Source of the DNA: Kibdelosporangium persicum
GTDB lineage: Bacteria > Actinomycetota > Actinomycetes > Mycobacteriales > Pseudonocardiaceae
DNA length: 64,000 nt
Assembly (NCBI RefSeq): GCF_013280595.1
Contig: NZ_JAAATY010000015.1
Span: 62,001-126,000, forward strand
Direction of reading: 5' to 3'
Shown here: piece by piece, positions 1 to 64,000 of the stretch
How positions within the stretch are numbered: the first letter of the stretch is position 1
Layout: every line of letters begins with the position of its first letter
Notes under the pieces: model-generated
Told to the model about the DNA's origin: nothing
The model's database searches: none
What the model saw: the letters and a program-made list of their open reading frames with translations, nothing else
Translations under genes and position numbers: made by a program

Positions 1-381
1 TTCCTGCACCGGCGGTTCGTGTTGCTGCGGCCGGATCTCGCGTTGCACCAACGTGGTCAGGCCCGGCTGGTGTCGCAACTGGTCGAGGCCTTGGACCAGT
101 GGCTCGGGGACCGCTACGAGGCCGACCGCCTGCCCCGCCGGCTGCATGACCTGGTGGAGCTGGCGACTTCGGAGTACGAGGCCCTGGCCCGCTCCGAGCC
201 GGCCGTCCTTGTCGGCGCCACGGGAGACGCGCCGCAGGGCCGGGATGCCGTGCACGCCTTGGCCCGTGGCCGCGCTGTCATCGACTTCGTGGCTTCCTTG
301 ACCGACAAGCAGGCCGTGACGCTGATGGACGCGCTGTCGGGCCGTAGCGCCCAGCCGTGGTCTGACGCCTTTGTTCTTTGA
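1..381 (+). CDS. Hypothetical protein, 5' end cut off by window
   Basis: The frame is open from the first base and ends at TGA 379-381, leaving the C-terminal 126 residues of a longer protein. The visible part is rich in Leu, Arg, Asp and Glu, looks alpha-helical, and has no membrane segment, Cys pair or catalytic motif I recognise. Several internal GTG/TTG codons could serve as starts, but the frame is open without a clear ribosome site, so I treat it as truncated. Codon use (G/C at third positions) agrees with a real gene. Function unknown. Confidence 0.6.
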   Translation, partial: FLHRRFVLLRPDLALHQRGQARLVSQLVEALDQWLGDRYEADRLPRRLHDLVELATSEYEALARSEPAVLVGATGDAPQGRDAVHALARGRAVIDFVASLTDKQAVTLMDALSGRSAQPWSDAFVL

Positions 382-615
382 CGGGCATCGGGTTCGAAAC
401 AGTGTCGTAGCCGGGCGACCGCCGTCGTGAGTGCCGAAATCGGCCTACCGACGAAAGTATGGTGCTGTCAGCGAGTGACGGCTGTTGGTGACCGAGTCAC
501 TCATACGGCTGCTATTCCCTGAGTAGTCCCTGGCCATAACGTCTGCGCGATCCGGGGTCGACCCGGGCTCGTCCGCGTGTGTCGGGGCACGCGTTGAACC
601 GCTGGGAGGGGACTA

Positions 616-3432
616 GTGCGTGCGCCCATTCGGCCGAATCGAAGATTGTTGGCCGCCTGCACGGGAGTTTTACTTTCGCTGAGCATCGTCACGCCTGCCG
701 TGGCCGGACCGGATCCGGCGAGCAGGGCCGCTGACAACGCCGCCGCTCAGATTTCGGCGCTGCAGGAGCTCAAACGCTCGCAGACGCCGGTGGAAGCCAA
801 GCTGGACACCACGTTGCTCGTCGCCAAGCGCGGCGCGGAAGCGGCCGGCCGGGGGCTGCGGGCCGCTGTTCCGGCGCTGCAGACCGGTGTCCCGGCCGAC
901 AAGGTCACTGTGGACATCCGGGGCAGCGCCTCGCCGGACCTGCTCGGTCATCTGCGCAAGGCCGGCGCCGAAATCCGGGCGGTGTCCGAACACTACGGCT
1001 CGGTTCGCGCCGAAATCCCGGTCAGCGCGATCGAATCCATCGCCGCCCGCAAGGACGTGAAGTTCGTCGAGCCCGCAGTCGGGGCGATGACGGCACGGCA
1101 GCTCGCCACGCCCGCGGACGACAAGGCCAAGAAGCCGGGCAAGGACGACAAGGCCAAGCAGGTCGCCGAGCGGACCAGGCAGGCCCTGTCGGTCAAGGCC
1201 GAACCCGTGGTCAGCGAAGGCGACCGCGCGCACAACGCCGACAAAGCGCGCCAGCAGTTCGGGGTCACCGGCGTCGGCGTGAAGATCTGCGCGCTGTCCG
1301 ACGGCATCGACTCGCTCGCGGCCTCCCAGGCCGCGGGCGAACTGCCCGCTGTCGACGTCCTGCCTGGTGAAGCCGGTTCCGGTGACGAGGGCACGGCGAT
1401 GCTGGAGATCATCCACGATCTCGCGCCCAACGCCCGGCTCGGGTACGCCACCGCGTTCCGGTCGGACGCCAGTTTCGCCGACAACATCCGGAAACTGCGG
1501 TTCGACGCCAAGTGCGACATCATCGTCGACGACGTCATCTACTTCAAGGAATCGGTGTTCCAGGACTGGATCATCGCCCAGGCGGTGAACGACGTGACCG
1601 CGGACGGCGCGCTGTACTTCTCCTCCGCGGGCAACGAGGGCAACGTCGGCGACGGCACGTCCGCGCACTGGGAAGGCGACTTCGTCGACTCCGGTCTGGC
1701 GGTCGGCAAGTGGGCGGGCACCGCGCACAACTTCGCGGGCGCCAACGGCGTGCAGATCTACCAGCCGATCTCGGACGCCTCCTCGCGCAACATCCCGGTC
1801 CTGCTGAACTGGTCCGACCCGATCGGTGCCTCGGCCAACGACTACGACCTGTACCTGTTGGACCGCAACGGAAACGTCGTCTCGGCCAGCCAGAACTTCC
1901 AGGACGGCACGCAGGACCCGTACGAGCGGGTGCAGACACCGCTGGCCGGCGGGACCGGCCTGCGGCTGGCGATCGTGAAGTTCAAGGGCGAGAACCGGTA
2001 CCTCTCGCTGTCCGCGTTGCGCAGCCGGTTCAAGGACACCGCGGGCGTGCTGACCGCGTACACCACTCCCGGTGAGATCTTCGGCCACGCGGCGGCCAAG
2101 AACGCCTTCGCGGTCGCGGCGGCCCCGGCCGCCGACGCTTTCGGCCGTGACCTCGAGCCCGGCGACCCGGCCAACCCGGCGGGACCGTTCCCCGGCTCGT
2201 TCGGGCCCGGTTCCCAGGTCGAGCGGTTCACCTCGGACGGCCCGCGCCGGATCATCTACCACGCCGACGGAACCCAGATCACGCCGGGCAACGTCTCCTC
2301 GACCGGGGGTGAGGTGCGGCAGAAGCCTGATCTCACCGCGGCTGACGGCGTGGCCACGACAGTGCCGGGGTTCGAGCGGTTCTACGGCACCTCCGCCGCG
2401 GCTCCGCACGCCGCGGCCATCGCGGGCCTTGTGCTGTCCGGAAACCCGGGCCTCGCGCCGGCCGATGTCCGGGAGGCACTGATGAACACGAGTGTCGACA
2501 TCGCACAGGCCGGGTTCGACAACCGGGCCGGTGCCGGAATCCTGGTGGCCGACCGGGTTCTCGGCTACACGGGCGCGAGCCCGCAGCCGCTGGCCAAAGC
2601 GCAGGCGCCTACCGTGCGCGCCAACGACGGCGGCAACTTCCTCGACCCGGGCGACACCGCGACGGTCACCCTGCCGGTGACCAACCGTGGTGACGGTCTT
2701 GCCGCGTCGACGAGTGTCGTGCTGACCTCGCCCACGGCCGGTGTGACGATCTCGCCGCGGTCGAAGTACTACGGCTCGATCGACAAGGGGCAGACCGCGG
2801 TCAACAACTTCACGCTGACCGTGCCGGCCGGCCACCCGCTGGGCACCCCGGTGGTGCTGGACGCCAAGGTGACCTTCGCCGGTTCGCAGTCGCCGACGAC
2901 GGCCAGGTTCCCGGTGAAGATCGGCCAGCCGTCCACTGTGGTGCACGACTTCGCCTACACCGGTGGGCCACTGGCGATTCCGGACAACGACCCGACCGGC
3001 GTGACCGTGCCGGTCGAGGTTTCCGGCATCGGTCCGGCCAGCCGCGTGACGTTCTCGATCGACGGCACGCAGTGCACCACCGACCAGGGCGCGACCGGAG
3101 TCGGCATCGACCACACCTTCGTGGGCGACCTGGTCGGCACGTTGCGTTCACCGACTGGTGCCACGGCGACGTTGTTCTCCGGCAACGGGTCCAACGGCAA
3201 CAACATGTGCAAGGTGGTCTTCGACGACACCGCCGCACAGGCGTTCCGCGGCGTCGTGGCCGACCAGGCGCCGTACACCGGCAGCTGGCGGCCGAACCAG
3301 CCGCTGGAGGGCGTGCTGGGTGCCGCCGACGGCACGTGGACGCTCCATCTGCGGGACACGGCCGGACAGGACACCGGCTCGCTGCGTGCGTTCTCACTGC
3401 ACGTGTCGGGTTTCGTGACCGCCGGTAGCTGA
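616..3432 (+). CDS. Secreted S8-fold (subtilisin-like) peptidase with C-terminal P-domain, catalytic His replaced by Glu
   Basis: This is a 938-residue secreted protein. GTG 616 is preceded by GGGAGGGG, and residues 1-30 form a signal peptide ending AVA-G. A propeptide-like region is followed by the subtilase core: Asp229 in ALSDGID, oxyanion Asn340 in SAGNEGN and nucleophile Ser593 in GTSAAAPHAAAIAG. At the position of the S8 'HGT' histidine the sequence reads DEGTAM, placing Glu258 there. Sedolisins (S53) use Glu-Asp-Ser on the same fold, so activity is possible but unproven. After the core come a CARDB-like beta segment (about 650-770) and a proprotein-convertase P/Homo-B-like domain (about 776-937). 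A perfect hairpin follows the stop. Family assignment is firm; catalytic competence is uncertain. Confidence 0.9.
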   Translation: MRAPIRPNRRLLAACTGVLLSLSIVTPAVAGPDPASRAADNAAAQISALQELKRSQTPVEAKLDTTLLVAKRGAEAAGRGLRAAVPALQTGVPADKVTVDIRGSASPDLLGHLRKAGAEIRAVSEHYGSVRAEIPVSAIESIAARKDVKFVEPAVGAMTARQLATPADDKAKKPGKDDKAKQVAERTRQALSVKAEPVVSEGDRAHNADKARQQFGVTGVGVKICALSDGIDSLAASQAAGELPAVDVLPGEAGSGDEGTAMLEIIHDLAPNARLGYATAFRSDASFADNIRKLRFDAKCDIIVDDVIYFKESVFQDWIIAQAVNDVTADGALYFSSAGNEGNVGDGTSAHWEGDFVDSGLAVGKWAGTAHNFAGANGVQIYQPISDASSRNIPVLLNWSDPIGASANDYDLYLLDRNGNVVSASQNFQDGTQDPYERVQTPLAGGTGLRLAIVKFKGENRYLSLSALRSRFKDTAGVLTAYTTPGEIFGHAAAKNAFAVAAAPAADAFGRDLEPGDPANPAGPFPGSFGPGSQVERFTSDGPRRIIYHADGTQITPGNVSSTGGEVRQKPDLTAADGVATTVPGFERFYGTSAAAPHAAAIAGLVLSGNPGLAPADVREALMNTSVDIAQAGFDNRAGAGILVADRVLGYTGASPQPLAKAQAPTVRANDGGNFLDPGDTATVTLPVTNRGDGLAASTSVVLTSPTAGVTISPRSKYYGSIDKGQTAVNNFTLTVPAGHPLGTPVVLDAKVTFAGSQSPTTARFPVKIGQPSTVVHDFAYTGGPLAIPDNDPTGVTVPVEVSGIGPASRVTFSIDGTQCTTDQGATGVGIDHTFVGDLVGTLRSPTGATATLFSGNGSNGNNMCKVVFDDTAAQAFRGVVADQAPYTGSWRPNQPLEGVLGAADGTWTLHLRDTAGQDTGSLRAFSLHVSGFVTAGS

Positions 3433-3437
3433 TCACC

Positions 3438-3468
3438 GGGTGGGGCCAGGTTTGTCCTGGCCCCACCC
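3438..3468. terminator. Bidirectional terminator hairpin
   Basis: GGGTGGGGCCAGG (3438-3450) pairs perfectly with CCTGGCCCCACCC (3456-3468) across a TTTGT loop. It sits exactly between the convergent stops of the protease gene (3432) and the LtrA-family gene (3469). There is no long U-tract, as is common in actinomycetes. Confidence 0.8.
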
Positions 3469-4680
3469 TCAGTGGTGTTCCGCGTGCCGAATCTCGTCAC
3501 GAAGGTCGCGGTACTTCACCCATTCGTAGACGATCAGGCCGGCCATCAACGCCGTCAGCACAGCGAGGCTCGCCATGGCGGGCAGGTTCGCGACCAGTGG
3601 GACCAACGCCAGCAGCACCACACCGAGGATCACCCGCTGTGCCTTGAAGGTGCGGATGCACCGCCACGCCACGGCCGCGTAGCCGAACATGAACAGCGAG
3701 ACGCCGCCGTACATCGCCCACAGCGGCGGTCCGTAGAGCGGATCGGCCAACGTGTGGCCGTTCTCGCCGCCGACGTAGCCGACAACCTTCTTCAGGCCCA
3801 GTGCGAGCATCACGATGCCGACCAGCAGCGGCAGGTGCAGGTAGGTGAACGCGGTACGGCCCATGCTCACCCGTTCTTCGCCCTGGGCATCGGACAGCGC
3901 GCGTTCGCAGATCATCACGTGCGTGTCGAAGTACGACCACCACAGCGACGCGGCGATGGTCAGGCCGAGGATCGCCGCCACGATGATCGGCCAGGAGATC
4001 GCCAGGTGCGTCACACCGACACCGATCGCGACGATCGACTCACCCAGCGCGATGATGATGATCAGCCCGTGCCGCTCGGCGAAGTGCTTGGCCGAGTTCA
4101 GCCGCCAGCCGGACGCGCCGATCAGGAACGTGCCGCCGTAGTCGGCCAGCACCGCGGCCGCCCACAGCGCCGTCTGGGCCGCGCCGGACAGTTGCGAGCC
4201 GATCGCGAGCAGTGCGGTGCTGCCGATCACAGAAGGCACGAACCGGACGATCTGGGCACGCAGGGCCGTGTCGTCGTCCGCGGCGATCCAGAACAGCCAG
4301 ACGTGCACCGCGCGGACCAGCAGGTAACAGAACGCCAGCACCAGCGGGCCGTCCAGGCCGCCGGGCAGGTCGTCGAACGCCTCGGGGATGGCCAGCGCGA
4401 GCAGGAACATGGCGGCCATCGCGACGAGCATCGCGGTGCGCGCGGGCCCCTCGTCCGCCTTGACCAAATTGGACAGCCACGAGTAGCCGACCCACGACCA
4501 CCAGATCACGCTGAGCAGCAGTGCTCCGCGCAGCAGCCCGTGCCACGTCGGCGTCTCCGCCATCAAGGCCGTGACCTGCGTCAACGCGAACACGAAGACC
4601 AGGTCGAAGAACAGCTCGAGATTGGTCGCGGTGGAACTCTCCTCGTTGCGTTCCATCCGGCGGCGCAGCGGCTTGTTCAT
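3469..4680 (-). CDS. Low temperature requirement protein A (LtrA) family membrane protein
   Basis: This 403-residue polytopic membrane protein has the family's N-terminal signature ELFFDLVFVFALTQ just after a basic start (MNKPLRRRMERNEE). Roughly ten hydrophobic segments follow, and it ends with a basic, His-rich tail. The frame stays open upstream to 4821, but that extension is Arg/Pro-rich shadow sequence, so ATG at 4680 is preferred; ATG 4656 is a second choice. LtrA was named from a Listeria cold-growth mutant and its biochemical role is not established. It is a single gene, convergent with the protease. Confidence 0.85.
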   Translation of the reverse strand: MNKPLRRRMERNEESSTATNLELFFDLVFVFALTQVTALMAETPTWHGLLRGALLLSVIWWSWVGYSWLSNLVKADEGPARTAMLVAMAAMFLLALAIPEAFDDLPGGLDGPLVLAFCYLLVRAVHVWLFWIAADDDTALRAQIVRFVPSVIGSTALLAIGSQLSGAAQTALWAAAVLADYGGTFLIGASGWRLNSAKHFAERHGLIIIIALGESIVAIGVGVTHLAISWPIIVAAILGLTIAASLWWSYFDTHVMICERALSDAQGEERVSMGRTAFTYLHLPLLVGIVMLALGLKKVVGYVGGENGHTLADPLYGPPLWAMYGGVSLFMFGYAAVAWRCIRTFKAQRVILGVVLLALVPLVANLPAMASLAVLTALMAGLIVYEWVKYRDLRDEIRHAEHH

Positions 4681-4959
4681 GGCCGAAATAGTGACATGAA
4701 CCGGATCAGTGCGACCTCCGGTGTGATGATCTCGGGACCCGCCGGGGCGGCGCGGTTCGCGCTCCGGGCAGGGGCGGCCGTGAACTCGCTGGCGCTCCGG
4801 CGGCCGGACCGATCTGTCCACTGTGGACGTTCTTGCTCCGGTGGTCGCTGTGACCTGGCCGGGGAGGTGCTGATCGTGGCCGGGGAAACTCGTTAGCCCG
4901 GGTCAGTACAATGGGACTGTGGTCGCCACCGCGTGCCACCCGTCTATGGAGCCTTACTG

Positions 4960-6588
4960 GTGATCACTGCTATCGATCTGGAGCTGCGTGCTGGCTCACG
5001 CATCCTGCTCTCGGAAACGACGCTGCGAGTCCAGCCTGGCGATCGGATCGGGCTGGTCGGCCGCAACGGCGCGGGCAAGACCACCTCGCTGAAGGTGCTC
5101 GCCGGCGAGGGCCAGCCCTACGGCGGCACGGTCCGGCGCACGAGCGAAGTCGGCTACCTGCCGCAGGACCCCCGTGAAGGTGACCTCTCCGTCACCGCCA
5201 AGGACCGTGTGCTCTCCGCGCGTGGCCTCGACCAGTTGCTGCGCGAGATGGAGAAGGCGCAGACAGCGATGGCCGAACTGGTCGACGAGCGCGCCAGGGA
5301 GGCGGCGGTCGTCAAGTACGGCAGGCTGGAGGAGCGGTTCGCCGCACTCGGTGGGTACGCCGCCGAAAGCGAGGCCGCGCGGATCTGCAGCAACCTCGGC
5401 CTGGCCGACAGGGTGCTCGCGCAGCCGTTGCGCACGCTCTCCGGTGGTCAGCGCCGCCGGGTGGAGCTGTCCCGGATCCTGTTCGCCGCCTCCGATGCCG
5501 GTGCGGGCGGCAAGTCGAGCACGATCCTGCTGCTGGACGAGCCGACCAACCACCTCGACGCGGACTCGATCACCTGGCTGCGCAGCTTCCTCAAGTCACA
5601 CGACGGTGGACTTGTGGTCATCAGCCATGATGTAGAACTTCTTGACGCCGTGGTGAACAAGGTCTGGTTCCTCGACGCCAACCGCGGCGAGCTCGACCTG
5701 TACAACATGGGCTGGAAGAAGTACCTCGAAGCCCGTGCCACCGACGAGAAGCGCCGCCGCCGCGAACGCGCCAACGCCGAGAAGAAGGCCGGCGCGTTGC
5801 TCGCCCAGGCCGACAAAATGCGGGCGAAGGCAACAAAGGCCGTCGCCGCGCAGAACATGGCCAAGCGCGCGGAGAAGCTGCTGGCCGGTCTGGAGCAGGA
5901 ACGGCAGGCCGACAAGGTCGCCAGGATCAAGTTCCCGGAACCCGCGCCCTGCGGCCGGACTCCGTTGACCGCCGAGGGCCTGAGCAAGTCGTACGGTTCG
6001 CTCGAGGTGTTCACCGGAGTCGATCTCGCCATCGACCGCGGCTCCAAGGTCGTCGTGCTCGGCCTGAACGGCGCGGGCAAGACAACGTTGTTGCGGCTGC
6101 TCGGCGGGATGGAGCAGGCCGACGCCGGGACTGTCCTACCGGGACACGGGTTGCGGCTGGGCTACTACGCGCAGGAGCACGAGACGCTCGATCACGACGC
6201 CAGCGTGTGGCAGAACATCCGGCACGCCGCCCCGGACACCCCTGAGCAGCAACTTCGTACGCTGCTGGGCACATTCCTGTTCTCCGGTGAGCAGTTGGAC
6301 CAGCCCGCGGGGACGTTGTCCGGCGGTGAGAAGACCCGGCTCGCGCTGGCCGGCCTGGTGTCCAGCGCGGCCAACGTGTTACTGCTCGACGAGCCGACCA
6401 ACAACCTCGATCCGGCCAGCCGGGAACAGGTTCTGGACGCGCTGCGCCGGTATTCGGGCGCGGTGGTGCTCGTCACCCACGACCCCGGCGCGGTCGAGGC
6501 GTTGGAGCCCGAGCGCGTGATCCTGCTGCCGGACGGCACCGAGGACCATTGGTCGGCAGACTATCTCGAGTTGGTCCAGTTGGCCTGA
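4960..6588 (+). CDS. ABC-F family ATP-binding protein
   Basis: This is a soluble duplicated ATPase of 542 residues with no membrane segments. The first half has Walker A GRNGAGKT (34-41), signature LSGGQRRRVELSR and a Walker B ending LLLDEPTNHLD. The linker is long, basic and Lys/Arg/Glu-rich, as in ribosome-acting ABC-F proteins. The second half has GLNGAGKTT, LSGGEKTRLALA and LLLDEPTNNLD. GTG 4960 is chosen because GGAG lies 8 nt upstream and the product begins ITAIDLELRAGS, the usual ABC-F N-terminus; a GTG at 4933 would add nine residues. ABC-F proteins act on the ribosome in translation or antibiotic protection; which applies here cannot be told. Confidence 0.93.
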   Translation: MITAIDLELRAGSRILLSETTLRVQPGDRIGLVGRNGAGKTTSLKVLAGEGQPYGGTVRRTSEVGYLPQDPREGDLSVTAKDRVLSARGLDQLLREMEKAQTAMAELVDERAREAAVVKYGRLEERFAALGGYAAESEAARICSNLGLADRVLAQPLRTLSGGQRRRVELSRILFAASDAGAGGKSSTILLLDEPTNHLDADSITWLRSFLKSHDGGLVVISHDVELLDAVVNKVWFLDANRGELDLYNMGWKKYLEARATDEKRRRRERANAEKKAGALLAQADKMRAKATKAVAAQNMAKRAEKLLAGLEQERQADKVARIKFPEPAPCGRTPLTAEGLSKSYGSLEVFTGVDLAIDRGSKVVVLGLNGAGKTTLLRLLGGMEQADAGTVLPGHGLRLGYYAQEHETLDHDASVWQNIRHAAPDTPEQQLRTLLGTFLFSGEQLDQPAGTLSGGEKTRLALAGLVSSAANVLLLDEPTNNLDPASREQVLDALRRYSGAVVLVTHDPGAVEALEPERVILLPDGTEDHWSADYLELVQLA

Positions 6589-6759
6589 ATCCCGCCCTGG
6601 TGCGCCCCGATCATCGGTGATCCACTCGGATGGAGTAGTGCGAGTGGGCGACTTCATGATGATTTTTCCAACTCGCCTGGCGTTCCGCGCTTCCGTGTTC
6701 GATCATTGCGGTCGCAGGGGTCGCTGTGACCCTAGTTACTCGCTACGGAAGGCGGAGAC

Positions 6760-6969
6760 GTGGCTGACCTCAAGAAGGGCGCGCGCATTACTGGAAGTAC
6801 GCGCGACAAGCTAGCCGCTGATCTGAAGAAGAAGTACGAAAAGGGCGCCAGCATCCGCGCTTTGGCGGAGTCGACGGGGCGGTCGTACGGATTCGTGCAC
6901 CGGGTTCTGTCGGAGTCCGGGGTGCAGTTGCGTGGCCGAGGCGGCGCCACGCGTACCAAGAAGAAGTAG
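6760..6969 (+). CDS. Small helix-turn-helix protein
   Basis: This 69-residue basic protein begins at GTG 6760 behind GGAAGGCGGAG. The central part (about 25-55: KYEKGASIRALAESTGRSYG) reads as a resolvase/sigma-type helix-turn-helix, followed by an Arg/Lys-rich tail ending TRTKKK. Short HTH proteins of this kind are widely conserved in actinobacteria, but I know of no assigned target. It stands alone, 170 bp after the ABC-F gene in the same direction. Confidence 0.8.
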   Translation: MADLKKGARITGSTRDKLAADLKKKYEKGASIRALAESTGRSYGFVHRVLSESGVQLRGRGGATRTKKK

Positions 6970-7006
6970 CGACTGTCTGGTTGTTCAGCCAGCGCACTCG
7001 TGTGTT

Positions 7007-8266
7007 TCACCGAGCCGGGACTGTGTCCACATCCCGTGGTTCGGCCGATCGGGACGCGGCCCGTTCGGCCACCGCGAACGTCATCGCGGCTCCCCACAAC
7101 ACGAGTGGGTAGACCAGGTAGCCATAGCGGCTGGCCGGGACCATCAGGATCGCGGCGCCGAGGCCGATCGCGGCCTTGAGCATCGTGGCCGAGCCGGTCG
7201 CCGGTGGGCGCACGAACAGCCAGATGGTCAGCGCCAGCGCGATGAGCCCGAGCAGGACGAGTGCGACCACGTGTCCCACTTGGCCGGTGCTCGCGATCAG
7301 ATGACCAGGCAGCGGGCTCGCCGCTGGTGACGTGATCATACCCGTCCCGGACGGGAACTTGATCACGTGCTCGACGAAGGCTCCCGGGTGGACGATCAAC
7401 ACCGGGACGTTCAGCAGCGCGGTGACCCCGATGATCGCGGTGCCGAACCCGAGCAACGACGTGCGGCCGGCCCTGGTGGTGACCACGTAGAAGATGATCA
7501 CCACCACGGCCGGCAGCGCGCTGAGTTTCATGCTCACCACGACCGCCAGCACGGCCGCGCACCAGAGGGACTTCCCGCGCACGGCCAGCGCGCCCGCCAG
7601 GACGATCAGCCCGATGATCGCCAGGTCGGGGCCCGCGACGGCGAAGGTCAACGCGGTGAGCGGGCTGACCACGGCCAGATGCGCCGCTCGGACCGGCACT
7701 CGCGGCCGGCCGAGCAGCCGGAGGCTGATCATGATCGTGACGAGGGTGACCAGCGCGAACATGATCCGCGCGTCGGTGATCGCGCCGGAGCCCAGCAGTG
7801 CCCTGGGGAAGCCGAAAACCGTCATCGCGGGCCCGTAGGGCGTGTAGTCGTTGACCTCGGGCGGCCTGGGCAGTGCCGCGATGTCCACATAGGGTGTTCC
7901 GGTGTCGAACAGCAACTGAGCCGACCGTTCGATCACCCAGACCTCCGGCTGGGCGGCCCACTGGAACGGTCTGATCACCCAGTCCGAGCCGGTCAGCCTG
8001 CGGAGGACCAGCACGACCAGCGGCGCGACCATGCCGACGCCGCCCACCACGCCGACCGGGATCCAGCGGGACCGCAGTCTGCCGCCCCGGGCGCTGGTCA
8101 GCAGGAAGATCGCGTGCGCGGCGCCGAACACATAGGCGACCGAGGCGAAATTGCCCCAGATCCGATAGCCGTAGAACTCCGACCACAGCGCCGTCGGGAT
8201 GGCGAACGCGGCACAGCCCAGGTAGATGGCGATGTCCATCCCGAGCACCCTGCGCCGATCGCCCAC
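7007..8266 (-). CDS. Polytopic membrane protein, possibly GT-C-fold glycosyltransferase-like
   Basis: This 419-residue protein has about ten to twelve hydrophobic helices and short polar loops. The first large external loop carries FDTGTPYVDIAALPRPPEVNDYTPYGP, reminiscent of DUF2029/GT87-like mannosyltransferases, which place acidic residues and a Tyr-Pro motif there. No clear catalytic motif fixes the activity. GTG 8266 gives the longest product; ATG 8239 (MDIAIYLG) is an alternative and neither has a strong ribosome site. It is transcribed divergently from the ABC exporter gene. Confidence 0.75.
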   Translation of the reverse strand: MGDRRRVLGMDIAIYLGCAAFAIPTALWSEFYGYRIWGNFASVAYVFGAAHAIFLLTSARGGRLRSRWIPVGVVGGVGMVAPLVVLVLRRLTGSDWVIRPFQWAAQPEVWVIERSAQLLFDTGTPYVDIAALPRPPEVNDYTPYGPAMTVFGFPRALLGSGAITDARIMFALVTLVTIMISLRLLGRPRVPVRAAHLAVVSPLTALTFAVAGPDLAIIGLIVLAGALAVRGKSLWCAAVLAVVVSMKLSALPAVVVIIFYVVTTRAGRTSLLGFGTAIIGVTALLNVPVLIVHPGAFVEHVIKFPSGTGMITSPAASPLPGHLIASTGQVGHVVALVLLGLIALALTIWLFVRPPATGSATMLKAAIGLGAAILMVPASRYGYLVYPLVLWGAAMTFAVAERAASRSAEPRDVDTVPAR

Positions 8267-8346
8267 AGCGAAAACTCTACCGATCCGGGAAGTGACGGCC
8301 GTTCACGGGTGTTGAGTCCGCCAGAGCAGCGTGAGGAGTGGGCGGC

Positions 8347-10236
8347 GTGGACGGAACCTGGGGTCTGATGATGGGCGCGGCACGCAGTGCCGACGCACCA
8401 AAGGGCGTTCGGAAAGGCACAGTACGGCGCGTCCTGCGTTTTGCGAAACCGCACCGGAAGCTGCTGATCGCGTTTCTGGCGTTCACCGTCGCCTCGGCAG
8501 TGCTCGCGGTGACGACGCCTTTGCTGGCCGGTCGTGTGGTGGACGCGATTGTCGGTGGTCAGGACGCTTCTCTGGTGATTTGGCTGGCCGTGGTGATTGC
8601 CGCGCTGGCGGTGCTGGACGCGGGCCTGGGATTGGTCGAACGGTGGCAGTCGGCACGAATCGGAGAGGGTCTCATCTTCGATCTGCGCCGGGCGGTTTTC
8701 CGGCACGTGCAGCGGATGCCGGTGGCGTTCTTCACGAGGACCAGAACCGGTGCCCTGGTCAGCAGGCTGAACAACGACGTCATGGGGGCGCAGCGGGCGT
8801 TCACGTCGACGCTGTCGGGCCTGGTGGCCAACGTCATCCAGCTCGTGCTCTCGCTCGGCGTGATGCTGACGCTCTCCTGGCAGGTCACCGCGCTGGCCCT
8901 GGTGCTGCTGCCGGTGTTCGTGCTCCCGGCGCGCCGGGTCGGCCGCAGGCTGGCCGACCTGCAGCGCGAGGCGTCCGGCCTGAACGCCGCCATGACCACG
9001 CAGATGACCGAAAGGTTCTCCGCGCCCGGCGCGACTCTGGTGAAACTTTTCGGGCGCCCGAAAGCCGAGGCCGAGGAATTCGGGACAAAAGCAGGACGAG
9101 TACGGGACATCGGGGTCAGGAACGCGATGGCCGCCCGGTGGTTCATGACGAGCCTCACATTGGTGTCCGCGCTCGCGCAGGCCCTGGTGTACGGCCTCGG
9201 TGGCTTGCTGGCGATCCGCGGTGAGCTCGCGCCGGGCACCGTGGTGGCGTTGGCCCTGTTGCTGACCCGGCTGTACTCGCCGTTGACCGCCTTGGCCAAC
9301 GTGCGCGTCGACGTGATGACCGCGCTCGTGTCGTTCGAGCGCGTGTTCGAGGTGCTCGACCTGCCGCCGATGATCACCGAGAAGCCGGATGCCCGCTCGG
9401 TGCCCGCCGGTGGCGTCTCGGTCGAGTTGCGGGACGTGCGGTTCGCCTACCCGGCGGCCGAGAAGGTCTCGTTGGCCTCACTCGAGGACGTCGCGGCGCT
9501 CGACACCCGTGGCGGCAAGGAAGTGTTGCACGGCATCAGTTTCCGTGCCGAGCCCGGCCAGATGGTCGCGCTCGTGGGCTCGTCCGGCGCGGGCAAGTCG
9601 ACCATCGCGTCGCTGGTTCCGCGACTGTACGACGTGGACAGTGGGACCGTCCGCCTGTCCGATGTGGACGTGCGGGACCTGTCGTTCGACTCGATCAGGG
9701 ACACCGTCGGTGTGGTGACGCAGGACGGGCACCTGTTCCACGACACCATCCGGGCGAACGTGGCGTACGCCCGCCCGGACGCGACCGACGAGGAGATCAC
9801 CTCGGCCCTTGAGCGGGCGCGGCTTTCCGAGCTGATCGCGTCGCTGCCGGACGGCCTGGACACGGTCGTGGGGGAGCGCGGCTACCGGTTGTCCGGCGGC
9901 GAGCGTCAGCGGTTGACGATCGCCCGGCTGCTGCTGGCCAACCAGCGCGTGGTGATCCTCGACGAGGCCACCGCGCACCTGGACTCGGAATCCGAGGCCG
10001 CGGTGCAGGAAGCACTTGTGCACGCGCTGGAAGGCCGGACAGCGATCGTGATCGCGCACCGGCTGTCCACGATCCGTGCCGCGGACCAGATCCTCGTGGT
10101 CGAGGACGGCCGGATCGTCGAACGCGGAACGCACACGGAACTGCTCAACCGTGACGGCCGGTATGCCGAACTGCACAACACGCAGTTCAACCGGGGTTCG
10201 TCAGAGTTGCGGGACCCGGGGGCCGTAGAGGTCTAG
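8347..10236 (+). CDS. ABC exporter, membrane and ATPase domains fused
   Basis: The product is a 629-residue half-transporter expected to work as a dimer. An N-terminal type I exporter membrane domain of six helices (about 40-330) is followed by a nucleotide-binding domain with Walker A GSSGAGKST, signature LSGGERQRLTIARLL, Walker B VVILDEATAHLD and a switch His in AHRLSTI. GTG 8347 is preferred because AGGAG lies 8 nt upstream; an upstream GTG at 8338 overlaps that ribosome site. Substrate is not predictable. The 3' end overlaps the opposite SIS gene by 36 bp (10201-10236), unusual for a convergent pair. Confidence 0.93.
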   Translation: MDGTWGLMMGAARSADAPKGVRKGTVRRVLRFAKPHRKLLIAFLAFTVASAVLAVTTPLLAGRVVDAIVGGQDASLVIWLAVVIAALAVLDAGLGLVERWQSARIGEGLIFDLRRAVFRHVQRMPVAFFTRTRTGALVSRLNNDVMGAQRAFTSTLSGLVANVIQLVLSLGVMLTLSWQVTALALVLLPVFVLPARRVGRRLADLQREASGLNAAMTTQMTERFSAPGATLVKLFGRPKAEAEEFGTKAGRVRDIGVRNAMAARWFMTSLTLVSALAQALVYGLGGLLAIRGELAPGTVVALALLLTRLYSPLTALANVRVDVMTALVSFERVFEVLDLPPMITEKPDARSVPAGGVSVELRDVRFAYPAAEKVSLASLEDVAALDTRGGKEVLHGISFRAEPGQMVALVGSSGAGKSTIASLVPRLYDVDSGTVRLSDVDVRDLSFDSIRDTVGVVTQDGHLFHDTIRANVAYARPDATDEEITSALERARLSELIASLPDGLDTVVGERGYRLSGGERQRLTIARLLLANQRVVILDEATAHLDSESEAAVQEALVHALEGRTAIVIAHRLSTIRAADQILVVEDGRIVERGTHTELLNRDGRYAELHNTQFNRGSSELRDPGAVEV

Positions 10237-10917
10237 ATAACGCTGGTTGGCCTCGTCACCGCCGGGCACGTTCGAACTGCGCCACAACGGGATCTCGACG
10301 CCTTTCGCGGCGCCCTTGTCGACCAGGCGAGCCAGGATGCCGGCCCACAGGAACGCGTTGGCCACAGTGGACAGCGCGGCGGTGACCGGGGCCTCCGGCG
10401 GGTAGCTGGAGTCCCCCGGTGCGACGAGGGTGTCGAGCACGATCGAGGCGTTCTCGGCGAGCGTGGTGTCGGCCCGGCGTGGCGCGACCGCGTTCGCCGG
10501 GCTCGAGGTGACCGCGACGACCGGCATGCCGGCGTTCTGGGCGGCGATCGCGAGCTCGACCGGGTACGGGTTGACGCCCGAGGTGGAGAAGACCACGAGC
10601 ACGTCGTGGCCGCTGAGCTCGACCTTGCCGAAGACCTCGTCTGCCAGGCCGGTGAGCCGCTCGGCGCTGGTGGAGGCCCGGCCGCCGTGCAGCGGCTGGA
10701 TCTGCGGGTGGTACAGCGGATACACGCAGGCCAGACCGCCCGCGCGGTAGAACGTCTCGGCGACGGCGGCCAGACTGTGGCCCGCGCCACCGCTCAGGAT
10801 CAGCCCGCCCGCCTGGATGCTGCCGAGGAAGAGATCGGCGACGTTGTCCAACGCGTCGGCGTTGTGCTTCTCCACCTGGGACAGGTGATCCCTGACCAGG
10901 TTGCCGAATACGGCCAT
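10201..10917 (-). CDS. SIS-domain phosphosugar-binding protein, UPF0309 family
   Basis: This 238-residue protein spans one SIS domain. SGGAGHSLAAVAETFYRAGG (about 43-62) and VVFSTSGVNPYPVELA are the phosphosugar-binding loops of the UPF0309 group, related to N-acetylmuramate/glucosamine 6-phosphate handling enzymes. ATG 10917 follows GAGGAGG at a slightly long spacing. Upstream lies a 12-bp palindrome that is one base from the DasR operator core, overlapping a plausible -10 element (TTGACG...TATAGA on the minus strand), which suggests control by an aminosugar regulator. The exact reaction is not established for the family. Confidence 0.88.
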   Translation of the reverse strand: MAVFGNLVRDHLSQVEKHNADALDNVADLFLGSIQAGGLILSGGAGHSLAAVAETFYRAGGLACVYPLYHPQIQPLHGGRASTSAERLTGLADEVFGKVELSGHDVLVVFSTSGVNPYPVELAIAAQNAGMPVVAVTSSPANAVAPRRADTTLAENASIVLDTLVAPGDSSYPPEAPVTAALSTVANAFLWAGILARLVDKGAAKGVEIPLWRSSNVPGGDEANQRYLDLYGPRVPQL

Positions 10918-10948
10918 GCTCGCGGTACCTCCTCGGTTGACCTCGCAA

Positions 10949-10960
10949 TGGTCTATACCA
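10949..10960. promoter_or_regulatory. DasR-like (dre) operator overlapping a -10 element
   Basis: TGGTCTATACCA differs by one base from TGGTCTAGACCA, the core of the published DasR response element of streptomycetes. It lies 32 bp upstream of the SIS-domain start codon. On the minus strand TATAGA (10952-10957) inside it and TTGACG (10973-10978) form a possible promoter with a short 15-bp spacer, so a bound repressor would cover the -10. Seen: palindrome and position. Inferred: identity of the regulator. Confidence 0.6.
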
Positions 10961-11016
10961 CTGAGGAGGGGGCGTCAAGAGGCCACCTTCCGGGGCGGTC
11001 CGGGCCGTCCCGCGCC

Positions 11017-11066
11017 CCCTCGTGAGTGTTTATCAGTGTTAGAACACGGATAAACACTCACGAGGG
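11017..11066. repeat. 50-bp palindromic repeat, copy 1
   Basis: Arms 11017-11040 and 11043-11066 pair over 23 of 24 positions around a 2-nt centre. The ends are CCCTCGTGAGTGTTT and its complement, and the centre is GTTAGAAC. A second copy lies at 45996-46045. This copy covers the stop codon of the nucleotidyltransferase gene (stop at 11058-11060), so it may act as its terminator. Confidence 0.85.
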
Positions 11067-11612
11067 CAGCTGGTCCGGCCTGTCCACATCGGAGCCGTCC
11101 GAAACGTCTTCGCACGCCACCAGTTCCGGCTTGTGCCTGCGCAGGTACTCCCTCGCGCCCGCGTCACCGGTCGCCAGTTCGTACACGCCGTCCCAGTGGT
11201 TGCGGCCGATCAGCACGGGGTGGCCCGGTTCTCCGTGGTAGCTCGCCCTCAGCAACGCGTCCGGGCTCGCCATCGCTCTCAGTCGCTGGATCGCCTCGGC
11301 GCGTATTCCCGGTGTGTCGACGGGGAGCACGATCACCGCGTCGCCCGTGATCGCCTTCAGGCCGACTCGCAGTGACGATCCCATGCCTTGTGGCCAGTCG
11401 GGGTTGTCAACGGCGTTGAGGTCCGGTGACTCCGCGCGCACGATGTCCGCGTCCGCTCCCAGCACTGCCAGCACAGGCGAGCAGCCGCCCTGTTCGAGGA
11501 CTTGTACTGCTCGCTCGACGAAGAGCCGGCCTTGGAAACGGACCCGGGCCTTGGGCATGCCGTAGCGGCGCCCTGCTCCGGCCGCCAGGACCAGGCCCGC
11601 GACGTCAGCCAT
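11058..11612 (-). CDS. MobA/MocA-like nucleotidyltransferase
   Basis: This 184-residue NTP-transferase has the N-terminal nucleotide-binding loop LAAGAGRRYGMPKARV (about 9-24) and the metal-binding DTPG motif of the MobA/MocA branch (PVDTPGI). Relatives attach CMP or GMP to molybdopterin, but related proteins serve other pathways and no molybdenum cofactor gene is nearby, so the substrate is open. The start ATG at 11612 lies inside the 3' end of the epoxide-hydrolase-like gene (8-bp overlap ATGGCTGA), implying coupled translation. Its last codons lie in the palindromic repeat. Confidence 0.87.
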   Translation of the reverse strand: MADVAGLVLAAGAGRRYGMPKARVRFQGRLFVERAVQVLEQGGCSPVLAVLGADADIVRAESPDLNAVDNPDWPQGMGSSLRVGLKAITGDAVIVLPVDTPGIRAEAIQRLRAMASPDALLRASYHGEPGHPVLIGRNHWDGVYELATGDAGAREYLRRHKPELVACEDVSDGSDVDRPDQLPS

Positions 11613-12441
11613 GCTGGGACAGGTGTTCCAGCAGGAGGCGGCTCAGGCCTTCGTCCGCCTGCTCGGGCAGCCAGTGGGAGATGTCCTGGAACATCTCGAA
11701 GCGGTAGGGGCCTTCCACCCACTCCCCGGTCGACAGCGCCGCCGTCGAGCCGAATGCCACGTCCTCGGTGCCCCAGACGTAGAGCGTGGGCACCTTGACC
11801 TTGTCGGTCCGGCCGCTGAACCTGATGCCTCGGTACCAGTTCAGTGCCGCGACGAGCGCGCCCGGTTCGGCGAGGCGTTCGACGTACTCCCTGACGTGAT
11901 CACGGGGGACGACACCTTCGTACAGCTGCTTCAGCGCTGCCGCGTTGTTGGCGAGCAGCTGCTTCTCCGCGCCGCGGACGTTCTGCAGCGCCGGGATGTA
12001 GGAGGAGCGCTGCTGCTGGTCTTCGTCTTCCCGCACGGCTCTGGCGTAGGCGCCTGGGTGCGGTGTGGAGACCGCGGTCAGCGTCCGGACCCGCTCGGGA
12101 TGTTCCGCCGCCGTGTGCCAGGCGACGTTGCCGCCCCAGTCGTGGCCCACCAGGTCGAACGCCGGCCAGCCCAGTTCGTCGGCGATCCGCAGCACGTCGC
12201 CGGTCAGGTCCTCGATGCTGTAGTCCTCCGGCCGTTCCGGGCGGACGTCGGGGGAGTAGCCGCGCTGGTCCGGCGCGATCGCCCGGTACCCCGCCGCGGA
12301 CAGCGTCGCCAGCTGGTGTTCCCACTCCGTGGACGCCTCGGGGAAGCCGTGCAGCAACAGCACGCCCCGGCCGTCCTCCGGGCCCGCCGCCAACGCGTCG
12401 AACCGGCCCTGATCCGTGCTGATCCCGATGTGCTCGATCAC
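11605..12441 (-). CDS. Alpha/beta hydrolase, epoxide-hydrolase type
   Basis: This is a 278-residue alpha/beta hydrolase. HGFPE (31-35) is the oxyanion-hole motif of epoxide hydrolases and GHDWGG places an aspartate nucleophile at residue 101, as in epoxide hydrolases and haloalkane dehalogenases rather than serine esterases. A cap region follows, and the C-terminal ISHW supplies the catalytic His. GTG 12441 is selected because sequence beyond it is repeat DNA; the long open frame upstream is a shadow of the LCP gene. It overlaps and is followed by the nucleotidyltransferase gene. Substrate unknown. Confidence 0.87.
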   Translation of the reverse strand: MIEHIGISTDQGRFDALAAGPEDGRGVLLLHGFPEASTEWEHQLATLSAAGYRAIAPDQRGYSPDVRPERPEDYSIEDLTGDVLRIADELGWPAFDLVGHDWGGNVAWHTAAEHPERVRTLTAVSTPHPGAYARAVREDEDQQQRSSYIPALQNVRGAEKQLLANNAAALKQLYEGVVPRDHVREYVERLAEPGALVAALNWYRGIRFSGRTDKVKVPTLYVWGTEDVAFGSTAALSTGEWVEGPYRFEMFQDISHWLPEQADEGLSRLLLEHLSQHG

Positions 12442-12471
12442 ACCCCGAGTATCCCGTACCCCACCCCCACC

Positions 12472-12620
12472 CCCGTGTCCACCTTTCCAGCACCCCGAGT
12501 TACACATTCCGGCACCCCGAGTTACACATTCCGGCACCCCGAGTTGCGCATTCCGGCACCCTGAGATGCCCGAGCCCGGCCGGAGGGGGAACTTCGGGGT
12601 GCCGGAAAGGTGGACACGGG
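12472..12620. repeat. 22-bp tandem repeats inside 27-bp inverted arms
   Basis: Two arms, 12472-12498 and 12594-12620, are inverted copies matching at 26 of 27 positions (outer part CCCGTGTCCACCTTTCC). Between them lie three to four 22-bp units reading GGCACCCCGAGTTACACATT plus CC, at 12491-12510 (partial), 12511-12532, 12533-12554 and a degraded one from 12555. The block fills the gap between two divergent hydrolase genes and could form a long cruciform or act as a protein-binding array. No ORF runs convincingly through it. Confidence 0.85.
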
Positions 12621-12621
12621 G

Positions 12622-13260
12622 ATGATTAGGGTGGCCAAGGTGTCCCGTCCTCACCTGCGTCAGCTCGGTTCCCGCACGCCACGTGCCGTTGTGCTGGTGC
12701 TTCACGGTGGCCGTGAGGTCGGTGAAGGGCCGGTTCCCGCGCTGGGCCTCGCCTATCTGCGGATGGTGCCGTTCGCCCATGACCTGGCTCGGCAGCGGGA
12801 CCTGGCGGTGTTCCTGCTGCGCTACCGGGTTCGTGGGTGGAACGCGCCTCGGCTGGACCCTGTTCAGGACGCTCGCCGGGCGCTGGAGGAGATCCGCCGG
12901 CGCCATCCCGGCGTGCCGATCGTCCTGCTCGGTCATTCGATGGGCGGACGGGTGGCGTTCCACGTCGCCGACGACCCGGCGGTCACCGCCGTGTGCGCGC
13001 TGGCGCCGTGGTGCACGCCCACTGATCCGGTGGGGCAGCTGGCCGGGCGGTCGGTGTTCATCGCACACGCGAAGCAGGACCGTGTCACCGATCCGCGGGC
13101 GTCGCTGGACTACGCGCGGCGGGCCGAACAGGTCACCGAGCGTGTCGATCTGCGCTGGGTCGACGGCGAGACCCACGCGCTGCTCCGCAAGCCCCGGATA
13201 TGGCATGACCTGGTGCGGAGGTTCGTCGTTGATCAAGTCGAACGTTCGCGCGAGGCGTGA
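12622..13260 (+). CDS. Alpha/beta hydrolase, dienelactone-hydrolase/lysophospholipase-like
   Basis: A 212-residue single-domain hydrolase. Its nucleophile elbow is GHSMGG, preceded by HGG near the oxyanion hole, and the late VDGETH segment provides the His. It is short, with no lid or signal peptide. The start is uncertain: ATG 12622 lies right after the inverted-repeat arm, while GTG 12631 and 12640 are in frame without better ribosome sites. It is divergent from the epoxide-hydrolase-like gene across the repeat block. Substrate unknown. Confidence 0.8.
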   Translation: MIRVAKVSRPHLRQLGSRTPRAVVLVLHGGREVGEGPVPALGLAYLRMVPFAHDLARQRDLAVFLLRYRVRGWNAPRLDPVQDARRALEEIRRRHPGVPIVLLGHSMGGRVAFHVADDPAVTAVCALAPWCTPTDPVGQLAGRSVFIAHAKQDRVTDPRASLDYARRAEQVTERVDLRWVDGETHALLRKPRIWHDLVRRFVVDQVERSREA

Positions 13261-13347
13261 CCGTACAACTCCGTAGGGTATGACCACGCAACCTCGGCCT
13301 GCGGTCTCACGTCCTTGTGAGCATCCTTGACAAGTCGGGGGACGGAT

Positions 13348-14517
13348 ATGAGGACGAGGATGAGCTACGGGCAGCCGTACGGTTCCAGGGACGGTCAGAC
13401 GCGCGCCTACCCGATACCCGGGCAGGCGCCGCCGGAGTACGACCAGCGTCGTGACCACCGGCAACAACCGCACGGTGGATACCGGCAGCCGCCGCCACCG
13501 TACGAGCCACCCGGCCAGCAGGTGCCGCCGCCCGGCGGCCGCCCGCCGCGCCGCAAGCGCAAGGCCGGCCGGATCCTGCTGATCATCCTGTTGGCGGTCG
13601 TGGTGCTGATCGCGGCGACGTGGATCTACCTGGAGTCGGCGTTCAACCGGGTCGCCGCGCTGGAGGACTACCCCGGCCGCCCCGCCGCGGGCGCGGGCAC
13701 GAACTGGCTCATCGTCGGTTCGGACTCGCGGGCCGGGCTGGACACCGAGGACCAGGAACGACTGTCCACCGGCGACGCCAAGGGGCAGCGCACCGACACC
13801 ATGTTGCTGCTGCACCTGCCGGACAACGAGGAGAAGCCGACGCTGGTCAGCCTGCTCCGTGACTCCTATGTGGACATTCCGGGCAAGGGCAAGAACAAGT
13901 TGAACGCGGCGTACGCGCTCGGCGGCCCGAAGCTGCTGGCGCAGACCGTGGAGAAGAACACCAACCTGCGGCTGGACCACTACATCGAGATCGGCTTCGG
14001 CGGGTTCGCCAGCGTGGTGGACGCGGTCGGCGGCGTGGAGATGTGCCCGGCCAAGCCGATCAAGGACCCGCTCGCCGGGATCGACCTGCCCGCGGGCTGC
14101 CAGGAACTCGACGGCGCCAACGCTCTGGGCTACGTGCGTACCCGCGCGACGGCGCGGGCCGACCTCGACCGCGTGGACCGGCAACGGGAGTTCATCGCGG
14201 CGCTGATGGACAAGGTCGCCAGCCCCGGCACGCTGATCAACCCGTTCCGGATGATCCCGCTGCTGGCCGACGCGCCGGACGCGATCACCCTGGGTGAGGA
14301 CGACCACCTGCACAACCTGCCGGGCGTCGCCTTCGCCATCGCAGGCGCCAGTGACGGCTCGACGGTCAGCACGAGCGTGCCCGTCGGCGACACGCCCACC
14401 ATCCCGAAGATCGGCTCGGTGGTCCGGTGGGACCAGAAGAAGTCCAAGACACTGTTCGACGCGCTGCGCAACGACACCGCGCTGCCGTCCAGCGTGATCA
14501 CGCTGCCGGGCGGCTGA
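13348..14517 (+). CDS. LytR-CpsA-Psr (LCP) family cell-wall glycopolymer ligase
   Basis: The product has a Pro/Gln/Tyr-rich cytoplasmic N-terminus (about 1-70), basic residues (PPRRKRKAGR), one membrane helix (ILLIILLAVVVLIAATWIYL) and an extracellular LCP domain. The domain shows NWLIVGSDSRAG, the Arg/Asp pair in QRTDTMLL, LLRDSYVDIPG and YVRTRATARADLDRVDRQRE, the conserved pyrophosphate-binding elements. LCP enzymes transfer lipid-linked polymers to peptidoglycan; in mycolate-free actinomycetes these are teichoic-acid-like or other wall polymers. ATG 13348 follows GGGGGACGG; ATG 13360 is possible. It is followed after 1 bp by the acetyltransferase gene. Confidence 0.92.
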   Translation: MRTRMSYGQPYGSRDGQTRAYPIPGQAPPEYDQRRDHRQQPHGGYRQPPPPYEPPGQQVPPPGGRPPRRKRKAGRILLIILLAVVVLIAATWIYLESAFNRVAALEDYPGRPAAGAGTNWLIVGSDSRAGLDTEDQERLSTGDAKGQRTDTMLLLHLPDNEEKPTLVSLLRDSYVDIPGKGKNKLNAAYALGGPKLLAQTVEKNTNLRLDHYIEIGFGGFASVVDAVGGVEMCPAKPIKDPLAGIDLPAGCQELDGANALGYVRTRATARADLDRVDRQREFIAALMDKVASPGTLINPFRMIPLLADAPDAITLGEDDHLHNLPGVAFAIAGASDGSTVSTSVPVGDTPTIPKIGSVVRWDQKKSKTLFDALRNDTALPSSVITLPGG

Positions 14518-14518
14518 C

Positions 14519-15040
14519 ATGCTGACGACTGATCGCCTGGTCATCCGGGCGTTCCACCGGGACGACACGGCCGCGTTGGCCGCGTACCGGTCGGACCCCG
14601 TGGTGGCCAGGTATCAGTCGTGGGAGACCCCGCTCAGCCTGAAGGACGCCGCCAAGGCGGTCGCCGAGTACGCGGCGGACGATCCGGACATGAACGGCTG
14701 GTACCAGTGGGCGATCGACCTGAACGGCGTGCTGATCGGGGACATCGGCGTGAACGTGCACGACAACTGCATGCAGGCCGAGATCGGCTTCACCCTCGCG
14801 GCGCAGTACCACCGCAGGGGATACGGAACCGAGGCCGTCGAACGGATCGTCGAGCACCTGTTCGCCGACCGGCGCCTGCACCGGATCTCCGCCGAATGCG
14901 ACGCCCGGAACGTGGCGTCCGCCCGATTGCTCCGCAAAGTCGGTTTCCGGCAGGAAGGCCTGTTGCGCCGCAACACGTGGACCAAAGGCGAGTGGACCGA
15001 CGACATGGTCTTCGGACTACTGGAGACCGACCCCCGGTAG
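14519..15040 (+). CDS. GNAT-family N-acetyltransferase, RimJ/RimL-like
   Basis: A 173-residue acetyltransferase with the RimJ/RimL layout: N-terminal TDRLVIRAF, a central beta-bulge and the acetyl-CoA pyrophosphate loop RRGYGTEA (Q/RxxGxG/A motif), then ARNVASARLLRKVGF, the usual C-terminal element. The start lies one base after the LCP stop, so translation is probably coupled. Known relatives acetylate ribosomal protein N-termini or antibiotics; the acceptor here is unknown. Confidence 0.9.
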   Translation: MLTTDRLVIRAFHRDDTAALAAYRSDPVVARYQSWETPLSLKDAAKAVAEYAADDPDMNGWYQWAIDLNGVLIGDIGVNVHDNCMQAEIGFTLAAQYHRRGYGTEAVERIVEHLFADRRLHRISAECDARNVASARLLRKVGFRQEGLLRRNTWTKGEWTDDMVFGLLETDPR

Positions 15041-15056
15041 AGCCGCCCGCCGGTCC

Positions 15057-15413
15057 TCAGGCCAGCGCGCCTGCCAGGTCCGGGTAGATCGGCAGCATCT
15101 CCTGGACGCCGGCGATCTCGATGGAGCGCAGCACCGGACGCCCGTCGGCCACCAGCCTGATCTCAGTACCCGCCCGCTCACCGCGCTGTCTGGCGTCCAG
15201 CAGCACGGCGAGCCCGGCGGACCCGAAGAACGTCACGTCGGTCAGGTCGACGACAACCCTGCTCCCGGTCCCCGCGATCGCCTGGTCGCACGCTTCCGCC
15301 AGCACGGGTGCGGTGCTCATGTCGATCTCGCCGGTCACGTGCAGGACGACCGCCGGGCCTTCCACCCGCCGGTCCACCCGCAACGAGTCGTCGGATGTCG
15401 AACCTTTGCTCAC
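15057..15413 (-). CDS. STAS-domain anti-sigma factor antagonist
   Basis: This 118-residue protein consists of one STAS domain of the SpoIIAA/RsbV type. The phosphoacceptor loop is DVTFFGSAGLAVL, placing the predicted phosphorylated serine at position 65; the preceding HVTGEIDMSTAP is the typical beta-turn. In partner switching, the unphosphorylated form binds an anti-sigma kinase and frees a sigma factor. It lies 9 bp after the degenerate ATPase gene on the same strand, a likely two-gene operon. No sigma factor gene is adjacent. Confidence 0.9.
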   Translation of the reverse strand: MSKGSTSDDSLRVDRRVEGPAVVLHVTGEIDMSTAPVLAEACDQAIAGTGSRVVVDLTDVTFFGSAGLAVLLDARQRGERAGTEIRLVADGRPVLRSIEIAGVQEMLPIYPDLAGALA

Positions 15414-15422
15414 AGCGGTGTT

Positions 15423-15962
15423 CTACCGCAGCCCGTGCGGGCCGCTGTCCTGGGGTGGCTCGCCCGCCCGGTTCAGCTTCGACAGCAGCCGCTCGAAGAA
15501 CTCGTCGTCCACGTCCGCCGTCTCCGGCTCGGCCGGCCCCGCGCTGGCCGGCGGCTTGCGGCGCTCCCGGCGGGGCAGCGGGACCGCTGAGGCGTTCATG
15601 CCCGTCGGCAGGCCCAGTTCACACCAGATCAGGTTTCCGCCGCCCTGGAGCGACATCACACCGGCCTTACGGCCTTCCAGCGTCTCGGGCAGCACCGGCG
15701 GCATCAGCGCGGCGTCCTCGACCTCGATCACGAGGGCGTCGCCGTGCAGTCGTAACCGCAATGTGATGAAACCGGGTACCTTCGAGTCGTCCTGCTGCAC
15801 CACGGCGTGCACCAGCTCGCACGCCACGTGGCTCGCCTCGTCCTGCAGTTGCCGCAGCGACCACTCGGTGAGCGCGAACTTCACGAACATGTCCGCGCAG
15901 TTCACCGCCGTTGGTAACGCGACCAGTCGCAGGTCATCGACCTGCGTCGTCTGCGGGTTCAC
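15423..15962 (-). CDS. Anti-sigma-like HATPase protein, degenerate ATP site
   Basis: This 179-residue protein resembles RsbW/SpoIIAB-type kinases: an N-terminal alpha/beta part with a helix reading ASHVACELVHAVVQ where the ATP-binding N-box (ELVtNAvrH) normally lies, and GRKAGVMSLQGGGNLIWCEL where the G2 region is expected. The conserved Asn of the N-box is replaced by Ala/Val, so kinase activity is doubtful. The last 45 residues are a charged Pro-rich tail. GTG 15962 has a strong GAGGAGG site. Its STAS neighbour argues for partner switching, perhaps by binding alone. Confidence 0.75.
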   Translation of the reverse strand: MNPQTTQVDDLRLVALPTAVNCADMFVKFALTEWSLRQLQDEASHVACELVHAVVQQDDSKVPGFITLRLRLHGDALVIEVEDAALMPPVLPETLEGRKAGVMSLQGGGNLIWCELGLPTGMNASAVPLPRRERRKPPASAGPAEPETADVDDEFFERLLSKLNRAGEPPQDSGPHGLR

Positions 15963-16065
15963 CCTGCTGCCTCCTCGCGCGCGTCACCCGAACGGCCGTA
16001 TCTTGCCAACATAAACTCGCGTTGCGGTAGCCAGGGTTATCCAATTCTTGCCGAGGTGATCGGTT

Positions 16066-16926
16066 TTGATCCGCGCCATTGGTCTTGTGCTGCACCCCCG
16101 CCGGGATTGTGTCCCGGTGATCGAGACGATCACTTCGTGGGCACGGGCCCGGCAGACCGAGGTGTTCGGCCTGGCCGAGGAAGTCGTCCGGGCCAACGGC
16201 TTGGTCAAGCCGGTGACCGAGGACGAACTGCCCGAGCGGGCGGATCTTATCGTCAGCCTCGGCGGCGACGGCACCATGCTCCGTGCCTTCCGGCTGGGCG
16301 GCAGAATCCCGGTGCTCGGGGTGAACCTGGGCAGGCTGGGTTTCCTGGCCGAGGTCGACGTCCCCGAACTGGGCGGCGCGCTGAACGCCATCGACGACCA
16401 CCGGTTCACCGTGGAGACCCGGTCCGGGCTGTGCGCGACCATGGGGGACCAGGACATCGTCGCCTTCAACGACATCGCCCTGGTCAGGGTGCCCGGTCAG
16501 GGCATGACCGAGGTGGTGCTGCACGTCGAGGGACATCCGTTCGTGGAATATGCAGCGGATGCCGTAGTGGTGGCCACGCCGACCGGTTCGACGGCGTACA
16601 GCTTCGCCGCGGGCGGCCCGATCGTGTCGCCGAGGGCGGAGGGCCTGCTGGTCACCCCCGCGGCGCCGCATTCGGCGTTCAACCGGGCGCTGTTCCTGTC
16701 GACGAGCGAGAAGCTCGCGCTGGAGGTGGCGCCGGGCAGCGGCGAGGTGGCGCTGGAGGCGGACGGCAGGCTGGTCGGCCCGGTCCAGCCGGGCACGATG
16801 ATCGACCTGACGGCGCTGCCCGGCGCCGCCCGGGTGGTGCGGCTCGGCCGGACCACGTTCTACCAGCGCACCCAGCGCAAGTTCCGGCTGATCGGCTCGG
16901 CCACGAGCGAGGACTTCATCTGCTGA
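16066..16926 (+). CDS. nadK: NAD(+) kinase
   Basis: This 286-residue enzyme phosphorylates NAD to NADP in the cytoplasm. GGDGT (66-70) is the diagnostic motif; FNDIAL provides the substrate-binding Asn-Asp and ATPTGSTAYSFAAGGPI is the conserved glycine-rich region. The TTG start at 16066 is supported by GAGGTGAT about 6 nt upstream and by MIRAIGLVLHPRR matching the usual actinobacterial N-terminus. It is convergent with the ChaB-like gene, with a YTCG hairpin between. Confidence 0.95.
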   Translation: MIRAIGLVLHPRRDCVPVIETITSWARARQTEVFGLAEEVVRANGLVKPVTEDELPERADLIVSLGGDGTMLRAFRLGGRIPVLGVNLGRLGFLAEVDVPELGGALNAIDDHRFTVETRSGLCATMGDQDIVAFNDIALVRVPGQGMTEVVLHVEGHPFVEYAADAVVVATPTGSTAYSFAAGGPIVSPRAEGLLVTPAAPHSAFNRALFLSTSEKLALEVAPGSGEVALEADGRLVGPVQPGTMIDLTALPGAARVVRLGRTTFYQRTQRKFRLIGSATSEDFIC

Positions 16927-16994
16927 GCCGCTTTGGTCACGGCTTGTCGAACACCAATGTCACTTATGGTGTTCACTTCGCTACCGTAGGTACA

Positions 16995-17012
16995 CGCTCA
17001 CCTCGGTGAGCG
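16995..17012. terminator. Small YTCG-loop hairpin between convergent genes
   Basis: CGCTCAC and GTGAGCG form a perfect 7-bp stem around CTCG. It lies between nadK (ends 16926) and the convergent ChaB-like gene (ends 17026). A near-identical hairpin occurs at 49410-49427. No U-tract follows. Confidence 0.45.
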
Positions 17013-17025
17013 GTGAGTACGCGTG

Positions 17026-17424
17026 CTACGACCGCGCCTTGGCGGTGGCGCGGTCGCTGGCCTTGCGCACCGCTTCGACCAGTTCGTCCTTGCTCATCCT
17101 GGAACGCCCCGGCACGTCAAGGCGTTTCGCCAGTTCGTACAGGTGTTCCCTGCTGGCGTTGGCGTCCACGCCACCCGCGCTCTCGCCCTCGCGTTCGCGG
17201 TAGCCCGCGGCGGCCTGCGGGTCCGACGGGCCCTTCTCCTGCTTGGGCTCCCAGTGGTCGCCGACCTTCTCGAACGAGTGCTTCAACGCCGCGAAGGCCG
17301 TGCGGTGGGCACGTTCGCCCTCGCCGTACGTCTCGACGGCCGAGTCGTGCGCCGCTACCCAGGTGTCCTGCGCCTTCTTGGGCGACCTGCGCACCGTGCT
17401 CGGCAACTCATCCTTGCCGGGCAT
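17026..17424 (-). CDS. ChaB-family protein with Rho-N/SAP-like C-terminus
   Basis: A 132-residue soluble protein. The N-terminal part (about 5-60: LPSTVRRSPKKAQDTWVAAHDSAVETY) matches the ChaB fold, named as a regulator of the ChaA cation antiporter in E. coli, though its role in actinomycetes is unclear. The C-terminal part (about 90-125: SREHLYELAKRLDVPGR.MSKDELVEAVRKA) resembles a Rho N-terminal or SAP-type nucleic-acid-binding helix pair. Its start overlaps the end of the GT9 gene by 17 bp, so it is the last gene of a three-gene operon. Confidence 0.85.
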   Translation of the reverse strand: MPGKDELPSTVRRSPKKAQDTWVAAHDSAVETYGEGERAHRTAFAALKHSFEKVGDHWEPKQEKGPSDPQAAAGYREREGESAGGVDANASREHLYELAKRLDVPGRSRMSKDELVEAVRKASDRATAKARS

Positions 17425-18328
17425 GGGTTTTCACCTCCATCAACTGCCACGCCGCGGCGAGCACCTCGTCGGTGGTGACGCCCAGCAGCGCTGGGTCCGG
17501 GTCGTCGGCGAACGGCTCGCCACGGCGGAGATCTGCTCGTGTCAGAGCGATGTGCGGACCGCCGGCCGGTGGCCCCCACCGTTGCGGTCCCAACGGTCCG
17601 AAGAGGACGACGGACGGCGTCCGGTACGCGTAGGTGAGGTGGGCGATCCCCGTGTCGGCGGAGATCACCAGGGACGCCTGCGACACCAACGCGGCCAGTT
17701 CACGCAGTGACGTCGTCAGCACGACCGCCGGATCCAAAGAGGACATTTCGGCCAGCTTGCGGGCAAGGGGCCGTTCGGCCTCGGAGCCGGTGATCACGAC
17801 CTTGCCGCCGAAAGCACGAGCGACTTCGGCGTAGCGGTCAAGCGGCCAGTGCCTGCTGCCGTACGCGGCGCCGGGGTGGATCACCACCGCGCCGGGCGCG
17901 GGACTGTCCACGGGCGGGCGCCGCAGGTACAGGTCCGCGGGGTCGGTCCGAAGCCCGGCGGCCGCCAGCATCCGGCACCACCGGGCGCGTTCGTCCATCT
18001 CCTCGACCCACCGAGGGCCACGCCAGCCATGGCCGGCGTGGCCGATTCGGTGCGCGGGTCTGAGGTTGTCCAACAGGATGTTGCTCTGCGGTCCCGCGCC
18101 GTGCAGGTTGATCGCCACGTCCGGGCGATAGGCCCGTCGGCTCAGCGGGACCAGGCCGGGAGTGGGCAGCAGCTCGTCGGCACAGCCGGTGAGTTCCACC
18201 AGCTGCCGCAGCCACTCGGGTGCGGCGAGCACCACCCGTTGGGACGGCCAGTGGCCGCGGATCGCGCGGAGCGCGGGCACGGCCACCAGCAAGTCGCCCA
18301 GCTTCAGGGCACGCAGGACGAGGATCAT
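17408..18328 (-). CDS. Glycosyltransferase family 9 (heptosyltransferase-like)
   Basis: This 306-residue GT-B enzyme begins ILVLRALKLGDLLVAVPALRAIR, the signature N-terminus of GT9 ADP-heptose transferases. The C-terminal half has VVIHPGAAYGSRHWP, VVITGSEAER, ISADTGIAHLTYA and VVLFGPLGPQRWGP, the donor-binding elements. It is the middle gene of the SRPBCC-GT9-ChaB operon, with a 4-bp ATGA overlap upstream. It lies on the opposite strand from the heptose-nucleotide genes at 18.9-26.2 kb, which plausibly supply its donor. Confidence 0.9.
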   Translation of the reverse strand: MILVLRALKLGDLLVAVPALRAIRGHWPSQRVVLAAPEWLRQLVELTGCADELLPTPGLVPLSRRAYRPDVAINLHGAGPQSNILLDNLRPAHRIGHAGHGWRGPRWVEEMDERARWCRMLAAAGLRTDPADLYLRRPPVDSPAPGAVVIHPGAAYGSRHWPLDRYAEVARAFGGKVVITGSEAERPLARKLAEMSSLDPAVVLTTSLRELAALVSQASLVISADTGIAHLTYAYRTPSVVLFGPLGPQRWGPPAGGPHIALTRADLRRGEPFADDPDPALLGVTTDEVLAAAWQLMEVKTHARQG

Positions 18329-18795
18329 TCGCCCCGCTGCGGCGCGCGGTCGACGTCACCACGCCACGCGCCGGTCTCCTGACCCCGGCTCTCGATGAAC
18401 TCCTTGAACCGGGCCAGGTCGCCCTTGACCTTGCGGTCGATCACGCCGAGCCCGGCGCCCACCTTCTCGGTGAACGTGTCCGGGTCGTACTCCATCTGCA
18501 CGTTCACCCGGGTGCTGGTCGCGTCCAGGCGGTGGAACGTCACCACACCGCCCTGCTGCTGGCCGTCGACGGCCCGCCACGCGACGCGCTCCTCCGGGTG
18601 CTGCTCGGTGATCTCCGCGTCGAACTCCCGCTTGACGCCGCCGATGTTGGTCTCCCAGTGCGTCATCGTGTCCGTCACCTGGACGACTCGTTCGACGCCA
18701 TCCATGAAGTACGGGAACGACTCGAACTGTGTCCACTGGTTGTACGCGGTGGAAACCGGGACGCGCACGTCGATCGATTCCTGAATGGTCGTCAC
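18325..18795 (-). CDS. SRPBCC-family (START-like) protein
   Basis: A 156-residue protein of the polyketide cyclase/dehydrase-like SRPBCC fold: MTTIQESIDVRVPVSTAYNQW begins the first strand and helix, GGVKREFDAEI and VAWRAVDG follow, and the long C-terminal helix is RKVKGDLARFKEFIESRG. Such small ligand-binding proteins are common in actinomycetes and mostly uncharacterised. It is the first gene of a three-gene operon and its stop overlaps the GT9 start (ATGA). Confidence 0.85.
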   Translation of the reverse strand: MTTIQESIDVRVPVSTAYNQWTQFESFPYFMDGVERVVQVTDTMTHWETNIGGVKREFDAEITEQHPEERVAWRAVDGQQQGGVVTFHRLDATSTRVNVQMEYDPDTFTEKVGAGLGVIDRKVKGDLARFKEFIESRGQETGAWRGDVDRAPQRGE

Positions 18796-18942
18796 TTTCC
18801 AGTGCCTCCAGTGTTGTCCATTTCCCCTACCTCTGTGGGCTACCCGATCGCGGCGGGTTCACACCGGCCGCCTGGCGAACACGGAGAGTAGTAGTAACGC
18901 CGGTCTGGTTTACCCACTACTTCTCCGGAAACCACCGTCTGC

Positions 18943-19497
18943 ATGGGACCGGAAAACACCTCGCGGGTCACCGCGGTGCTGTTCGACCGCGACGGCACGT
19001 TGATCGAAGACGTGCCGTACAACGGCGATCCGCGGCGGGTGAGGCCGGTCCCCACGGCCGCGTCCGCGCTGGCTCGGTTGCGCCGCAAGGGAATTCGTGT
19101 CGGCGTGATCACCAACCAGTCGGGGGTGGCCCGCGGGTTGGTCACCGCGGACCAGGTGGCGCGGGTCAACGCGCAGGTCGAAGCGTTGCTCGGGCCGTTC
19201 GACACGTGGCAGGTCTGCCCGCACGGCCCGGCCGACGGGTGTGCCTGCCGCAAACCCGCACCAGGGATGGTCCTCGCCGCGTGCGCGGCGCTGAAAGTGC
19301 CCGCCGAGCAGGTCGTCATGGTCGGGGACATCGAGAGCGACATGGTCGCCGCGCGCGATGCCGGTGTCCGGTCGGTGCTGGTGCCGACGCCCGTCACACG
19401 GGTCGAGGAGATCCACCGCGCCCCGGTCACCGCCTGTGACCTGGCAGCCGCCGTCGACTGGGCCCTGACTTGGGAGATGTCGGAGGCACTGACATGA
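18943..19497 (+). CDS. gmhB: D-glycero-manno-heptose 1,7-bisphosphate 7-phosphatase
   Basis: This 184-residue HAD phosphatase removes the 7-phosphate in nucleotide-heptose synthesis. Residues DRDGT (15-19) give the nucleophile and acid-base Asp pair; ITNQSG is motif II; CPHGPADGCACRKPAPG holds the family's zinc ligands C92, H94, C100 and C102; GDIESD (D129, D133) binds magnesium. Zinc-binding separates GmhB from histidinol-phosphatase relatives in name only, but the gmhA and hldE neighbours settle the role. It is the first gene of an eight-cistron run and overlaps the next gene by ATGA. No strong ribosome site is visible. Confidence 0.92.
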   Translation: MGPENTSRVTAVLFDRDGTLIEDVPYNGDPRRVRPVPTAASALARLRRKGIRVGVITNQSGVARGLVTADQVARVNAQVEALLGPFDTWQVCPHGPADGCACRKPAPGMVLAACAALKVPAEQVVMVGDIESDMVAARDAGVRSVLVPTPVTRVEEIHRAPVTACDLAAAVDWALTWEMSEALT

Positions 19498-20528
19498 CCG
19501 AGCGTGTTCTGGTCGTACGCCTCGACAGCGACGGTGACGTCCTGGCGAGCGGACCGGCTGTCCGGGCGGCGGCGGCCGGGCGGGACGGCAGGCCCGCCGA
19601 AGTCACGTTCCTGTGTGGACCGCGTGGCCGCCAGGCGGCCGGAATGCTGCCGGGCGTCCGGCACATCATCGAATGGGTGTGCCCGTGGATCGTGCCGGAT
19701 CCGCCCGAGGTCTCCCGGGACGACATCGAGGACCTGGTCGGCCGGCTGGCCGCCGGACGGTTCGATGTCGCGCTGGTGCTGACGTCCTTCCACCAGTCGC
19801 CCTTGCCCATGGCGCTGCTGCTGCGCCTGGCCGGCGTGCCCCAGATCGCGGCGATCTCGCCGGACTACCCGGGATCGTTGCTTGATCACCGCATCCGGCC
19901 GGGCCGGGACATGGACGACGACCAGCCGGAACCGTTGCGGGCACTGCGGGTCGCCACCGAGGCAGGGTTCGCTCTGCCGGCCGGCGACGGCGGCAAGCTG
20001 AAAGTGCTGCCGTCGCCGGAAGTCCGGTGGCTCACCGGCGAGGAACCTTATGTGGTCCTGCATCCGGGAGCCTCCGTGCCCGCACGGGCTTGGTCTCCCA
20101 GCAGATGTGCCGAAGCGGTGGCGAAACTGCGCGCCGACGGCTGGCAGGTCGTCGTCACCGGCAGCAAGAGCGAGCGGGAACTGACCGCCTTCGTGTCCGG
20201 ATGCGACGCGGTCGATCTCGGCGGACGCACAGCGTATGCCGAATTGGCCGGTGTGTTGGCCGGCGCGCGAGCCGTGGTGGTCGGGAACACAGGCCCCGCA
20301 CACCTGGCCGCCGCTGTCGGCACGCCGGTCGTCTCACTGTTCGCGCCTGTGGTGCCCGCGAAACGGTGGGCGCCGTACGGCGTGCCCGTCCGGTTGCTGG
20401 GCGACCAGCAGGCGGCGTGCGCGGGCAGCCGCGCGACCCGGTGCCCGCTCTACGGGCATCCGTGCTTGAACTCCATCACGGCCGACGACGTGGTCGCGGC
20501 CGTCAACAGCTTGGTAGGAAAGCGGTGA
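19494..20528 (+). CDS. Glycosyltransferase family 9 (heptosyltransferase-like)
   Basis: A 344-residue GT-B enzyme of the ADP-heptose transferase family. ATG 19494 overlaps the gmhB stop (ATGA) and gives TERVLVVRLDSDGDVLASGPAVRAA, close to the GT9 N-terminus. Donor-site elements are YVVLHPGASVPARAWSP, VVVTGSKSE and VVVGNTGPAHLAAAVGTPVV. A C-terminal Cys cluster (ACAGSRATRCPLYGHPCL) is common in GT9 members. The overlap with gmhB supports transfer of a heptose made by this operon; the acceptor is unknown and need not be LPS-like. Confidence 0.9.
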   Translation: MTERVLVVRLDSDGDVLASGPAVRAAAAGRDGRPAEVTFLCGPRGRQAAGMLPGVRHIIEWVCPWIVPDPPEVSRDDIEDLVGRLAAGRFDVALVLTSFHQSPLPMALLLRLAGVPQIAAISPDYPGSLLDHRIRPGRDMDDDQPEPLRALRVATEAGFALPAGDGGKLKVLPSPEVRWLTGEEPYVVLHPGASVPARAWSPSRCAEAVAKLRADGWQVVVTGSKSERELTAFVSGCDAVDLGGRTAYAELAGVLAGARAVVVGNTGPAHLAAAVGTPVVSLFAPVVPAKRWAPYGVPVRLLGDQQAACAGSRATRCPLYGHPCLNSITADDVVAAVNSLVGKR

Positions 20529-21445
20529 ACATTCTTGTCTGGCACGTGCACGGCTCGTGGACGACCTCGTTCGTCCACGGACACCACAGGTACCTTCTGC
20601 CGGTCGGCCCGTGGGGCGGTGGCCGGATGGGCCGTGACTGGCCGCCGGACGCGGTGGAGATCCACGCGGACGAGCTGAGGAACACCGACGTCGACGTTGT
20701 CGTGGTGCAGCAACCGGACCAGATCGAGCTCGCTGAGAGCCTGCTCGGCCGCCGTGTCCCGATGGTCTACGTCGAGCACAACACTCCTAAGGGGAACGTT
20801 CCGGAAACCCGGCACCCGATCGCCGATCGCGACGACATTCCCCTGGTGCACGTGACCCACTTCAACGACCTGATGTGGGATTCGGGAGACGCGCCCACCA
20901 CGGTGATCGAACACGGGGTCGTCGACCCGGGCGAGCGGTACACCGGTGAGCTCGGGCGGGCCGCGGTCGTGATCAACGAACCGGTCCGGCGGGGCCGGGT
21001 CACCGGGACCGACCTGCTCGGCCGCTTCGCGTCCGTGGCACCGCTGGACATCTTCGGCATGGGACTGGCCGGATTGGACATTCCGTCGGTGCACCCGCGG
21101 GGCGATCTGCGGCCCGGAAAGTTGCACAGCGAACTGGCGGAGCGACGCGTGTACGTCCACACGACACGCTGGACTTCGTTGGGGCTGTCGCTGATCGAGG
21201 CGATGCACCTCGGAATGCCCGTGGTCGCGGTGGCCGCCACCGAGGCATTGCGTGCCGTGCCACCGGAAGCCGGCGTGCTGTCCACCAATGTGGACGAGCT
21301 GGTCGACGGACTGCGCTGGCTGGTCGACGAACCCGAGGCGGCGCGGCGGATGGGCAAGCAGGCGAGGCAGTACGCCCTGGCGCACTACGGATTACCGCAG
21401 TTCCTGGAGAGGTGGGACGAGCTACTGATGGAGGTGAGTTCATGA
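20525..21445 (+). CDS. Glycosyltransferase, GT-B fold (GT4-like)
   Basis: GTG 20525 (GTGA overlap with the previous stop) starts a 306-residue protein MNILVWHVHGSWTTSFVHGHHRYL. The frame is open much further upstream but that part is a shadow of the GT9 gene. The C-terminal half carries a GT4-like pattern, with VYVHTTRWTSLGLSLIEAMHLGMPVVAVAATEA corresponding to the EX7E donor site region (first acid position is Ser/Thr, last Glu conserved). It is somewhat shorter than usual GT4 enzymes. Donor and acceptor unknown; context suggests a heptose-bearing glycan. Confidence 0.85.
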   Translation: MNILVWHVHGSWTTSFVHGHHRYLLPVGPWGGGRMGRDWPPDAVEIHADELRNTDVDVVVVQQPDQIELAESLLGRRVPMVYVEHNTPKGNVPETRHPIADRDDIPLVHVTHFNDLMWDSGDAPTTVIEHGVVDPGERYTGELGRAAVVINEPVRRGRVTGTDLLGRFASVAPLDIFGMGLAGLDIPSVHPRGDLRPGKLHSELAERRVYVHTTRWTSLGLSLIEAMHLGMPVVAVAATEALRAVPPEAGVLSTNVDELVDGLRWLVDEPEAARRMGKQARQYALAHYGLPQFLERWDELLMEVSS

Positions 21446-22659
21446 GGATCGCGATGGTGTCCGAACACGCCAGCCCGCTCGCGGCGCTGGGCGAAGTGGA
21501 CGCGGGTGGCCAGAACGTGCACGTGGCCGAGCTGTCCGCGGCCATGTGCCGCCAGGGACACGAAGTGACTGTCTTCACCCGGCGTGACGCGGCCGGCCTG
21601 CCGGACGAGGTGACGACTCCACAGGGATACCGGGTGGTGCACGTCGCCGCGGGACCGGCACGTCATGTCGCCAAGGACGAACTGCTGCCGCACATGGGCG
21701 ACTTCGCCACCGTGCTGTGCGACTACTGGCGGCAGGATCGGCCCGACGTCGTGCACGCGCACTTCTGGATGTCCGGCGTCGCCGCCCTGCTGGCCGCCCG
21801 CGACCTCGATCTCCCTGTGGTGCAGACGTTCCACGCCCTGGGCACGGTCAAGCGCCGCCATCAGGGCAAGGCCGACACCAGCCCCCGGGAACGGATCGCG
21901 TTCGAGCGGATGATCGGCCGCGAGTCCACCCGCGTCGCGGCCACGTGCACCGACGAGACGGACGAACTGACCCGCATGGGTGTTCCCCGCTCGCGCATCT
22001 CCATCGTGCCGTGTGGCGTCGATCTGACCACCTTCACCCCGAACGGCAAGAAGGCGGCGCGCAAGTTTCCCCATCGGATCGTCACGGTGGGCAGGCTGGT
22101 GCCGCGCAAGGGTTTCGACACGGTGATCGCCGCGCTGACGCACCTGCCCGACACCGAGTTGCTGATCGCGGGCGGCCCGGCGCGCAAACGGCTCGGCGAG
22201 GACCCGGAAGCCCGCGCGTTGCTGGAACAGGCCGAACGGCTGGGGGTGGCCGACCGCGTCCGGATGACCGGTCAGGTGTCCCGCAAGGCCATGCCGGAGA
22301 TCCTGCGTTCCGCCGACGCCGTGGTCTGCGTGCCGTGGTACGAGCCGTTCGGCATCGTTCCGCTCGAAGCCATGGCGTGTGGTGTTCCCGTTGTGGCGTC
22401 GGCGGTCGGCGGACTGACCGACACTGTTGTGGACGGTGTGACCGGGATTCACGTGCCTGCCAAGCATCCGGTGGCCTTGGCCAACGCGGTGCGGCCGTTG
22501 CTCGACGACGAGGTGATGCGCGGCAGCTTCGGCATGGCGGGGCGGGATCGCGTGGTCGCACGCTACTCGTGGGACCGTGTCGCGGCGGACACGGTACGCG
22601 TCTACGACCGGACCGCGGCTGTCCCGGAAGCCGCCTCGCTGATCGGGGAGGGACTGTGA
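21442..22659 (+). CDS. Glycosyltransferase family 4
   Basis: A 405-residue retaining GT-B enzyme. The N-terminus MRIAMVSEHASPLAALGEVDAGGQNVHVAELSAA contains the GGQNVH acceptor-side loop shared with sucrose-phosphate-synthase-like and MshA-like enzymes; donor-side motifs are VGRLVPRKGFD and the EX7E segment EPFGIVPLEAMACGVPVVAS. ATGA overlap with the preceding gene and GTGA overlap with gmhA place it within the operon. MshA itself is unlikely given context, but the donor could be a nucleotide heptose or hexose. Confidence 0.92.
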   Translation: MRIAMVSEHASPLAALGEVDAGGQNVHVAELSAAMCRQGHEVTVFTRRDAAGLPDEVTTPQGYRVVHVAAGPARHVAKDELLPHMGDFATVLCDYWRQDRPDVVHAHFWMSGVAALLAARDLDLPVVQTFHALGTVKRRHQGKADTSPRERIAFERMIGRESTRVAATCTDETDELTRMGVPRSRISIVPCGVDLTTFTPNGKKAARKFPHRIVTVGRLVPRKGFDTVIAALTHLPDTELLIAGGPARKRLGEDPEARALLEQAERLGVADRVRMTGQVSRKAMPEILRSADAVVCVPWYEPFGIVPLEAMACGVPVVASAVGGLTDTVVDGVTGIHVPAKHPVALANAVRPLLDDEVMRGSFGMAGRDRVVARYSWDRVAADTVRVYDRTAAVPEAASLIGEGL

Positions 22660-23267
22660 ACCTCGTACACGAGCACGTCGAAGCCTTGCGGACAACGCTC
22701 GACGCGTTGCGGGACCAGTCCGACATGATCACGCGGTGGGGACACGAGATGGCCCTGCGTCTCGCCTCCGGCGCCCGCCTGCTCGCGGCCGGGAACGGCG
22801 GCTCCGCGGCCGAGGCCCAGCACCTGACGGCGGAACTGGTCGGCAAGTACGACAAGGACCGCACACCGTATTCGGCCATTGCCTTGTGCGCCGAGTCCTC
22901 CAGTGTCACCGCCATCAGCAACGACTACGGGTACGAAGAGGTGTTCGCCCGTCAGGTCGTCGCCCACGGCAGGCCGCAGGATCTGCTGATCCTGCTGTCC
23001 ACTTCGGGCCGCAGCGAGAACCTGTTGCACGCGGCCAAAGCCGGTGCGCAGCAGGGGATGACGGTGTGGGCGATGACCGGGCCGAAGCCCAATCCGCTGG
23101 AGAGCCTGGCCGACGAGACGCTGGCGTTGCCCGGCAGTTCCTGCAACGTCCAGGAAGCCCAGCTGATCGCCGTGCACATGCTGTGTGAGGTGTTCGAGGC
23201 CTCGTTGGCGGCGGCCCAGCGGACGACGGTCCAACAGACGGCAGCCCAGCGGCGGAGGGCGTCGTGA
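22656..23267 (+). CDS. gmhA: Sedoheptulose-7-phosphate isomerase
   Basis: A 203-residue SIS-domain enzyme that converts sedoheptulose 7-phosphate to D-glycero-D-manno-heptose 7-phosphate, the first step of heptose-nucleotide synthesis. Key elements: AAGNGGSAAEAQHLTAEL (44-61), ISNDYGYEEVFARQV and LLSTSGRSENLL, all characteristic of GmhA/DiaA, with the Glu and His of the active site in AEAQH. Start GTG 22656 overlaps the GT4 stop by GTGA. The long frame upstream is a shadow. The Arg/Gln-rich tail after residue 185 is extra. Confidence 0.93.
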   Translation: MNLVHEHVEALRTTLDALRDQSDMITRWGHEMALRLASGARLLAAGNGGSAAEAQHLTAELVGKYDKDRTPYSAIALCAESSSVTAISNDYGYEEVFARQVVAHGRPQDLLILLSTSGRSENLLHAAKAGAQQGMTVWAMTGPKPNPLESLADETLALPGSSCNVQEAQLIAVHMLCEVFEASLAAAQRTTVQQTAAQRRRAS

Positions 23268-24124
23268 ACCTCGTCGTGGTCGGGGACTGCCTGCTGGACA
23301 CCGACCTGGTCGGCACCTCGACCAGGCTGTGTCCCGACGCGCCGGTGCCCGTGCTCGATGTCGAGGACGAGCTCGTCCGGCCCGGGGGCGCCGGGCTCGC
23401 CGCCACTCTCGCCGCCACTTTCGCCGACGCGGACGTCACGCTGGTGACGGTGATCGCCGACGACGCCGACGGCGACCGGCTGCGCAAAGCGTTGAACGGC
23501 ACGCCTTTGGTCGCGGGCCCGAGCTGGACTCCGACACCCGTCAAGACACGGCTGCGCAGCGGCGGTCAGTCGATCGCCCGGATCGACCGCGGCGGCAGTT
23601 CGGGCAACCCCGTGGTGACCGGCGAGATGCTGGACGCCATCCGGTGTGCCGACACCGTGCTGGTCTCCGACTACGGCCGTGGCCTGGCGGCGAACCAACA
23701 GGTGCGGGACGTGCTCAGCTCGATCGCGGACGAGGTCCCGGTCGTCTGGGACCCGCATCCGCGCGGGCCCCGGCCGATCCCCGGCGCACGGCTGGTCACC
23801 CCGAACACCTCGGAGGCCATGAACGCCAGCGGTTGTGCCACTCACGAGGATGCCGCCGCCGAACTGCGACGCCGATGGCTCGCGGACGCGGTCGTGATCA
23901 CCCTGGGTTCCCGGGGGGCACTGTTGGACGCGGGAACCGGCCCGGTGCTGGTTCCCGCGCCCACCGTCCAGCTCGTCGACCCGTGTGGCGCGGGTGACTG
24001 TTTCGCCGTGACCGCCGCGACCCGGCTGATGGCCGGGGACGACCACTTCGCCGCCGTGTTCGCGGGCGTGGTCGCGGCCAGCCGGTTCGTCGCACAAGCT
24101 TTCGCAGAAGGAGATTCGTTGTGA
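23264..24124 (+). CDS. PfkB-family sugar kinase, HldE kinase-domain-like
   Basis: A 286-residue ribokinase-fold protein: VVVGDCLLDTDLVG at the N-terminus, RPGGAGLAATLAATF sugar-binding loop, LVSDYGRG and the catalytic/anion-hole motif PCGAGDCF (GAGD at 242-245). It resembles the N-terminal half of HldE and lacks the adenylyltransferase half. Because a complete hldE lies one gene downstream, this may phosphorylate a different heptose or position (for example at C1 of a 7-phosphate sugar) or be regulatory. It has GTGA overlaps on both sides. Confidence 0.88.
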   Translation: MNLVVVGDCLLDTDLVGTSTRLCPDAPVPVLDVEDELVRPGGAGLAATLAATFADADVTLVTVIADDADGDRLRKALNGTPLVAGPSWTPTPVKTRLRSGGQSIARIDRGGSSGNPVVTGEMLDAIRCADTVLVSDYGRGLAANQQVRDVLSSIADEVPVVWDPHPRGPRPIPGARLVTPNTSEAMNASGCATHEDAAAELRRRWLADAVVITLGSRGALLDAGTGPVLVPAPTVQLVDPCGAGDCFAVTAATRLMAGDDHFAAVFAGVVAASRFVAQAFAEGDSL

Positions 24125-24801
24125 AGACCGTGGTGATCACGGGTGGTTCGTCCGGCCTCGGTGCCGCGGTGGCGTCGGCCGTGCTGGCCGACGGCGGCAA
24201 GGCGATCGTGCTGGACAAGGCCGCGCCGGGCAACGAGGTGACCGACTTCCTGCCGGTGGACCTGACCGACAGCGCGGCGGCCGAACGCGCGGTGACCGAC
24301 GCCGCCGAGCGGCACGGTGGCCTGGATGGAGTGGTCACCGCCGCGGGCATTGACAGCTGCGGCGCGTTGTCCGACGTGTCCACATCGGACTGGGAACGTG
24401 TCGTGCAGGTGAACCTGTTCGGCACAGCGGCTGTCGTGCGGGCGGCTCTGCCGTACCTGGAACGGTCGTCGGGTCGCGTCGTCACTGTGGCGTCGACCCT
24501 TGGGCTGCGTGCTTTGCCTGAGGCGACTGCGTACTGTGCGTCGAAGTTCGGCGTCGTCGGATTCACCAGGGCCCTGGCCGCTGAGACAGCGGGCCGCGTC
24601 GGTGTCACGTTGATCGTTCCGGGCGGGATGCGGACGGCGTTCTTCGACGGCCGCGACGAGAAGTACCGGCCGGCGGACATGTCACAGCTCAACCCGCCGG
24701 AGAACGTGGCCGCGACGATCATGTTCGCGCTGAACCAGCCTGCCGGGTGTGAGCTTCGGGAGCTGGTCACGTGTGCGTCAGGGGAACCGTCATGGCCCTG
24801 A
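24121..24801 (+). CDS. Short-chain dehydrogenase/reductase
   Basis: A 226-residue classical SDR: TGGSSGLG cofactor loop (7-14), AAG in VTAAGID and catalytic Ser125, Tyr138 and Lys142 (YCASK). It is a short classical SDR, not an extended one like the heptose epimerase HldD (about 310 residues), so it is not that enzyme by length. Position between two heptose-kinase genes suggests oxidation, reduction or epimerisation of a heptose intermediate, but cofactor and substrate are unknown. GTG 24121 overlaps the kinase stop; its 3' end overlaps hldE by 10 bp. Confidence 0.88.
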   Translation: MKTVVITGGSSGLGAAVASAVLADGGKAIVLDKAAPGNEVTDFLPVDLTDSAAAERAVTDAAERHGGLDGVVTAAGIDSCGALSDVSTSDWERVVQVNLFGTAAVVRAALPYLERSSGRVVTVASTLGLRALPEATAYCASKFGVVGFTRALAAETAGRVGVTLIVPGGMRTAFFDGRDEKYRPADMSQLNPPENVAATIMFALNQPAGCELRELVTCASGEPSWP

Positions 24802-26225
24802 TGGTCGATTTGCCGGGCATGCTCGCGCAACGCAGGCCGCGGATCGTGGTGCTCGGCGACGTCATGGTCGACGGCTGGACGACCGGGCGTTGCGACCGGT
24901 TGTGCCGCGAGGCGCCCGCGCCCGTCGTCGACGTCACCGCGGATTCGACCGCCCCCGGCGGTGCCGGCAACACGGCCGCCAACCTCGCCGCGCTCGGCGC
25001 CGAAACGGTGATGGTGTCGGCCCTGGGCGACGACCAGACCGGGCAAGCGCTGCTGGAATCGTTGCGCGACGCCGGTGTGCACACCGATCACGTCCTCCCG
25101 GTCGTCGGCCGGGTGACCACGACCAAACGCCGGATCATCGCGTCGGATCAGGTGATGTTGCGCCTGGACGAGGGCGACCGCAGCCCGTTGCCGCCGGACA
25201 TGGACGAGCGCTTGGCCACCGAACTCCGCCGGGCGCTGCATGGGTGTGACGCGGTACTGGTCGGTGACTACGGCACGGGCGTCATCGGACCAGCCGTGAA
25301 GCAGGTCCTCCGGCAGGCCCGGCGGGAGATCCCGCTCCTGGCCGTCGACGCGCACGACCTGGAGGCCTGGCGCGAACTGCGGCCGTCCGTGGTCACCCCG
25401 AACGCGGCCGAGGCCACCGCCCTGCTGGGCCACAAACCGGACTCGTTCGAGTCGTACGGCGAGCAACTGCGTTCGAAGACCGGAGCCGCGGCGGTCGTTG
25501 TCACGCTGGACCGCGAGGGAACGGTTCTGCTGGCACCCGGCGTGCCCCCGCACCGGACTTCGGCTGACCCGGCGCCGGACAACCACGCCACGGGCGCGGG
25601 GGACACGTTCGTCGCGGCGCTGACGATGGCCGCCGCGTGCGATGTCCCGCTCACCACGGCGGTCTCGCTGGCCCAGGCGGCGGCCGACGTTGTCGTGCAC
25701 CGGCCGGGCACCTCCGTGTGCGGCCAGGCCGAGCTGGTCGAACGACTCGGCAGGCACGAGAGTCCCAGCGCGCACGAGGCACTGGCCAGGATCGTGGCCG
25801 AACACCGCACGGCCGGCCGCCGGATCGTGTTCACCAACGGGTGTTTCGACGTGCTGCACCGCGGGCATGTCTCCTACCTGGAGCAGGCCAAGCGGCTGGG
25901 CGACATCCTGATCGTGGCGATCAACGACGACGCGAGCGTACGGCGGCTGAAAGGCCCTGAGCGGCCGGTGAACACCGCCGCCGACCGGGCCGCGGTGCTC
26001 GCCGGACTGTCCTGTGTGGACTACGTGACGCAGTTCGCCGACGACACCCCGGCCGCGCTCATCCGGCTGCTGCGGCCGGACGTCTACGCCAAGGGCGGCG
26101 ACTACAGCGAGAACATGCTCCCGGAGACGCCGATCGTCCAGGCCTACGGCGGCGAGGTGCGGATTCTCGACTACATCGCCGACCACTCCACCTCGGCCGT
26201 GATCGACCGGATCCGGTCAGCCTGA
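24792..26225 (+). CDS. hldE: Bifunctional heptose-7-phosphate kinase / heptose-1-phosphate adenylyltransferase
   Basis: A 477-residue fusion. The ribokinase-like domain (about 15-315) has VVLGDVMVDGW, APGGAGNTAANLAALGA and ATGAGDTF (266-273). The nucleotidyltransferase domain (about 340-477) has FTNGCFDVLHRGHV with HxGH at 356-359, and KGGDYSENMLPE. Together they phosphorylate heptose 7-phosphate at C1 and, after gmhB, form the nucleotide sugar. Start ATG 24792 has AGGGGA 6 nt upstream; ATG 24801 (TGATG overlap) is an alternative. Adenylyl versus other nucleotidyl specificity is by homology only. No hldD epimerase is in the window. Confidence 0.93.
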   Translation: MALMVDLPGMLAQRRPRIVVLGDVMVDGWTTGRCDRLCREAPAPVVDVTADSTAPGGAGNTAANLAALGAETVMVSALGDDQTGQALLESLRDAGVHTDHVLPVVGRVTTTKRRIIASDQVMLRLDEGDRSPLPPDMDERLATELRRALHGCDAVLVGDYGTGVIGPAVKQVLRQARREIPLLAVDAHDLEAWRELRPSVVTPNAAEATALLGHKPDSFESYGEQLRSKTGAAAVVVTLDREGTVLLAPGVPPHRTSADPAPDNHATGAGDTFVAALTMAAACDVPLTTAVSLAQAAADVVVHRPGTSVCGQAELVERLGRHESPSAHEALARIVAEHRTAGRRIVFTNGCFDVLHRGHVSYLEQAKRLGDILIVAINDDASVRRLKGPERPVNTAADRAAVLAGLSCVDYVTQFADDTPAALIRLLRPDVYAKGGDYSENMLPETPIVQAYGGEVRILDYIADHSTSAVIDRIRSA

Positions 26226-26240
26226 GCAAGGAGGTGCCTT

Positions 26241-26834
26241 GTGCGCGCGGTCGTGTTGAACTGCACGCTGAAGAAGTCCCCGGCCCAGTCCAACACCGAG
26301 CTGCTGGCCCAGCCGGTCGCCGCGGGACTGCGGGACAAGGGCGTGGCGGTCGAGACGCATCGGGTCGTCGACTACGACGTCCCGCCCGGCGTCGAGACCG
26401 ACATGGGCGAGGGCGACCAGTGGCCCCGGTTGCACGAGGCGCTGCTGAACAGTGAGATCCTGGTGATCGCGTCGCCGACCTGGGTCGGTCACCCGTCCTC
26501 GGTCGCCCAGCGGGTGCTGGAACGGATGGACGCCATGATCTCCGAGACCGACGACCAAGGCACTCCGGTGGCGTACAGCAAGGTCGCGGGCGTGGTCGTG
26601 ACCGGCAACGAGGACGGCGCCCACCACGTGATCACCGAGATCGCCGGCGCGCTTGGCGACATCGGCTACACGATTCCCGGGCAGGCATGGACCTACTGGA
26701 ACATGGGACCGGGACCTGGCCCGAGCTACACCGACACCGAGCACGGCCATGAGTGGTCGCACAAGACCGCGCAGACCATGGCGAACAACCTCTTCGCGGT
26801 GGCGAGCGCGTTGCAGCAGAACCCGATCAGCTGA
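26241..26834 (+). CDS. Flavodoxin-fold NAD(P)H-dependent FMN reductase-like protein
   Basis: A 197-residue flavodoxin-like protein. The N-terminal VLNCTLKKSPAQSNTELL is the phosphate-binding loop for FMN, ASPTWVGHPSSVAQRVLERM is the second flavin loop, and VVVTGNEDGAHHVI the third, as in the NADPH-dependent FMN reductase family. GTG 26241 follows an excellent AAGGAGGT site. It lies 15 bp after hldE, so may be cotranscribed, but its function looks general redox rather than heptose-related. A strong hairpin follows. Confidence 0.88.
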   Translation: MRAVVLNCTLKKSPAQSNTELLAQPVAAGLRDKGVAVETHRVVDYDVPPGVETDMGEGDQWPRLHEALLNSEILVIASPTWVGHPSSVAQRVLERMDAMISETDDQGTPVAYSKVAGVVVTGNEDGAHHVITEIAGALGDIGYTIPGQAWTYWNMGPGPGPSYTDTEHGHEWSHKTAQTMANNLFAVASALQQNPIS

Positions 26835-26838
26835 CGCG

Positions 26839-26883
26839 GACGGGGTCGGAGCAGGTCCTCCCAGGACCTACTCCGACCCCGTC
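26839..26883. terminator. Bidirectional terminator hairpin
   Basis: Arms 26839-26859 and 26863-26883 pair with one mismatch over 21 positions (outer part GACGGGGTCGGAG) around a CCC loop. It lies between the FMN-reductase-like gene (ends 26834) and the convergent PfpI-like gene (ends 26951). Confidence 0.8.
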
Positions 26884-26950
26884 TCGATCACGTGCAACCA
26901 GCCGGAACTGACGGCGAGCCCCACCGGCCCGCCTGGGGCTGATGCTGTGG

Positions 26951-27514
26951 TCACGCTGTGACGTGCTGTCGCCCTTCCGCGAACTGGGTGACGATCGCCT
27001 TGCAGAACGCCGGCAGGTCGTCCGGGTTGCGGCTGGAGGTGATGTTGCCGTCGACCACGACCTCCTGGTCGACCACACGGCCACCGGCGTTGCGGATGTC
27101 GGCGCGGACGCTGGGCCAGGACGTGAGCGTCCGGCCGCGGACCACGTCCGCCTCGACCAGGGTCCACGGCCCGTGGCAGATCACCCCGACCGGCTTGCCG
27201 GACTCCACGAACGACCGCACGAACGCGACCGCGGCCGAGTCCATCCGCAACTTGTCCGGATTCGTGGTGCCACCAGGCAGGATGAGCGCGTCGTAGTCGT
27301 CCGCTGACGCTTCGGAGACCTGCCTGTCGACCGGGAACGTGTCCGCCATCTCCACGTCGTGGTTCATCGCCTGGATCGAGCCGTCCTTGATCGAGAGCAG
27401 CTCGGTCGCCGCGCCTTCCCGCCGGACGGCCTCACGCGGCTCGACGAGCTCGACCTGTTCGACGCCGTCGGTCGCGAGGATCGCGACCCGGCGACCACTC
27501 AATGCATTGGTCAT
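26951..27514 (-). CDS. DJ-1/PfpI-family protein (type 1 glutamine amidotransferase-like)
   Basis: This 187-residue protein has the DJ-1/PfpI fold. The nucleophile elbow is GVICHGPW with Cys113 followed by His114, and an acidic residue in DGVEQVEL (Glu19) is positioned to activate the Cys. ALILPGGTTNPDKLR is the usual glycine-rich loop. Members are called intracellular proteases, glyoxalases III or deglycases; none of these activities can be chosen by sequence. The gene is divergent from the DUF6292 gene across a 72-bp gap. Confidence 0.9.
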   Translation of the reverse strand: MTNALSGRRVAILATDGVEQVELVEPREAVRREGAATELLSIKDGSIQAMNHDVEMADTFPVDRQVSEASADDYDALILPGGTTNPDKLRMDSAAVAFVRSFVESGKPVGVICHGPWTLVEADVVRGRTLTSWPSVRADIRNAGGRVVDQEVVVDGNITSSRNPDDLPAFCKAIVTQFAEGRQHVTA

Positions 27515-27586
27515 GACACCCGGCTACCCGCACATACGTGACGTAACACAGGTTTGGCGGAGTGCGGAAATGTTCATCCTGTAGCC

Positions 27587-27952
27587 GTGATCGATGAGCT
27601 CAGGGACTATCTCACCGCGGTGACCGCACACCTCGGTGTCGGACTGGAGTCGTGCTGCTGGGGCTCGGACGCGCCGGCATGGGCATATGTGGCGTTGGAC
27701 TGGCGCTTATCCGGCCGGGACGTCGCACTGGTCTGGGACGCCGAATCCGGCTGGTCGATCGCGACGGAACCGGATATCGGCCGCGACCTGGACGTGGTGG
27801 CCAGACTCGACGGCGAGGTGACACCCGAACCCGCAGCGGTGGCCGACTTCGTCGCCACACTGCGGTCGGCAGTGCGTCAGCCACCCTCCGCCGGCAGCGC
27901 CGTACCGACCACAGTGTCACCCGTGACGGTGTCGACGACGACCGCCGCATGA
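27587..27952 (+). CDS. DUF6292-family protein
   Basis: A 121-residue acidic protein with the pattern typical of DUF6292 proteins of Pseudonocardiales: LRDYLTAVTAHLGVGLES, then AYVALDWRLSGRDVALVWDAESGWSIA and a closing LDGEVTPEPAAVADFVATL. Function unknown. GTG 27587 begins at the conserved part with no clear ribosome site, so a leaderless or weak start is possible; GTG/ATG codons upstream at 27554 extend it by 11 unconserved residues. A low-complexity Ser/Thr/Val tail follows residue 105. Confidence 0.85.
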   Translation: MIDELRDYLTAVTAHLGVGLESCCWGSDAPAWAYVALDWRLSGRDVALVWDAESGWSIATEPDIGRDLDVVARLDGEVTPEPAAVADFVATLRSAVRQPPSAGSAVPTTVSPVTVSTTTAA

Positions 27953-27998
27953 GTTAGTTTCCTCCCCCAACACCAACCCCCTGTAGGCCTGGCCCGCA

Positions 27999-28538
27999 TC
28001 ACTTGCCGAGGGCCTTCTTCACTTCCTCGATCAGCCGCGCACCGGGATCGAGTAACAGGCCCGCCGCGGGCGCGTCCGGTGCGGCCGGATGCGGCGCCCG
28101 CGGCGCGATCTCGTTGGCGGCCAGTACCTTTTCGCCCAGCTCTGTACGTTCCCGCTCGGTCAGTGACGTCCCCAGCGCCGGCAGCACACGGGACTCCACC
28201 TCACCGATGTGCCTGCGCACACCGGTGATCAGTTTGTTCACCAGCAGTTCGAAGTCCGGATCGGCGGGCGACCTGTTCTCCAGTTCGGACATCGTGCGCT
28301 CGGCCTCGGCGAGGGTGCCGTCACCGTCCGCGCCGATCGCCTGGTACAGGTACCTGTGTTCGACCACGGTGTGCCGGACGACTTCGGTGATCAGGTGATC
28401 GGCCAGCTGCCGCCGGTGTTCCGGTGTGGTGACCGAGGTTTCCAGCTCGTAGCACACGCTTTCCAGTGTCTGGTGGTCCTGCGTGAGCACGTCGGCCAAG
28501 TCCGTGTTGCGTCGCGTGGCGGTCATGATTTTGTGCAT
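27999..28538 (-). CDS. Hemerythrin (HHE) domain protein
   Basis: A 179-residue protein with a four-helix hemerythrin-like domain: DVLTQDHQTLESVCYELE, VVRHTVVEHRYLYQAI and GVRRHIGEVESRVLPAL contain the repeated H...HxxxE/HExE residues that bind a di-iron centre. The C-terminal 45 residues are an Ala/Pro linker and a short helix. Such proteins bind oxygen, nitric oxide or store iron in stress responses. ATG 28538 follows AGGTGG; ATG 28526 is possible. It is divergent from the F420-dependent enzyme. Confidence 0.87.
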   Translation of the reverse strand: MHKIMTATRRNTDLADVLTQDHQTLESVCYELETSVTTPEHRRQLADHLITEVVRHTVVEHRYLYQAIGADGDGTLAEAERTMSELENRSPADPDFELLVNKLITGVRRHIGEVESRVLPALGTSLTERERTELGEKVLAANEIAPRAPHPAAPDAPAAGLLLDPGARLIEEVKKALGK

Positions 28539-28609
28539 ACCCGGCCACCTGGCCCGATAACCGTGAACAGAAGTGGATTGCGGGCAAACCGGCCGGGTAC
28601 ACGACAGGC

Positions 28610-29605
28610 ATGGTCAGCATCGGATACTTCCTCTCCAGCGAGGAGTTCGGGCCGCGTGAGCTGGTCAGGCAGGCCAGAACGGCCCAGCAGGCCGGTTTCG
28701 AGCGGCTGTGGATCTCCGACCACTTCCACCCGTGGAACGGCGAGCAGGGCCAGAGCCCGTTCGTCTGGTCGGTGATCGGCGCGCTGGCCGAGGCCACCGA
28801 TCTGCCCTTGGCGACCGCGGTCACCTGCCCGACCGTGCGGATGCACCCGGTGATCGTCGCGCAGGCGTCGGCGACCGCGGCCGTGCAGCACGAGGGCAGG
28901 TTCACGCTCGGCGTCGGCAGCGGGGAAGCGCTGAACGAGCACATCCTCGGCGACCGCTGGCCCGCGGCGCCGGTCCGGCTGGCCATGCTGGAAGAAGCCG
29001 TCGAGGTGATCCGAGCCCTGCACACCGGCGAGGAAGTGACCCATTACGGCAAGTACTACACGGTGGAGAACGCCAGGATCTACACCGTGCCCCCGGAACC
29101 GGTGCCGATCTACGTCTCCGGGTTCGGGCCGAAGGCCATCGAGCTGGCGGGCCGCATCGGTGACGGCTACTCGTCGGTGATGCCGGACTCGTCGATGGTC
29201 CGTAAGTTCCGCGAGTCGGGCGGTGGCACCAAGACCGTCCAGGGTGGTTTCAAGGTGTGTTACGCGTCCACGGTCGAGCAAGGCGTACGCACGGCGCACC
29301 GGCTGTGGCCGAACGAGGGACTGCCCGGCGAACTGGCCCAGGTCCTGCCGACGCCACGGCATTTCGAGCAGGCGTCCACTTTGGTGACCGAGGAGACGAT
29401 CGCGCGGAGCGTCCCGTGCGGCCCCGATCCGGAACCGTACATCGAGCGCGTCCAGTCCTTTGTGGATGCGGGATTCGACCAGGTGCACATTCAGCAGATC
29501 GGCCCGGGACACGACGAGTTCCTCGAGTTCTGGGCCACCGAGATCCGGCCCGCGCTGCGCACGGGCGTGCCGGCCCGAGGGTTTGGGGTGAACCACAACC
29601 GATGA
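28610..29605 (+). CDS. F420-dependent LLM-class oxidoreductase (G6PDH/TIGR03557-like)
   Basis: A 331-residue luciferase-like monooxygenase-fold protein related to F420-dependent glucose-6-phosphate dehydrogenase: GYFLSSEEFGPRELV at the N-terminus, LWISDHFHPW (catalytic His region), ATAVTCPTVRMHPVIVAQASATAA, LGVGSGEALNEHILG and PIYVSGFGPKAIELAGR. It would use deazaflavin F420, which suits the host group. Several relatives act on sugars, alcohols or nitro compounds; the substrate is unknown. The downstream unknown gene begins in its stop codon (ATGA). Confidence 0.88.
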   Translation: MVSIGYFLSSEEFGPRELVRQARTAQQAGFERLWISDHFHPWNGEQGQSPFVWSVIGALAEATDLPLATAVTCPTVRMHPVIVAQASATAAVQHEGRFTLGVGSGEALNEHILGDRWPAAPVRLAMLEEAVEVIRALHTGEEVTHYGKYYTVENARIYTVPPEPVPIYVSGFGPKAIELAGRIGDGYSSVMPDSSMVRKFRESGGGTKTVQGGFKVCYASTVEQGVRTAHRLWPNEGLPGELAQVLPTPRHFEQASTLVTEETIARSVPCGPDPEPYIERVQSFVDAGFDQVHIQQIGPGHDEFLEFWATEIRPALRTGVPARGFGVNHNR

Positions 29606-30114
29606 GTGAGCACAATGCGCGGTTGCAGGCCAGGAGGCTGGTCGGCGTGATGCGCGCGGGTGACGACGAGAGCCTGGTGCTGGAGATGGCCCGGCTGACC
29701 GCCGATCGCGCGAACGGTGGCCGCGAGTCGCATCTGATCGTCGGCGAGCTGATCGTCGCGCTGGCACAGATGATGCTGACCGCGGCGGGCCCGGCCGAGG
29801 ACGGCGACCGCGCCTACGGGCTCGAACTGACCGGAGACGACGACAACCAACTCGACATCGACCAGACCAGCCCGCCGATCCGGGCGGCCGTGCGCGCGTT
29901 GCTGGCGCAGCTCAACGACCACGCCGACGAGGCACAGTTCCAGGTGGATCTCGCGCTGTGCGAGGACAACTTCAAGGTGACCATCGAGGTGATGGCGCAC
30001 GTTCTGCTGTGGACGATCGGGATGATCGACTGGTGCGACGAGCACGGCGTCGCCAGGCCGCTGTGGCTGGGCGACCTGGCGTCGGCACGCCGGGGCGGGC
30101 CGTCGGGGGGATGA
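29602..30114 (+). CDS. Hypothetical protein coupled to the F420 enzyme gene
   Basis: A 170-residue protein starting at ATG 29602 within the stop of the F420-dependent gene. It is mostly helical and acidic, with VGELIVALAQMMLTAAG and VTIEVMAHVLLWTIGMIDWCDEHG as amphipathic or hydrophobic helices but no clear membrane span. I do not recognise the family. Coupling implies it is made with the oxidoreductase, perhaps as a partner or unrelated cotranscript. It ends 11 bp from the convergent STAS gene. Confidence 0.75.
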   Translation: MSEHNARLQARRLVGVMRAGDDESLVLEMARLTADRANGGRESHLIVGELIVALAQMMLTAAGPAEDGDRAYGLELTGDDDNQLDIDQTSPPIRAAVRALLAQLNDHADEAQFQVDLALCEDNFKVTIEVMAHVLLWTIGMIDWCDEHGVARPLWLGDLASARRGGPSGG

Positions 30115-30125
30115 CGGCCAGCCGG

Positions 30126-30524
30126 TCAGCCTGTCACGGCGTCCAGTGCCGCCGGAACGGTGTCGAAGATCGGCAGGATGGTCAGCAGACCGGTGATCTC
30201 GAGTGGGCGGGTGACCGTCTGCCGTGCGGCGACCACGGCCCACTTGAGGTTCTGGTCCTCCATCTGCTGGCGTAGGTCCACCAGCACCGCCAGGCCGGCC
30301 GAGCTGAGGAAGTCGACGCCGTCCATGTCCATGACGAACTTCTGCCGTTGGGCGACCTGTTCCTGAACCGCCTGTTGGAGCACCGGGGCCGTTGCCAGGT
30401 CCACGTCGCCGAGCACGCGCAGGAGGGGAATGCCGCGGGGGTGTGGCTGGACGTCAACAGTCAGCAGCTTGCTCGCGGACGCGGCCTCGCTGCCGTTGCC
30501 GTTGTGTCGGTGTGCAGTGCTCAC
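30126..30524 (-). CDS. STAS-domain anti-sigma factor antagonist
   Basis: A 132-residue protein: a 20-residue His/Asn/Ser-rich leader, then a STAS domain with LRVLGDVDLATAPVLQ and the phosphoacceptor loop MDGVDFLSSAGLAVLVDL, where Ser75 aligns with the phosphorylated serine of SpoIIAA. It is a second antagonist besides the one at 15057, here without an adjacent ATPase gene. GTG 30524 start. It probably titrates an anti-sigma kinase encoded elsewhere. Confidence 0.88.
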   Translation of the reverse strand: MSTAHRHNGNGSEAASASKLLTVDVQPHPRGIPLLRVLGDVDLATAPVLQQAVQEQVAQRQKFVMDMDGVDFLSSAGLAVLVDLRQQMEDQNLKWAVVAARQTVTRPLEITGLLTILPIFDTVPAALDAVTG

Positions 30525-30730
30525 GGCAATCCTTCCGGTTGTGAAACACGTCAGCGCGGCTGTGTTTTCAACCGTGGTGATGCTCCAACCGTACGGAGCT
30601 CACTACTTCGGCACAACCTGGTGAGAAAAGTGGTTAGAAGAGGTCGCGAGTGGGTAACCATAGGCCCGCGTCGCTCGTTTGTGCAGGTCAACCGCGATTG
30701 TGGAGACGAAGTCGAGGGTACCCGATCGGG

Positions 30731-31309
30731 GTGAGTGATGCCGAGGAATCAGACCAGGAGCGCTTAGCGAGAAATCTCGCCGAGCTGCTGCAGGAGTTGC
30801 GTGTCGCACAGGCCGGAGTGCAGATCCTCTTCGGTTTCCTGTTGTCGATCGCTTTCACCCAGCGCTACGCGGAAGCGGACGACTACATCAGGACGACGCA
30901 TTTCGTCACCGTGTTGTTCGCTACCGCGGCCACCGCGTTGCTGACCGCGCCGGCGTCCTGGCACCGGATCCTGTTCCGGCACGGACGCCGCGAGCACATC
31001 ATCAGCGTGGCCAACAAGCTCGCCGTGAGCGGGCTGGTGTGTCTCGCTTTCGCGGTCACCGGCACCGTCCTGCTGATCGGCGAGATCGTGTTCGGTGGGT
31101 GGCCGGCGGTGCTGTTCGCCGTGCTGACCGCGATCGGGTTCAGTCTGTTGTGGCTGATCGTGCCCTGGCGGGAACGGTCCCGCGGTCCCGCCCCGGAACG
31201 CGTGAACGGCAACGATCCCGAGTCGTGCCCGGCGACCCCGGAGTCGTCCTCGTCGGCGCGATCGGCATCAACACGGCCAACACAGTCAACACAGTCGTCT
31301 TCGAAGTGA
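30731..31309 (+). CDS. DUF6328-family membrane protein
   Basis: A 192-residue protein beginning at GTG 30731. ERLARNLAELLQELRVAQAGVQILFGFLLSIAFTQ is the signature of DUF6328 proteins; four hydrophobic helices follow (about 28-50, 60-80, 100-120, 125-145). The last 45 residues are hydrophilic, rich in Ser, Thr, Pro and Gln (RPTQSTQSS). Function is unknown. The preceding 200 bp, divergent from the STAS gene, show no clear promoter. Confidence 0.85.
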   Translation: MSDAEESDQERLARNLAELLQELRVAQAGVQILFGFLLSIAFTQRYAEADDYIRTTHFVTVLFATAATALLTAPASWHRILFRHGRREHIISVANKLAVSGLVCLAFAVTGTVLLIGEIVFGGWPAVLFAVLTAIGFSLLWLIVPWRERSRGPAPERVNGNDPESCPATPESSSSARSASTRPTQSTQSSSK

Positions 31310-31368
31310 CGCCAGCAGTTCGAGCCGTTCCCGGATGGGTAATCCCGGGGGTGGGAAAGGAGTTCGCC

Positions 31369-31896
31369 GTGCCGGAATCGATCGTCGTCCAAGGTCCCCC
31401 AGACGCCCCCGAGACCATCGTCGTGCTCGACCCGTCGGGTGCCGCGAGCCACGGCGAGTTGCCCGCCACGTGGCGTGAACTCACCGATCGGTGGAAAGTG
31501 GTCTGGTGCCGCCTGCCCGCCGACGACGCGGCGTCGCAGCTGGCCGAGTACATGCGGACTGCCAGCGGCACTGTCGACGTTGTGGCGTCGGGAGCGTCGT
31601 CGGTCGCGGCGATGGCACTGGCAGGCAAGCACCACGAGGTGGTCCGGTCGGTTCTGCTGGTCGACCCGGCGTCGGGCGAGGCTCCGGTCGACCCGGCGAC
31701 CGCCAAGACCGCCGACGAGCTGTGGATGCGGCGCGAGGCGTCCCGGGTCGACGCGCTCGCCGAACAGGGTGTCCTGGTCCGCGTGATCGCGCACAGCTTC
31801 GACGGCGACCGTGACCGGCGCGAGCCACCGCTGCCGCTCGGCCATCCCGACGTGGTGAAGGTTCTGCGGGCGCAGCTGGTCAGCCAGTCCTCGTAG
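31369..31896 (+). CDS. Small alpha/beta-hydrolase-like protein, catalytic residues eroded
   Basis: A 175-residue protein from GTG 31369 (GAAAGGAG 7 nt upstream). Its layout (VVLDPSGAASHGELPATWRELTDRWKVVWCRLP then VVASGASSVAAMALAGKH) looks like the core of an alpha/beta hydrolase, but the nucleophile elbow is ASGASS rather than GxSxG and no clear catalytic His is seen, so it may be a binding protein. Its 3' end overlaps the convergent DUF2306 gene by 17 bp. Confidence 0.7.
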   Translation: MPESIVVQGPPDAPETIVVLDPSGAASHGELPATWRELTDRWKVVWCRLPADDAASQLAEYMRTASGTVDVVASGASSVAAMALAGKHHEVVRSVLLVDPASGEAPVDPATAKTADELWMRREASRVDALAEQGVLVRVIAHSFDGDRDRREPPLPLGHPDVVKVLRAQLVSQSS

Positions 31897-32602
31897 CCCT
31901 GGCCTTGCGCTTGGCCACCTCGTCGCGCTGCAGCCACCACTCGGCGATCAGCAGCGGGATCACCCAGCCGAGCCACGTCGTGGTACCGGCGAGTGAGTAG
32001 AACACCAGCTTCTCGTCACCGTGGAACGTGGTGTCCAGCTGCGGCATCAGCCAGATGCCGAACGGGATGCCCCAGATCCGGTTGGTGATGATCGACATGG
32101 TCAGCGCGAAGCTGCGGATCATCCACTTGCGGTGGTCGATGAAGCGGCGTTGCCGTGCGGTCCGGTAGCCGTTGTACGTGAAGACCAGCCACAGCGCCGC
32201 CATCAGCACGTTGCTGGACATCGCCGCCGGGCCGAACGGTGTGATCACGCCGATCACGAAGGCGCTTACGCCCGCGGGCAGCACGCCGCCGAACACGTAG
32301 ACCCGGCCGGCCAGCCGGTGGACGTGCCGGTACCGCGCACGGAACCACGGCCACACCTGCGGGACACTGGTCAGCATGGCGACCGACGCGAACACCACGT
32401 GCGTCACCAGCAAGGGATAGTGCCAGCTGAACTCCGGTTGCTGGACCTGGGACAGTGTGCGGTCGCCCGTCAGGTACCGCGGCAGCGAGAACGCGACGAA
32501 CGCGACGGCGACGAAGCCGAGGGGCACGATCCACGGCTTGCGCCACCACTTCCGGCTGGGCGTGGGGCTGGGGCTGATGGTGTTGTCGAGCAGGTTTGTC
32601 AT
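31880..32602 (-). CDS. DUF2306-family membrane protein
   Basis: A 240-residue membrane protein with about seven hydrophobic segments. The motif FRARYRHVHRLAGRVYVFGGVLPAG is typical of DUF2306, and RRFIDHRKWMIRSFALTMSIITNR contains His and Arg residues conserved in the family, suggesting possible cofactor binding. ATG 32602 has GGGAGGAA upstream. Function unknown. It lies directly downstream of the SARP-type regulator gene (38 bp), so it could be its target or cotranscript. Confidence 0.85.
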   Translation of the reverse strand: MTNLLDNTISPSPTPSRKWWRKPWIVPLGFVAVAFVAFSLPRYLTGDRTLSQVQQPEFSWHYPLLVTHVVFASVAMLTSVPQVWPWFRARYRHVHRLAGRVYVFGGVLPAGVSAFVIGVITPFGPAAMSSNVLMAALWLVFTYNGYRTARQRRFIDHRKWMIRSFALTMSIITNRIWGIPFGIWLMPQLDTTFHGDEKLVFYSLAGTTTWLGWVIPLLIAEWWLQRDEVAKRKARATRTG

Positions 32603-32640
32603 GGCTTGTTCCTCCCGGCCATGACGGTGGCGCACCGCGC

Positions 32641-35600
32641 TTACCGGTCACGCACCAACCGCTGACCGACCAGTCGCAGCGCCTCGTCCTGGCACATCCC
32701 CGCACCCCGCCCGAAGGCGTCCGCGAACGCGTCTTCGCCGGTCAGCGCCTTGACGTCGGCCATCAGCCCGGTGGCTTCCGGGTCGACGGTCCTCGGCATG
32801 CCGCGGATCGCGGTGCTCGCGCCCAGCAGCAACGCCGCCAGCCACCCGTCGCCCGAACGCGCCGCCAGGCTCGCGAGGCCGGCCGCGGCCTTGGCCACGA
32901 ACGGCTGTGACCGGCTCGCCGTGGCGGCGGTGATCGCCTCTTCGTAATGGCGCCGGGAAGCGACGTCGTCGCCGTCCGTCTCGGCGAGCTTGGCCAGTGC
33001 GATCAGCACGCGCGCCTCGTACTCGCGGATACCGAACGGGCCGGTCGAGCACTTGCTCAGGGCGAGTTCCTGCAGCCGCCGCGCCTCCACCAGGTCGCCT
33101 CGCAGTCGCGCGATCTCGCCGAGGCCGCTGTAGGCCCACGCCAGGTGGTCACGCCTGCCGGAGCGCCGGGCCAACGTCACCGCCTGCTCGTAGTCGGCGC
33201 GTGCGGTGCCGAGGTCGCCGTGGCGAGCCAGGTTCTCCGCGCGGCGGCACAACAAGGACACGGTGTCGTCGATCGAGCCGAGCTGGCCGACCAGTTCCAT
33301 GGCCTCGGTGAGCACGGCCACGAACGCCTGCCGGTCGCCCCGGCTGTCGGCGAGGGTGATGAACCCGTCCAACGCCAGTACCAGGCCGAGACGGTCGCCG
33401 ACCTGCCGGAAACCCGCCAGTGCGCGCTCCAGGTCGCGCTCGCACTCGGCGATGTTGCCGTCGAACATGTGCAGCAGTCCGCGGCCGAGCTTGGTGAACG
33501 CGTCCGCCCACACGTCGTCGTCCAGCAACGGCCGCGCCGGTTCGCCTTCGGGTGGTCCCGTCGCGGCTGCCCACAGGAACGCGGTATGCGCTCGTCGCAG
33601 GGCGCCGCGCGGTTGGGTCATGCACTCTTCGGCGTGCTTGAGGTGGTCGTGCCACTCCGGCGCGTCGAGATCACCCCAGGCCGCGAGCAGCACGCAGAGC
33701 ACGTACTCCTCGTCGAGTTCGTCCGGCGGGTGCGTGCCGATCCTTTCGAGCAGCGCCACAGCCAGGGGCGCGGCCTGCCCGCGCAGCCCACGCAGGTACC
33801 AGTAGAGCGAGAACGCGCCGATCATGCGCAGTGCCAACGTGGTGTCGTTGGCGACCGCCCAACGCAGGGCCGCCTGGATGTTGCCGTGGTCGGCGTCCAA
33901 CCGGTCCAGCCACGCCACCTGTTCGGCGCGGCGCAGATGCGGATTGGCCGTTTCACCCAGCTCGTGGAAGTACTGGGCGTGCGCGGCTTCCAGAGGCTCG
34001 GTTCGCCGCTCGGCGCAGAACGCGCGGATGGTGTCCGCCATGCGGTAGCGGCCGCCCGCGTGCTCCACCAACGACTTGTCCACCAGGCCTGCCAGCAGTT
34101 CCGCCGTGCCGGGCACCTGGCAGACCTGCTCGGCGGCCGCCAGCGTGGCGCCGCCCGTGAAGACCGTCAGCCGGGCGGCGAGCTGTTGCTCCTGGGCGTC
34201 CAGCAGGTCCCAGCTCCACTCCACGGCGGCCCGGAGCGTCCGGTGCCGTGGGGCGGCGGTGCGGTCTCCGCGGGACAGCAGGGCGAACCGGTCGCCGAGA
34301 CGGGCCGCGATGTCGGTGATCTCCAGTGCGCGCAGCCTCGCCGCGGCCAGTTCGATGGCCAGCGGCATGCCGTCGAGAGCCGTGCAGATGCTCGCCACGG
34401 CTTCGGCGTTGTCCACGGTGATCCGGAATCCGGCGGACACGGCCGCGGCCCGGTCGGCGAACAGTTCCATGGCCTGCGCCGCGGGCAACGACGGCAGCGG
34501 GCAGAGGCGTTCGCCGGTGATGCCCAGCGCCTCCCGGCTCGTCGCCAGGATGTGCACGTCCGGGCACGCGTTGAGCAGCCGTCTCGTGAACGTCGCCGCT
34601 TCGTCGATCACGTGCTCGCAGTTGTCCAGGATCAGCAGGAGCCGCCGGTCCTCGACGGCGGCGATCACCCGGTCCACCGGGTCCTGGGCCGCCGAGGTCA
34701 GCAGGCCGGTGTCCCGGACGCCCAACGCCACCAGCGCGGCCTGGGGGATGTCAGCGCCGTGGGTCAGGGCCGCGAGGTCGGCGAAGCAGGTCTCCCTGGC
34801 CTGCTGTCCGGCTGCCTCGATGGCCAGCCGGGTCTTGCCCGCGCCGCCCGGCCCGGTGATCGTGACCAGTCTCGTCCTGGTGAAGAGGCCGGCGATCCGG
34901 CTCAGTTCCGGTGTGCGGCCGACAAAACTGGTCAGCTGGGCGGGGATGTTGGAGCGTGGCCGGGACTCGTCGCGCAGCAGCGCCAAGTGGATGGCGGCCA
35001 GCTCGGCGGACGGGTCCGCACCCAGTTCCTCAGCCAGCAGGCGCCGAGCGTTCTCGTACTCCGCGAGGGCTTCGGCGGTGCGACCGGCGGCGTGCAGCGC
35101 GAGCATCAGTTGACCGCGTGGACGCTCGCGCAACGGGTGCCGTTCGATGTGCGCACGCAGTTCGGGGATCAACGCGGTGTGCTCGCCGAGCGCGAGCCGG
35201 GCGTCGGCCAGGTCCTCGGCCGCGGAAAGCCTGAGCTCCTCCAGCCTGGGGTCAGGCAGGGGGAGTGGGCCACGCCAGAGGGCCATGGCCTGGGTGAGCG
35301 TGCCGGCCGCTGTGCGGGCGTCGCCGTTGGCGAGCGCTTGTGCACCCTGGCGGGCGAGGTGCTCGAACTGGTGCGCGTCCACGGTCAGCGGGTCGACCGC
35401 GAGCCGGTAGCCGCTCGGGTGGAACTCGATCAGGCCGTCCGGCAGGCCCCGGCGCAACCGGGACACCTGGGACTGCAAGGCGTTCGCGGCGCCGTTCGGC
35501 GGTTCGTCGCCGTACAGGCCGGTCAGCAGGCGGCCGACCGAGACGACCTTGCCGGCGTCCAGCAGGAGCAGGGTGAGCAGCGCGCGTTGCCTCGGCCCGC

Positions 35601-35664
35601 CGACCGGGATCGATTCGCCTTGCGCCGAAACGATTTCGACGTCCCCCAGGATGCCGAACCGCAC
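32641..35664 (-). CDS. SARP/AfsR-like regulator: winged helix, BTAD, ATPase, TPR
   Basis: A 1007-residue cytoplasmic regulator. Residues 1-95 form an OmpR-type winged helix (VRFGILGDVEIVSAQGES start), 96-235 a BTAD all-helical domain typical of SARP activators. The ATPase module has GPGGAGKT (271-278) and LLLILD (342-347) and the ATSREALGITGE element seen in LuxR/AfsR-type STAND ATPases. The remainder consists of helical TPR-like repeats. GTG 35664 overlaps the hxlR-type gene's TAG by one base (TAGTG); the frame is open to 35823 but this is shadow. Such regulators often switch on secondary metabolism; target not known. Confidence 0.93.
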   Translation of the reverse strand: MRFGILGDVEIVSAQGESIPVGGPRQRALLTLLLLDAGKVVSVGRLLTGLYGDEPPNGAANALQSQVSRLRRGLPDGLIEFHPSGYRLAVDPLTVDAHQFEHLARQGAQALANGDARTAAGTLTQAMALWRGPLPLPDPRLEELRLSAAEDLADARLALGEHTALIPELRAHIERHPLRERPRGQLMLALHAAGRTAEALAEYENARRLLAEELGADPSAELAAIHLALLRDESRPRSNIPAQLTSFVGRTPELSRIAGLFTRTRLVTITGPGGAGKTRLAIEAAGQQARETCFADLAALTHGADIPQAALVALGVRDTGLLTSAAQDPVDRVIAAVEDRRLLLILDNCEHVIDEAATFTRRLLNACPDVHILATSREALGITGERLCPLPSLPAAQAMELFADRAAAVSAGFRITVDNAEAVASICTALDGMPLAIELAAARLRALEITDIAARLGDRFALLSRGDRTAAPRHRTLRAAVEWSWDLLDAQEQQLAARLTVFTGGATLAAAEQVCQVPGTAELLAGLVDKSLVEHAGGRYRMADTIRAFCAERRTEPLEAAHAQYFHELGETANPHLRRAEQVAWLDRLDADHGNIQAALRWAVANDTTLALRMIGAFSLYWYLRGLRGQAAPLAVALLERIGTHPPDELDEEYVLCVLLAAWGDLDAPEWHDHLKHAEECMTQPRGALRRAHTAFLWAAATGPPEGEPARPLLDDDVWADAFTKLGRGLLHMFDGNIAECERDLERALAGFRQVGDRLGLVLALDGFITLADSRGDRQAFVAVLTEAMELVGQLGSIDDTVSLLCRRAENLARHGDLGTARADYEQAVTLARRSGRRDHLAWAYSGLGEIARLRGDLVEARRLQELALSKCSTGPFGIREYEARVLIALAKLAETDGDDVASRRHYEEAITAATASRSQPFVAKAAAGLASLAARSGDGWLAALLLGASTAIRGMPRTVDPEATGLMADVKALTGEDAFADAFGRGAGMCQDEALRLVGQRLVRDR

Positions 35665-36005
35665 TAGTCGCCCCGCTCCAGCGCCTCGATGGTGGCCTGG
35701 TGCCGCTCGCCCCACTCGCCGAGCGGCGTCATCGCCTTGATCAGCGACTGGCCGAAGCCGGTGAGCGAGTACTCGACCTTCGGCGGAACCTGGTGGTACA
35801 GCTCGCGATGCAGCAGACCGCACTTCTCCAGTTCACGCAGCTGCAGGATGAGCACCCGCTCGGAGATGCCGGCCACCCGGCGGCGCAGCTCGCCGAAGCG
35901 CAGCGGGCCGTCGATCAGCTCCCAGAGGACGAGGGCCTTCCACTTGCCGCCCATGATGTCCAGCGCGGCATCCAGCCCGCACGTGTACGTGCGCCGCTTC
36001 AGCAC
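35664..36005 (-). CDS. HxlR-family winged-helix transcriptional regulator
   Basis: A 113-residue regulator. TYTCGLDAALDIMGGKWKALVLWELIDGPLRFGELRR is the classic HxlR N-terminus with a redox- or aldehyde-reactive Cys at position 9; GISERVLILQLRELEKCGLLHRE forms the recognition helices and the wing. GTG 36005 follows AAGGGGGA. It is divergent from an imine-reductase-like gene, the usual arrangement for HxlR proteins, and its stop overlaps the SARP-type gene, so the two regulators are cotranslated. Confidence 0.92.
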   Translation of the reverse strand: MLKRRTYTCGLDAALDIMGGKWKALVLWELIDGPLRFGELRRRVAGISERVLILQLRELEKCGLLHRELYHQVPPKVEYSLTGFGQSLIKAMTPLGEWGERHQATIEALERGD

Positions 36006-36023
36006 CGGTCCCCCTTACAAAAA

Positions 36024-36051
36024 TGTCGGTACCCGGCAAAATTGTAGGTAC
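36024..36051. promoter_or_regulatory. Candidate HxlR operator: direct repeats of TGTMGGTAC
   Basis: TGTCGGTAC (36024-36032) and TGTAGGTAC (36043-36051) are direct repeats 19 bp apart, about two helical turns, in the AT-richer gap between the divergent hxlR-type and imine-reductase-like genes. A weaker third copy, TGTCTGTAA, starts at 36062. HxlR proteins commonly bind two such half-site pairs; binding here is inferred. Confidence 0.5.
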
Positions 36052-36087
36052 TTGAAGGAATGTCTGTAAAGCGGCCATGATCGCGGC

Positions 36088-36930
36088 ATGGATCAACGGA
36101 CATCGGTCACCGTCGTCGGACTCGGCTCAATGGGCAGGGCGTTGGCGGAGGCGTTCCGCGAAGCGGGGCATCCGGCAACCGGCTGGAATCGGACGCCCGG
36201 CCGGGCGGAGTACCAGGTCGAATCGATTTCCTCGGCCGTGTCGGCGAGCCCGCTCGTGATCGCCTGCCTGACGACGTATTCGGCCACCCGGTCGGTGCTC
36301 GAACCCGCCGATCTCACCGGCCGTACCCTGGTCACGCTGAATTCCGGCGACCCGGCGGGAGCCCGGGAAACGGCCGCCTGGGCCGAGGAACGCGGGGCGG
36401 CGTACTTGGACGGAGCGGTGAAGAACGTTCCCGCGGCGGTCGGCGCTCCGGACACCTTGGTGTACTACAGCGGCCCTCAAGCCGTTTACGACAAGTATTA
36501 TCCGGTGCTTCGGGTTCTGGGCGGCGACACCGTTTATCTGGGCCCTTCGGTGGATTTGGCGGCGTTGTACGAAATGGCCGTCGGCGGGACATTGCTGCCC
36601 GCGTTGATGGGATTCTTCCAGGGCGCGGCGATGGTCACCGCACGTGGGCTGCCCGCGCAGAGCATGGTCGGGTTCACGGCGAAGTGGCTGGAGATGATCG
36701 CGTCCGTCCTGCCGACGCTGGCGGCGGAGATCGACTCGGGCGACTACGGCGATCCGGCGTCCGCGGTGGGCCTCTTCGAGGAAGGCATCGCCCACGAGCT
36801 GTCGGTGGCGGCCGAGTTCGGCATCGACGTGTCCTGGCAGTCGGGCATGCACGAGGTGATCCGCCGCGCGGTGGAGCGCGGGCACCGTGGCGACAGCATC
36901 TCGGCGCTGATCGAGGTGCTCCGGAAATGA
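36088..36930 (+). CDS. NAD(P)-dependent oxidoreductase, imine-reductase-like (6PGDH fold)
   Basis: A 280-residue protein. The N-terminal Rossmann fold has VVGLGSMGRALAEAF; the following NRTP suggests NADPH preference. The C-terminal all-helical part (DLAALYEMAVGGTLLPALMGFFQGAAM) matches the interlocking dimer domain of imine reductases/beta-hydroxyacid dehydrogenase relatives. The natural substrate of most such enzymes is unknown. It is probably controlled by the divergent HxlR-type regulator. Confidence 0.88.
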   Translation: MDQRTSVTVVGLGSMGRALAEAFREAGHPATGWNRTPGRAEYQVESISSAVSASPLVIACLTTYSATRSVLEPADLTGRTLVTLNSGDPAGARETAAWAEERGAAYLDGAVKNVPAAVGAPDTLVYYSGPQAVYDKYYPVLRVLGGDTVYLGPSVDLAALYEMAVGGTLLPALMGFFQGAAMVTARGLPAQSMVGFTAKWLEMIASVLPTLAAEIDSGDYGDPASAVGLFEEGIAHELSVAAEFGIDVSWQSGMHEVIRRAVERGHRGDSISALIEVLRK

Positions 36931-36943
36931 GCCGGAACCGACT

Positions 36944-36957
36944 CGAACGAGTGTTCG
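36944..36957. promoter_or_regulatory. LexA/SOS box upstream of the AlkB-family gene
   Basis: CGAACGAGTGTTCG matches the Gram-positive SOS box GAAC-N4-GTTC exactly and is embedded in a longer palindrome (36941-36960, ACTCGAAC...GTTCGAGT). It lies 9 bp before a likely -10 hexamer TACTGT (36966-36971), where LexA would block transcription. Confidence 0.7.
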
Positions 36958-36979
36958 AGTCCGGTGTACTGTGGTCGGC

Positions 36980-37594
36980 GTGCAGGGTTCACTCTTCGAC
37001 ATGGCCGACACCATCGGTCTGCGCCCGCTTGACGGCGTCCAGCGCACGATGCTGAGCCACGGCGCCTGGGTCGACCTCCTGCCCGGCTGGCTGACCGGCG
37101 CGGACGAGCTGTTCACGCGCCTGGCGGCAGACGTGCCGTGGTACGCCGAACGACGCCAGATGTACGACCGCGTCGTGGCCGTACCGCGCCTACTGTGCTT
37201 CTATGCCGAGCGCGACGCCTTACCGCACCCCGTGTTGGACGACGCCCGCACCGCGCTGACCCAGCACTATGCGGCGGAACTCCGAGAGCCGTTCCGTACT
37301 GCCGGACTCTGCTACTACCGCGACGGCCGCGACAGCGTCGCCTGGCACGGCGACCGCATCGGCCGAGGCGCCACCGAGGACACCATGGTCGCGATCCTGT
37401 CCGTCGGCGACGCCCGCGGCCTGTGGTTACGCCCGCACGGCGGCGGCGAAACCGTCAAGTTCTCCGTCGGCCACGGCGACTTGCTGGTGATGGGCGGCTC
37501 CTGTCAGCGCACCTGGGAACACGCGGTCCCCAAGAGCACGAAAGCGGTCGGCCCACGAATCAGCATCCAGTTCCGCCCCCAAGGCGTCCGCTGA
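36980..37594 (+). CDS. AlkB-family 2-oxoglutarate/Fe(II) dioxygenase
   Basis: A 204-residue enzyme expected to repair alkylated DNA or RNA by oxidative demethylation. The iron ligands are His123 and Asp125 (WHGDR) and His181 (WEHAVPKS), and the 2-oxoglutarate Arg residues are in GPRISIQFRP. With the -10 TACTGT ending at 36971, transcription would begin about 36978-36980, so GTG 36980 is probably a leaderless start (product QGSLFDM...); GTG 36971 would add three residues. A LexA-type box precedes it. It contains two rare TTA Leu codons (37220 and 37427). Confidence 0.92.
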   Translation: MQGSLFDMADTIGLRPLDGVQRTMLSHGAWVDLLPGWLTGADELFTRLAADVPWYAERRQMYDRVVAVPRLLCFYAERDALPHPVLDDARTALTQHYAAELREPFRTAGLCYYRDGRDSVAWHGDRIGRGATEDTMVAILSVGDARGLWLRPHGGGETVKFSVGHGDLLVMGGSCQRTWEHAVPKSTKAVGPRISIQFRPQGVR

Positions 37595-37624
37595 CACCCG
37601 TGCGCGGGTTGGTGTGAAGACAAT

Positions 37625-37657
37625 GATGCCCTCAACGCCGGGGGCGTCGGGGGCATC
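37625..37657. terminator. Two-part terminator hairpin between convergent genes
   Basis: GATGCCC (37625-37631) pairs with GGGCATC (37651-37657), and inside it ACGCC pairs with GGCGT around GGG. It sits between the AlkB-family gene (ends 37594) and the UspA-like gene (ends 37667). Confidence 0.5.
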
Positions 37658-37666
37658 GGAGTGGGC

Positions 37667-38476
37667 CTAAGGTCTGACGACCAACACCGGGCAAGGGGAC
37701 AGGTGTAGTGCGGTCCGCGTGATGGGGGAGAGCCGGCCGGGCTGGCTGCCTGGGCCCATCACCAGGAGGTCGCTGCGCGTGCACGTCTCCACGGCCTCGT
37801 GCGGGCGGCTCCGGACCAGGTGCAGGCTGGGCGTCAGCGTCGGCGCGAGTTTGCCGACCAGGCGGCGCGCGCGGTCCAGCACGTCGTTGGGATTCGTGGA
37901 CTCTGCCGCCACAGCCCGGGGGCCGGGCAGCGGCCACGCGTGCACGATGCGCAGGCCGTCGCGATAACGCGTGGCGATCTCGGTGGCGCGGCGGATGACG
38001 ACTTCGTCATGTTGGCCGCCGATCGCCGCTGTCACCCAGCCGTGTTCGGCGCGGACGGCTCGTGGCTCTCCGCGCACGACCACCGTGTCGCACCGGCTGC
38101 GGCTCACCACGGGGAGGACGAGGTGACCGACGCCGAGGTTGTGGTGGCCGTGCCCGTGGTGGCCGAGCACCAGCAGGTCCGTCTCCGCGCTCGCGGTCAG
38201 CAGCGTGTGTTCCGGGGTGTCGTCCGAGGTCGTCACCGAGGCGTGCAGCCAGCGGTAGACGTCGAGCCGGCGGGCGATTGCATGGTCATCGCTGGTTTTC
38301 GCCGAATAGACCTTCAGTCCGGCGTTCACCAGCCAGGCGTGCCGCAGCGCCCACTCCAGCGCGGCGTCACCCCAGGTCGATCCGTCTGTGCCGATCGTGA
38401 CACGGGAGCGGTGCCGTGCGGACGATTGCTGTGCCGGAACGGCCACTGCGGGCGTCACGGCCGAGGTAGCTGTCAT
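37667..38476 (-). CDS. Tandem universal stress protein (UspA family)
   Basis: A 269-residue protein with two Usp domains. Domain 1 (about 25-140) has VTIGTDGSTWGDAALEWALRHA and LLVLGHHGHGHHNLGVGHLVLPVV, the ATP-binding G-2x-G-9x-G(S/T) type loop; domain 2 (about 145-268) has WVTAAIGGQHDEVVIRRATEIA and LLVMGPGSQPGRLSPITRTAL, more degenerate. ATG 38476 has AGGAGG upstream; the longer frame to 38515 is unlikely. It is divergent from the TPR gene. Confidence 0.9.
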   Translation of the reverse strand: MTATSAVTPAVAVPAQQSSARHRSRVTIGTDGSTWGDAALEWALRHAWLVNAGLKVYSAKTSDDHAIARRLDVYRWLHASVTTSDDTPEHTLLTASAETDLLVLGHHGHGHHNLGVGHLVLPVVSRSRCDTVVVRGEPRAVRAEHGWVTAAIGGQHDEVVIRRATEIATRYRDGLRIVHAWPLPGPRAVAAESTNPNDVLDRARRLVGKLAPTLTPSLHLVRSRPHEAVETCTRSDLLVMGPGSQPGRLSPITRTALHLSPCPVLVVRP

Positions 38477-38670
38477 CGAGCCTCCTGAACTGGCCCCAGG
38501 AATGCCGCGGTCCACGGTAGTCCTGTCGGAATCCTAGCGATAGGGCCGGATGCGTGTTCGACCCGATCGGTCAATAGTCCAACGTGGACTTTTCCGCGAG
38601 GTTGCCCGCCGTTTACGGTCCGCACACGGTGGCAACTCCTTAGAGGGACGACCCCCACTTTGGAGGTGTC

Positions 38671-39618
38671 ATGTACCGGAGCCGTCCGGCTGGTGCACCG
38701 GCCCGAATCGGGATCGCGGACGTCGAGGGCGTCGAACAGGCGGCCCGCGAGTTCAGAGCGTTGGACTACCAGTACGGCGGCGGCAGTTGCCACCGCTCGG
38801 TGTTGTCGAGGCTGCCGAAGGCCCGAGCACTGCTGGGGGCAACGGTGCCGGTCCGGCTGACCCGCAGGCTCGACACGGCGGTGGCCGACATGCACAACGT
38901 CGCGGGCTGGACCTTGTTCGACAGCGGCTCGATCACCGAAGCCCTGCACCACTTCGCGGCCGCACTGGATCTCGCCACGCGCGCGGGCAACAAGGAACTG
39001 GTGTCTAACGTCCACTATCGGATCGGGCGGGTGCACCTGCACCACAACTCCGCCGGGCAGGCCCTCTGGGAGTTCGAGCGCGGGCTGCGGGCCGCGCGGG
39101 CGGCCAACAGCACGCTCGCCGCGGCGATCCTGTCGGCCAACCAGGCGTGGGCGTACGCCAAACTCGGCCGTGCCGAGGAGGCGGTCGCCGCGCTGGCGAC
39201 GACGCGCAACGAGTTCGAGGCCGCGGACCTCAGCACGGTCCCCAGCTGGGCGGCGTTCTTCACGGAGACTGACATGACCGCGACGATGGGCTCGGTCTAC
39301 ACCGACCTGGCCCGGTTCGTGGACGCCCGCTTCGCCAAGCGCGCGGTGCCCTCGCTGGAGGTGGCGATCCGGTCGTACGGTGACAGGATGGCCCGCAGCC
39401 GGGCGTTCTGCCTGATTTCGTTGGCGGTCAACCGACTGCTGCTGCATGACGTCGACACGGCGGTGGACATCGGCCGGGACGCGTTGGTACACGGGCGTTC
39501 CGTCAAGTCCAGCAGGCTCCGGGACCGCCTTGCCCCGCTGGAGAACGAGGCGCGCCGGTGGAGCGGCGCGGACGAGCTGACCTACGAGATCCGGACGATG
39601 ATGCCTGCCGCGTCATAA
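38671..39618 (+). CDS. TPR-repeat protein resembling the sensor half of HTH/TPR regulators
   Basis: A 315-residue soluble all-helical protein with TPR-like pairs (ADMHNVAGWTLFDSGSITEALHHFAAAL; NVHYRIGRVHLHHNSAGQALWEFERGL; LSANQAWAYAKLGRAEEAVAAL). It looks like the C-terminal part of XRE-HTH/TPR regulators common in actinomycetes but has no DNA-binding domain, and none is in frame upstream. ATG 38671 follows TTGGAGGTG, so it is probably a complete gene. It overlaps the convergent DUF3800-like gene by 6 bp. Confidence 0.8.
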   Translation: MYRSRPAGAPARIGIADVEGVEQAAREFRALDYQYGGGSCHRSVLSRLPKARALLGATVPVRLTRRLDTAVADMHNVAGWTLFDSGSITEALHHFAAALDLATRAGNKELVSNVHYRIGRVHLHHNSAGQALWEFERGLRAARAANSTLAAAILSANQAWAYAKLGRAEEAVAALATTRNEFEAADLSTVPSWAAFFTETDMTATMGSVYTDLARFVDARFAKRAVPSLEVAIRSYGDRMARSRAFCLISLAVNRLLLHDVDTAVDIGRDALVHGRSVKSSRLRDRLAPLENEARRWSGADELTYEIRTMMPAAS

Positions 39619-40356
39619 CAAGCGGCTCGCGGAATCGTTCCAGACGGACGCCGGGTCGACGTACGGCCGGAGCGCCTCGACGAGTTCGCTGTCACCGTGG
39701 CCGTTGAGCTCGTCCGACGCGATCCGGCGGGCCACGCCCGCGAGGAAGTCCGCGATCTGCACGCGTGCGTCGTCACGGGAATCGACGAACCGCACGCCGG
39801 CCAGCCGGTCGCCGAGGATCTGCCCGAGCAGGCCGATCCGGTGCTCGGTCAACAGGTTCTGCTGGTCGTGCACGATGGCGACCGGCCCGTCCGTACCCCA
39901 CTGGCGCACGGCCCGCACGATCGCCGGGATGTGCAGATCCAGATGATCACGGTGAGCGTCCCGAAGCACAGCGTTGTAACTCCGCAGCACGGAGCGGTCC
40001 GCGTGGTAGATCGTGGCCGCGTCCAGGTGTGGTTCGAGCAGTTCGGCGACCTTGCCCGCGACAAAAAGGGCTTTGTCCGTCAGGTGCACTCTGGCATGTC
40101 CGAGGATCGGCCCGTCCTGGCCGAGCAACCAGAGCAGGACCGCCCGGTGCTTTTCGCGCAGCAGGTGATTCGCCTTGTACTCCAAGGCGGGTGAGCGTAT
40201 TCGTTCGCGTAACCGGAGAACGCACTCCTGGGCGGATTCGGGCGGAAGCAGGACGCTGGCGTGCGCGAAAACGTCGGTTGTCGCGTCGATGAGATTGCCG
40301 CCCTCCGAGCCGGACTCGTCGCAGGCGACCTCGACAGTGAACCCGTTCCCGCGCAT
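39613..40356 (-). CDS. DUF3800-like protein
   Basis: A 247-residue protein whose start (ATG 40356, GGAGG upstream) gives VACDESGSEGGNL, similar to the DESG motif of DUF3800 proteins, a family with an RNase-H-like fold; an acidic-His pattern continues with VAIVHDQQNLLTEHR and RFVDSRDDARVQIADFLAGVARR, the last Asp being typical. Catalytic activity is unproven for the family, which often occurs with mobile or defence genes. It follows the substrate-binding-like gene by 19 bp on the same strand. Confidence 0.75.
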   Translation of the reverse strand: MRGNGFTVEVACDESGSEGGNLIDATTDVFAHASVLLPPESAQECVLRLRERIRSPALEYKANHLLREKHRAVLLWLLGQDGPILGHARVHLTDKALFVAGKVAELLEPHLDAATIYHADRSVLRSYNAVLRDAHRDHLDLHIPAIVRAVRQWGTDGPVAIVHDQQNLLTEHRIGLLGQILGDRLAGVRFVDSRDDARVQIADFLAGVARRIASDELNGHGDSELVEALRPYVDPASVWNDSASRLL

Positions 40357-40375
40357 GGGCGGCCTCCGTGCGTTC

Positions 40376-41476
40376 TCAGCCGGCGTGCCGAACCCGGAAA
40401 CGGCCGGGTTCCGCCGGATCCCGGTCCACGACCTGGACCGGCGGCCAGGCCCATTGCCGGACGCTGATGCCGGGCGGGCGAGAGAACCGAATCTGCCCGC
40501 GAGTGCCTTCGACCGCAACACGCGACCAGGATTCGGCGATGCGCGCCCGATCCGTGCCGTGCTTACGGAGAACATCGGCGAGAACCACGACCGTGTCGTA
40601 GCCCTCGAACGCGACGAAGGAGGGCGCTTCCGCCAGCCGCTCACGCAGGGCCGTCCCGACTCGTGCGCCGAGCGTGCTGAGGCGCTCGGGCAGGTAGCGC
40701 AGGAACGGGACGGCGGCGCCGTCGTCGCCCAGCGACTCCGCCCAGTCGGCGAACTCCGGTTGCCCCGCCGGAGCACCGATCAGGATTTCGGCAAGGCGCT
40801 GGTCACGGCGGACCGACTTGACGATCGGCACGGCCGGTTCGGGGAAACCGACCAGCAGCAGGACTGCGGTCGCGTGGTTGTCGGCGAGTTCGTCGCACAA
40901 GGCCGCGGGAGTCAGAGCGCGCGCATCGAGTTCGGTCACGGTGCCGCCGCGTGCCGTGACGTAGTCCCGGAGGATGCCGGTTCCTGACGCCCAGTAGACA
41001 CTTGGTTCGGTCGCCACGGCGATCCGGCGGTGGCCCGCGCCGAGCAGGAAGTCCGCGTAGATCCGCCAGCCGTGTGACTGCGCCGGGGCGAGGCGCGCGA
41101 CCCATTCCGTCGGCTGTTCGGTGAGCGCGTCGAGAACCGCCGACGAGCACAGGAACGGCACGCCGAGCGCGTCGGCCCTGGCGGCAGCGGCGCGAGCGAC
41201 GACGCTGTGATACTCCCCGGCCACCGCCACCACGCCCAGCCGGACCAGGTCGTCCACCGCCGCGGTGGCGTTCCCCGGGTCAGCGGCGGTGTCCCGGACC
41301 ACCAGCTCGAGCGGCCTTCCGTCGATCCCGCCCGCGTCGTTCACCTCGCCGGCGGCCAGCTCCAGGCCGGCCAGCAGGTGCCTGCCCGCCTCCACCCAGC
41401 CGGGCCGGGTCAGCGGAACAAGAGCACCGATCCGGACGGCTGGTCGCGGCCCGGGCCGCGATGGTGGCGCGTTCAT
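40376..41476 (-). CDS. Type 1 periplasmic-binding-fold protein lacking a signal peptide
   Basis: A 366-residue protein of the branched-chain amino-acid/urea binding family (Peripla_BP_6-like): VRIGALVPLTRPGWVEAGRHLLAGLELAAGEVNDAGGIDGRPLELVVRD is the canonical N-terminus of the mature domain, followed by VAVAGEYHSVVARAAAARADALGVPFL. The protein begins directly with a short Pro/Arg leader and has no signal peptide or lipobox, so it should stay in the cytoplasm. No permease or ATPase gene is nearby; its partner may be the following DUF3800-like gene. Confidence 0.85.
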   Translation of the reverse strand: MNAPPSRPGPRPAVRIGALVPLTRPGWVEAGRHLLAGLELAAGEVNDAGGIDGRPLELVVRDTAADPGNATAAVDDLVRLGVVAVAGEYHSVVARAAAARADALGVPFLCSSAVLDALTEQPTEWVARLAPAQSHGWRIYADFLLGAGHRRIAVATEPSVYWASGTGILRDYVTARGGTVTELDARALTPAALCDELADNHATAVLLLVGFPEPAVPIVKSVRRDQRLAEILIGAPAGQPEFADWAESLGDDGAAVPFLRYLPERLSTLGARVGTALRERLAEAPSFVAFEGYDTVVVLADVLRKHGTDRARIAESWSRVAVEGTRGQIRFSRPPGISVRQWAWPPVQVVDRDPAEPGRFRVRHAG

Positions 41477-41662
41477 CTGCTGTGTCTCCCCGTGTGACGG
41501 TCCGGCTGCCGTGAGCCCAAGATCCAGTGTCGCAGCTCGGCGCTCCGCGCGACCGCCGAATCGCCTGCTCGACCGCCGCCCGTCGCGAACGTTGAACCCC
41601 GCGCGCCCTGGCTACGTGTGACCAGCAAGCGCGACGAGGATGCCCTGGGAGGCGACAGGACC

Positions 41663-42049
41663 ATGGCGCAGCGACTGAATCCAGCCGCACGGGACTCGGC
41701 GGTCGGCCGGGTCAGGATGATCACGACAGGCGTGGTGGCGCTGGGCCTGGCCGGCACGATGGGCCTCGGGTTCACCATCGCCGAACAGGTCAAGGCCGAC
41801 AAGGCGGCCAAGGCCCAGGCCCAGGTCACCGAGGACACCACCGAGGTCGCCCAGGAGGAGCAGCTCCCGCAGGACCAGGTTCCCCAGGCGCAGGTTCCCC
41901 AAGAGCAGGTACCCCAAGAGCAGGTACCCCAAGGCCAGGCCACCCCGCGGCAGACGCCGCGGAAACAGGCCACGCCGGGCACGACCACACCCGCGCCCAA
42001 GCCGAAGCCGACCCCGAAACCACCGGTCACCTCGTCGGGTGGATCGTGA
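41663..42049 (+). CDS. Single-pass membrane protein with Pro-Gln-x-Gln-Val repeats
   Basis: A 128-residue protein: basic N-terminus, one membrane helix (about 18-40, MITTGVVALGLAGTMGLGFTI), a short charged region, five PQ(D/A/E/G)Q(V/A) repeats and a Pro/Lys/Thr-rich end. It looks like a cell-wall-spanning anchor rather than an enzyme. ATG 41663 has GGGAGG upstream; GTG 41618 would add 15 residues. It occupies the position where an FMN_bind-domain protein usually precedes apbE in similar clusters, but it lacks that domain. It overlaps apbE by GTGA. Confidence 0.7.
   Translation: MAQRLNPAARDSAVGRVRMITTGVVALGLAGTMGLGFTIAEQVKADKAAKAQAQVTEDTTEVAQEEQLPQDQVPQAQVPQEQVPQEQVPQGQATPRQTPRKQATPGTTTPAPKPKPTPKPPVTSSGGS
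41867..41941 (+). repeat. Five tandem 15-bp units coding PQxQV
   Basis: Units start at 41867, 41882, 41897, 41912 and 41927. The third and fourth are identical (CCCCAAGAGCAGGTA); the outer two have drifted. Unit length is a multiple of three, so copy number can vary without frameshift. Confidence 0.9.
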
Positions 42050-42945
42050 CCGCCGGGACGAAGTTCGCGGCCATCGGCACCACCGCGCACGTGCTCGTCA
42101 CGCGGCCGGAGACGCTGCCGGCGGCCGGGACGATCCTGCGCTGGTTCATCGGCGAGCTCGATCTGGCGTGCAGCAGGTTCCGGGACGATTCCGCGCTGAG
42201 CGAGCTGAACCGCACGGGATCGGCCACGCACCCGTTGCTGGCCAAGGCGGTCGAGGTCGCCTTACGGGCCGCGGCGGACACCGACGGCCTGGTCGACCCG
42301 GCACTGGGCACGTACATGGTGACCCTCGGCTACGACCGGACTTTCGCCGAGGTCCCCCGCGAAGCGGCGGTCAGCGTGACCATCGACCCGCCGGTGGGGC
42401 AGGCGTGGCGCGACATCCGGATCGCCGGTGACACCGTCACTGTTCCCCAGGGAATCACCGTGGACCTGGGGGCGACCGCGAAGGCCTGGGCCGCGGACGT
42501 CGCGGCCCGCCGGATCGCGGCGGAGACCGGCGCGGGCGTGCTGGTCAACCTCGGCGGCGACATCGCGGTCGCGGGCCCGGCACCGGACGACGGCTGGAGC
42601 GTGCGCGTCACGGCGGATCACGCCAGCGACGAAGGCGGCCAAGTCATCGCCATCGACTCAGGCGGCCTCGCCACGTCGAGCGTGACGGTCCGGTCGTGGC
42701 GACGCGGTGACAAGCGGCTGCACCACGTCCTGAACCCGATGACAGGCCTGCCGGCCGCAGGGATCTGGCGGTACGCGACGGTTTCGGCGGCCACGTGTGT
42801 CGCCGCGAACACTGCTTCGACCGCCGCGCTCGTGCTCGGCGACCGTGCACCGGACTGGCTCGCCGCGCGCCGGCTCCCGGCGCGCCTCGTGGCAACGGGT
42901 GGTGCCGTCACCACTGTGGCCGAATGGCCCGAGGAGGAGTCATGA
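42046..42945 (+). CDS. apbE: FAD:protein FMN transferase (ApbE family)
   Basis: A 299-residue ApbE enzyme, which attaches FMN from FAD to Thr/Ser in target proteins. Key elements are DLACSRFRDDSALSELN at the N-terminus, GLVDPALGTYM, VDLGATAKAWAAD (FAD/Mg site), NLGGDIAVAG and HHVLNPMTGLPAAG (DPxTG-like). No signal peptide or lipobox is visible, so it is probably cytoplasmic-side or exported by another route. GTG 42046 and the following ATG both overlap neighbouring genes. No FMN_bind protein, its usual target, is adjacent. Confidence 0.92.
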   Translation: MTAGTKFAAIGTTAHVLVTRPETLPAAGTILRWFIGELDLACSRFRDDSALSELNRTGSATHPLLAKAVEVALRAAADTDGLVDPALGTYMVTLGYDRTFAEVPREAAVSVTIDPPVGQAWRDIRIAGDTVTVPQGITVDLGATAKAWAADVAARRIAAETGAGVLVNLGGDIAVAGPAPDDGWSVRVTADHASDEGGQVIAIDSGGLATSSVTVRSWRRGDKRLHHVLNPMTGLPAAGIWRYATVSAATCVAANTASTAALVLGDRAPDWLAARRLPARLVATGGAVTTVAEWPEEES

Positions 42946-43481
42946 CGTTCCTGGGCGAAAGCACGTACTGGTACCTGGCAAGGGGAAGCGGGCTCGTCTC
43001 GCTGGTGCTGTTCACCGCGGCGTTCTCGCTCGGCCTGCTCACCGCGGGCCGGGTCAGCTCCCGGTTCTGGCCGAGGTTCGTCACGGAGTCGTTGCACCGC
43101 AACGTCTCCATGGCGTCACTGATCTTCCTGGCCATCCACGTCGGGACGATCGTGCTGGACACCTACGTGTCCATCGGCGTCCTGGAGATCTTCGTGCCGT
43201 TCATCGGGACGTATTCGCCGTTGTACCTCGGTCTCGGCGCGATCGCGCTCGACTTCATCCTCGTGCTCGTGCTGACCGGCGTGCTGCGCACCCGGATGCC
43301 GTACCGGGCATGGCGACTGATCCACTGGGCGGCGTACATCAGCTGGCCGGTGGCCGTCATCCACACGATCGGCATCGGCTCGGACCAGCTGTGGTCGCTG
43401 ATCACTATCGGTGCCAGCGTGGCGCTGGTGCTCGGCTGCGGCAGCCTGCGTGTGGCGTCGCTGCGGAGGCGGTCACTGTGA
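42942..43481 (+). CDS. Ferric-reductase-like transmembrane protein
   Basis: A 179-residue membrane protein with about five to six helices and the pattern of the ferric reductase/YedZ heme-binding domain: His in SLHRNVSMASLIFLAIHVG and WRLIHWAAYISWPVAVIHTIG are spaced as bis-His heme ligands on two helices. Likely transfers electrons across the membrane between the NuoF-like/ferredoxin partners and an outer acceptor. ATGA and GTGA overlaps tie it to apbE and the NuoF-like gene. Confidence 0.88.
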   Translation: MTFLGESTYWYLARGSGLVSLVLFTAAFSLGLLTAGRVSSRFWPRFVTESLHRNVSMASLIFLAIHVGTIVLDTYVSIGVLEIFVPFIGTYSPLYLGLGAIALDFILVLVLTGVLRTRMPYRAWRLIHWAAYISWPVAVIHTIGIGSDQLWSLITIGASVALVLGCGSLRVASLRRRSL

Positions 43482-44734
43482 GCGCACCCCAGCAACGGTA
43501 TGACGGCCGCCCTCGCCTGCTGACCAAACAGGCGCGTTCCATCACCGAGCACGCCCGGACGGTCGGCCCGCTGCCCACGAGCGTCGTACCCCAGCTCATC
43601 GACATGGTGACGGCCTCAGGACTGCGTGGCCGAGGCGGCGGCTGGTTTCCCAGCGGTCGCAAGATGGCGTCCGTCGCCGGCCGCGACAACCCGTACGTCG
43701 TCGTCAACGGCATGGAGAGCGAACCGGCCGCCGGCAAGGACAAGCTCCTGCTGCGGCTGGCTCCGCACCTGGTCCTGGACGGTGCCGAACTGGCCGCGCT
43801 CGCGCTCGGCGCCGACCGGATCACCGTGGCCGTGCACCGCGGCACCGGCCTCGCGGAACACCTGACGGCCGCGATCGCCGACCGCGTCGCGGCTGGGTGG
43901 GGTGAAGTCGAGATCGACGTGGCCGAACCGCCCAGCTGGTACGTGTCGAGCGAGTCGACCGCGGTGGCCGGTTTTGTCGGCGGGGGCGAGGCGAAGCCCA
44001 AGGCCGACTCCGCCAGGGTGGCCGGCGTCGGCGGGCGGCCCGCCCTGGTGTCCAATGTGGAGACGTTCGCGCACGTCGCCCTGATCGGCCGGTACGGCCC
44101 GAACTGGTTCAGGCAGGCCGGGACCGGCGAGGCACCCGGCACGGCGTTGTTCACGGTCAGCGGCGCGGTCCGGTCGCCGGGCGTCTACGAACTGCCGGTC
44201 GGCATCACCGGCGAGACGATCCTGCGGGTCGCCAACGGCATCCGTGAGCCGATCTCCGCGCTGCTGGTCGGCGGTTACGGCGGCGCCTGGATTCCGCCGA
44301 CCCAGCTGCACCGGCCGTTCTGCCCGGAAGGACTCGAACCGCTCGGCGCTTCTCTGGGCGCGGGAATCGTCGTGGCCCTCCCGGCGCGCACGTGTGGCCT
44401 GTTCGAAACGGTCCGCGTGGCCACGTGGATGGCCGGGCAGACGGCGAGGCAGTGCGGCCCGTGCTTCCGGGGCCTGCCCGCGATCGCCGAGGACTTCGCC
44501 ATGATCGCCCGGGACGGCTCGCGCAAGGCGTACGAGCGTCTGCGCTTCCGGCTCGGCGTGATCGACGGCCGGGGCGCGTGCGCGCATCCCGACGGTGTCG
44601 TGAAGTTCGTCGGCTCGGCGCTCAAGACGTTCGCGCTCGACATCCGCCGCCACCTGTCCGGGCAGCTGTGTCCCGGTGGCCCGCGTGTCCTGCCGCTGCC
44701 GGAACCGCCTGACGAAAGTGAGGGCTGGCGATGA
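43478..44734 (+). CDS. NuoF-like FMN/Fe-S protein (SLBB and C-terminal cluster)
   Basis: A 418-residue protein related to the NADH-binding subunit of complex I (NuoF). GLRGRGGGWFPSGRKM is the FMN loop and NGMESEPAAGKDKLLL the NADH-site region; an SLBB segment (GAVRSPGVYELPVGIT) follows. In NuoF a C-x2-C-x2-C plus distant C ligate [4Fe-4S]; here the cluster reads RQCGPCFRG with C326 and C329, and C368 in GACAHPDG, so the first Cys is missing and a standard cluster is doubtful. GTG 43478 overlaps the previous stop. Confidence 0.88.
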   Translation: MSAPQQRYDGRPRLLTKQARSITEHARTVGPLPTSVVPQLIDMVTASGLRGRGGGWFPSGRKMASVAGRDNPYVVVNGMESEPAAGKDKLLLRLAPHLVLDGAELAALALGADRITVAVHRGTGLAEHLTAAIADRVAAGWGEVEIDVAEPPSWYVSSESTAVAGFVGGGEAKPKADSARVAGVGGRPALVSNVETFAHVALIGRYGPNWFRQAGTGEAPGTALFTVSGAVRSPGVYELPVGITGETILRVANGIREPISALLVGGYGGAWIPPTQLHRPFCPEGLEPLGASLGAGIVVALPARTCGLFETVRVATWMAGQTARQCGPCFRGLPAIAEDFAMIARDGSRKAYERLRFRLGVIDGRGACAHPDGVVKFVGSALKTFALDIRRHLSGQLCPGGPRVLPLPEPPDESEGWR

Positions 44735-44937
44735 CCGAACGCCTGAAGGTGGACATGATCGCCTGCGACGGGCACGGTGTCTGCGCGGAGCTGGTGCCCG
44801 AGCTCATCGGCCTGGACGAGTGGGGCTATCCGATCCTGGCCGACGCCCCGGTCCCCGGCGAACTGCACAAGCACGCGCGCAAGGCCGTCTCGCTGTGCCC
44901 GAAACTGGCGTTGAGCCTGGCGCGTACGCGGTCGTGA
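44731..44937 (+). CDS. Small ferredoxin, [3Fe-4S] type
   Basis: A 68-residue ferredoxin: C12DGHGVC18 and C56P form the C-x5-C...CP pattern of actinomycete [3Fe-4S] ferredoxins, with His at the middle position of the first motif where a fourth Cys would be. It begins in the NuoF-like stop (ATGA), ending the operon. It probably relays electrons between the NuoF-like protein and another partner; a cytochrome P450 role, common for this family, is not supported locally. Confidence 0.9.
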   Translation: MTERLKVDMIACDGHGVCAELVPELIGLDEWGYPILADAPVPGELHKHARKAVSLCPKLALSLARTRS

Positions 44938-44972
44938 CGGGCAAGCTCGCTGGTCACGGCACTGGCGGTTGA

Positions 44973-44978
44973 TACGAT
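44973..44978 (+). promoter_or_regulatory. Candidate -10 for a leaderless LacI-family transcript
   Basis: TACGAT lies 6 bp before the ATG at 44985, with TGGTCA (44951-44956) at a 16-bp spacing as a possible -35. Transcription would begin at the start codon. This is a pattern match only. Confidence 0.4.
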
Positions 44979-44984
44979 TCGGCA

Positions 44985-45986
44985 ATGGCGCCGAGTATCA
45001 AGGATGTCGCTGTCCGGGCGGGAGTCTCGATCGGCACGGTGTCCAATGTGCTCAACCGGCCGGACAAGGTCGCCGACGCGACGCGGGACCAGGTGCTCGC
45101 CGCCATTGCCGAGCTCGGGTTCGTGCGCAACTCGTCGGCCGCGCAGTTGCGCGCGGGCACCAGCCGCTCGCTCGGCTTGATCGTGCTGGACATGGCGAAC
45201 CCGTTCTTCCACGACGTGGCCAAGGGCGTCGAGGACGTGGCCACCGAGCTGGGCTACGCGGTGGTGCTGTGCAACTCCGACGAACAAGCCACGCGCGAGG
45301 ACCGTTACCTGCAGGTCCTCGAGGAACAGCGGGTCAGGGGAGTGCTGATCACGCCCGTCGAGGTCAGCTCGGAACGGCTGGACGCCCTGCGCAGGCGCGG
45401 GACGCCGACCGTGCTGGTCGACAGGCACGACCCGCGGGTGAACTGCTGCTCGGTCGCGGTCGACGACGTGGCAGGCGGGGAACTCGCCGGCAGTCACCTG
45501 ACGAAGAAGGGGCACGAGCGGATCGCGTTCTTCACCGGCCCGCTCACCATCCGGCAGTGCGCCGACCGGCTGGAGGGGTTGCGCGAGACTGTCGCCGCGG
45601 CGGATCTCGATCCCGACAAGGCGATCGAGGTGATCGAGCTGCCCGCGCTCAAGGCCAGGATCTCGTACGAAGCCGCCCGTTCCCTCTTCGAGCGGGCGAC
45701 CGACGTCACGGCGGCTTTCTGCGCCAACGACCTGCTCGCTCTCGGCCTGCTGCGCGCCGCCGTCAGCACCGGCCGCCGGGTCCCCGACGACATCGCGATC
45801 ATGGGCTACGACGACATCGAGTTCGCCGTGGACGCGGCGGTCCCGTTGTCCTCGATCCGGCAGCCGACCCTCCAAATAGGACGCAACGCGGCCCAGTTGC
45901 TGCTCGAGGAGTGCGACCACCCGGACACCCACGCCCACCAGCAGGTCATGTTCAAACCGGAACTCGTAGTACGCGAATCAACCTGA
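44985..45986 (+). CDS. LacI-family transcriptional regulator
   Basis: A 333-residue regulator. The N-terminal HTH and hinge read IKDVAVRAGVSIGTVSNVLNRPDKVADATRDQV then GFVRNSSAAQLRAG; the sugar-binding domain (about 62-333) has ANPFFHDVAKGVEDVA, DEQATREDRYLQVLEEQRVRGVLITP and GYDDIEFA. The ATG has no ribosome site and sits right after a -10-like hexamer, suggesting leaderless translation. No sugar transport genes are adjacent, so the target is unknown. A palindromic repeat copy follows the stop. Confidence 0.92.
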   Translation: MAPSIKDVAVRAGVSIGTVSNVLNRPDKVADATRDQVLAAIAELGFVRNSSAAQLRAGTSRSLGLIVLDMANPFFHDVAKGVEDVATELGYAVVLCNSDEQATREDRYLQVLEEQRVRGVLITPVEVSSERLDALRRRGTPTVLVDRHDPRVNCCSVAVDDVAGGELAGSHLTKKGHERIAFFTGPLTIRQCADRLEGLRETVAAADLDPDKAIEVIELPALKARISYEAARSLFERATDVTAAFCANDLLALGLLRAAVSTGRRVPDDIAIMGYDDIEFAVDAAVPLSSIRQPTLQIGRNAAQLLLEECDHPDTHAHQQVMFKPELVVREST

Positions 45987-45995
45987 CCCACCAGC

Positions 45996-46045
45996 CCCTC
46001 GTGAGTGTTTGTCCGGGTTAGAACCCGGACAAACACTCACGAGGG
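45996..46045. repeat. 50-bp palindromic repeat, copy 2
   Basis: Arms 45996-46019 and 46022-46045 are perfectly complementary over 24 bp with AG at the centre. Outer 15 bp and central GTTAGAAC equal copy 1 at 11017-11066; the 6 bp between differ (GTCCGG/CCGGAC here, ATCAGT/ACGGAT there) but still pair. It lies between the convergent LacI and GH25-fold genes, consistent with a terminator. Confidence 0.9.
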
Positions 46046-46069
46046 TTACGCTGGGGTTTCCGGGGTTTG

Positions 46070-46984
46070 CTAGGCGTCCGGCTGGGGCGGCTCGGTCCGG
46101 ATGAAGCGCCGGGCGATGGCGACCGCCATCGCGTCCGGGTCCATCTGCCCGCTCTGCCTCGACATTTCCTCCTTCAACGGCTCCGCGATCACCTCGGCCA
46201 GCCGCCGCACGGCCTCCTCCGGGTCCGGCGCCGGCGGGAACGGCCTCGTCGCGGCCTCCCAGGCGCCCATGTTGGCGCCGACCAGCCACACCCACATCGG
46301 GTTCATCACCGACCAGTCGTGCAGCAGTGGGCGATGCTGTTCCCACACCGCGTTGGCGACCCGGTTGACGTCGTCTTGTGTCAGTGGCATATCCGCTCCT
46401 GGAAGCTCGGTGAGGGACTCGTTCAGGTCGACCCGCCCGCTGATGCCCGGCACGCCACCCACCGACGTGTACTGGTGGATGTTGGCCCGGCCGTTGTAGC
46501 GCAACGGATGCCGGACGCCGTTGTTCGGGCCGTACTGGGCGGCCCAGACGATCGTGTTCGGCACGCCGATGGTGTCCGCGGTGATCCCGGTCAGCATGGA
46601 CGTGTTTCCGTACAACGTCACTGACTGGAATCCGTTGTTGCGCAACTGGTTGAGGAACCGGAAGGCGAAGTCGCGGGCCGCGGGGCCCGGCCGGTGCGGG
46701 TCCTCGAGGTCCAGCGCGGGCGGCAGGCCGGTGGCGTCGAGCCTGCGGACCTCGGCGGTCAGCACGTTCGCCTGCGCCTCCGGGCTCGGCGAGAGCTGGG
46801 CGTAGTGGTAGAGACCGACGGGCAGGTCGACGCTCTGGGCGCCACGCACTTGCGCGTCGGCACGGACCAGGGCCGGTCCGCCGCCGTCGGTGCCTTTGAC
46901 GTACACGAACCGGACACCGTGGTTGCGCACCGCGTTCCAGTCGGTGACGGTCTGGTAGCGGTAGATATCGATTCCCAGTGCCAT
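46070..46984 (-). CDS. GH25-fold (lysozyme-like / DUF1906-like) protein
   Basis: A 304-residue protein. The N-terminal barrel begins LGIDIYRYQTVTDWNAVRNHGVRFVYVKGTDGGG and carries PALDLEDPHRPG, the D-x-E pattern of GH25 muramidases, and QYTSVGGVPGISGRVDLNES near its end. After about residue 205 comes a helical part with Met/Gln/Asp content. ATG 46984 follows GAGGTG. No signal peptide is present, so it is cytoplasmic or exported by an unusual route, unlike typical muramidases. No phage genes are near. Confidence 0.82.
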   Translation of the reverse strand: MALGIDIYRYQTVTDWNAVRNHGVRFVYVKGTDGGGPALVRADAQVRGAQSVDLPVGLYHYAQLSPSPEAQANVLTAEVRRLDATGLPPALDLEDPHRPGPAARDFAFRFLNQLRNNGFQSVTLYGNTSMLTGITADTIGVPNTIVWAAQYGPNNGVRHPLRYNGRANIHQYTSVGGVPGISGRVDLNESLTELPGADMPLTQDDVNRVANAVWEQHRPLLHDWSVMNPMWVWLVGANMGAWEAATRPFPPAPDPEEAVRRLAEVIAEPLKEEMSRQSGQMDPDAMAVAIARRFIRTEPPQPDA

Positions 46985-47474
46985 GGGCATCACCTCGGGT
47001 GACCGGTTACCCAGAAGCCGGTCCGCTCAGTCGCTGTTTGACATGCGTCGCAGACGTACCACCGCGCGGCGTAGTAGATCAACACCTATTCAGTTCCGTC
47101 ATACCCGCCGATCGACCGAAAATCGCTGTCGTACTGTGTCGATTCAGGTCCCGGTTGGCGTGTTCACGCCGATCGGGGTGCCTGGCCTTGATCGCACGCC
47201 GCGTGTCCTGTTGTGATGGTGAAACACGGAGGTGCACGGCGTCCGTGGTACTGGCGCGACGTGCCATGTGGAACTCCGCCCGCGCCGTCCACTGTGGATG
47301 CGGTTTCGTGGAGCCTGGTTGATGTGGTTCCGGACTTGCCGGGCCAGGGCGGCGGCGGATGTGACCGTTGTTCCGTGCCGGATCACCCGGCCGCTTTCAG
47401 CGAGGAATGAAACAGGGGATTCGTCGGCCGCTCAGGGGTGGCGCGAATGCTGATCGTGCGGCTCTAATTGAGGT
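46985..47474. other. 490-bp stretch without a confident gene
   Basis: This is the gap between the GH25-fold gene (minus) and the PqqD-like gene (plus), so it should hold at least one promoter region. Two overlapping short plus-strand frames (47213-47410 and 47232-47453) have third-position G+C well below the neighbours and no good ribosome site; I do not call them. Just before the PqqD-like GTG is TCTAAT (47463-47468), at the right distance for a leaderless transcript starting at 47475. Confidence 0.6.
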
Positions 47475-47738
47475 GTGCCAGTTCGGCCGGAATCATGGGT
47501 GCGGGCCGCGGTGTTCGCCGACGGCCGGATGGAGCTGTCCGGTGACGGCACGATCTTCCACTGTGGACCCGTCGGGACCGCAATGTGGGTCGCCCTGTGT
47601 CAGCACGACTGGCAGATCGACGCGGCCGCCGACCTGCTCGCGGGCCTGTGGCGGCTGGACGTGGAGAACATGCGGACCGATCTTGTCATCTGGGTGGATG
47701 AGTTGTGGGACGCGGGTGTGCTCAGACATCACTCGTGA
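47475..47738 (+). CDS. Orphan PqqD-like (RiPP recognition element) protein
   Basis: An 87-residue protein with the PqqD winged-helix layout: short beta-strands (AVFADGRMELSGDGTIFHCGPVGTAMWVAL), a helix DAAADLLAGLWRLDVENMRTDLVIWVDELWDAGVLRHH. PqqD domains bind leader peptides for radical-SAM or other RiPP enzymes. No radical SAM, YcaO, or cyclase gene is in the window, so it is orphan or acts on a distant partner. GTG 47475 likely leaderless (TCTAAT 7 bp upstream). Confidence 0.65.
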   Translation: MPVRPESWVRAAVFADGRMELSGDGTIFHCGPVGTAMWVALCQHDWQIDAAADLLAGLWRLDVENMRTDLVIWVDELWDAGVLRHHS

Positions 47739-47879
47739 GCACCGCTGGCCGGTCGGCGGCCCGCACGCCGCGGCCAGGACCGCTCCGGTAACGTGCTTCC
47801 GTTGAGTGGAAACCCGGGCTGACGCGAGTGCGGGCAAGCGGTAATTGTCTGGCTTCTGACGAGACGGGAGCAGACGGCG

Positions 47880-49340
47880 ATGGCGTTTCTCAGCGACGAG
47901 ACCTGGCGTGGACGAGTCTTCACCGGTTCGTGGGTGACGCCGGGCGGCGGTGATGCCGCGGTGGTCGAACCGGCCACGGGCCACGAACTCGGCCGGATCG
48001 GAATCGCCACACCACACGACGTCGCGCAGGCCGCGGCCGTCGCGGCGGAGGCACAACGTTCCTGGGCCGCAACGCCTTTCCAGCAACGAGCGGCCGTGTT
48101 GCGCAAGGCGGCCGGGCTGTGGAAAGCGCACGCCGCCGAGATCGGCTACTGGCTGACCCGCGAGTCCGGCAGCACCGGGGGCAAGGTCGGGTTCGAACTG
48201 CATGTGGCCGAACAGGAATGCCTGGAGGCCGCGACGCTTCCCGGTCGCCCCAGCGGATCGGTGCTGCCGAGCGAGGCGCCGCGGCTGAGCATGGCCAAGC
48301 GGGTTCCTGCTGGCGTGGTCGGCGTGATCGCGCCGTTCAACGCACCGCTGATCCTGTCGATCCGTTCGGTGGCACCGGCTTTGGCGCTCGGCAACGCGGT
48401 GATCCTCAAGCCGGACCCGCGCACCGCGGTGTGCGGCGGAGTGACTCTGGCGCGTGTCTTCGAGGACGCCGGTCTGCCGCCCGGCGTGCTGCACGTGCTT
48501 CCCGGCGGCCCGGACACGGGCGAGGCCCTTGTCACCGACCCGAACGTCCGCGTCATCTCGTTCACGGGTTCCACCGCGGCGGGCAGGAAGGTCGGCGAGG
48601 CCGCGGGCCGTCATCTCAAGCGGGCGCACCTCGAACTGGGCGGCAACTCCGCGCTGATCGTCACCGAGGACGCCGATCTGCGGCAGGCGGTCGGCGCCGC
48701 GGCGTGGGGGTCGTTCTTCCACCAGGGCCAGATCTGCATGACCACCGGGCGGCACCTGGTGCACGAGTCGATCTTCGACGAGTACGTCCGGCTGCTCGCC
48801 GAGAAGGCCGACAGCCTGACCGTCGGCGACCCCGCGACGAGTGAGGTCGCGCTCGGTCCGGTGATCGACGCCGGGCAGCGCGACAAGATCCACGCGCTGG
48901 TCACGGAGTCGGTGGACTCGGGCGCGATCCTGGTGTCCGGCGGGACCTGTACGGACCTGTTCTACCGTCCCACCGTTCTCAGCGACGCGACGGCGAGCTG
49001 CCGGGCGTATCGCGAGGAGATCTTCGGCCCGGTCGCGGTGGTCACGCCGTTCGCCTCCGAGGACGACGCGGTGAAGCTCGCGGCCGACAGCGAATACGGC
49101 TTGTCGCTCGGAATCCTGACCGGCGACGCGATGCGTGGGCTGGCGTTGGCCGAACGGATTCCGACGGGCATCGTGCATGTCAACGACCAGACGGTGAACG
49201 ATGAAGCACATGTGCCTTTCGGCGGTGTCCGTGAGTCCGGCACCGGGTCGCGGTTCGGTGGTGCCGAGGCCAACATCGAGGCGTTCACCGAGACCCGCTG
49301 GGTGACCGTGCGCGGCGACATTCCCAGTTTCCCGTTGTAG
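47880..49340 (+). CDS. Aldehyde dehydrogenase, NAD(P)-dependent (benzaldehyde/vanillin type)
   Basis: A 486-residue ALDH. Catalytic Cys286 is in GQICMTTGR, general base Glu252 in LELGGNSALIV, and the cofactor loop is FTGSTAAGRKVGEAAG; the C-terminal VNDQTVNDEAHVPFGGVRESG is typical of aromatic aldehyde dehydrogenases. ATG 47880 lies just after GACGGGAGCAGACGGCG. It is a single gene, ending in a strong terminator. Confidence 0.92.
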   Translation: MAFLSDETWRGRVFTGSWVTPGGGDAAVVEPATGHELGRIGIATPHDVAQAAAVAAEAQRSWAATPFQQRAAVLRKAAGLWKAHAAEIGYWLTRESGSTGGKVGFELHVAEQECLEAATLPGRPSGSVLPSEAPRLSMAKRVPAGVVGVIAPFNAPLILSIRSVAPALALGNAVILKPDPRTAVCGGVTLARVFEDAGLPPGVLHVLPGGPDTGEALVTDPNVRVISFTGSTAAGRKVGEAAGRHLKRAHLELGGNSALIVTEDADLRQAVGAAAWGSFFHQGQICMTTGRHLVHESIFDEYVRLLAEKADSLTVGDPATSEVALGPVIDAGQRDKIHALVTESVDSGAILVSGGTCTDLFYRPTVLSDATASCRAYREEIFGPVAVVTPFASEDDAVKLAADSEYGLSLGILTGDAMRGLALAERIPTGIVHVNDQTVNDEAHVPFGGVRESGTGSRFGGAEANIEAFTETRWVTVRGDIPSFPL

Positions 49341-49358
49341 GAACCGTCACACCGTCAC

Positions 49359-49388
49359 GAAGGGACCCGGCCACGGCCGGGTCCCTTC
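49359..49388 (+). terminator. Terminator after the aldehyde dehydrogenase gene
   Basis: GAAGGGACCCGGCC (49359-49372) pairs with GGCCGGGTCCCTTC (49375-49388), a 14-bp stem with a minimal AC centre, followed by ATCGTTTC. It separates the ALDH gene from the PKS locus. Confidence 0.75.
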
Positions 49389-49409
49389 ATCGTTTCAGCC
49401 CACTGCCTG

Positions 49410-49427
49410 CACTCACTTCGGTGAGTG
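49410..49427. repeat. TTCG-loop hairpin
   Basis: CACTCAC and GTGAGTG form a perfect 7-bp stem around TTCG. It matches the hairpin at 16995-17012 in all but stem-end and loop positions. Here it follows the ALDH terminator and precedes the PKS promoter region. Confidence 0.5.
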
Positions 49428-49484
49428 CGAAGCGACGCGGATGCTGTCGCCGCCGGACAACCATCACGCATGGCGTGAGAAATT

Positions 49485-49500
49485 TTCACAAAACTGTGGA
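49485..49500. promoter_or_regulatory. Inverted-repeat element TTCACA-N4-TGTGRA, promoter copy
   Basis: TTCACAAAACTGTGGA lies in the AT-richer part of the PKS upstream region. Its first 14 bases recur exactly at 50477-50490 inside the PKS coding sequence, where the arms are perfect (TTCACA/TGTGAA). It may be an operator. Confidence 0.4.
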
Positions 49501-49595
49501 CGGGACTCGGGTTTGTTTGTACCGTGATCGACGTGCGACAGACCGTCACTGGTCGATCCGCCATTGTGACGGGCATGCCGGACAGGAGGCGAGCA

Positions 49596-49628
49596 ATGGC
49601 CCGAACATTTTCGTTGCGACGAAGTTAA
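49596..49628 (+). CDS. Putative 10-residue leader peptide
   Basis: ATG 49596 is preceded by AGGAGG at a 6-nt spacing, the best ribosome site in the region, and encodes MARTFSLRRS before TAA 49626-49628. It lies 115 bp upstream of the PKS TTG start. It has no run of a single regulatory amino acid, though two Arg codons (CGA) are adjacent. It could be a leader controlling the long operon or chance. Confidence 0.35.
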   Translation: MARTFSLRRS

Positions 49629-49743
49629 CCCGCTGAAACGGTTGTAAACGGTCCGGAAACGCCCCGCCGGGGTGGCGCTCCGGTTGTTCACCACTGGTTT
49701 CCTTTCACATCCCTTGCCCTGTAGGTGTGGAGAAGGAATCACC

Positions 49744-52700
49744 TTGAGCGCATTTTCCTGTCGTGACCTGGTCATCGGTGTGAGCCCGCTCGGTGTGCCC
49801 AACGCCGCGCTCGTCGTCGCCGTCGAGCGAGCGGGTGGCCTGGGCGTGCTCGACCTCGGCCGCGATCGTGCGCGGGCGTTGGCCGAGCTGGCTGCCGTGC
49901 GGCGCAGGCTGGGCGGGCCGTTCGGCGCCCGGCTGGCGTCCGACTGTCCACTGAGGCCGGACGAACTGCCGGATGATATCGACGTAATCCTTACGCCGCA
50001 GCTCCTTCCCCGTAACGGCCGAAGACTGCTCGTCGAAGTGACGTCGGTCGACGAAGCCCGCGCCGCGGTACGGCATGGTGCGGACGGGCTGGTCGCCCGC
50101 GGTTGCGAGTCGGGCGTACGCGTCGGCGAACCGACCACCTTCGTGCTCCTGCAGCGGCTGCTCGCCGAGTTCGGTGTCCCTGTCTGGGCGGCGGGCGGAA
50201 TCGGTCCGAACACCGCCGCGGCGGCCGTCGCCGGCGGCGCGCGCGGTGTCGTTCTGGACAGCCAGCTCGCGCTCGTCACCGAAGTCCGTGATTGTCTCGA
50301 TGTCGAGGTCGTGGCCGCGATTGAGGCGATGGACGGCGCGGACACCACTATTGTCGACGGCCGCAGAGTGCTGACCCTTCCCGGCGCCGGTTATCCCATC
50401 CCGATCGGTCAAGACGGCGCTCTGGCGAACGGATTGCGCCAATTGGGCGGAACGGCGGGTGGCGTCGTGCAAGCAATTCACAAAACTGTGAAGCGCAATC
50501 TGGAATCGGCCTTCCGGAATCCCGCGATCCGCCAGGGCGGGCGTTTCTGTGAGCGCGCCGGCGGGCCGCGCTACCCGCTCGCGCAAGGCCCGATGACGCG
50601 CGTGAGCGACCAGCCGGCCTTCGCCGAAGCGGTCGCCGCGGCAGGAGGGCTGCCCTTCCTCGCCCTTGCCCTGATGAACGGCGAGCAGACCAGGCAGCTG
50701 TTGGCCCGGACGGCCGCACTTCTCAGCGGCCGTCCGTGGGGTGTCGGGATTCTCGGCTTCGCCGAGCCTGAGCTCAGGCAGGCCCAGCTGGCGGAGGTGC
50801 TGGCGGTCAGACCGCCGTACGCGATCGTCGCGGGCGGCAACCCGGCGCAGGCGCGCACGCTGGAGGACGCGGGTATCGAGGCGTTCCTGCACGTGCCGTC
50901 ACCCGCTCTGCTGCGCAACTTCCTCGACGACGGCGCGCGCAAGTTCGTCTTCGAAGGCTGGGAATGCGGCGGCCACACCGGCCCGCGCTCCAGCTTCACC
51001 CTCTGGGAACAGCAGATCTCCGTGCTGTCCGGCAGGGCCTCGCTGGCGGGCGTCAGCGTGCTGTTCGCGGGCGGCATCCACGACGAACGCTCGGCCGCGA
51101 TGGTCTCGGCGATGGCCGCGCCCCTGGTCGACAAGGGTGCGGCTGTCGGCGTCCTGATGGGCACGGCCTACCTGTTCACCCGAGAGGCCGTCGAGCACGG
51201 CGCGATCACGCCGGTGTTCCAGCAGGTCGCGCTGGAGTGCGCACGGACCGCGCTGCTGGAGACCTCGCCGGGGCACAGTGTCCGGTGCGCCCAGTCGTCC
51301 TTTGTGGACATGTTCGAGGCGGCGAAGGCCGAGCTGGCCGGCGCGCCCCGGCAGGACGCCTGGCAGCAGCTGGAACAGCTCAACCTCGGCAGGCTGCGGA
51401 TCGCCAGCCGCGCGGTCAAGCGGGACGGGCCGGATCTCGTCGCGGTCGGCGAGGACGAGCAACGCCGGACCGGGATGTTCATGATCGGCCAGGTGGCGAC
51501 CCTGCGGTCCGAGCTGACCGATCTCGCCACCCTGCACGAGCAGGTCACGAGGACCGAGTTCCTCCAGGCCCGGTACGCCGAACTGGCCGAAGAGCCCGAG
51601 CCGCCGGCGGCGGAGCCGCTCGACATCGCGATCGTCGGGATGGCCGCGATGCTGCCCGGCGCCGGTGACGTGGCCGAGTACTGGACCAACATCGTCGCGG
51701 GGGTCGACGCGATCACCGAAGTTCCGGCCGACCGGTGGGACACCGGGCTGTACCAGGACGCCACGCCGTCGCGGTGGGGCGGGTTCCTCGACCCGGTGCC
51801 GTTCGACGCGCTCGCGTACGGCATCCCGCCCGCGTCGCTGACGTCGATCGAGCCCGCGCAACTGCTTGCTCTGGAAGCGGCCGCCCGGGCACTGACCGAC
51901 GCCGGTTACCGGACCAGGGAGTTCGACCGGGACCGCACTTCGGTGATCTTCGGAGCCGAAGCCGGTGCGGACCTTGCCAACGCGTACACCGTCCGGTCCG
52001 CGCTGCCCGCGTTGTACGGCAGCACACCGGAAGGCCTTGACGACTACCTGCCCAAGCTGACCGAGGACTCGTTTCCCGGCGTGCTGGGCAACGTGATCGC
52101 GGGCCGGATCGCCAACCGGCTCGACCTCGGCGGCGCCAACTACACGGTCGACGCGGCCTGCGCCTCCAGCCTGGCCGCGCTCGACGTGGCGTGCAAGGAG
52201 CTCAAGGCGGGGACCAGCGACATGGTGCTGTGCGGTGCGGTGGACCTGCACAACAGCGCGCACGACTACCTGATGTTCGCCTCGGTGCAGGCCCTGTCGC
52301 CCAGCGGCCGGTGCGCCACCTTCGACTCGGCGGCCGACGGGATCGCCCTGGGCGAAGGCGTGGCGTGTGTCGTGCTCAAGCGCTTGGCCGACGCCGAACG
52401 CGATGGCGACCGGATCTACGCCGTGGTCAAGGGAATCGGGGCGTCGAGCGACGGCAAGTCCTTGGGGCTGACGGCCCCGCGTGCCGACGGTCAACGTCGT
52501 GCGCTGCAACGGGCCTACGGTTCGGCGGGCGTGTCGGCGAAGGAAGTCGGGCTCGTCGAAGCACACGGCACGGGCACGGTCGTCGGTGACCGGACCGAAC
52601 TGGCCGCCTTGACGGAGATGTTCACCGAGGCCGGGGCGGACCCGGGCAGTTGCACGATCGGATCGGTCAAATCCCAGATCGGGCACACCAAGTGCACAGC

Positions 52701-55700
52701 GGGCCTGGCCGGGCTGATCAAGGCCGCCACCGCGGTGCACACCGGCATCCGGCCGGGCACCCTGCACGTCACCAAGCCCAATCCGTACTGGAAACCGGAG
52801 ACCAGCCCGTTCGCCTTCGGCCACCGCACCTGGTCGGCCCCTGCCGAACGGCGCACGGCCGGGATCAGCGCCTTCGGCTTCGGCGGAACCAACTTCCACA
52901 CCGTGATCACCGGTTACGGCGGCGCCGACGAGCCACGGCACGGCCTGCGGGACTGGCCCGCGGAACTGTTCGTGTTCCGTGGCGCGGACCAGGCCGCCGT
53001 CCAACGCGTAGCCGACCGGGTCGCCCGGCTGGTGCGGGCGAACGACGCCGCCGGGCGGCCGTTCTCCCTGCGGGACATGGCGATGACTGCGGCCGGCATG
53101 TCGCCCGGACAGCCGGTCCAGGCCACGGCCGTGGTGGAGGATCTCGAACACCTGCCGGACGTCCTGGCCGATGTCCGGGCCTGGCGGGCATCCCCGGCAG
53201 TCCGGCTGCGCGACAGCGGCGACGTTCCGAAGATCGCTTTCCTGTACCCGGGCCAGGGCAGCCAGCGGCCCGGCATGGTGCTCGACCTGTTCACCGCGTT
53301 CCCCCGGCTCCAGGAGACCTTGCGGCTCGCGGGCGGACGCTACGAGGACGTCATGTTCCCGCCCGCGGCCACGACGCCCGAAGAGGCTGACCGGCACCGT
53401 GCCGCGATCACCGACACGACCGTGGCCCAGCCGACACTGGGCATCGCGGGCCTCGCCGTGACGGAACTGCTGGCGTGGCACGGCATCCGGCCGGACATGG
53501 CGGGCGGGCACAGCTACGGCGAGCTCGTCGCGCTGACCGCGGCCGGTGTCTTCGAGCCCGGGCAACTGCTGGAACTCAGCGAGGCACGCGCCAAGGCGAT
53601 CGTGCGGGCCGTCGGCGACGATCCCGGCGCGATGGCCGCGGTCACCGGTTCGATCGACCAGATCCGCGGGATCGTCCCGGACGACGTCGTGGTGGCCAAC
53701 CACAATTCGCCGACCCAGGCCGTGATCTCCGGTGGCACGCGGGCGATCGCCGAGGCCGTGCGGATACTCGCCGAGGCAGGGCTTTCGGCGCGGACGATCC
53801 CGGTCGCCGCGGCGTTCCACAGTCCGCTCGTCGCGCGGGCCGAACAGCACTTCGCGGAAGTTCTCGCCTCGCAGGAGGTCCGCGAGGCGACCATCCCCGT
53901 GTGGTCCAATGTGGATGCCCTGCCGTACGGGGACGTCCGGGCGACCCTGGCTCGCCAGGTCGCCGCCGAGGTCAGGTTCGTCGACCAGATCGAGGCCATG
54001 TACGCGGCCGGTGCCCGGGTGTTCGTCGAGGCCGGACCGGGCGGCGTGCTCACCGGCCTGGTCCGCAAGATCCTCGGCGACCGGCCGTACACCGCCGTGG
54101 CGTGCGACGCGCCGGGCCACCACGGCATCAGGACCTTCCTGAACACGCTGGCCGAACTGGCCGTGGCCGGGGTGCCGGTGGACGTGGCCCCGCTTTTCAC
54201 CGGACGGGCCCACCGGGTCCGGCCGGAGGACATCCCGGCTCGCCCCCAGTGGTTCGTTGATGGAGGACTCGTGCGTGACGCCCACGGCAAGGCCCTGACC
54301 GGTGGCCTGCGCCCGGCCACCGAGGCGCCCCGGCTGAGTGCGCCCGCCGGACTGAACCGGGACGCGATCGTCAAGGAATTCCTCGACGGCATGCGGGAAG
54401 CAGTGGCCGCGCAACGTGACGTGCTGCTCGGCTATCTCGGAACCACCCCGGCCACCCCGGCGCCCGCCGCGCGGACGGCCGTCGTCCCGGAAGCGGTGAC
54501 ACCCGCGCCGGTGCGGGAACCCGAGAAGACCGTGGACGTCGCCGCCGTGGACGTCGGCACGGTGGTGCTGGAGACGATCAGCGCCCGCACCGGCTATCCG
54601 CCCGAGATGCTCGAACCAGGGCTGGATCTCGAAGCGGACCTGTCCATCGACTCGATCAAGCGGACCGAGATCATCGGGGAACTCGCGAGCGCGCTCGGCG
54701 TGACCGGCGACGGGTCGGCCGTCGAGGCACTGACCGGGATCAAGACCATCGAGGGCATCGTCAGCTGGTTCGGGCAACGGGAGACGGCCGCCGCGCCCGT
54801 TCCACGGCAGCACGAGGTGGTCGTCGAAGGCGGCCGTCCGGTCCGCCAGGTGCCCACGGTGGTCACTCTGGACGCCTGCCCAGAGCCGACGTCGCTGACA
54901 GGGCGACGAATCCTGATCGTGGACGACGGCGGTGACGTGGGGCTGGAGCTGACCGACCGGATCGAGCGGCTCGGCGGCACGGCCCGCACCGTCGACCAGA
55001 TATCCACTGTGGACGCCGACTACGTCCTCTACCTGAGCGCGCTCCGGTCGACCGGTGAGCCCACGTTGCCCGAGGCCTACGAGGAGCTCCGGACGTGCCT
55101 GACGGCCGGGATCAAGGGTCTCATCGTGGCGACCGCGGGCGGCGGGACCTTCGGGCACGGCGCCGCCGAGGACGACCACGAACCGCTCGACCTGGGCATG
55201 CACGGTCTGATCAGGACGGCCGCCCTGGAGTACCCGGACCTGCGCGTCCGCGCGGTCGACGTGAGCCCGAAGGAAAGCCACCGGCTGATCGCGGCGTCAC
55301 TGCTGGCCGAACTGACCACAGTGGACGGACCGGCGGTGGTCGGGCACGCGTCCGGCGAGCGTTACGCCATCGAACTGCGCACCGCCGAGCTGGACGGGGA
55401 CGGACAGCCGGACCTGGATCAGGACAGCGTCGTGGTGCTGACCGGCGGTGCCAGGGGCATCACGGCCCTCGCGGCGATCGAGCTGGCCGAGCGGACCGGG
55501 TGCCGGATCGAGCTGATCGGCCGGACCGCGCCGCCGAAAGGCCCGGAGGACCCGCGTACCGCCACGGCCACCAGCGAAGCGGAACTCCGCCGGGCCCTCA
55601 TCGAGACCGGCCTGAAAGACCGCGACGAGATCGCCGTGCGGGCGCGCAGGATCCTGGCCGAAAGAGAAATCCGGCAGACCATGGACGCGCTGCGGTCGTC

Positions 55701-56229
55701 CGCGGCGTCCGTCCGCTACCACGCGTGTGACGTCCAGGACGTCGACGCAGTCCACGCGGTGCTCAACGACATCGTCGCGAGATTCGGCCGGATCGACGGT
55801 GTGGTGCACGGCGCGGGCGTGCTGGACGACAAGCTGATGGCCGACAAGACCCCCGAGGGTTTCGCGCGGGTCTACCACACCAAGGTCGGCGGCGCGCGGG
55901 CGTTGGCGAAAGCGCTGCGGCACAACCCGAAGTTCGTGGTGATGTTCGGCAGCATCAGCGGTGTGCTCGGCAACCGCGGGCAGGCGGACTACGCCGCGGC
56001 CAACGACACGCTCGACCGGATCGCCCGGTTCTGGGCCGGCCAGACCGGCGCTCGCGTGGTGAGCGTCGACTGGGGGCCGTGGGCGGGCAGCGGGATGGCC
56101 GCGGACCTGGCCGAGGAGTACGCCCGCCGTGGCATCCGGTTGATCGATCCGCGTGCGGGCGTCGAGGCCTTGCTGCGGGAGATCGCCGTCGGTGACGCGG
56201 TCCAGGTGGTCTACCAATGCGGCCGGTAG
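49744..56229 (+). CDS. PUFA-synthase-like iterative type I PKS (NPD-NPD-KS-AT-ACP-KR)
   Basis: A 2161-residue megaenzyme. TTG 49744 follows GGAGAAGGA. Residues 1-250 and 265-545 are two nitropropane-dioxygenase-like FMN barrels; the second has the active His411 in ECGGHTG, the first has Glu122 there. A KS (626-1060) has C806, H941 and H981; an AT (about 1155-1480) has GHSYGE with Ser1257; one ACP carries LSIDSIKR with Ser1637; a KR (1890-2130) has TGGARG, Ser in GSISG and Tyr2083. NPD barrels act as enoyl reductases in PUFA synthases (PfaD), so this chain can be partly reduced. It overlaps the next gene by 13 bp. Product unknown. Confidence 0.9.
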   Translation: MSAFSCRDLVIGVSPLGVPNAALVVAVERAGGLGVLDLGRDRARALAELAAVRRRLGGPFGARLASDCPLRPDELPDDIDVILTPQLLPRNGRRLLVEVTSVDEARAAVRHGADGLVARGCESGVRVGEPTTFVLLQRLLAEFGVPVWAAGGIGPNTAAAAVAGGARGVVLDSQLALVTEVRDCLDVEVVAAIEAMDGADTTIVDGRRVLTLPGAGYPIPIGQDGALANGLRQLGGTAGGVVQAIHKTVKRNLESAFRNPAIRQGGRFCERAGGPRYPLAQGPMTRVSDQPAFAEAVAAAGGLPFLALALMNGEQTRQLLARTAALLSGRPWGVGILGFAEPELRQAQLAEVLAVRPPYAIVAGGNPAQARTLEDAGIEAFLHVPSPALLRNFLDDGARKFVFEGWECGGHTGPRSSFTLWEQQISVLSGRASLAGVSVLFAGGIHDERSAAMVSAMAAPLVDKGAAVGVLMGTAYLFTREAVEHGAITPVFQQVALECARTALLETSPGHSVRCAQSSFVDMFEAAKAELAGAPRQDAWQQLEQLNLGRLRIASRAVKRDGPDLVAVGEDEQRRTGMFMIGQVATLRSELTDLATLHEQVTRTEFLQARYAELAEEPEPPAAEPLDIAIVGMAAMLPGAGDVAEYWTNIVAGVDAITEVPADRWDTGLYQDATPSRWGGFLDPVPFDALAYGIPPASLTSIEPAQLLALEAAARALTDAGYRTREFDRDRTSVIFGAEAGADLANAYTVRSALPALYGSTPEGLDDYLPKLTEDSFPGVLGNVIAGRIANRLDLGGANYTVDAACASSLAALDVACKELKAGTSDMVLCGAVDLHNSAHDYLMFASVQALSPSGRCATFDSAADGIALGEGVACVVLKRLADAERDGDRIYAVVKGIGASSDGKSLGLTAPRADGQRRALQRAYGSAGVSAKEVGLVEAHGTGTVVGDRTELAALTEMFTEAGADPGSCTIGSVKSQIGHTKCTAGLAGLIKAATAVHTGIRPGTLHVTKPNPYWKPETSPFAFGHRTWSAPAERRTAGISAFGFGGTNFHTVITGYGGADEPRHGLRDWPAELFVFRGADQAAVQRVADRVARLVRANDAAGRPFSLRDMAMTAAGMSPGQPVQATAVVEDLEHLPDVLADVRAWRASPAVRLRDSGDVPKIAFLYPGQGSQRPGMVLDLFTAFPRLQETLRLAGGRYEDVMFPPAATTPEEADRHRAAITDTTVAQPTLGIAGLAVTELLAWHGIRPDMAGGHSYGELVALTAAGVFEPGQLLELSEARAKAIVRAVGDDPGAMAAVTGSIDQIRGIVPDDVVVANHNSPTQAVISGGTRAIAEAVRILAEAGLSARTIPVAAAFHSPLVARAEQHFAEVLASQEVREATIPVWSNVDALPYGDVRATLARQVAAEVRFVDQIEAMYAAGARVFVEAGPGGVLTGLVRKILGDRPYTAVACDAPGHHGIRTFLNTLAELAVAGVPVDVAPLFTGRAHRVRPEDIPARPQWFVDGGLVRDAHGKALTGGLRPATEAPRLSAPAGLNRDAIVKEFLDGMREAVAAQRDVLLGYLGTTPATPAPAARTAVVPEAVTPAPVREPEKTVDVAAVDVGTVVLETISARTGYPPEMLEPGLDLEADLSIDSIKRTEIIGELASALGVTGDGSAVEALTGIKTIEGIVSWFGQRETAAAPVPRQHEVVVEGGRPVRQVPTVVTLDACPEPTSLTGRRILIVDDGGDVGLELTDRIERLGGTARTVDQISTVDADYVLYLSALRSTGEPTLPEAYEELRTCLTAGIKGLIVATAGGGTFGHGAAEDDHEPLDLGMHGLIRTAALEYPDLRVRAVDVSPKESHRLIAASLLAELTTVDGPAVVGHASGERYAIELRTAELDGDGQPDLDQDSVVVLTGGARGITALAAIELAERTGCRIELIGRTAPPKGPEDPRTATATSEAELRRALIETGLKDRDEIAVRARRILAEREIRQTMDALRSSAASVRYHACDVQDVDAVHAVLNDIVARFGRIDGVVHGAGVLDDKLMADKTPEGFARVYHTKVGGARALAKALRHNPKFVVMFGSISGVLGNRGQADYAAANDTLDRIARFWAGQTGARVVSVDWGPWAGSGMAADLAEEYARRGIRLIDPRAGVEALLREIAVGDAVQVVYQCGR
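50477..50492. promoter_or_regulatory. Inverted-repeat element TTCACA-N4-TGTGAA, intragenic copy
   Basis: A perfect 6-bp inverted repeat around AAAC, sharing 14 bases with 49485-49498. It lies between the two NPD-like barrels of the PKS (codons for IHKTVK), 733 bp after the start codon. An intragenic operator or chance match constrained by coding. Confidence 0.3.
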
Positions 56230-59200
56230 ACGTCGCGATCGTCGGCATGGGGGCGTTGTTCCCCGGTGCCGGTGACGTGCCGGCGTTCTGGCACAACATC
56301 GTCGGCTCGGTCGACGCGATCGGCACGATCCCGGCACAGCGCTGGGACCCGGACGTCTACTACGACCCGGCAGGCACTCCGGCGAGCGACCGGTTCTACT
56401 GCCGTCGCGGTGGTTTCCTGGACGAGCAGGCGACGTTCGACCCGGCCGGGTTCGGCATCATGCCGTCCACAGTGGACGCCGCCGAGCCTGACCAACTGCT
56501 TGCTCTGGGCGTGGCGGCGGAGGCGATCGCCGACGCCGGGGGCGAGCAGGCCCTGCCGGACCGGGCGAAGGTCGGCGTCGTGGTCGGCCGCGGCGGGTAC
56601 CTCACCCCCGGCTGCGCCCGGCTTGACCAGCGTGTCCAGATCGGGCAGCTGATCTCGGCCGTCAAGGACCTGATGCCCGGCGTCGACACCGCCGCACTGC
56701 GCGATGCCCTGCGCGATGCCCTGCGCGAACGCCTCGGGCCCGACCAGCCGGAGGCGTCCATCGGCCTGGTGCCGAACCTGGCCGCGTCCCGGATCGCCAA
56801 CCGGTTCGACCTGCTCGGCCCGGCGTACACAGTGGACGCCGCGTGCGCGTCGGGCCTCGTCGCGGTCGAGCACGCGGTCCGGGAGCTCGTCTCCGGCCGG
56901 TGCGACGCGATGCTGGCCGGTGCCGTGCACGTCTCGCATCACCCGACCTTGTGGAGCGTGTTCACGCAACTGCGGGCGCTGAGCCCGACGGAGCAGATCC
57001 GGCCCTTCGACCGTGACGCCGACGGCACCTTGCTGTCCGAAGGCGTCGGCATGGTTCTGCTCAAACGAGCCCAGGACGCCGTGGCCGACGGCGATCGGAT
57101 CTACGCCGTGATCCGCGGTGCCGGCACGGCGAGCGACGGCCGAGCCACCAGCATGATGACGCCGAACCCGGACGGCCAGCTGCTGGCGGTGCGACGGGCC
57201 TGGCAGGAAGCCGGACTGCGGCCCGGCGACGGCCTCGGCCTGATCGAGGCGCACGGCACCGCGACCCCGGCCGGTGACGCCGCCGAACTGGCGACGGTGA
57301 TCAAGGCCTTCGGCGCGGCCGGTGCCCAGGTCGGGATCGGCACGGTCAAGTCGATGATCGGCCACGCGATGCCCGCGGCCGGGATGGCCGGGCTGATCAA
57401 GGCCGCGCTCGCGGTGCACCACGCGACCCTGCCGCCCACGCTGCACATCGACGACCCGCATCCCGCCTTGGCCGGCACCAGGTTCGCACCCGTGCTGCGG
57501 CCGGGCACATGGGAAGGCGTTCGCCGCGCCGGCGTGAACGCGTTCGGCTTCGGCGGCATCAACGCCCACGTCGTCCTCGAACAGGCGGACGATTCCGCCG
57601 CCGTGCAGGCGAACCTGTTGGCGCCCGTGTTGTTGCTGGCGGCGGACTCACCGGAGGAACTCGAACGGGACCTGCTGGCCGACGACGCCGATCTGCTCAG
57701 CCGTGCGGCCCGGCGGACGCGGCCGGAGGACAAGCCGTGCCGGTTGGCGATCTGGCAGCCGGACGCGCGCAGGCTCAAGCTGGCCCGGCAAGTCGTCGCC
57801 CGGGGCAAGAAGTGGACCGGCAGGCACGACATCTGGTTCTCACCAACGCCGTTGCTGACCCGGCGCGACCAGATCGCGTTCCTGTTCCCGGGATTCGAAC
57901 AACGCGGCACAGCCGAGCTCGCGGGCGAGCAGTCCGTGGTCGAGCACGCGCTGGCGTTGCTCGGCGCGGGCCGGCGCCAGGCGCACAAGCTGCGGGCGGC
58001 CGGGATCGTGCCCAGTGTGATGGCCGGGCACAGCATGGGGGAGTGGACCGCGATGATCGTCGCGGGCATCTACCCGACGATCGACGAGTTCGTGGAATCC
58101 CTGCGTCCCGGCATGGTCGCGGTCGCCGACGTCGTGTACGCCGCGCTCGGCTGTTCGGCCGGGAAAGCGCAGGAAGTGCTGGACGAACTGGCCGTCGACG
58201 TGGTCGTCAGCCACGACAACTGCCCGCACCAGTCGGTCATCTGCGGGCCCGCGAACGACCTGGCCAAGGCGATGGAAAGGCTGACCGGCAACGGTGTCCT
58301 CGCGCAGGTCATGCCGTTTCGCACCGGCTTCCACACGCCTGCGCTCGCCCCGCACCTGGAGGCCGCGCGGGCGACAGTCCACGCGCTCGCCGTGCATTCG
58401 CCGTCGATCCCGGTCTGGTCCGCGACCTCGTTGGCACCCATGCCGGACGACCCCGCCGCGATCCGTGAACTGGTGCTGAGGCACCTCGTCGAACCGGTCC
58501 GGTTCCGGCCTTTGCTGCGACGCCTGCACGATCACGGCATCCGTGCCTTCGTCCAGGTCGGCCCGGGCAGTCTGCCGGGGTTCGTCGAGGACACCCTCAG
58601 CGGCGAGGAGTTCGTGGCCGTCGCCGGTGATTCCGAACACCGGGCCGCGGCCGCGCTGTGGGCGTTCGGGCACGACCGCGGCTCGAAAGGACGGCGGCTT
58701 TCCCTTGGCCTGACGCCGTTGCGGCTCGACCCGATCACCGTGGACCAACCGGCACTTGTGGACACCACCACGCCCGTGGGAGCCGCGCTCAGCGCGGTCC
58801 TGGCCGAGACCACGGCGGTCGCACGGGAAGTGGCGAACGCCCTCACAGCCCCCCAACCCACCGAGGTCGAACTGACCCGGGTGTTCTCGTTGCGGACCAT
58901 GCCGCACCTGATCGACCACTCGGTGTTCCCCCAGCCCGAAGGTTGGCACGATCCCTCCGACGGGTTCCCGATCGTGCCGATCACCGGCCTGGTCGAGGTG
59001 ATCAAGGACGCCACCCGTGCCGTGGTCCCCAGCGGTGCGCTGACCGCCGTCGAGTCGGTCAAGGCGATGCGGTGGCTGGAAGTCGAACCCGCCCAGGAAG
59101 TCCGGATCACGGCCGGACCGGACGGTGACCGGGTCCGCGTCCGTGTCGGTGACTTCGCCGAAGGCCTCGTCCGGTTCGATGCCGCGTACCCGAAGCCCGA

Positions 59201-60158
59201 GGACCGCACGTACCCGCCGTTGCGGGCACCTCGGCCGGCACCGGTGAAAGCCAGTGAGCTTTACGACGCGGGCTGGATGTTCCACGGCCCCCGGTTCGCC
59301 GGGGTCAGCGAGATCACCACCTTGGCGGAGAACGGGATCACCGGTGTGCTGACCGTGCTGCCCGCGCCGGGCGCGTTGCTCGACTGCGCCGGTCAGCTGA
59401 TCGGCCACTGGATGCAGGTCAGCAGGAACGTCGACCAGACGGTGCTGCCCACGGGGATCGGCGCCGTCCGGTACTACGGCCCGGACCCCGAGCCGGGAAC
59501 ACGGATCGCCTGCCACGCCTGGATTCGGGAGGTCACCGCCGAGTTCATGCGCGCGGATGCCGAACTGCGCACCGAGGACGGCGGGCTGTGGTGCCGGATC
59601 GACGGCTGGACCACCCGCCGGTTCACCACCGACGACCGGATCTGGCAGGTCAAGCTCCGCCCCGGGCACAACACACTGGCCGAGCCGCAGGACGGTGGCT
59701 GGGTGCTGGTGACCGAGAAGTGGGCCGACGACAGCGCCGCTCGCGAGCTCATGGCGCGCCGGTACCTCACAGCCGACGAGCGAGCCGGCTACAACCTGCT
59801 GGACCTGCGCACCAGGCGCCAGTGGCTGCTGCGCCGGATCGCGGCCAAGGACGCGGTCCGGCGCTGGCTGTGGAACCGGGGCGCCGGTGCGATCTTCCCG
59901 GCCGAGCTGACCGTGGCCGACAACGGCACAGAGGTCCAGGTCCGTGGCGCGTTCGCCACGCCCAGGGTGTCGGTCGCGCACTGCGCCGATCCCGGCAAGC
60001 CGTCCGCCCCGGGATGCGCCGTGGCGGTCGCCGGCGAGGCCGACGTCGTGATCGGCATCAGACCCGGTGCCACGGCCCCGCCCGGAGCCACCGTCGTCAC
60101 GGACCAGGGAACGTCCTATGTGGTCGAAGTGAAGCGGACAGGAGTGCGGCATGTCTGA
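56217..60158 (+). CDS. KS-AT-DH protein with C-terminal PPTase-like segment
   Basis: A 1313-residue protein that shares the KS/AT type of the first PKS. KS (1-440): C210, H346, H383. AT (about 545-830): AGHSMGE with Ser606. A hot-dog dehydratase-like region (about 880-1130) begins MPHLIDHSVFPQPEGW with His at 897/901. Residues about 1160-1313 (RRQWLLRRIAAKDAVRRWLW, then FPAEL, VSVAHC) resemble the substrate- and metal-binding parts of Sfp-type phosphopantetheinyl transferases found fused in related synthases. No ACP is in the protein, so it must use the PKS ACP or the free one. ATG 56217 and the next start both overlap neighbours. Confidence 0.87.
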   Translation: MRPVDVAIVGMGALFPGAGDVPAFWHNIVGSVDAIGTIPAQRWDPDVYYDPAGTPASDRFYCRRGGFLDEQATFDPAGFGIMPSTVDAAEPDQLLALGVAAEAIADAGGEQALPDRAKVGVVVGRGGYLTPGCARLDQRVQIGQLISAVKDLMPGVDTAALRDALRDALRERLGPDQPEASIGLVPNLAASRIANRFDLLGPAYTVDAACASGLVAVEHAVRELVSGRCDAMLAGAVHVSHHPTLWSVFTQLRALSPTEQIRPFDRDADGTLLSEGVGMVLLKRAQDAVADGDRIYAVIRGAGTASDGRATSMMTPNPDGQLLAVRRAWQEAGLRPGDGLGLIEAHGTATPAGDAAELATVIKAFGAAGAQVGIGTVKSMIGHAMPAAGMAGLIKAALAVHHATLPPTLHIDDPHPALAGTRFAPVLRPGTWEGVRRAGVNAFGFGGINAHVVLEQADDSAAVQANLLAPVLLLAADSPEELERDLLADDADLLSRAARRTRPEDKPCRLAIWQPDARRLKLARQVVARGKKWTGRHDIWFSPTPLLTRRDQIAFLFPGFEQRGTAELAGEQSVVEHALALLGAGRRQAHKLRAAGIVPSVMAGHSMGEWTAMIVAGIYPTIDEFVESLRPGMVAVADVVYAALGCSAGKAQEVLDELAVDVVVSHDNCPHQSVICGPANDLAKAMERLTGNGVLAQVMPFRTGFHTPALAPHLEAARATVHALAVHSPSIPVWSATSLAPMPDDPAAIRELVLRHLVEPVRFRPLLRRLHDHGIRAFVQVGPGSLPGFVEDTLSGEEFVAVAGDSEHRAAAALWAFGHDRGSKGRRLSLGLTPLRLDPITVDQPALVDTTTPVGAALSAVLAETTAVAREVANALTAPQPTEVELTRVFSLRTMPHLIDHSVFPQPEGWHDPSDGFPIVPITGLVEVIKDATRAVVPSGALTAVESVKAMRWLEVEPAQEVRITAGPDGDRVRVRVGDFAEGLVRFDAAYPKPEDRTYPPLRAPRPAPVKASELYDAGWMFHGPRFAGVSEITTLAENGITGVLTVLPAPGALLDCAGQLIGHWMQVSRNVDQTVLPTGIGAVRYYGPDPEPGTRIACHAWIREVTAEFMRADAELRTEDGGLWCRIDGWTTRRFTTDDRIWQVKLRPGHNTLAEPQDGGWVLVTEKWADDSAARELMARRYLTADERAGYNLLDLRTRRQWLLRRIAAKDAVRRWLWNRGAGAIFPAELTVADNGTEVQVRGAFATPRVSVAHCADPGKPSAPGCAVAVAGEADVVIGIRPGATAPPGATVVTDQGTSYVVEVKRTGVRHV

Positions 60159-60435
60159 GTCAAGTGTGCTCGACGAGGTGGTCAGGCTGATCGCCGAGGT
60201 GGTCGGCGAGGATGTGCTGCTGGGCATGGAGATCACGCCGGAGACCACGTTCAGCGACGATCTCGGCCTGGAGAGCATCGAGTTCGTGGCGCTGGCCGAC
60301 CGGCTGCGCGAGCGGTACGGCGCTCAGGTCGACCTCGTCGCGTTCCTGGGCGACATGGACATCGACGAGATCATGGCCATGACCGTCGGCCAGCTCGTCG
60401 ACCACATCCAGTCCCAGCCCGCGGCCCATGGCTGA
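60151..60435 (+). CDS. Free acyl carrier protein
   Basis: A 94-residue ACP with LGLESIEFVAL giving the phosphopantetheine serine (D/E-S-I/L motif, residue 47 region), preceded by acidic helix 1 and followed by the usual VDLVAFLGDMDIDEIMAMTVGQL. It starts 8 bp inside the KS-AT-DH gene, so it is made with it. It may receive the finished chain, supply a starter unit, or serve the second KS. Confidence 0.92.
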   Translation: MSESSVLDEVVRLIAEVVGEDVLLGMEITPETTFSDDLGLESIEFVALADRLRERYGAQVDLVAFLGDMDIDEIMAMTVGQLVDHIQSQPAAHG

Positions 60436-61213
60436 CGTCACCGCCCGCGGCCTGCGGTTCCACGTCCAGCAGCTGGGTTCGGAGAACACCGGGCCCACGG
60501 TGGTGTTCGTGCACGGCCTGGTGATGGACAACCTGTCCAGCTTCTACTACACCCTCGCGGCACCGTTGGCGCGCAACGGAATCCGGACGATCCTGTTCGA
60601 CCTGCGTGGCCACGGCTTGTCCGCCCGCCCGGAGACCGGCTACACACCGCAGGACAGCGCACTGGACCTGCTGGCGATCCTCGACGAACTGGGTGTCGAG
60701 GAACCGGTCTACTTGCTGGGCAACAGCTACGGCGGCGTGGTCGCGATGCACGCGGCACTCAAGGCCGCGCACCGGGTGGCCGGTGTCGTGCTGGTGGAGG
60801 CCGCGTGCGCGGGCCAGTCCGGTGAGCTCTGGGTCGAGGACATCGTCAACACGTTGAGCGTGGCCGCGCTCGGCCTGGAGTTCGACCGGACCGGTGAGCA
60901 ACTGCTGAAGCTCGGCCAGCGCAAGGTGGCCAAGCTCGCCGGCAACGCGGACGCCCTGCTGAACCGGACCTCGTTGATCGACGACCTCGTCTCGGGCGCG
61001 CTGCTGTCCGAATCGGACCTCCGGCAGGTCGCCTGCCCGGTGCTGGGCGTGTTCGGCGCCGAATCGGAACTCGCCGGGGCGGCGAAGGACCTGGACCGGC
61101 TGGTGCCCGGCTGCGAGACACACGTGATCCCCGGGCTCGGGCACACGGTGCTGCGCGAGGCGACCGGGGAGCTGATCAAACGAGTGCTCGCCTGGCTGGA
61201 CGCGGTCCGATGA
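60428..61213 (+). CDS. Alpha/beta hydrolase (thioesterase-like) of the PKS locus
   Basis: A 261-residue serine hydrolase. HGLVMDN at the oxyanion hole, nucleophile Ser100 in GNSYGG, and His239 in GLGHTVL; the acid is probably Glu212 or Glu214 in FGAESEL rather than the usual Asp. No signal peptide. Its position suggests chain release or editing from the ACP. ATG 60428 overlaps the ACP gene by 8 bp. Confidence 0.9.
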   Translation: MADVTARGLRFHVQQLGSENTGPTVVFVHGLVMDNLSSFYYTLAAPLARNGIRTILFDLRGHGLSARPETGYTPQDSALDLLAILDELGVEEPVYLLGNSYGGVVAMHAALKAAHRVAGVVLVEAACAGQSGELWVEDIVNTLSVAALGLEFDRTGEQLLKLGQRKVAKLAGNADALLNRTSLIDDLVSGALLSESDLRQVACPVLGVFGAESELAGAAKDLDRLVPGCETHVIPGLGHTVLREATGELIKRVLAWLDAVR

Positions 61214-62337
61214 GGTTCCTGTTCGTGGTGCCGCCGCTGACCGGCCACATCAACCCGACCGTCGGCGTGGGCGAGGAGTTGCGCAGGCGGGGGCACGACG
61301 TGGCCTGGGTCGGGCATCCGGCCACGCTCGAAGCCCTGCTGCCGGAGCAAGCCACGGTCTTCCCGGCGTTGGACGACCGGCTTGAGGCGGACATCCGGCG
61401 GGCCCGGCTGCGCTGGCTCGAACTCAAAGGCTTCGCGGTGCTGAAGTTCCTGTGGGAGGAGTTCCTGATCCCGCTGGCACACGCGATGATCCCGGGCGTC
61501 CAGGACGCGGTGAAGGAGTACCAGCCGGACGTGCTGATCGCCGACCAGCAAGCGCTTGCCGGGCCGGTGGTCGCCCGTGAGCTGGGCATCCCGTGGGTGA
61601 CGAGCGCGAGCACCCCGGCCGAGCTGATCCGTCCACTGAGGACCATACCGAAGGTCGAACAGTGGGTGCTCGGCCAGCTGCGTTCCCTGTCCGATGTGGA
61701 TCCCAGGTTCTCCGAGATCCTGGTGCTGGTGTTCAGTTCGCCCGCCCTGGTCGGAGGTTGCTTCCCGCCGAACCACGTCTTCACCGGCCCGGTTCTGGAA
61801 CACCGGCCGGAACGCGGTGACTTCCCGTGGGACTGGCTGGCCGAGGGGACGCGGAAAGTCCTGGTGTCCCTGGGAACGTTGAACGGACCGGCCGGGCGGC
61901 GGTTCTTCGGCGAAGTCGCCCATGCGGTCACGGACATGCCGGACGTGCAGGTGGTGATGGTGGCGCCACCACTCGACGCACCGCCGAACGTCCTTGTGGT
62001 GGACCGGGTCCCGCAGTTGGCCCTGATGAAGCACATGGACGCGGTGGTCTCGCACGGCGGCCACAACACCGTGTGCGAGACGCTGGGGCACGGGCTTCCG
62101 TTGGTCGTCGCCCCGATCCGCGACGACCAGCCGATCATCGCCGAGCAGGTCGTCTCGGCAGGCGCCGGGGTGCGCCTGAAGTACCAGCGAGTGCGGGCAC
62201 CGGAGATCCGCACCGCGTTGCGGAACGTGTTGCAGGACCCGGTGTACGCGGTCAACGCGCGCCGGATCCAGGAGTCCTTCCGGCTCGGCGGCGGTGCCCG
62301 CACCGCGGCTGATCATCTCGAGGCGGTGGTGGCATGA
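61210..62337 (+). CDS. UGT-type glycosyltransferase (GT1)
   Basis: A 375-residue GT-B enzyme of the macrolide/UGT type: MRFLFVVPPLTGHINPTVGVGEELRRRGHDV at the N-terminus contains the catalytic His in GHINP; the C-terminal donor site is VVSHGGHNTVCETLGHGLPLVVAPIRDDQP (HGGxxT..E). It would attach a nucleotide-activated sugar to the polyketide, fatty acyl or a derived hydroxyl. ATGA overlaps on both sides. Confidence 0.92.
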   Translation: MRFLFVVPPLTGHINPTVGVGEELRRRGHDVAWVGHPATLEALLPEQATVFPALDDRLEADIRRARLRWLELKGFAVLKFLWEEFLIPLAHAMIPGVQDAVKEYQPDVLIADQQALAGPVVARELGIPWVTSASTPAELIRPLRTIPKVEQWVLGQLRSLSDVDPRFSEILVLVFSSPALVGGCFPPNHVFTGPVLEHRPERGDFPWDWLAEGTRKVLVSLGTLNGPAGRRFFGEVAHAVTDMPDVQVVMVAPPLDAPPNVLVVDRVPQLALMKHMDAVVSHGGHNTVCETLGHGLPLVVAPIRDDQPIIAEQVVSAGAGVRLKYQRVRAPEIRTALRNVLQDPVYAVNARRIQESFRLGGGARTAADHLEAVVA

Positions 62338-64000
62338 TCGCGTGGATCCTGTTCGGCCTGGTAGTGGCCTGCCTGGTGGTGGACACCCTGCGCCTGCGTG
62401 GCAGGGCGAGCGGGTTGCGGGTGCTGCCCGAGGCAGCCGGGGACTCCGAGGACTTCCAGTCCTTCCCGGCGCGGTTGCCCGAAGACGTGCGGCAGTCCGC
62501 CGTCGAGTTCGCCAGGGCCGAGGATCTCGGGCTGGTCGACCTGATCCCGGCGAACCTGCCGACCATCGCCGCGCTCGACCTGCTCAACCAGGTCGAGCCC
62601 AAGACCTACCGCGGTGACCGCTGGGTGCGGGGGATCAGCGCGGGCGAGGCGATCGTCTTCAGCAGCAAGGCCGTGGACAAGCTGGGCATCAGGCAACCGG
62701 CCGATCCCACGGAGTTCGTCACCGTCGCCCGGCGGGTCAAGGACCGGGAAGGCGTGTACGTCGACCTGGCCGTCGCGCCGACCCTGCCGTCAGGGCCCTA
62801 TGACCTGTCGAAGCGTGCCGCGCGGCTGCGCAAACTCGGCAAGCGACCGGCGTTGTCGACCTCCGCGTCGGTGATCGGATACCTCGCGGTGCTGGGTGTC
62901 ACCTTGTGGACATGGCCATGGGGTTTGATCGCGGCCGGACTCTACAGCCTCCAGCCGGTGCTGGCGTTCGCCGGAACACCCCTGCGGCCCAAGGATCTCT
63001 GGCTGACGTCCGTGCTGCGTGCGGTCTACCAGCCGTACCTCTGGGTCCGGACACTGGGCGGACGGTGGCGCACTGCGGCGGAAATCCAGCAGGAGCAGGA
63101 GATGCTGGCGTCGGTGCCGTCCTATCAGGAGGAGATCGACCGCGGCGTCGACCGGTTCTTCGAGCCGCGCCGGGAGAGTTGCCCGACATGCGGCTCGGCG
63201 GACCTGGAGCAGCTGGTCCGTGCGGTGGACCTGGTGCAGCGCAAGCCCGGTGAGTTCCGGATGGACCGGTGTGTCTCCTGTGGACACGTCTTCCAGAACC
63301 CGAGGCTGTCCACGGCCGGACTCGACTTCTACTACCGTGACTTCTACGACGGCCACGGCGCCGGCGCGGCCGAAGCCGTGTTCGCGGGCAAACCGGACCC
63401 GTACTACGACCGGGCCAGGATGGTCCAGCCGTTCACCACACCACGGAACTGGCTGGACGTCGGCTCCGGGCACGCGCACTTCTGCCTCGGTGCCAAGGAG
63501 ATCCTGCCGGACACCCGCTTCGACGGCCTGGACCAGGGAGCGTCCATTGAGGACGCCGTCACGCTGGGCCGCGTCACGGCGGCCTACCGAGGGAACTTCA
63601 AGGACTTCGCCGACCAGCTGCGCGGCCGCTACGACGTGATCAGCATGCACCACTACCTCGAACACGTCCGTGACCCGTGGGACGAGCTGGACATCGCCGC
63701 GGACACGTTGCCCGACGGCGGCTACCTGCTGATCGAGGTGCCCGACCCGGAATGGCGGCTCGGCAGGCTGTTCGGCAAGTACTGGATGCCGTGGTTCCAG
63801 CCGCAGCACCAGCACATGCTGCCGATCGCCAACCTGAAGCAGGCGCTGGCCGAGCGCGGCCTGCGGCCGGTCGCCGAAGAACGCGGCAAAGCCCATCTCT
63901 GCAACGACTTCGTGCTCTCCAGCTACCTGTTCCTGGCCAGTATCGCGCCTCGCTCACCGGCTCCGTGGCGCCCGGCCGAGCCCAGGCTCAAGGCGCTGCG
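62334..64000 (+). CDS. Membrane-anchored zinc-ribbon SAM methyltransferase, 3' end cut
   Basis: The frame is open from ATG 62334 (overlapping the GT stop) through the window edge, 555 codons so far. An N-terminal helix (2-20), a soluble part of no recognised family and a hydrophobic hairpin (about 185-230) precede a zinc ribbon, C283PTC286 and C313VSC316, and a class I methyltransferase domain with DVGSG (375-379) and LIEVPDPE. Zinc-ribbon methyltransferases of this kind act on sugars or small metabolites. It may modify the glycan or chain at the membrane. Incomplete. Confidence 0.85.
   Translation, partial: MIAWILFGLVVACLVVDTLRLRGRASGLRVLPEAAGDSEDFQSFPARLPEDVRQSAVEFARAEDLGLVDLIPANLPTIAALDLLNQVEPKTYRGDRWVRGISAGEAIVFSSKAVDKLGIRQPADPTEFVTVARRVKDREGVYVDLAVAPTLPSGPYDLSKRAARLRKLGKRPALSTSASVIGYLAVLGVTLWTWPWGLIAAGLYSLQPVLAFAGTPLRPKDLWLTSVLRAVYQPYLWVRTLGGRWRTAAEIQQEQEMLASVPSYQEEIDRGVDRFFEPRRESCPTCGSADLEQLVRAVDLVQRKPGEFRMDRCVSCGHVFQNPRLSTAGLDFYYRDFYDGHGAGAAEAVFAGKPDPYYDRARMVQPFTTPRNWLDVGSGHAHFCLGAKEILPDTRFDGLDQGASIEDAVTLGRVTAAYRGNFKDFADQLRGRYDVISMHHYLEHVRDPWDELDIAADTLPDGGYLLIEVPDPEWRLGRLFGKYWMPWFQPQHQHMLPIANLKQALAERGLRPVAEERGKAHLCNDFVLSSYLFLASIAPRSPAPWRPAEPRLKAL

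Follow-up and report, generated by a model that had tools for sequence, protein, structure and literature searches.

The operon and its domains

Six genes, A to F, lie one after another on the + strand at the end of the window (the whole 64,000-nucleotide stretch of Kibdelosporangium persicum DNA that was analysed). They encode, in this order, an NPD1-NPD2-KS-AT-ACP-KR protein, a KS-AT-DH protein with a tail, an ACP, an alpha/beta-hydrolase, a glycosyltransferase (GT) and a methyltransferase (MT). The operon starts at 49672, and gene F ends at 64139, 139 bases beyond the window. The earlier note had listed these genes as overlapping in the same order, and the open reading frames and Pfam matches bore this out: all of the genes were present, and neighbours from A to F overlap by 13, 8, 8, 4 and 4 bases. 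The 2161 residues given there for the first protein fit a start at 49744, but the first GTG, at 49672, gives 2185 aa, leaving gene A with two candidate starts. The features are as follows.

49672..56229, + strand: gene A, NPD1-NPD2-KS-AT-ACP-KR iterative synthase, 2185 aa if started at the first GTG (Pfam, TIGR02813)
49753..50391, + strand: NPD1, FabK-like TIM barrel, Arg at the catalytic-His position (NMO, E 4.8e-15; FabK model)
50569..51540, + strand: NPD2, FabK-like FMN enoyl reductase with ECGGH (Pfam, FabK model)
51622..53037, + strand: KS of A, Cys/His/His kept (Pfam, residue alignment, KS tree)
53239..54174, + strand: AT of A, GHSYG and FH motif (Pfam, motif check)
54565..54723, + strand: single ACP of A, DLSIDSIK (Pfam)
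55429..56085, + strand: KR of A, catalytic Ser and Tyr kept (Pfam, residue check)
56217..60158, + strand: gene B, KS-AT-DH with decayed PPTase tail, 1313 aa (Pfam)
56229..57650, + strand: KS of B, full catalytic triad (Pfam, residue alignment)
57834..58706, + strand: AT of B, GHSMG and FH motif (Pfam, motif check)
58839..59630, + strand: PKS-type DH, catalytic His and Asp kept (PF14765, PF21089)
59709..60155, + strand: decayed Sfp-type PPTase remnant (alignment with intact relatives)
60151..60435, + strand: gene C, free acyl carrier protein, 94 aa (PP-binding)
60428..61213, + strand: gene D, alpha/beta-hydrolase, Ser and His motifs present, candidate for acyl release or transfer (Pfam, motifs)
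61210..62337, + strand: gene E, putative MGT-type glycosyltransferase (UDPGT/EryCIII-like)
62334..64139 (window part 62334..64000), + strand: gene F, N-terminal 270 aa, zinc ribbon and putative class I SAM methyltransferase (Pfam)
64136-65011 (window-equivalent, outside the window): gene G, GHMP/galactokinase-like, overlapping F by 4 bases

Pfam matched A to NMO (in two stretches), KS, AT, PP-binding and KR; B to KS, AT and DH; C to PP-binding; D to alpha/beta-hydrolase; E to UDPGT/EryCIII-like; and F to a ChsH2-type zinc ribbon and Methyltransf_23. The best NCBIfam match of A was the PfaA model TIGR02813 (E 7e-256), at 852 bits, which is under the curated cut-off of 1010. This E-value and the recurrence of the gene order in other genera indicate that the locus is more than a product of chance, and the locus as first described is confirmed to be real. 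The functions of D, E and F were assigned by family only; the Ser of D was absent in 2 of 41 sequences. The N-terminal 270 aa of F have no family assignment and, by eye, look membrane-bound. G is a divergent galactokinase-like protein.

Catalytic residues were counted across the family in sets of 94 and 76 sequences, with identical sequences and domain matches covering <60% of the query left out. The catalytic-His position of NPD1 was occupied by R in 81/94 sequences and by H in 1/94, and the corresponding residue of NPD2 was H in 94/94, the search patterns for named loci themselves including that His. The ATs of A and B both carry the FH motif, which we take to indicate a malonyl-type AT. The single ACP of A had been regarded as a departure from known layouts; one ACP proved to be usual in the family (57 of 74 loci), and a free second ACP is encoded by gene C, which is kept in all eight genomes of the genus, its own genome included.

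The KS of B retains Cys-His-His in all 76 sequences having that KS. Because the triad is complete, this domain is not a chain-length factor, and we rejected such a role; the view that the locus has no chain-length-factor protein thus held. The DH of B was equally invariant, with H and D in 76/76 sequences. The tail of B, by comparison, had been called PPTase-like, and it is indeed PPTase-derived, but it is decayed: in alignments with intact relatives the N-terminal half is retained, and the half with the acidic motif and RFWxAKEA is gone. The tail of the window's B had no Pfam match, and on both grounds a functional PPTase tail was rejected. Sorting 76 distinct tails (the window's included) by text patterns gave 26 intact, 8 partial, 37 lost and 5 cut by contig ends, although some "lost" tails (e.g., L084, L112 and L115) may hide divergent motifs. 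PPTase loss was repeated in several lineages, as judged from a set of 51 rows (25 intact, 26 lost) that excludes 7 partial, 5 cut and 11 lost tails (L049, L051, L055, seven Lentzea-like loci and L124), as well as L058 and L094, whose B is without a KS; L057 counts as intact in this set, but as partial in the pattern classing. With its built-in PPTase decayed, the synthase here must have its ACPs loaded in trans, and the genome carries two other PPTases.

Relationship to known lipid synthases

In the KS tree, the KS of A joined the Type P KSs as their sister (support 98/93), in the PUFA/secondary-lipid-synthase part, and the host modular KSs, which served as the modular comparison, formed a separate clade (100/97). 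This placement, which the earlier note had proposed as a check, sets the KS of A apart from the modular clade, and a modular PKS was rejected. A mycolic-acid PKS was rejected on lower HMM scores and the KS tree, Pks13 being judged by HMM scores alone and having no row in the tree. The clade of the KS of B joined lipid-synthase KSs with a support of just 89/81, and a Frankia KS of the B type, the sole stand-in for the published Type M KSs, fell in the family clade. Host region L172 yielded no KS for the tree, two pairs of host rows were identical, and L163, L167_KS1, L168_KS2, L171, L173 and L174 were long branches whose place is unsure.

The passages of Shulse and Allen (2011; PMC3098273) on Type M secondary lipid synthases catalogue them, with product uncharacterised, in Frankia, Actinosynnema mirum, Renibacterium salmoninarum and Streptomyces avermitilis. 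A synthase of Aquimarina and Flavobacterium with fused pfaDA and fused pfaBC-PPTase has been described as closely resembling the uncharacterised Renibacterium one (PMC13291983). As far as these text descriptions of Type M go, our locus fits a Type M, PUFA-synthase-like iterative secondary lipid synthase. It shares with that type the actinobacterial setting, the fused pfaD-pfaA (an enoyl reductase before KS-AT-ACP-KR, a layout taken from the wording of PMC13291983) and a fused pfaBC homologue in which the order of AT, DH and PPTase is the same, the PPTase being a decayed remnant in the window. It differs from the Type M of those descriptions in this decay and in the added MT and GHMP protein. 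The type's presence in Frankia was also found: locus L101 of Candidatus Frankia californiensis gave NPD1-NPD2-KS-AT-ACP-KR and KS-AT-DH matches, with the KS and KR of A each in two pieces, and no PPTase match within the stretch examined.

The Type P synthases of Beijerinckia and Methylosinus have the same NPD1-NPD2-KS-AT-ACP-KR fusion and a DH-PPTase protein. The Beijerinckia second protein, however, is without KS-AT, which the window's B has, and two Beijerinckia genes annotated as 3-oxoacyl-ACP synthase III C-terminal domain occupy the type III PKS position, where the window has instead the GT, the hydrolase and the free ACP. The Type P system of Azotobacter vinelandii (ArsA-ArsD), whose sequence was not compared with the window, reportedly provides type III PKSs with acyl chains of C22-C26 (or C23-C25). 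A profile search of the window's contig (C15) found no type III PKS, FabA-type or Mce gene; PF00195 matched on contigs C42 and C3 of the genome. A phenolic lipid product is therefore disfavoured, since the adjacent type III PKS genes of Type P have no counterpart on this contig.

PfaA-D systems have the same KS-AT-ACP-KR order, a PfaA-like KS and ACP, a separate DH partner and an FMN enoyl reductase. In contrast to them, the window has one ACP rather than tandem ACPs, an enoyl reductase fused to the KS protein, and neither the KS-CLF pair nor the FabA-like DH/isomerase pair, and its score falls below the TIGR02813 cut-off. The Hgl (Type F) system, which was compared by description only, is also an iterative secondary lipid synthase associated with glycosylation, but it is set apart from the window by the KS-CLF-AT of HglC and the lack of DH/I in the account given in PMC3098273.

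The layout, and the N-terminal NPD fusion in particular, had been presented as matching no known system. This did not survive the comparison: the NPD-NPD fusion is common to the Type P synthases, fused pfaDA and pfaBC-PPTase are published for synthases said to resemble that of Renibacterium, and the Frankia locus belongs to a widespread family, so that a unique layout was rejected. The layout is already known, and the cluster type was catalogued before without an assigned product.

Distribution in relatives

The earlier note had proposed looking for the same gene order in other actinomycetes, and it recurs in other genera. Among 35 further loci of Pseudonocardiaceae, the five-gene core of A, B, ACP, hydrolase and GT is complete in 33 (18/20 and 15/15); genomes G029 and G204 contribute two each of the 35, and the named and unnamed locus sets partly cover the same genomes (e.g., L049 and L069). 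In genome G040 the locus carries two methyltransferase copies, and three genomes of its genus (g34) are among those with matches. A to G were all matched in the four same-genus loci examined (L049-L052). At least 588 named loci were confirmed, and the synthase family is present in Kibdelosporangium, Streptomyces and other Pseudonocardiaceae, one locus being carried on a Streptomyces plasmid; it reaches MAGs labelled Planctomycetota, Acidobacteriaceae and Deltaproteobacteria.

Candidate product and pathway

We consider it likely that the locus as a whole is explained by a Type M iterative synthase that makes a glycosylated and, here, methylated long acyl chain. A and B together would build one long, unbranched, malonyl-derived chain on ACPs loaded in trans. 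NPD2 would act as the FMN enoyl reductase and NPD1 as a TIM-barrel partner without the catalytic His; the KR, the PKS-type DH of B and NPD2 would fully reduce most units, with at least one beta-hydroxyl remaining. D may then release or transfer the chain, E would glycosylate it, probably with glucose, and F may methylate the product in this lineage, probably on the sugar. The sequence shows the genes, their order, their motifs and phylogeny, and the PPTase decay; we infer chain length, degree of reduction, the sugar and what D, F and G do. The most likely product would be a very-long-chain hydroxyacyl glycoside, unbranched and mostly reduced, with O-methylation in this case. An iterative, partly reduced acyl product that is glycosylated and methylated had been suggested earlier; partial reduction and glycosylation of an acyl product remain the most parsimonious assumption, and its methylation is plausible.

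Instead of being secreted, such a product could be a structural glycolipid of the cell envelope, made like heterocyst glycolipids in response to development or stress. The constancy of the ACP gene across the genus is in keeping with this, and the characterised relatives Ars and Hgl produce envelope lipids of cysts or heterocysts. Of 15 further loci, five (L182, L185, L187, L188 and L191) have Mce-type lipid-transport genes after the cluster, assignments that were Pfam-checked at L191/L192 and L194 and confirmed for two genomes; however, four of these five loci (L182, L185, L188 and L191) have a B without the second KS, unlike the window, and the host's own Mce genes are on other contigs. The distribution is also patchy, the profile of the B DH plus tail being found in 99 of 249 family genomes (18/46 genera) and that of NPD1-NPD2 in 54 of 394 class genomes (13/138 genera), and the plasmid-borne locus likewise speaks against an envelope role. 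MsbA-like ABC transporters after the GT in L064, L065 and L068 (Pfam check: L068) suggest export. On balance, we regard an envelope function as possible but somewhat doubtful.

A bolder proposal, which we think unlikely, is that Type M synthases in Kibdelosporangium and related genera provide the missing pathway to the secreted cycloviracin, fattiviracin and glucolypsin macrodiolide glycolipids. According to a review, fattiviracins and cycloviracins are dimers of acyl-glucose units whose trihydroxy acids span about C22-C33; the outer sugars are 2-O-methylated, and cycloviracin has no C2-methyl branch. The producers named are Kibdelosporangium albatum (now Allokutzneria albata), the source of cycloviracin, Streptomyces and Nocardia. 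A PUFA-type synthase would leave programmed hydroxyls in the C22-C33 chain, the hydrolase-fold protein D would dimerise the glucosylated acids via ester bonds to sugars, and the methyltransferase would decide between methylated (cycloviracin) and unmethylated (fattiviracin) members. The chain length, hydroxylation, glucosylation and sugar O-methylation predicted for the window's product fit these compounds; the structures, as summarised there, match a synthase that reduces only in part, makes no branches and has AT motifs of the malonyl type, accompanied by a GT, an MT and a hydrolase, and the genera that carry the family overlap with the producer taxa. Yet one GT gene would have to serve four or five glucosylations, the dimerising role of D is a guess, and the family also occurs in the three MAG groups above, which are not known as sources of macrodiolide glycolipids. 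No named macrodiolide producer species is among the best 80 of the at least 588 loci, those for which species names were covered. The titles and abstracts among the matches listed, most subscription journals lying outside their scope, linked no gene cluster to the macrodiolide glycolipids and no product to this locus type.

A polyunsaturated or polyene acyl chain, for which the PfaA-like KS and ACP might speak, appears improbable. For the DH, Pfam gave only PKS-type models, the operon is without a FabA-like dehydratase/isomerase, and FabA-type domains (PF07977) were matched on contig C48 only, which argues against polyunsaturated products; there is no tandem ACP array, and the product of Type P synthases is reported as a long-chain acid, e.g., behenic acid. 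Least credible of all is a decaying locus that makes nothing, to which the missing catalytic half of the PPTase might point: in the window, the inspected residues of KS, AT, ACP, KR, DH and NPD2 are intact, the four same-genus loci examined retain A to G, PPTase loss recurs across lineages, and two other PPTases are at hand.

The glycosylated, mostly reduced long-chain product that we favour belongs to a widespread, catalogued synthase type that lacks an assigned product, and the identity of that product would probably label many clusters called "hglE-KS" by antiSMASH. Among known orphan glycolipids, the sequence evidence indicates where to look first, and two evolutionary features, recurrent loss of the built-in PPTase and a first reductase lacking its catalytic His, can be traced across the family.

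Organization and conservation of the operon

The window, positions 62001-126000 of the contig (220,948 bases; genome, 10.35 Mb), contains most of an operon of seven overlapping genes on the + strand, starting at 49672:

49672-56229, +, gene A, synthase
56217-60158, +, gene B, synthase
60151-60435, +, gene C, free ACP
60428-61213, +, gene D, alpha/beta-hydrolase
61210-62337, +, gene E, MGT-type glycosyltransferase (GT)
62334-64139, +, gene F, zinc-ribbon methyltransferase (MT)
64136-65011 (window-equivalent; L009:2136-3011), +, gene G, divergent, short, galactokinase-like GHMP protein, the last gene of the operon

The upstream side carries an aldehyde dehydrogenase gene (47880-49340) and, on the opposite strand, a GH25 hydrolase gene; an S-adenosyl methyltransferase of the Methyltransf_19 family is encoded downstream. 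Elsewhere in the window, 42797-44937 matches the NADH-dehydrogenase 51K FMN and Fe-S domains and lies immediately before a single-cluster ferredoxin gene, and a lone ORF of 87 residues (47475-47738) had no Pfam match and resembles, by eye, a PqqD-type peptide-binding protein. The N-terminal 270 residues of F (62334-63140) matched no Pfam family and look membrane-bound by eye; they are common to the Kibdelosporangium, Umezawaea and Lentzea relatives and are found weakly (31-34%) in loci L062, L177, L178 and L179. Because the best match of B in its own genome, after B itself, was the KS of A (47%), followed by other KSs at 31-43% or fragments, and because the profile of the two FabK-like domains of A (NPD1-NPD2) matched once, the operon is taken to be the sole copy in the host.

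The ACP query matched all eight genomes of the genus, the host included, and the DH-plus-tail query matched 99 of 249 family genomes (18 of 46 genera). With an E-value limit of 1e-60, the NPD1-NPD2 profile matched 54 genomes out of 394 in the class, spread over 13 of 138 genera; with a limit of 1e-100, it matched 8 out of 296 in the phylum. Among named genomes, at least 588 loci were confirmed from 591 pattern matches; the best 80 of these include Kibdelosporangium, Actinocrispum, Umezawaea, Lentzea, Actinomadura, Streptomyces, Kitasatospora, Kutzneria, Sciscionella and Frankia, as well as MAGs labelled Planctomycetota, Acidobacteriaceae, Myxococcales and Deltaproteobacteria. One locus, L078, recorded as Nocardia sp. 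NRRL S-836, resembles the Lentzea loci, and the record may be misnamed.

We inspected closely 35 other Pseudonocardiaceae loci, in sets of 20 and 15. The gene order that the earlier note proposed to seek in other actinomycetes was found there, with A, B, ACP, hydrolase and GT all present in 18/20 and 15/15 loci; the two exceptions were L060, which is cut by its contig, and L066, which had no ACP or GT match. The methyltransferase part of F was present in 10/20 and 4/15 loci, and G in 8/20 and 0/15. The annotated genes of one Streptomyces plasmid include A-B-ACP-hydrolase-GT-MT. In one genome (L177, G040:C1:3600600-3620599, and L193), the GT is followed by two copies of the zinc-ribbon methyltransferase gene and these by a TetR regulator. 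The locus of the earlier note is real and well conserved.

Relationship to catalogued lipid synthases

Twenty types of secondary lipid synthases were catalogued by Shulse and Allen (PMC3098273). Type M, whose products are uncharacterised, is listed for Actinosynnema mirum, three Frankia, Renibacterium salmoninarum and Streptomyces avermitilis; Type P is listed for Azotobacter vinelandii and Beijerinckia indica and is associated with phenolic-lipid chains such as C22. Per the same authors, production of phenolic lipids has not been found in B. indica itself. Other reports describe ArsA as a fatty acid synthase supplying the Azotobacter type III PKSs (PMC4824345), and fused pfaDA and pfaBC, the latter with a PPTase, in Aquimarina and Flavobacterium, a synthase called closely similar to the uncharacterised one of R. 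salmoninarum (PMC13291983, 2026). The 15 'hglE-KS' clusters of a Lentzea genome survey (PMC9120177) are likely the same loci as the relatives of the operon.

Gene A has the order NPD1-NPD2-KS-AT-ACP-KR; the earlier note considered its single ACP and N-terminal NPD fusion not to match the standard PfaA-D layout. The N-terminal NPD1-NPD2 fusion is common to the Type P proteins of Beijerinckia and Methylosinus, and of 74 loci, 57 have a single ACP in A, 16 have two and one has three; the locus is a member of a catalogued type and not a new layout. A KS tree of 63 rows included host rows labelled modular. The A-KSs formed one clade (100/96), whose nearest neighbour was L163, a long branch; next to join (98/93) were the Type P KSs from Beijerinckia and Methylosinus, followed by a clade of plasmid-locus KSs (97/94), most of them from loci with several ACPs. 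Seventeen host rows labelled modular fell with one Leptolyngbya KS into a separate clade (100/97). The B-KSs formed their own clade (100/100), the union of which with the lipid-synthase KSs was only moderately supported (89/81). Given that the Type P partner protein carries DH and PPTase, B looks like such a protein extended N-terminally by a KS-AT; B was without a KS in 3/74 loci and without a KS match in 5/15 loci of the second Pseudonocardiaceae set.

Catalytic residues and the tail of B

Both NPD domains matched FabK, the FMN enoyl-ACP reductase. The ECGGH motif of NPD2 was kept in 94/94 sequences, the named-genome loci having been collected with patterns containing ECGGH, and the position of its His was occupied in NPD1 by Arg in 81/94 and by His in 1/94. 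For thraustochytrid ER domains, one report proposes the His of the same motif as the catalytic residue and describes two ER domains forming a heterodimer (PMC13311796); NPD1 may, on this analogy, act as a structural partner. Active-site residues were kept in the A-KS (Cys, 89/91), the B-KS (Cys, His, His, 76/76), the DH of B (His and Asp, 76/76), the KR (Tyr, 83/83), the ACP (Ser, 84/84) and the ATs (Ser, 87/90 for A and 79/79 for B). The ATs of both synthases have the FH pair that characterises malonyl-specific enzymes, with F in 88/90 (A) and 78/79 (B).

The last 179 residues of B had no Pfam match. Alignment showed that many relatives have a full Sfp-type PPTase in this region, bearing the GIDIE and RFWxAKEA motifs, and that the window's protein and its closest kin have lost the acidic residues along with the second half, which accounts for the missing match. 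Judged by pattern, 26 of 76 distinct tails were intact, 8 were partial and 37 lost, and contig ends cut the other 5; on a 51-sequence B-KS tree, well-supported branches imply at least 7 changes between the intact and lost states, and parsimony implies 10. Since the PPTase of B has decayed, the ACPs of the operon must be primed in trans. The host genome encodes two other PF01648 proteins.

Lipid-transport neighbours and the predicted product

An MsbA-like ABC transporter gene follows the GT in L064, L065 and L068 (Pfam check on L068), and Mce-type genes follow the cluster in L182, L185, L187, L188 and L191. At L191, Pfam matched two MlaE permeases; it matched MCE-domain proteins at L192 and L194, which share contigs with L191 and L188, respectively; the assignment at L182, L185 and L187 is by sequence likeness. 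All the Mce-linked loci but L187 belong to a subtype in which B lacks the KS, and there an AMP-binding protein precedes the Mce-type genes (Pfam at L191, likeness elsewhere). These neighbours support, for the lineages that have them, the view that the product is a lipid and that envelope transporters handle it. The MCE-domain genes of the host lie on contigs C1 and C30, away from the operon. The KS-less subtype as a whole (L182, L184, L185, L188, L191) has an AMP-binding-like protein after each cluster and Mce-type genes in 4/5, the L184 stretch examined ending before any.

With ER, KR and DH all apparently active, AT motifs of the malonyl type and Type P kin, the economical reading is that the synthases would make a very long chain, unbranched and for the most part saturated, that keeps some beta-hydroxyls, and that E would then glycosylate it. 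A link of this chain to the macrodiolide glycolipids of the cycloviracin class is circumstantial and rather unlikely. These compounds agree with the predicted product in being hydroxylated and glucosylated and in their length of about C22-C33 (PMC4365757); cycloviracin agrees further in its sugar O-methylation and absence of a C2 methyl; its source is Kibdelosporangium albatum, now Allokutzneria albata. A macrodiolide would, however, need the single GT to act several times. The interest of the locus lies in the product of a common family and in a testable tie to orphan antiviral glycolipids.
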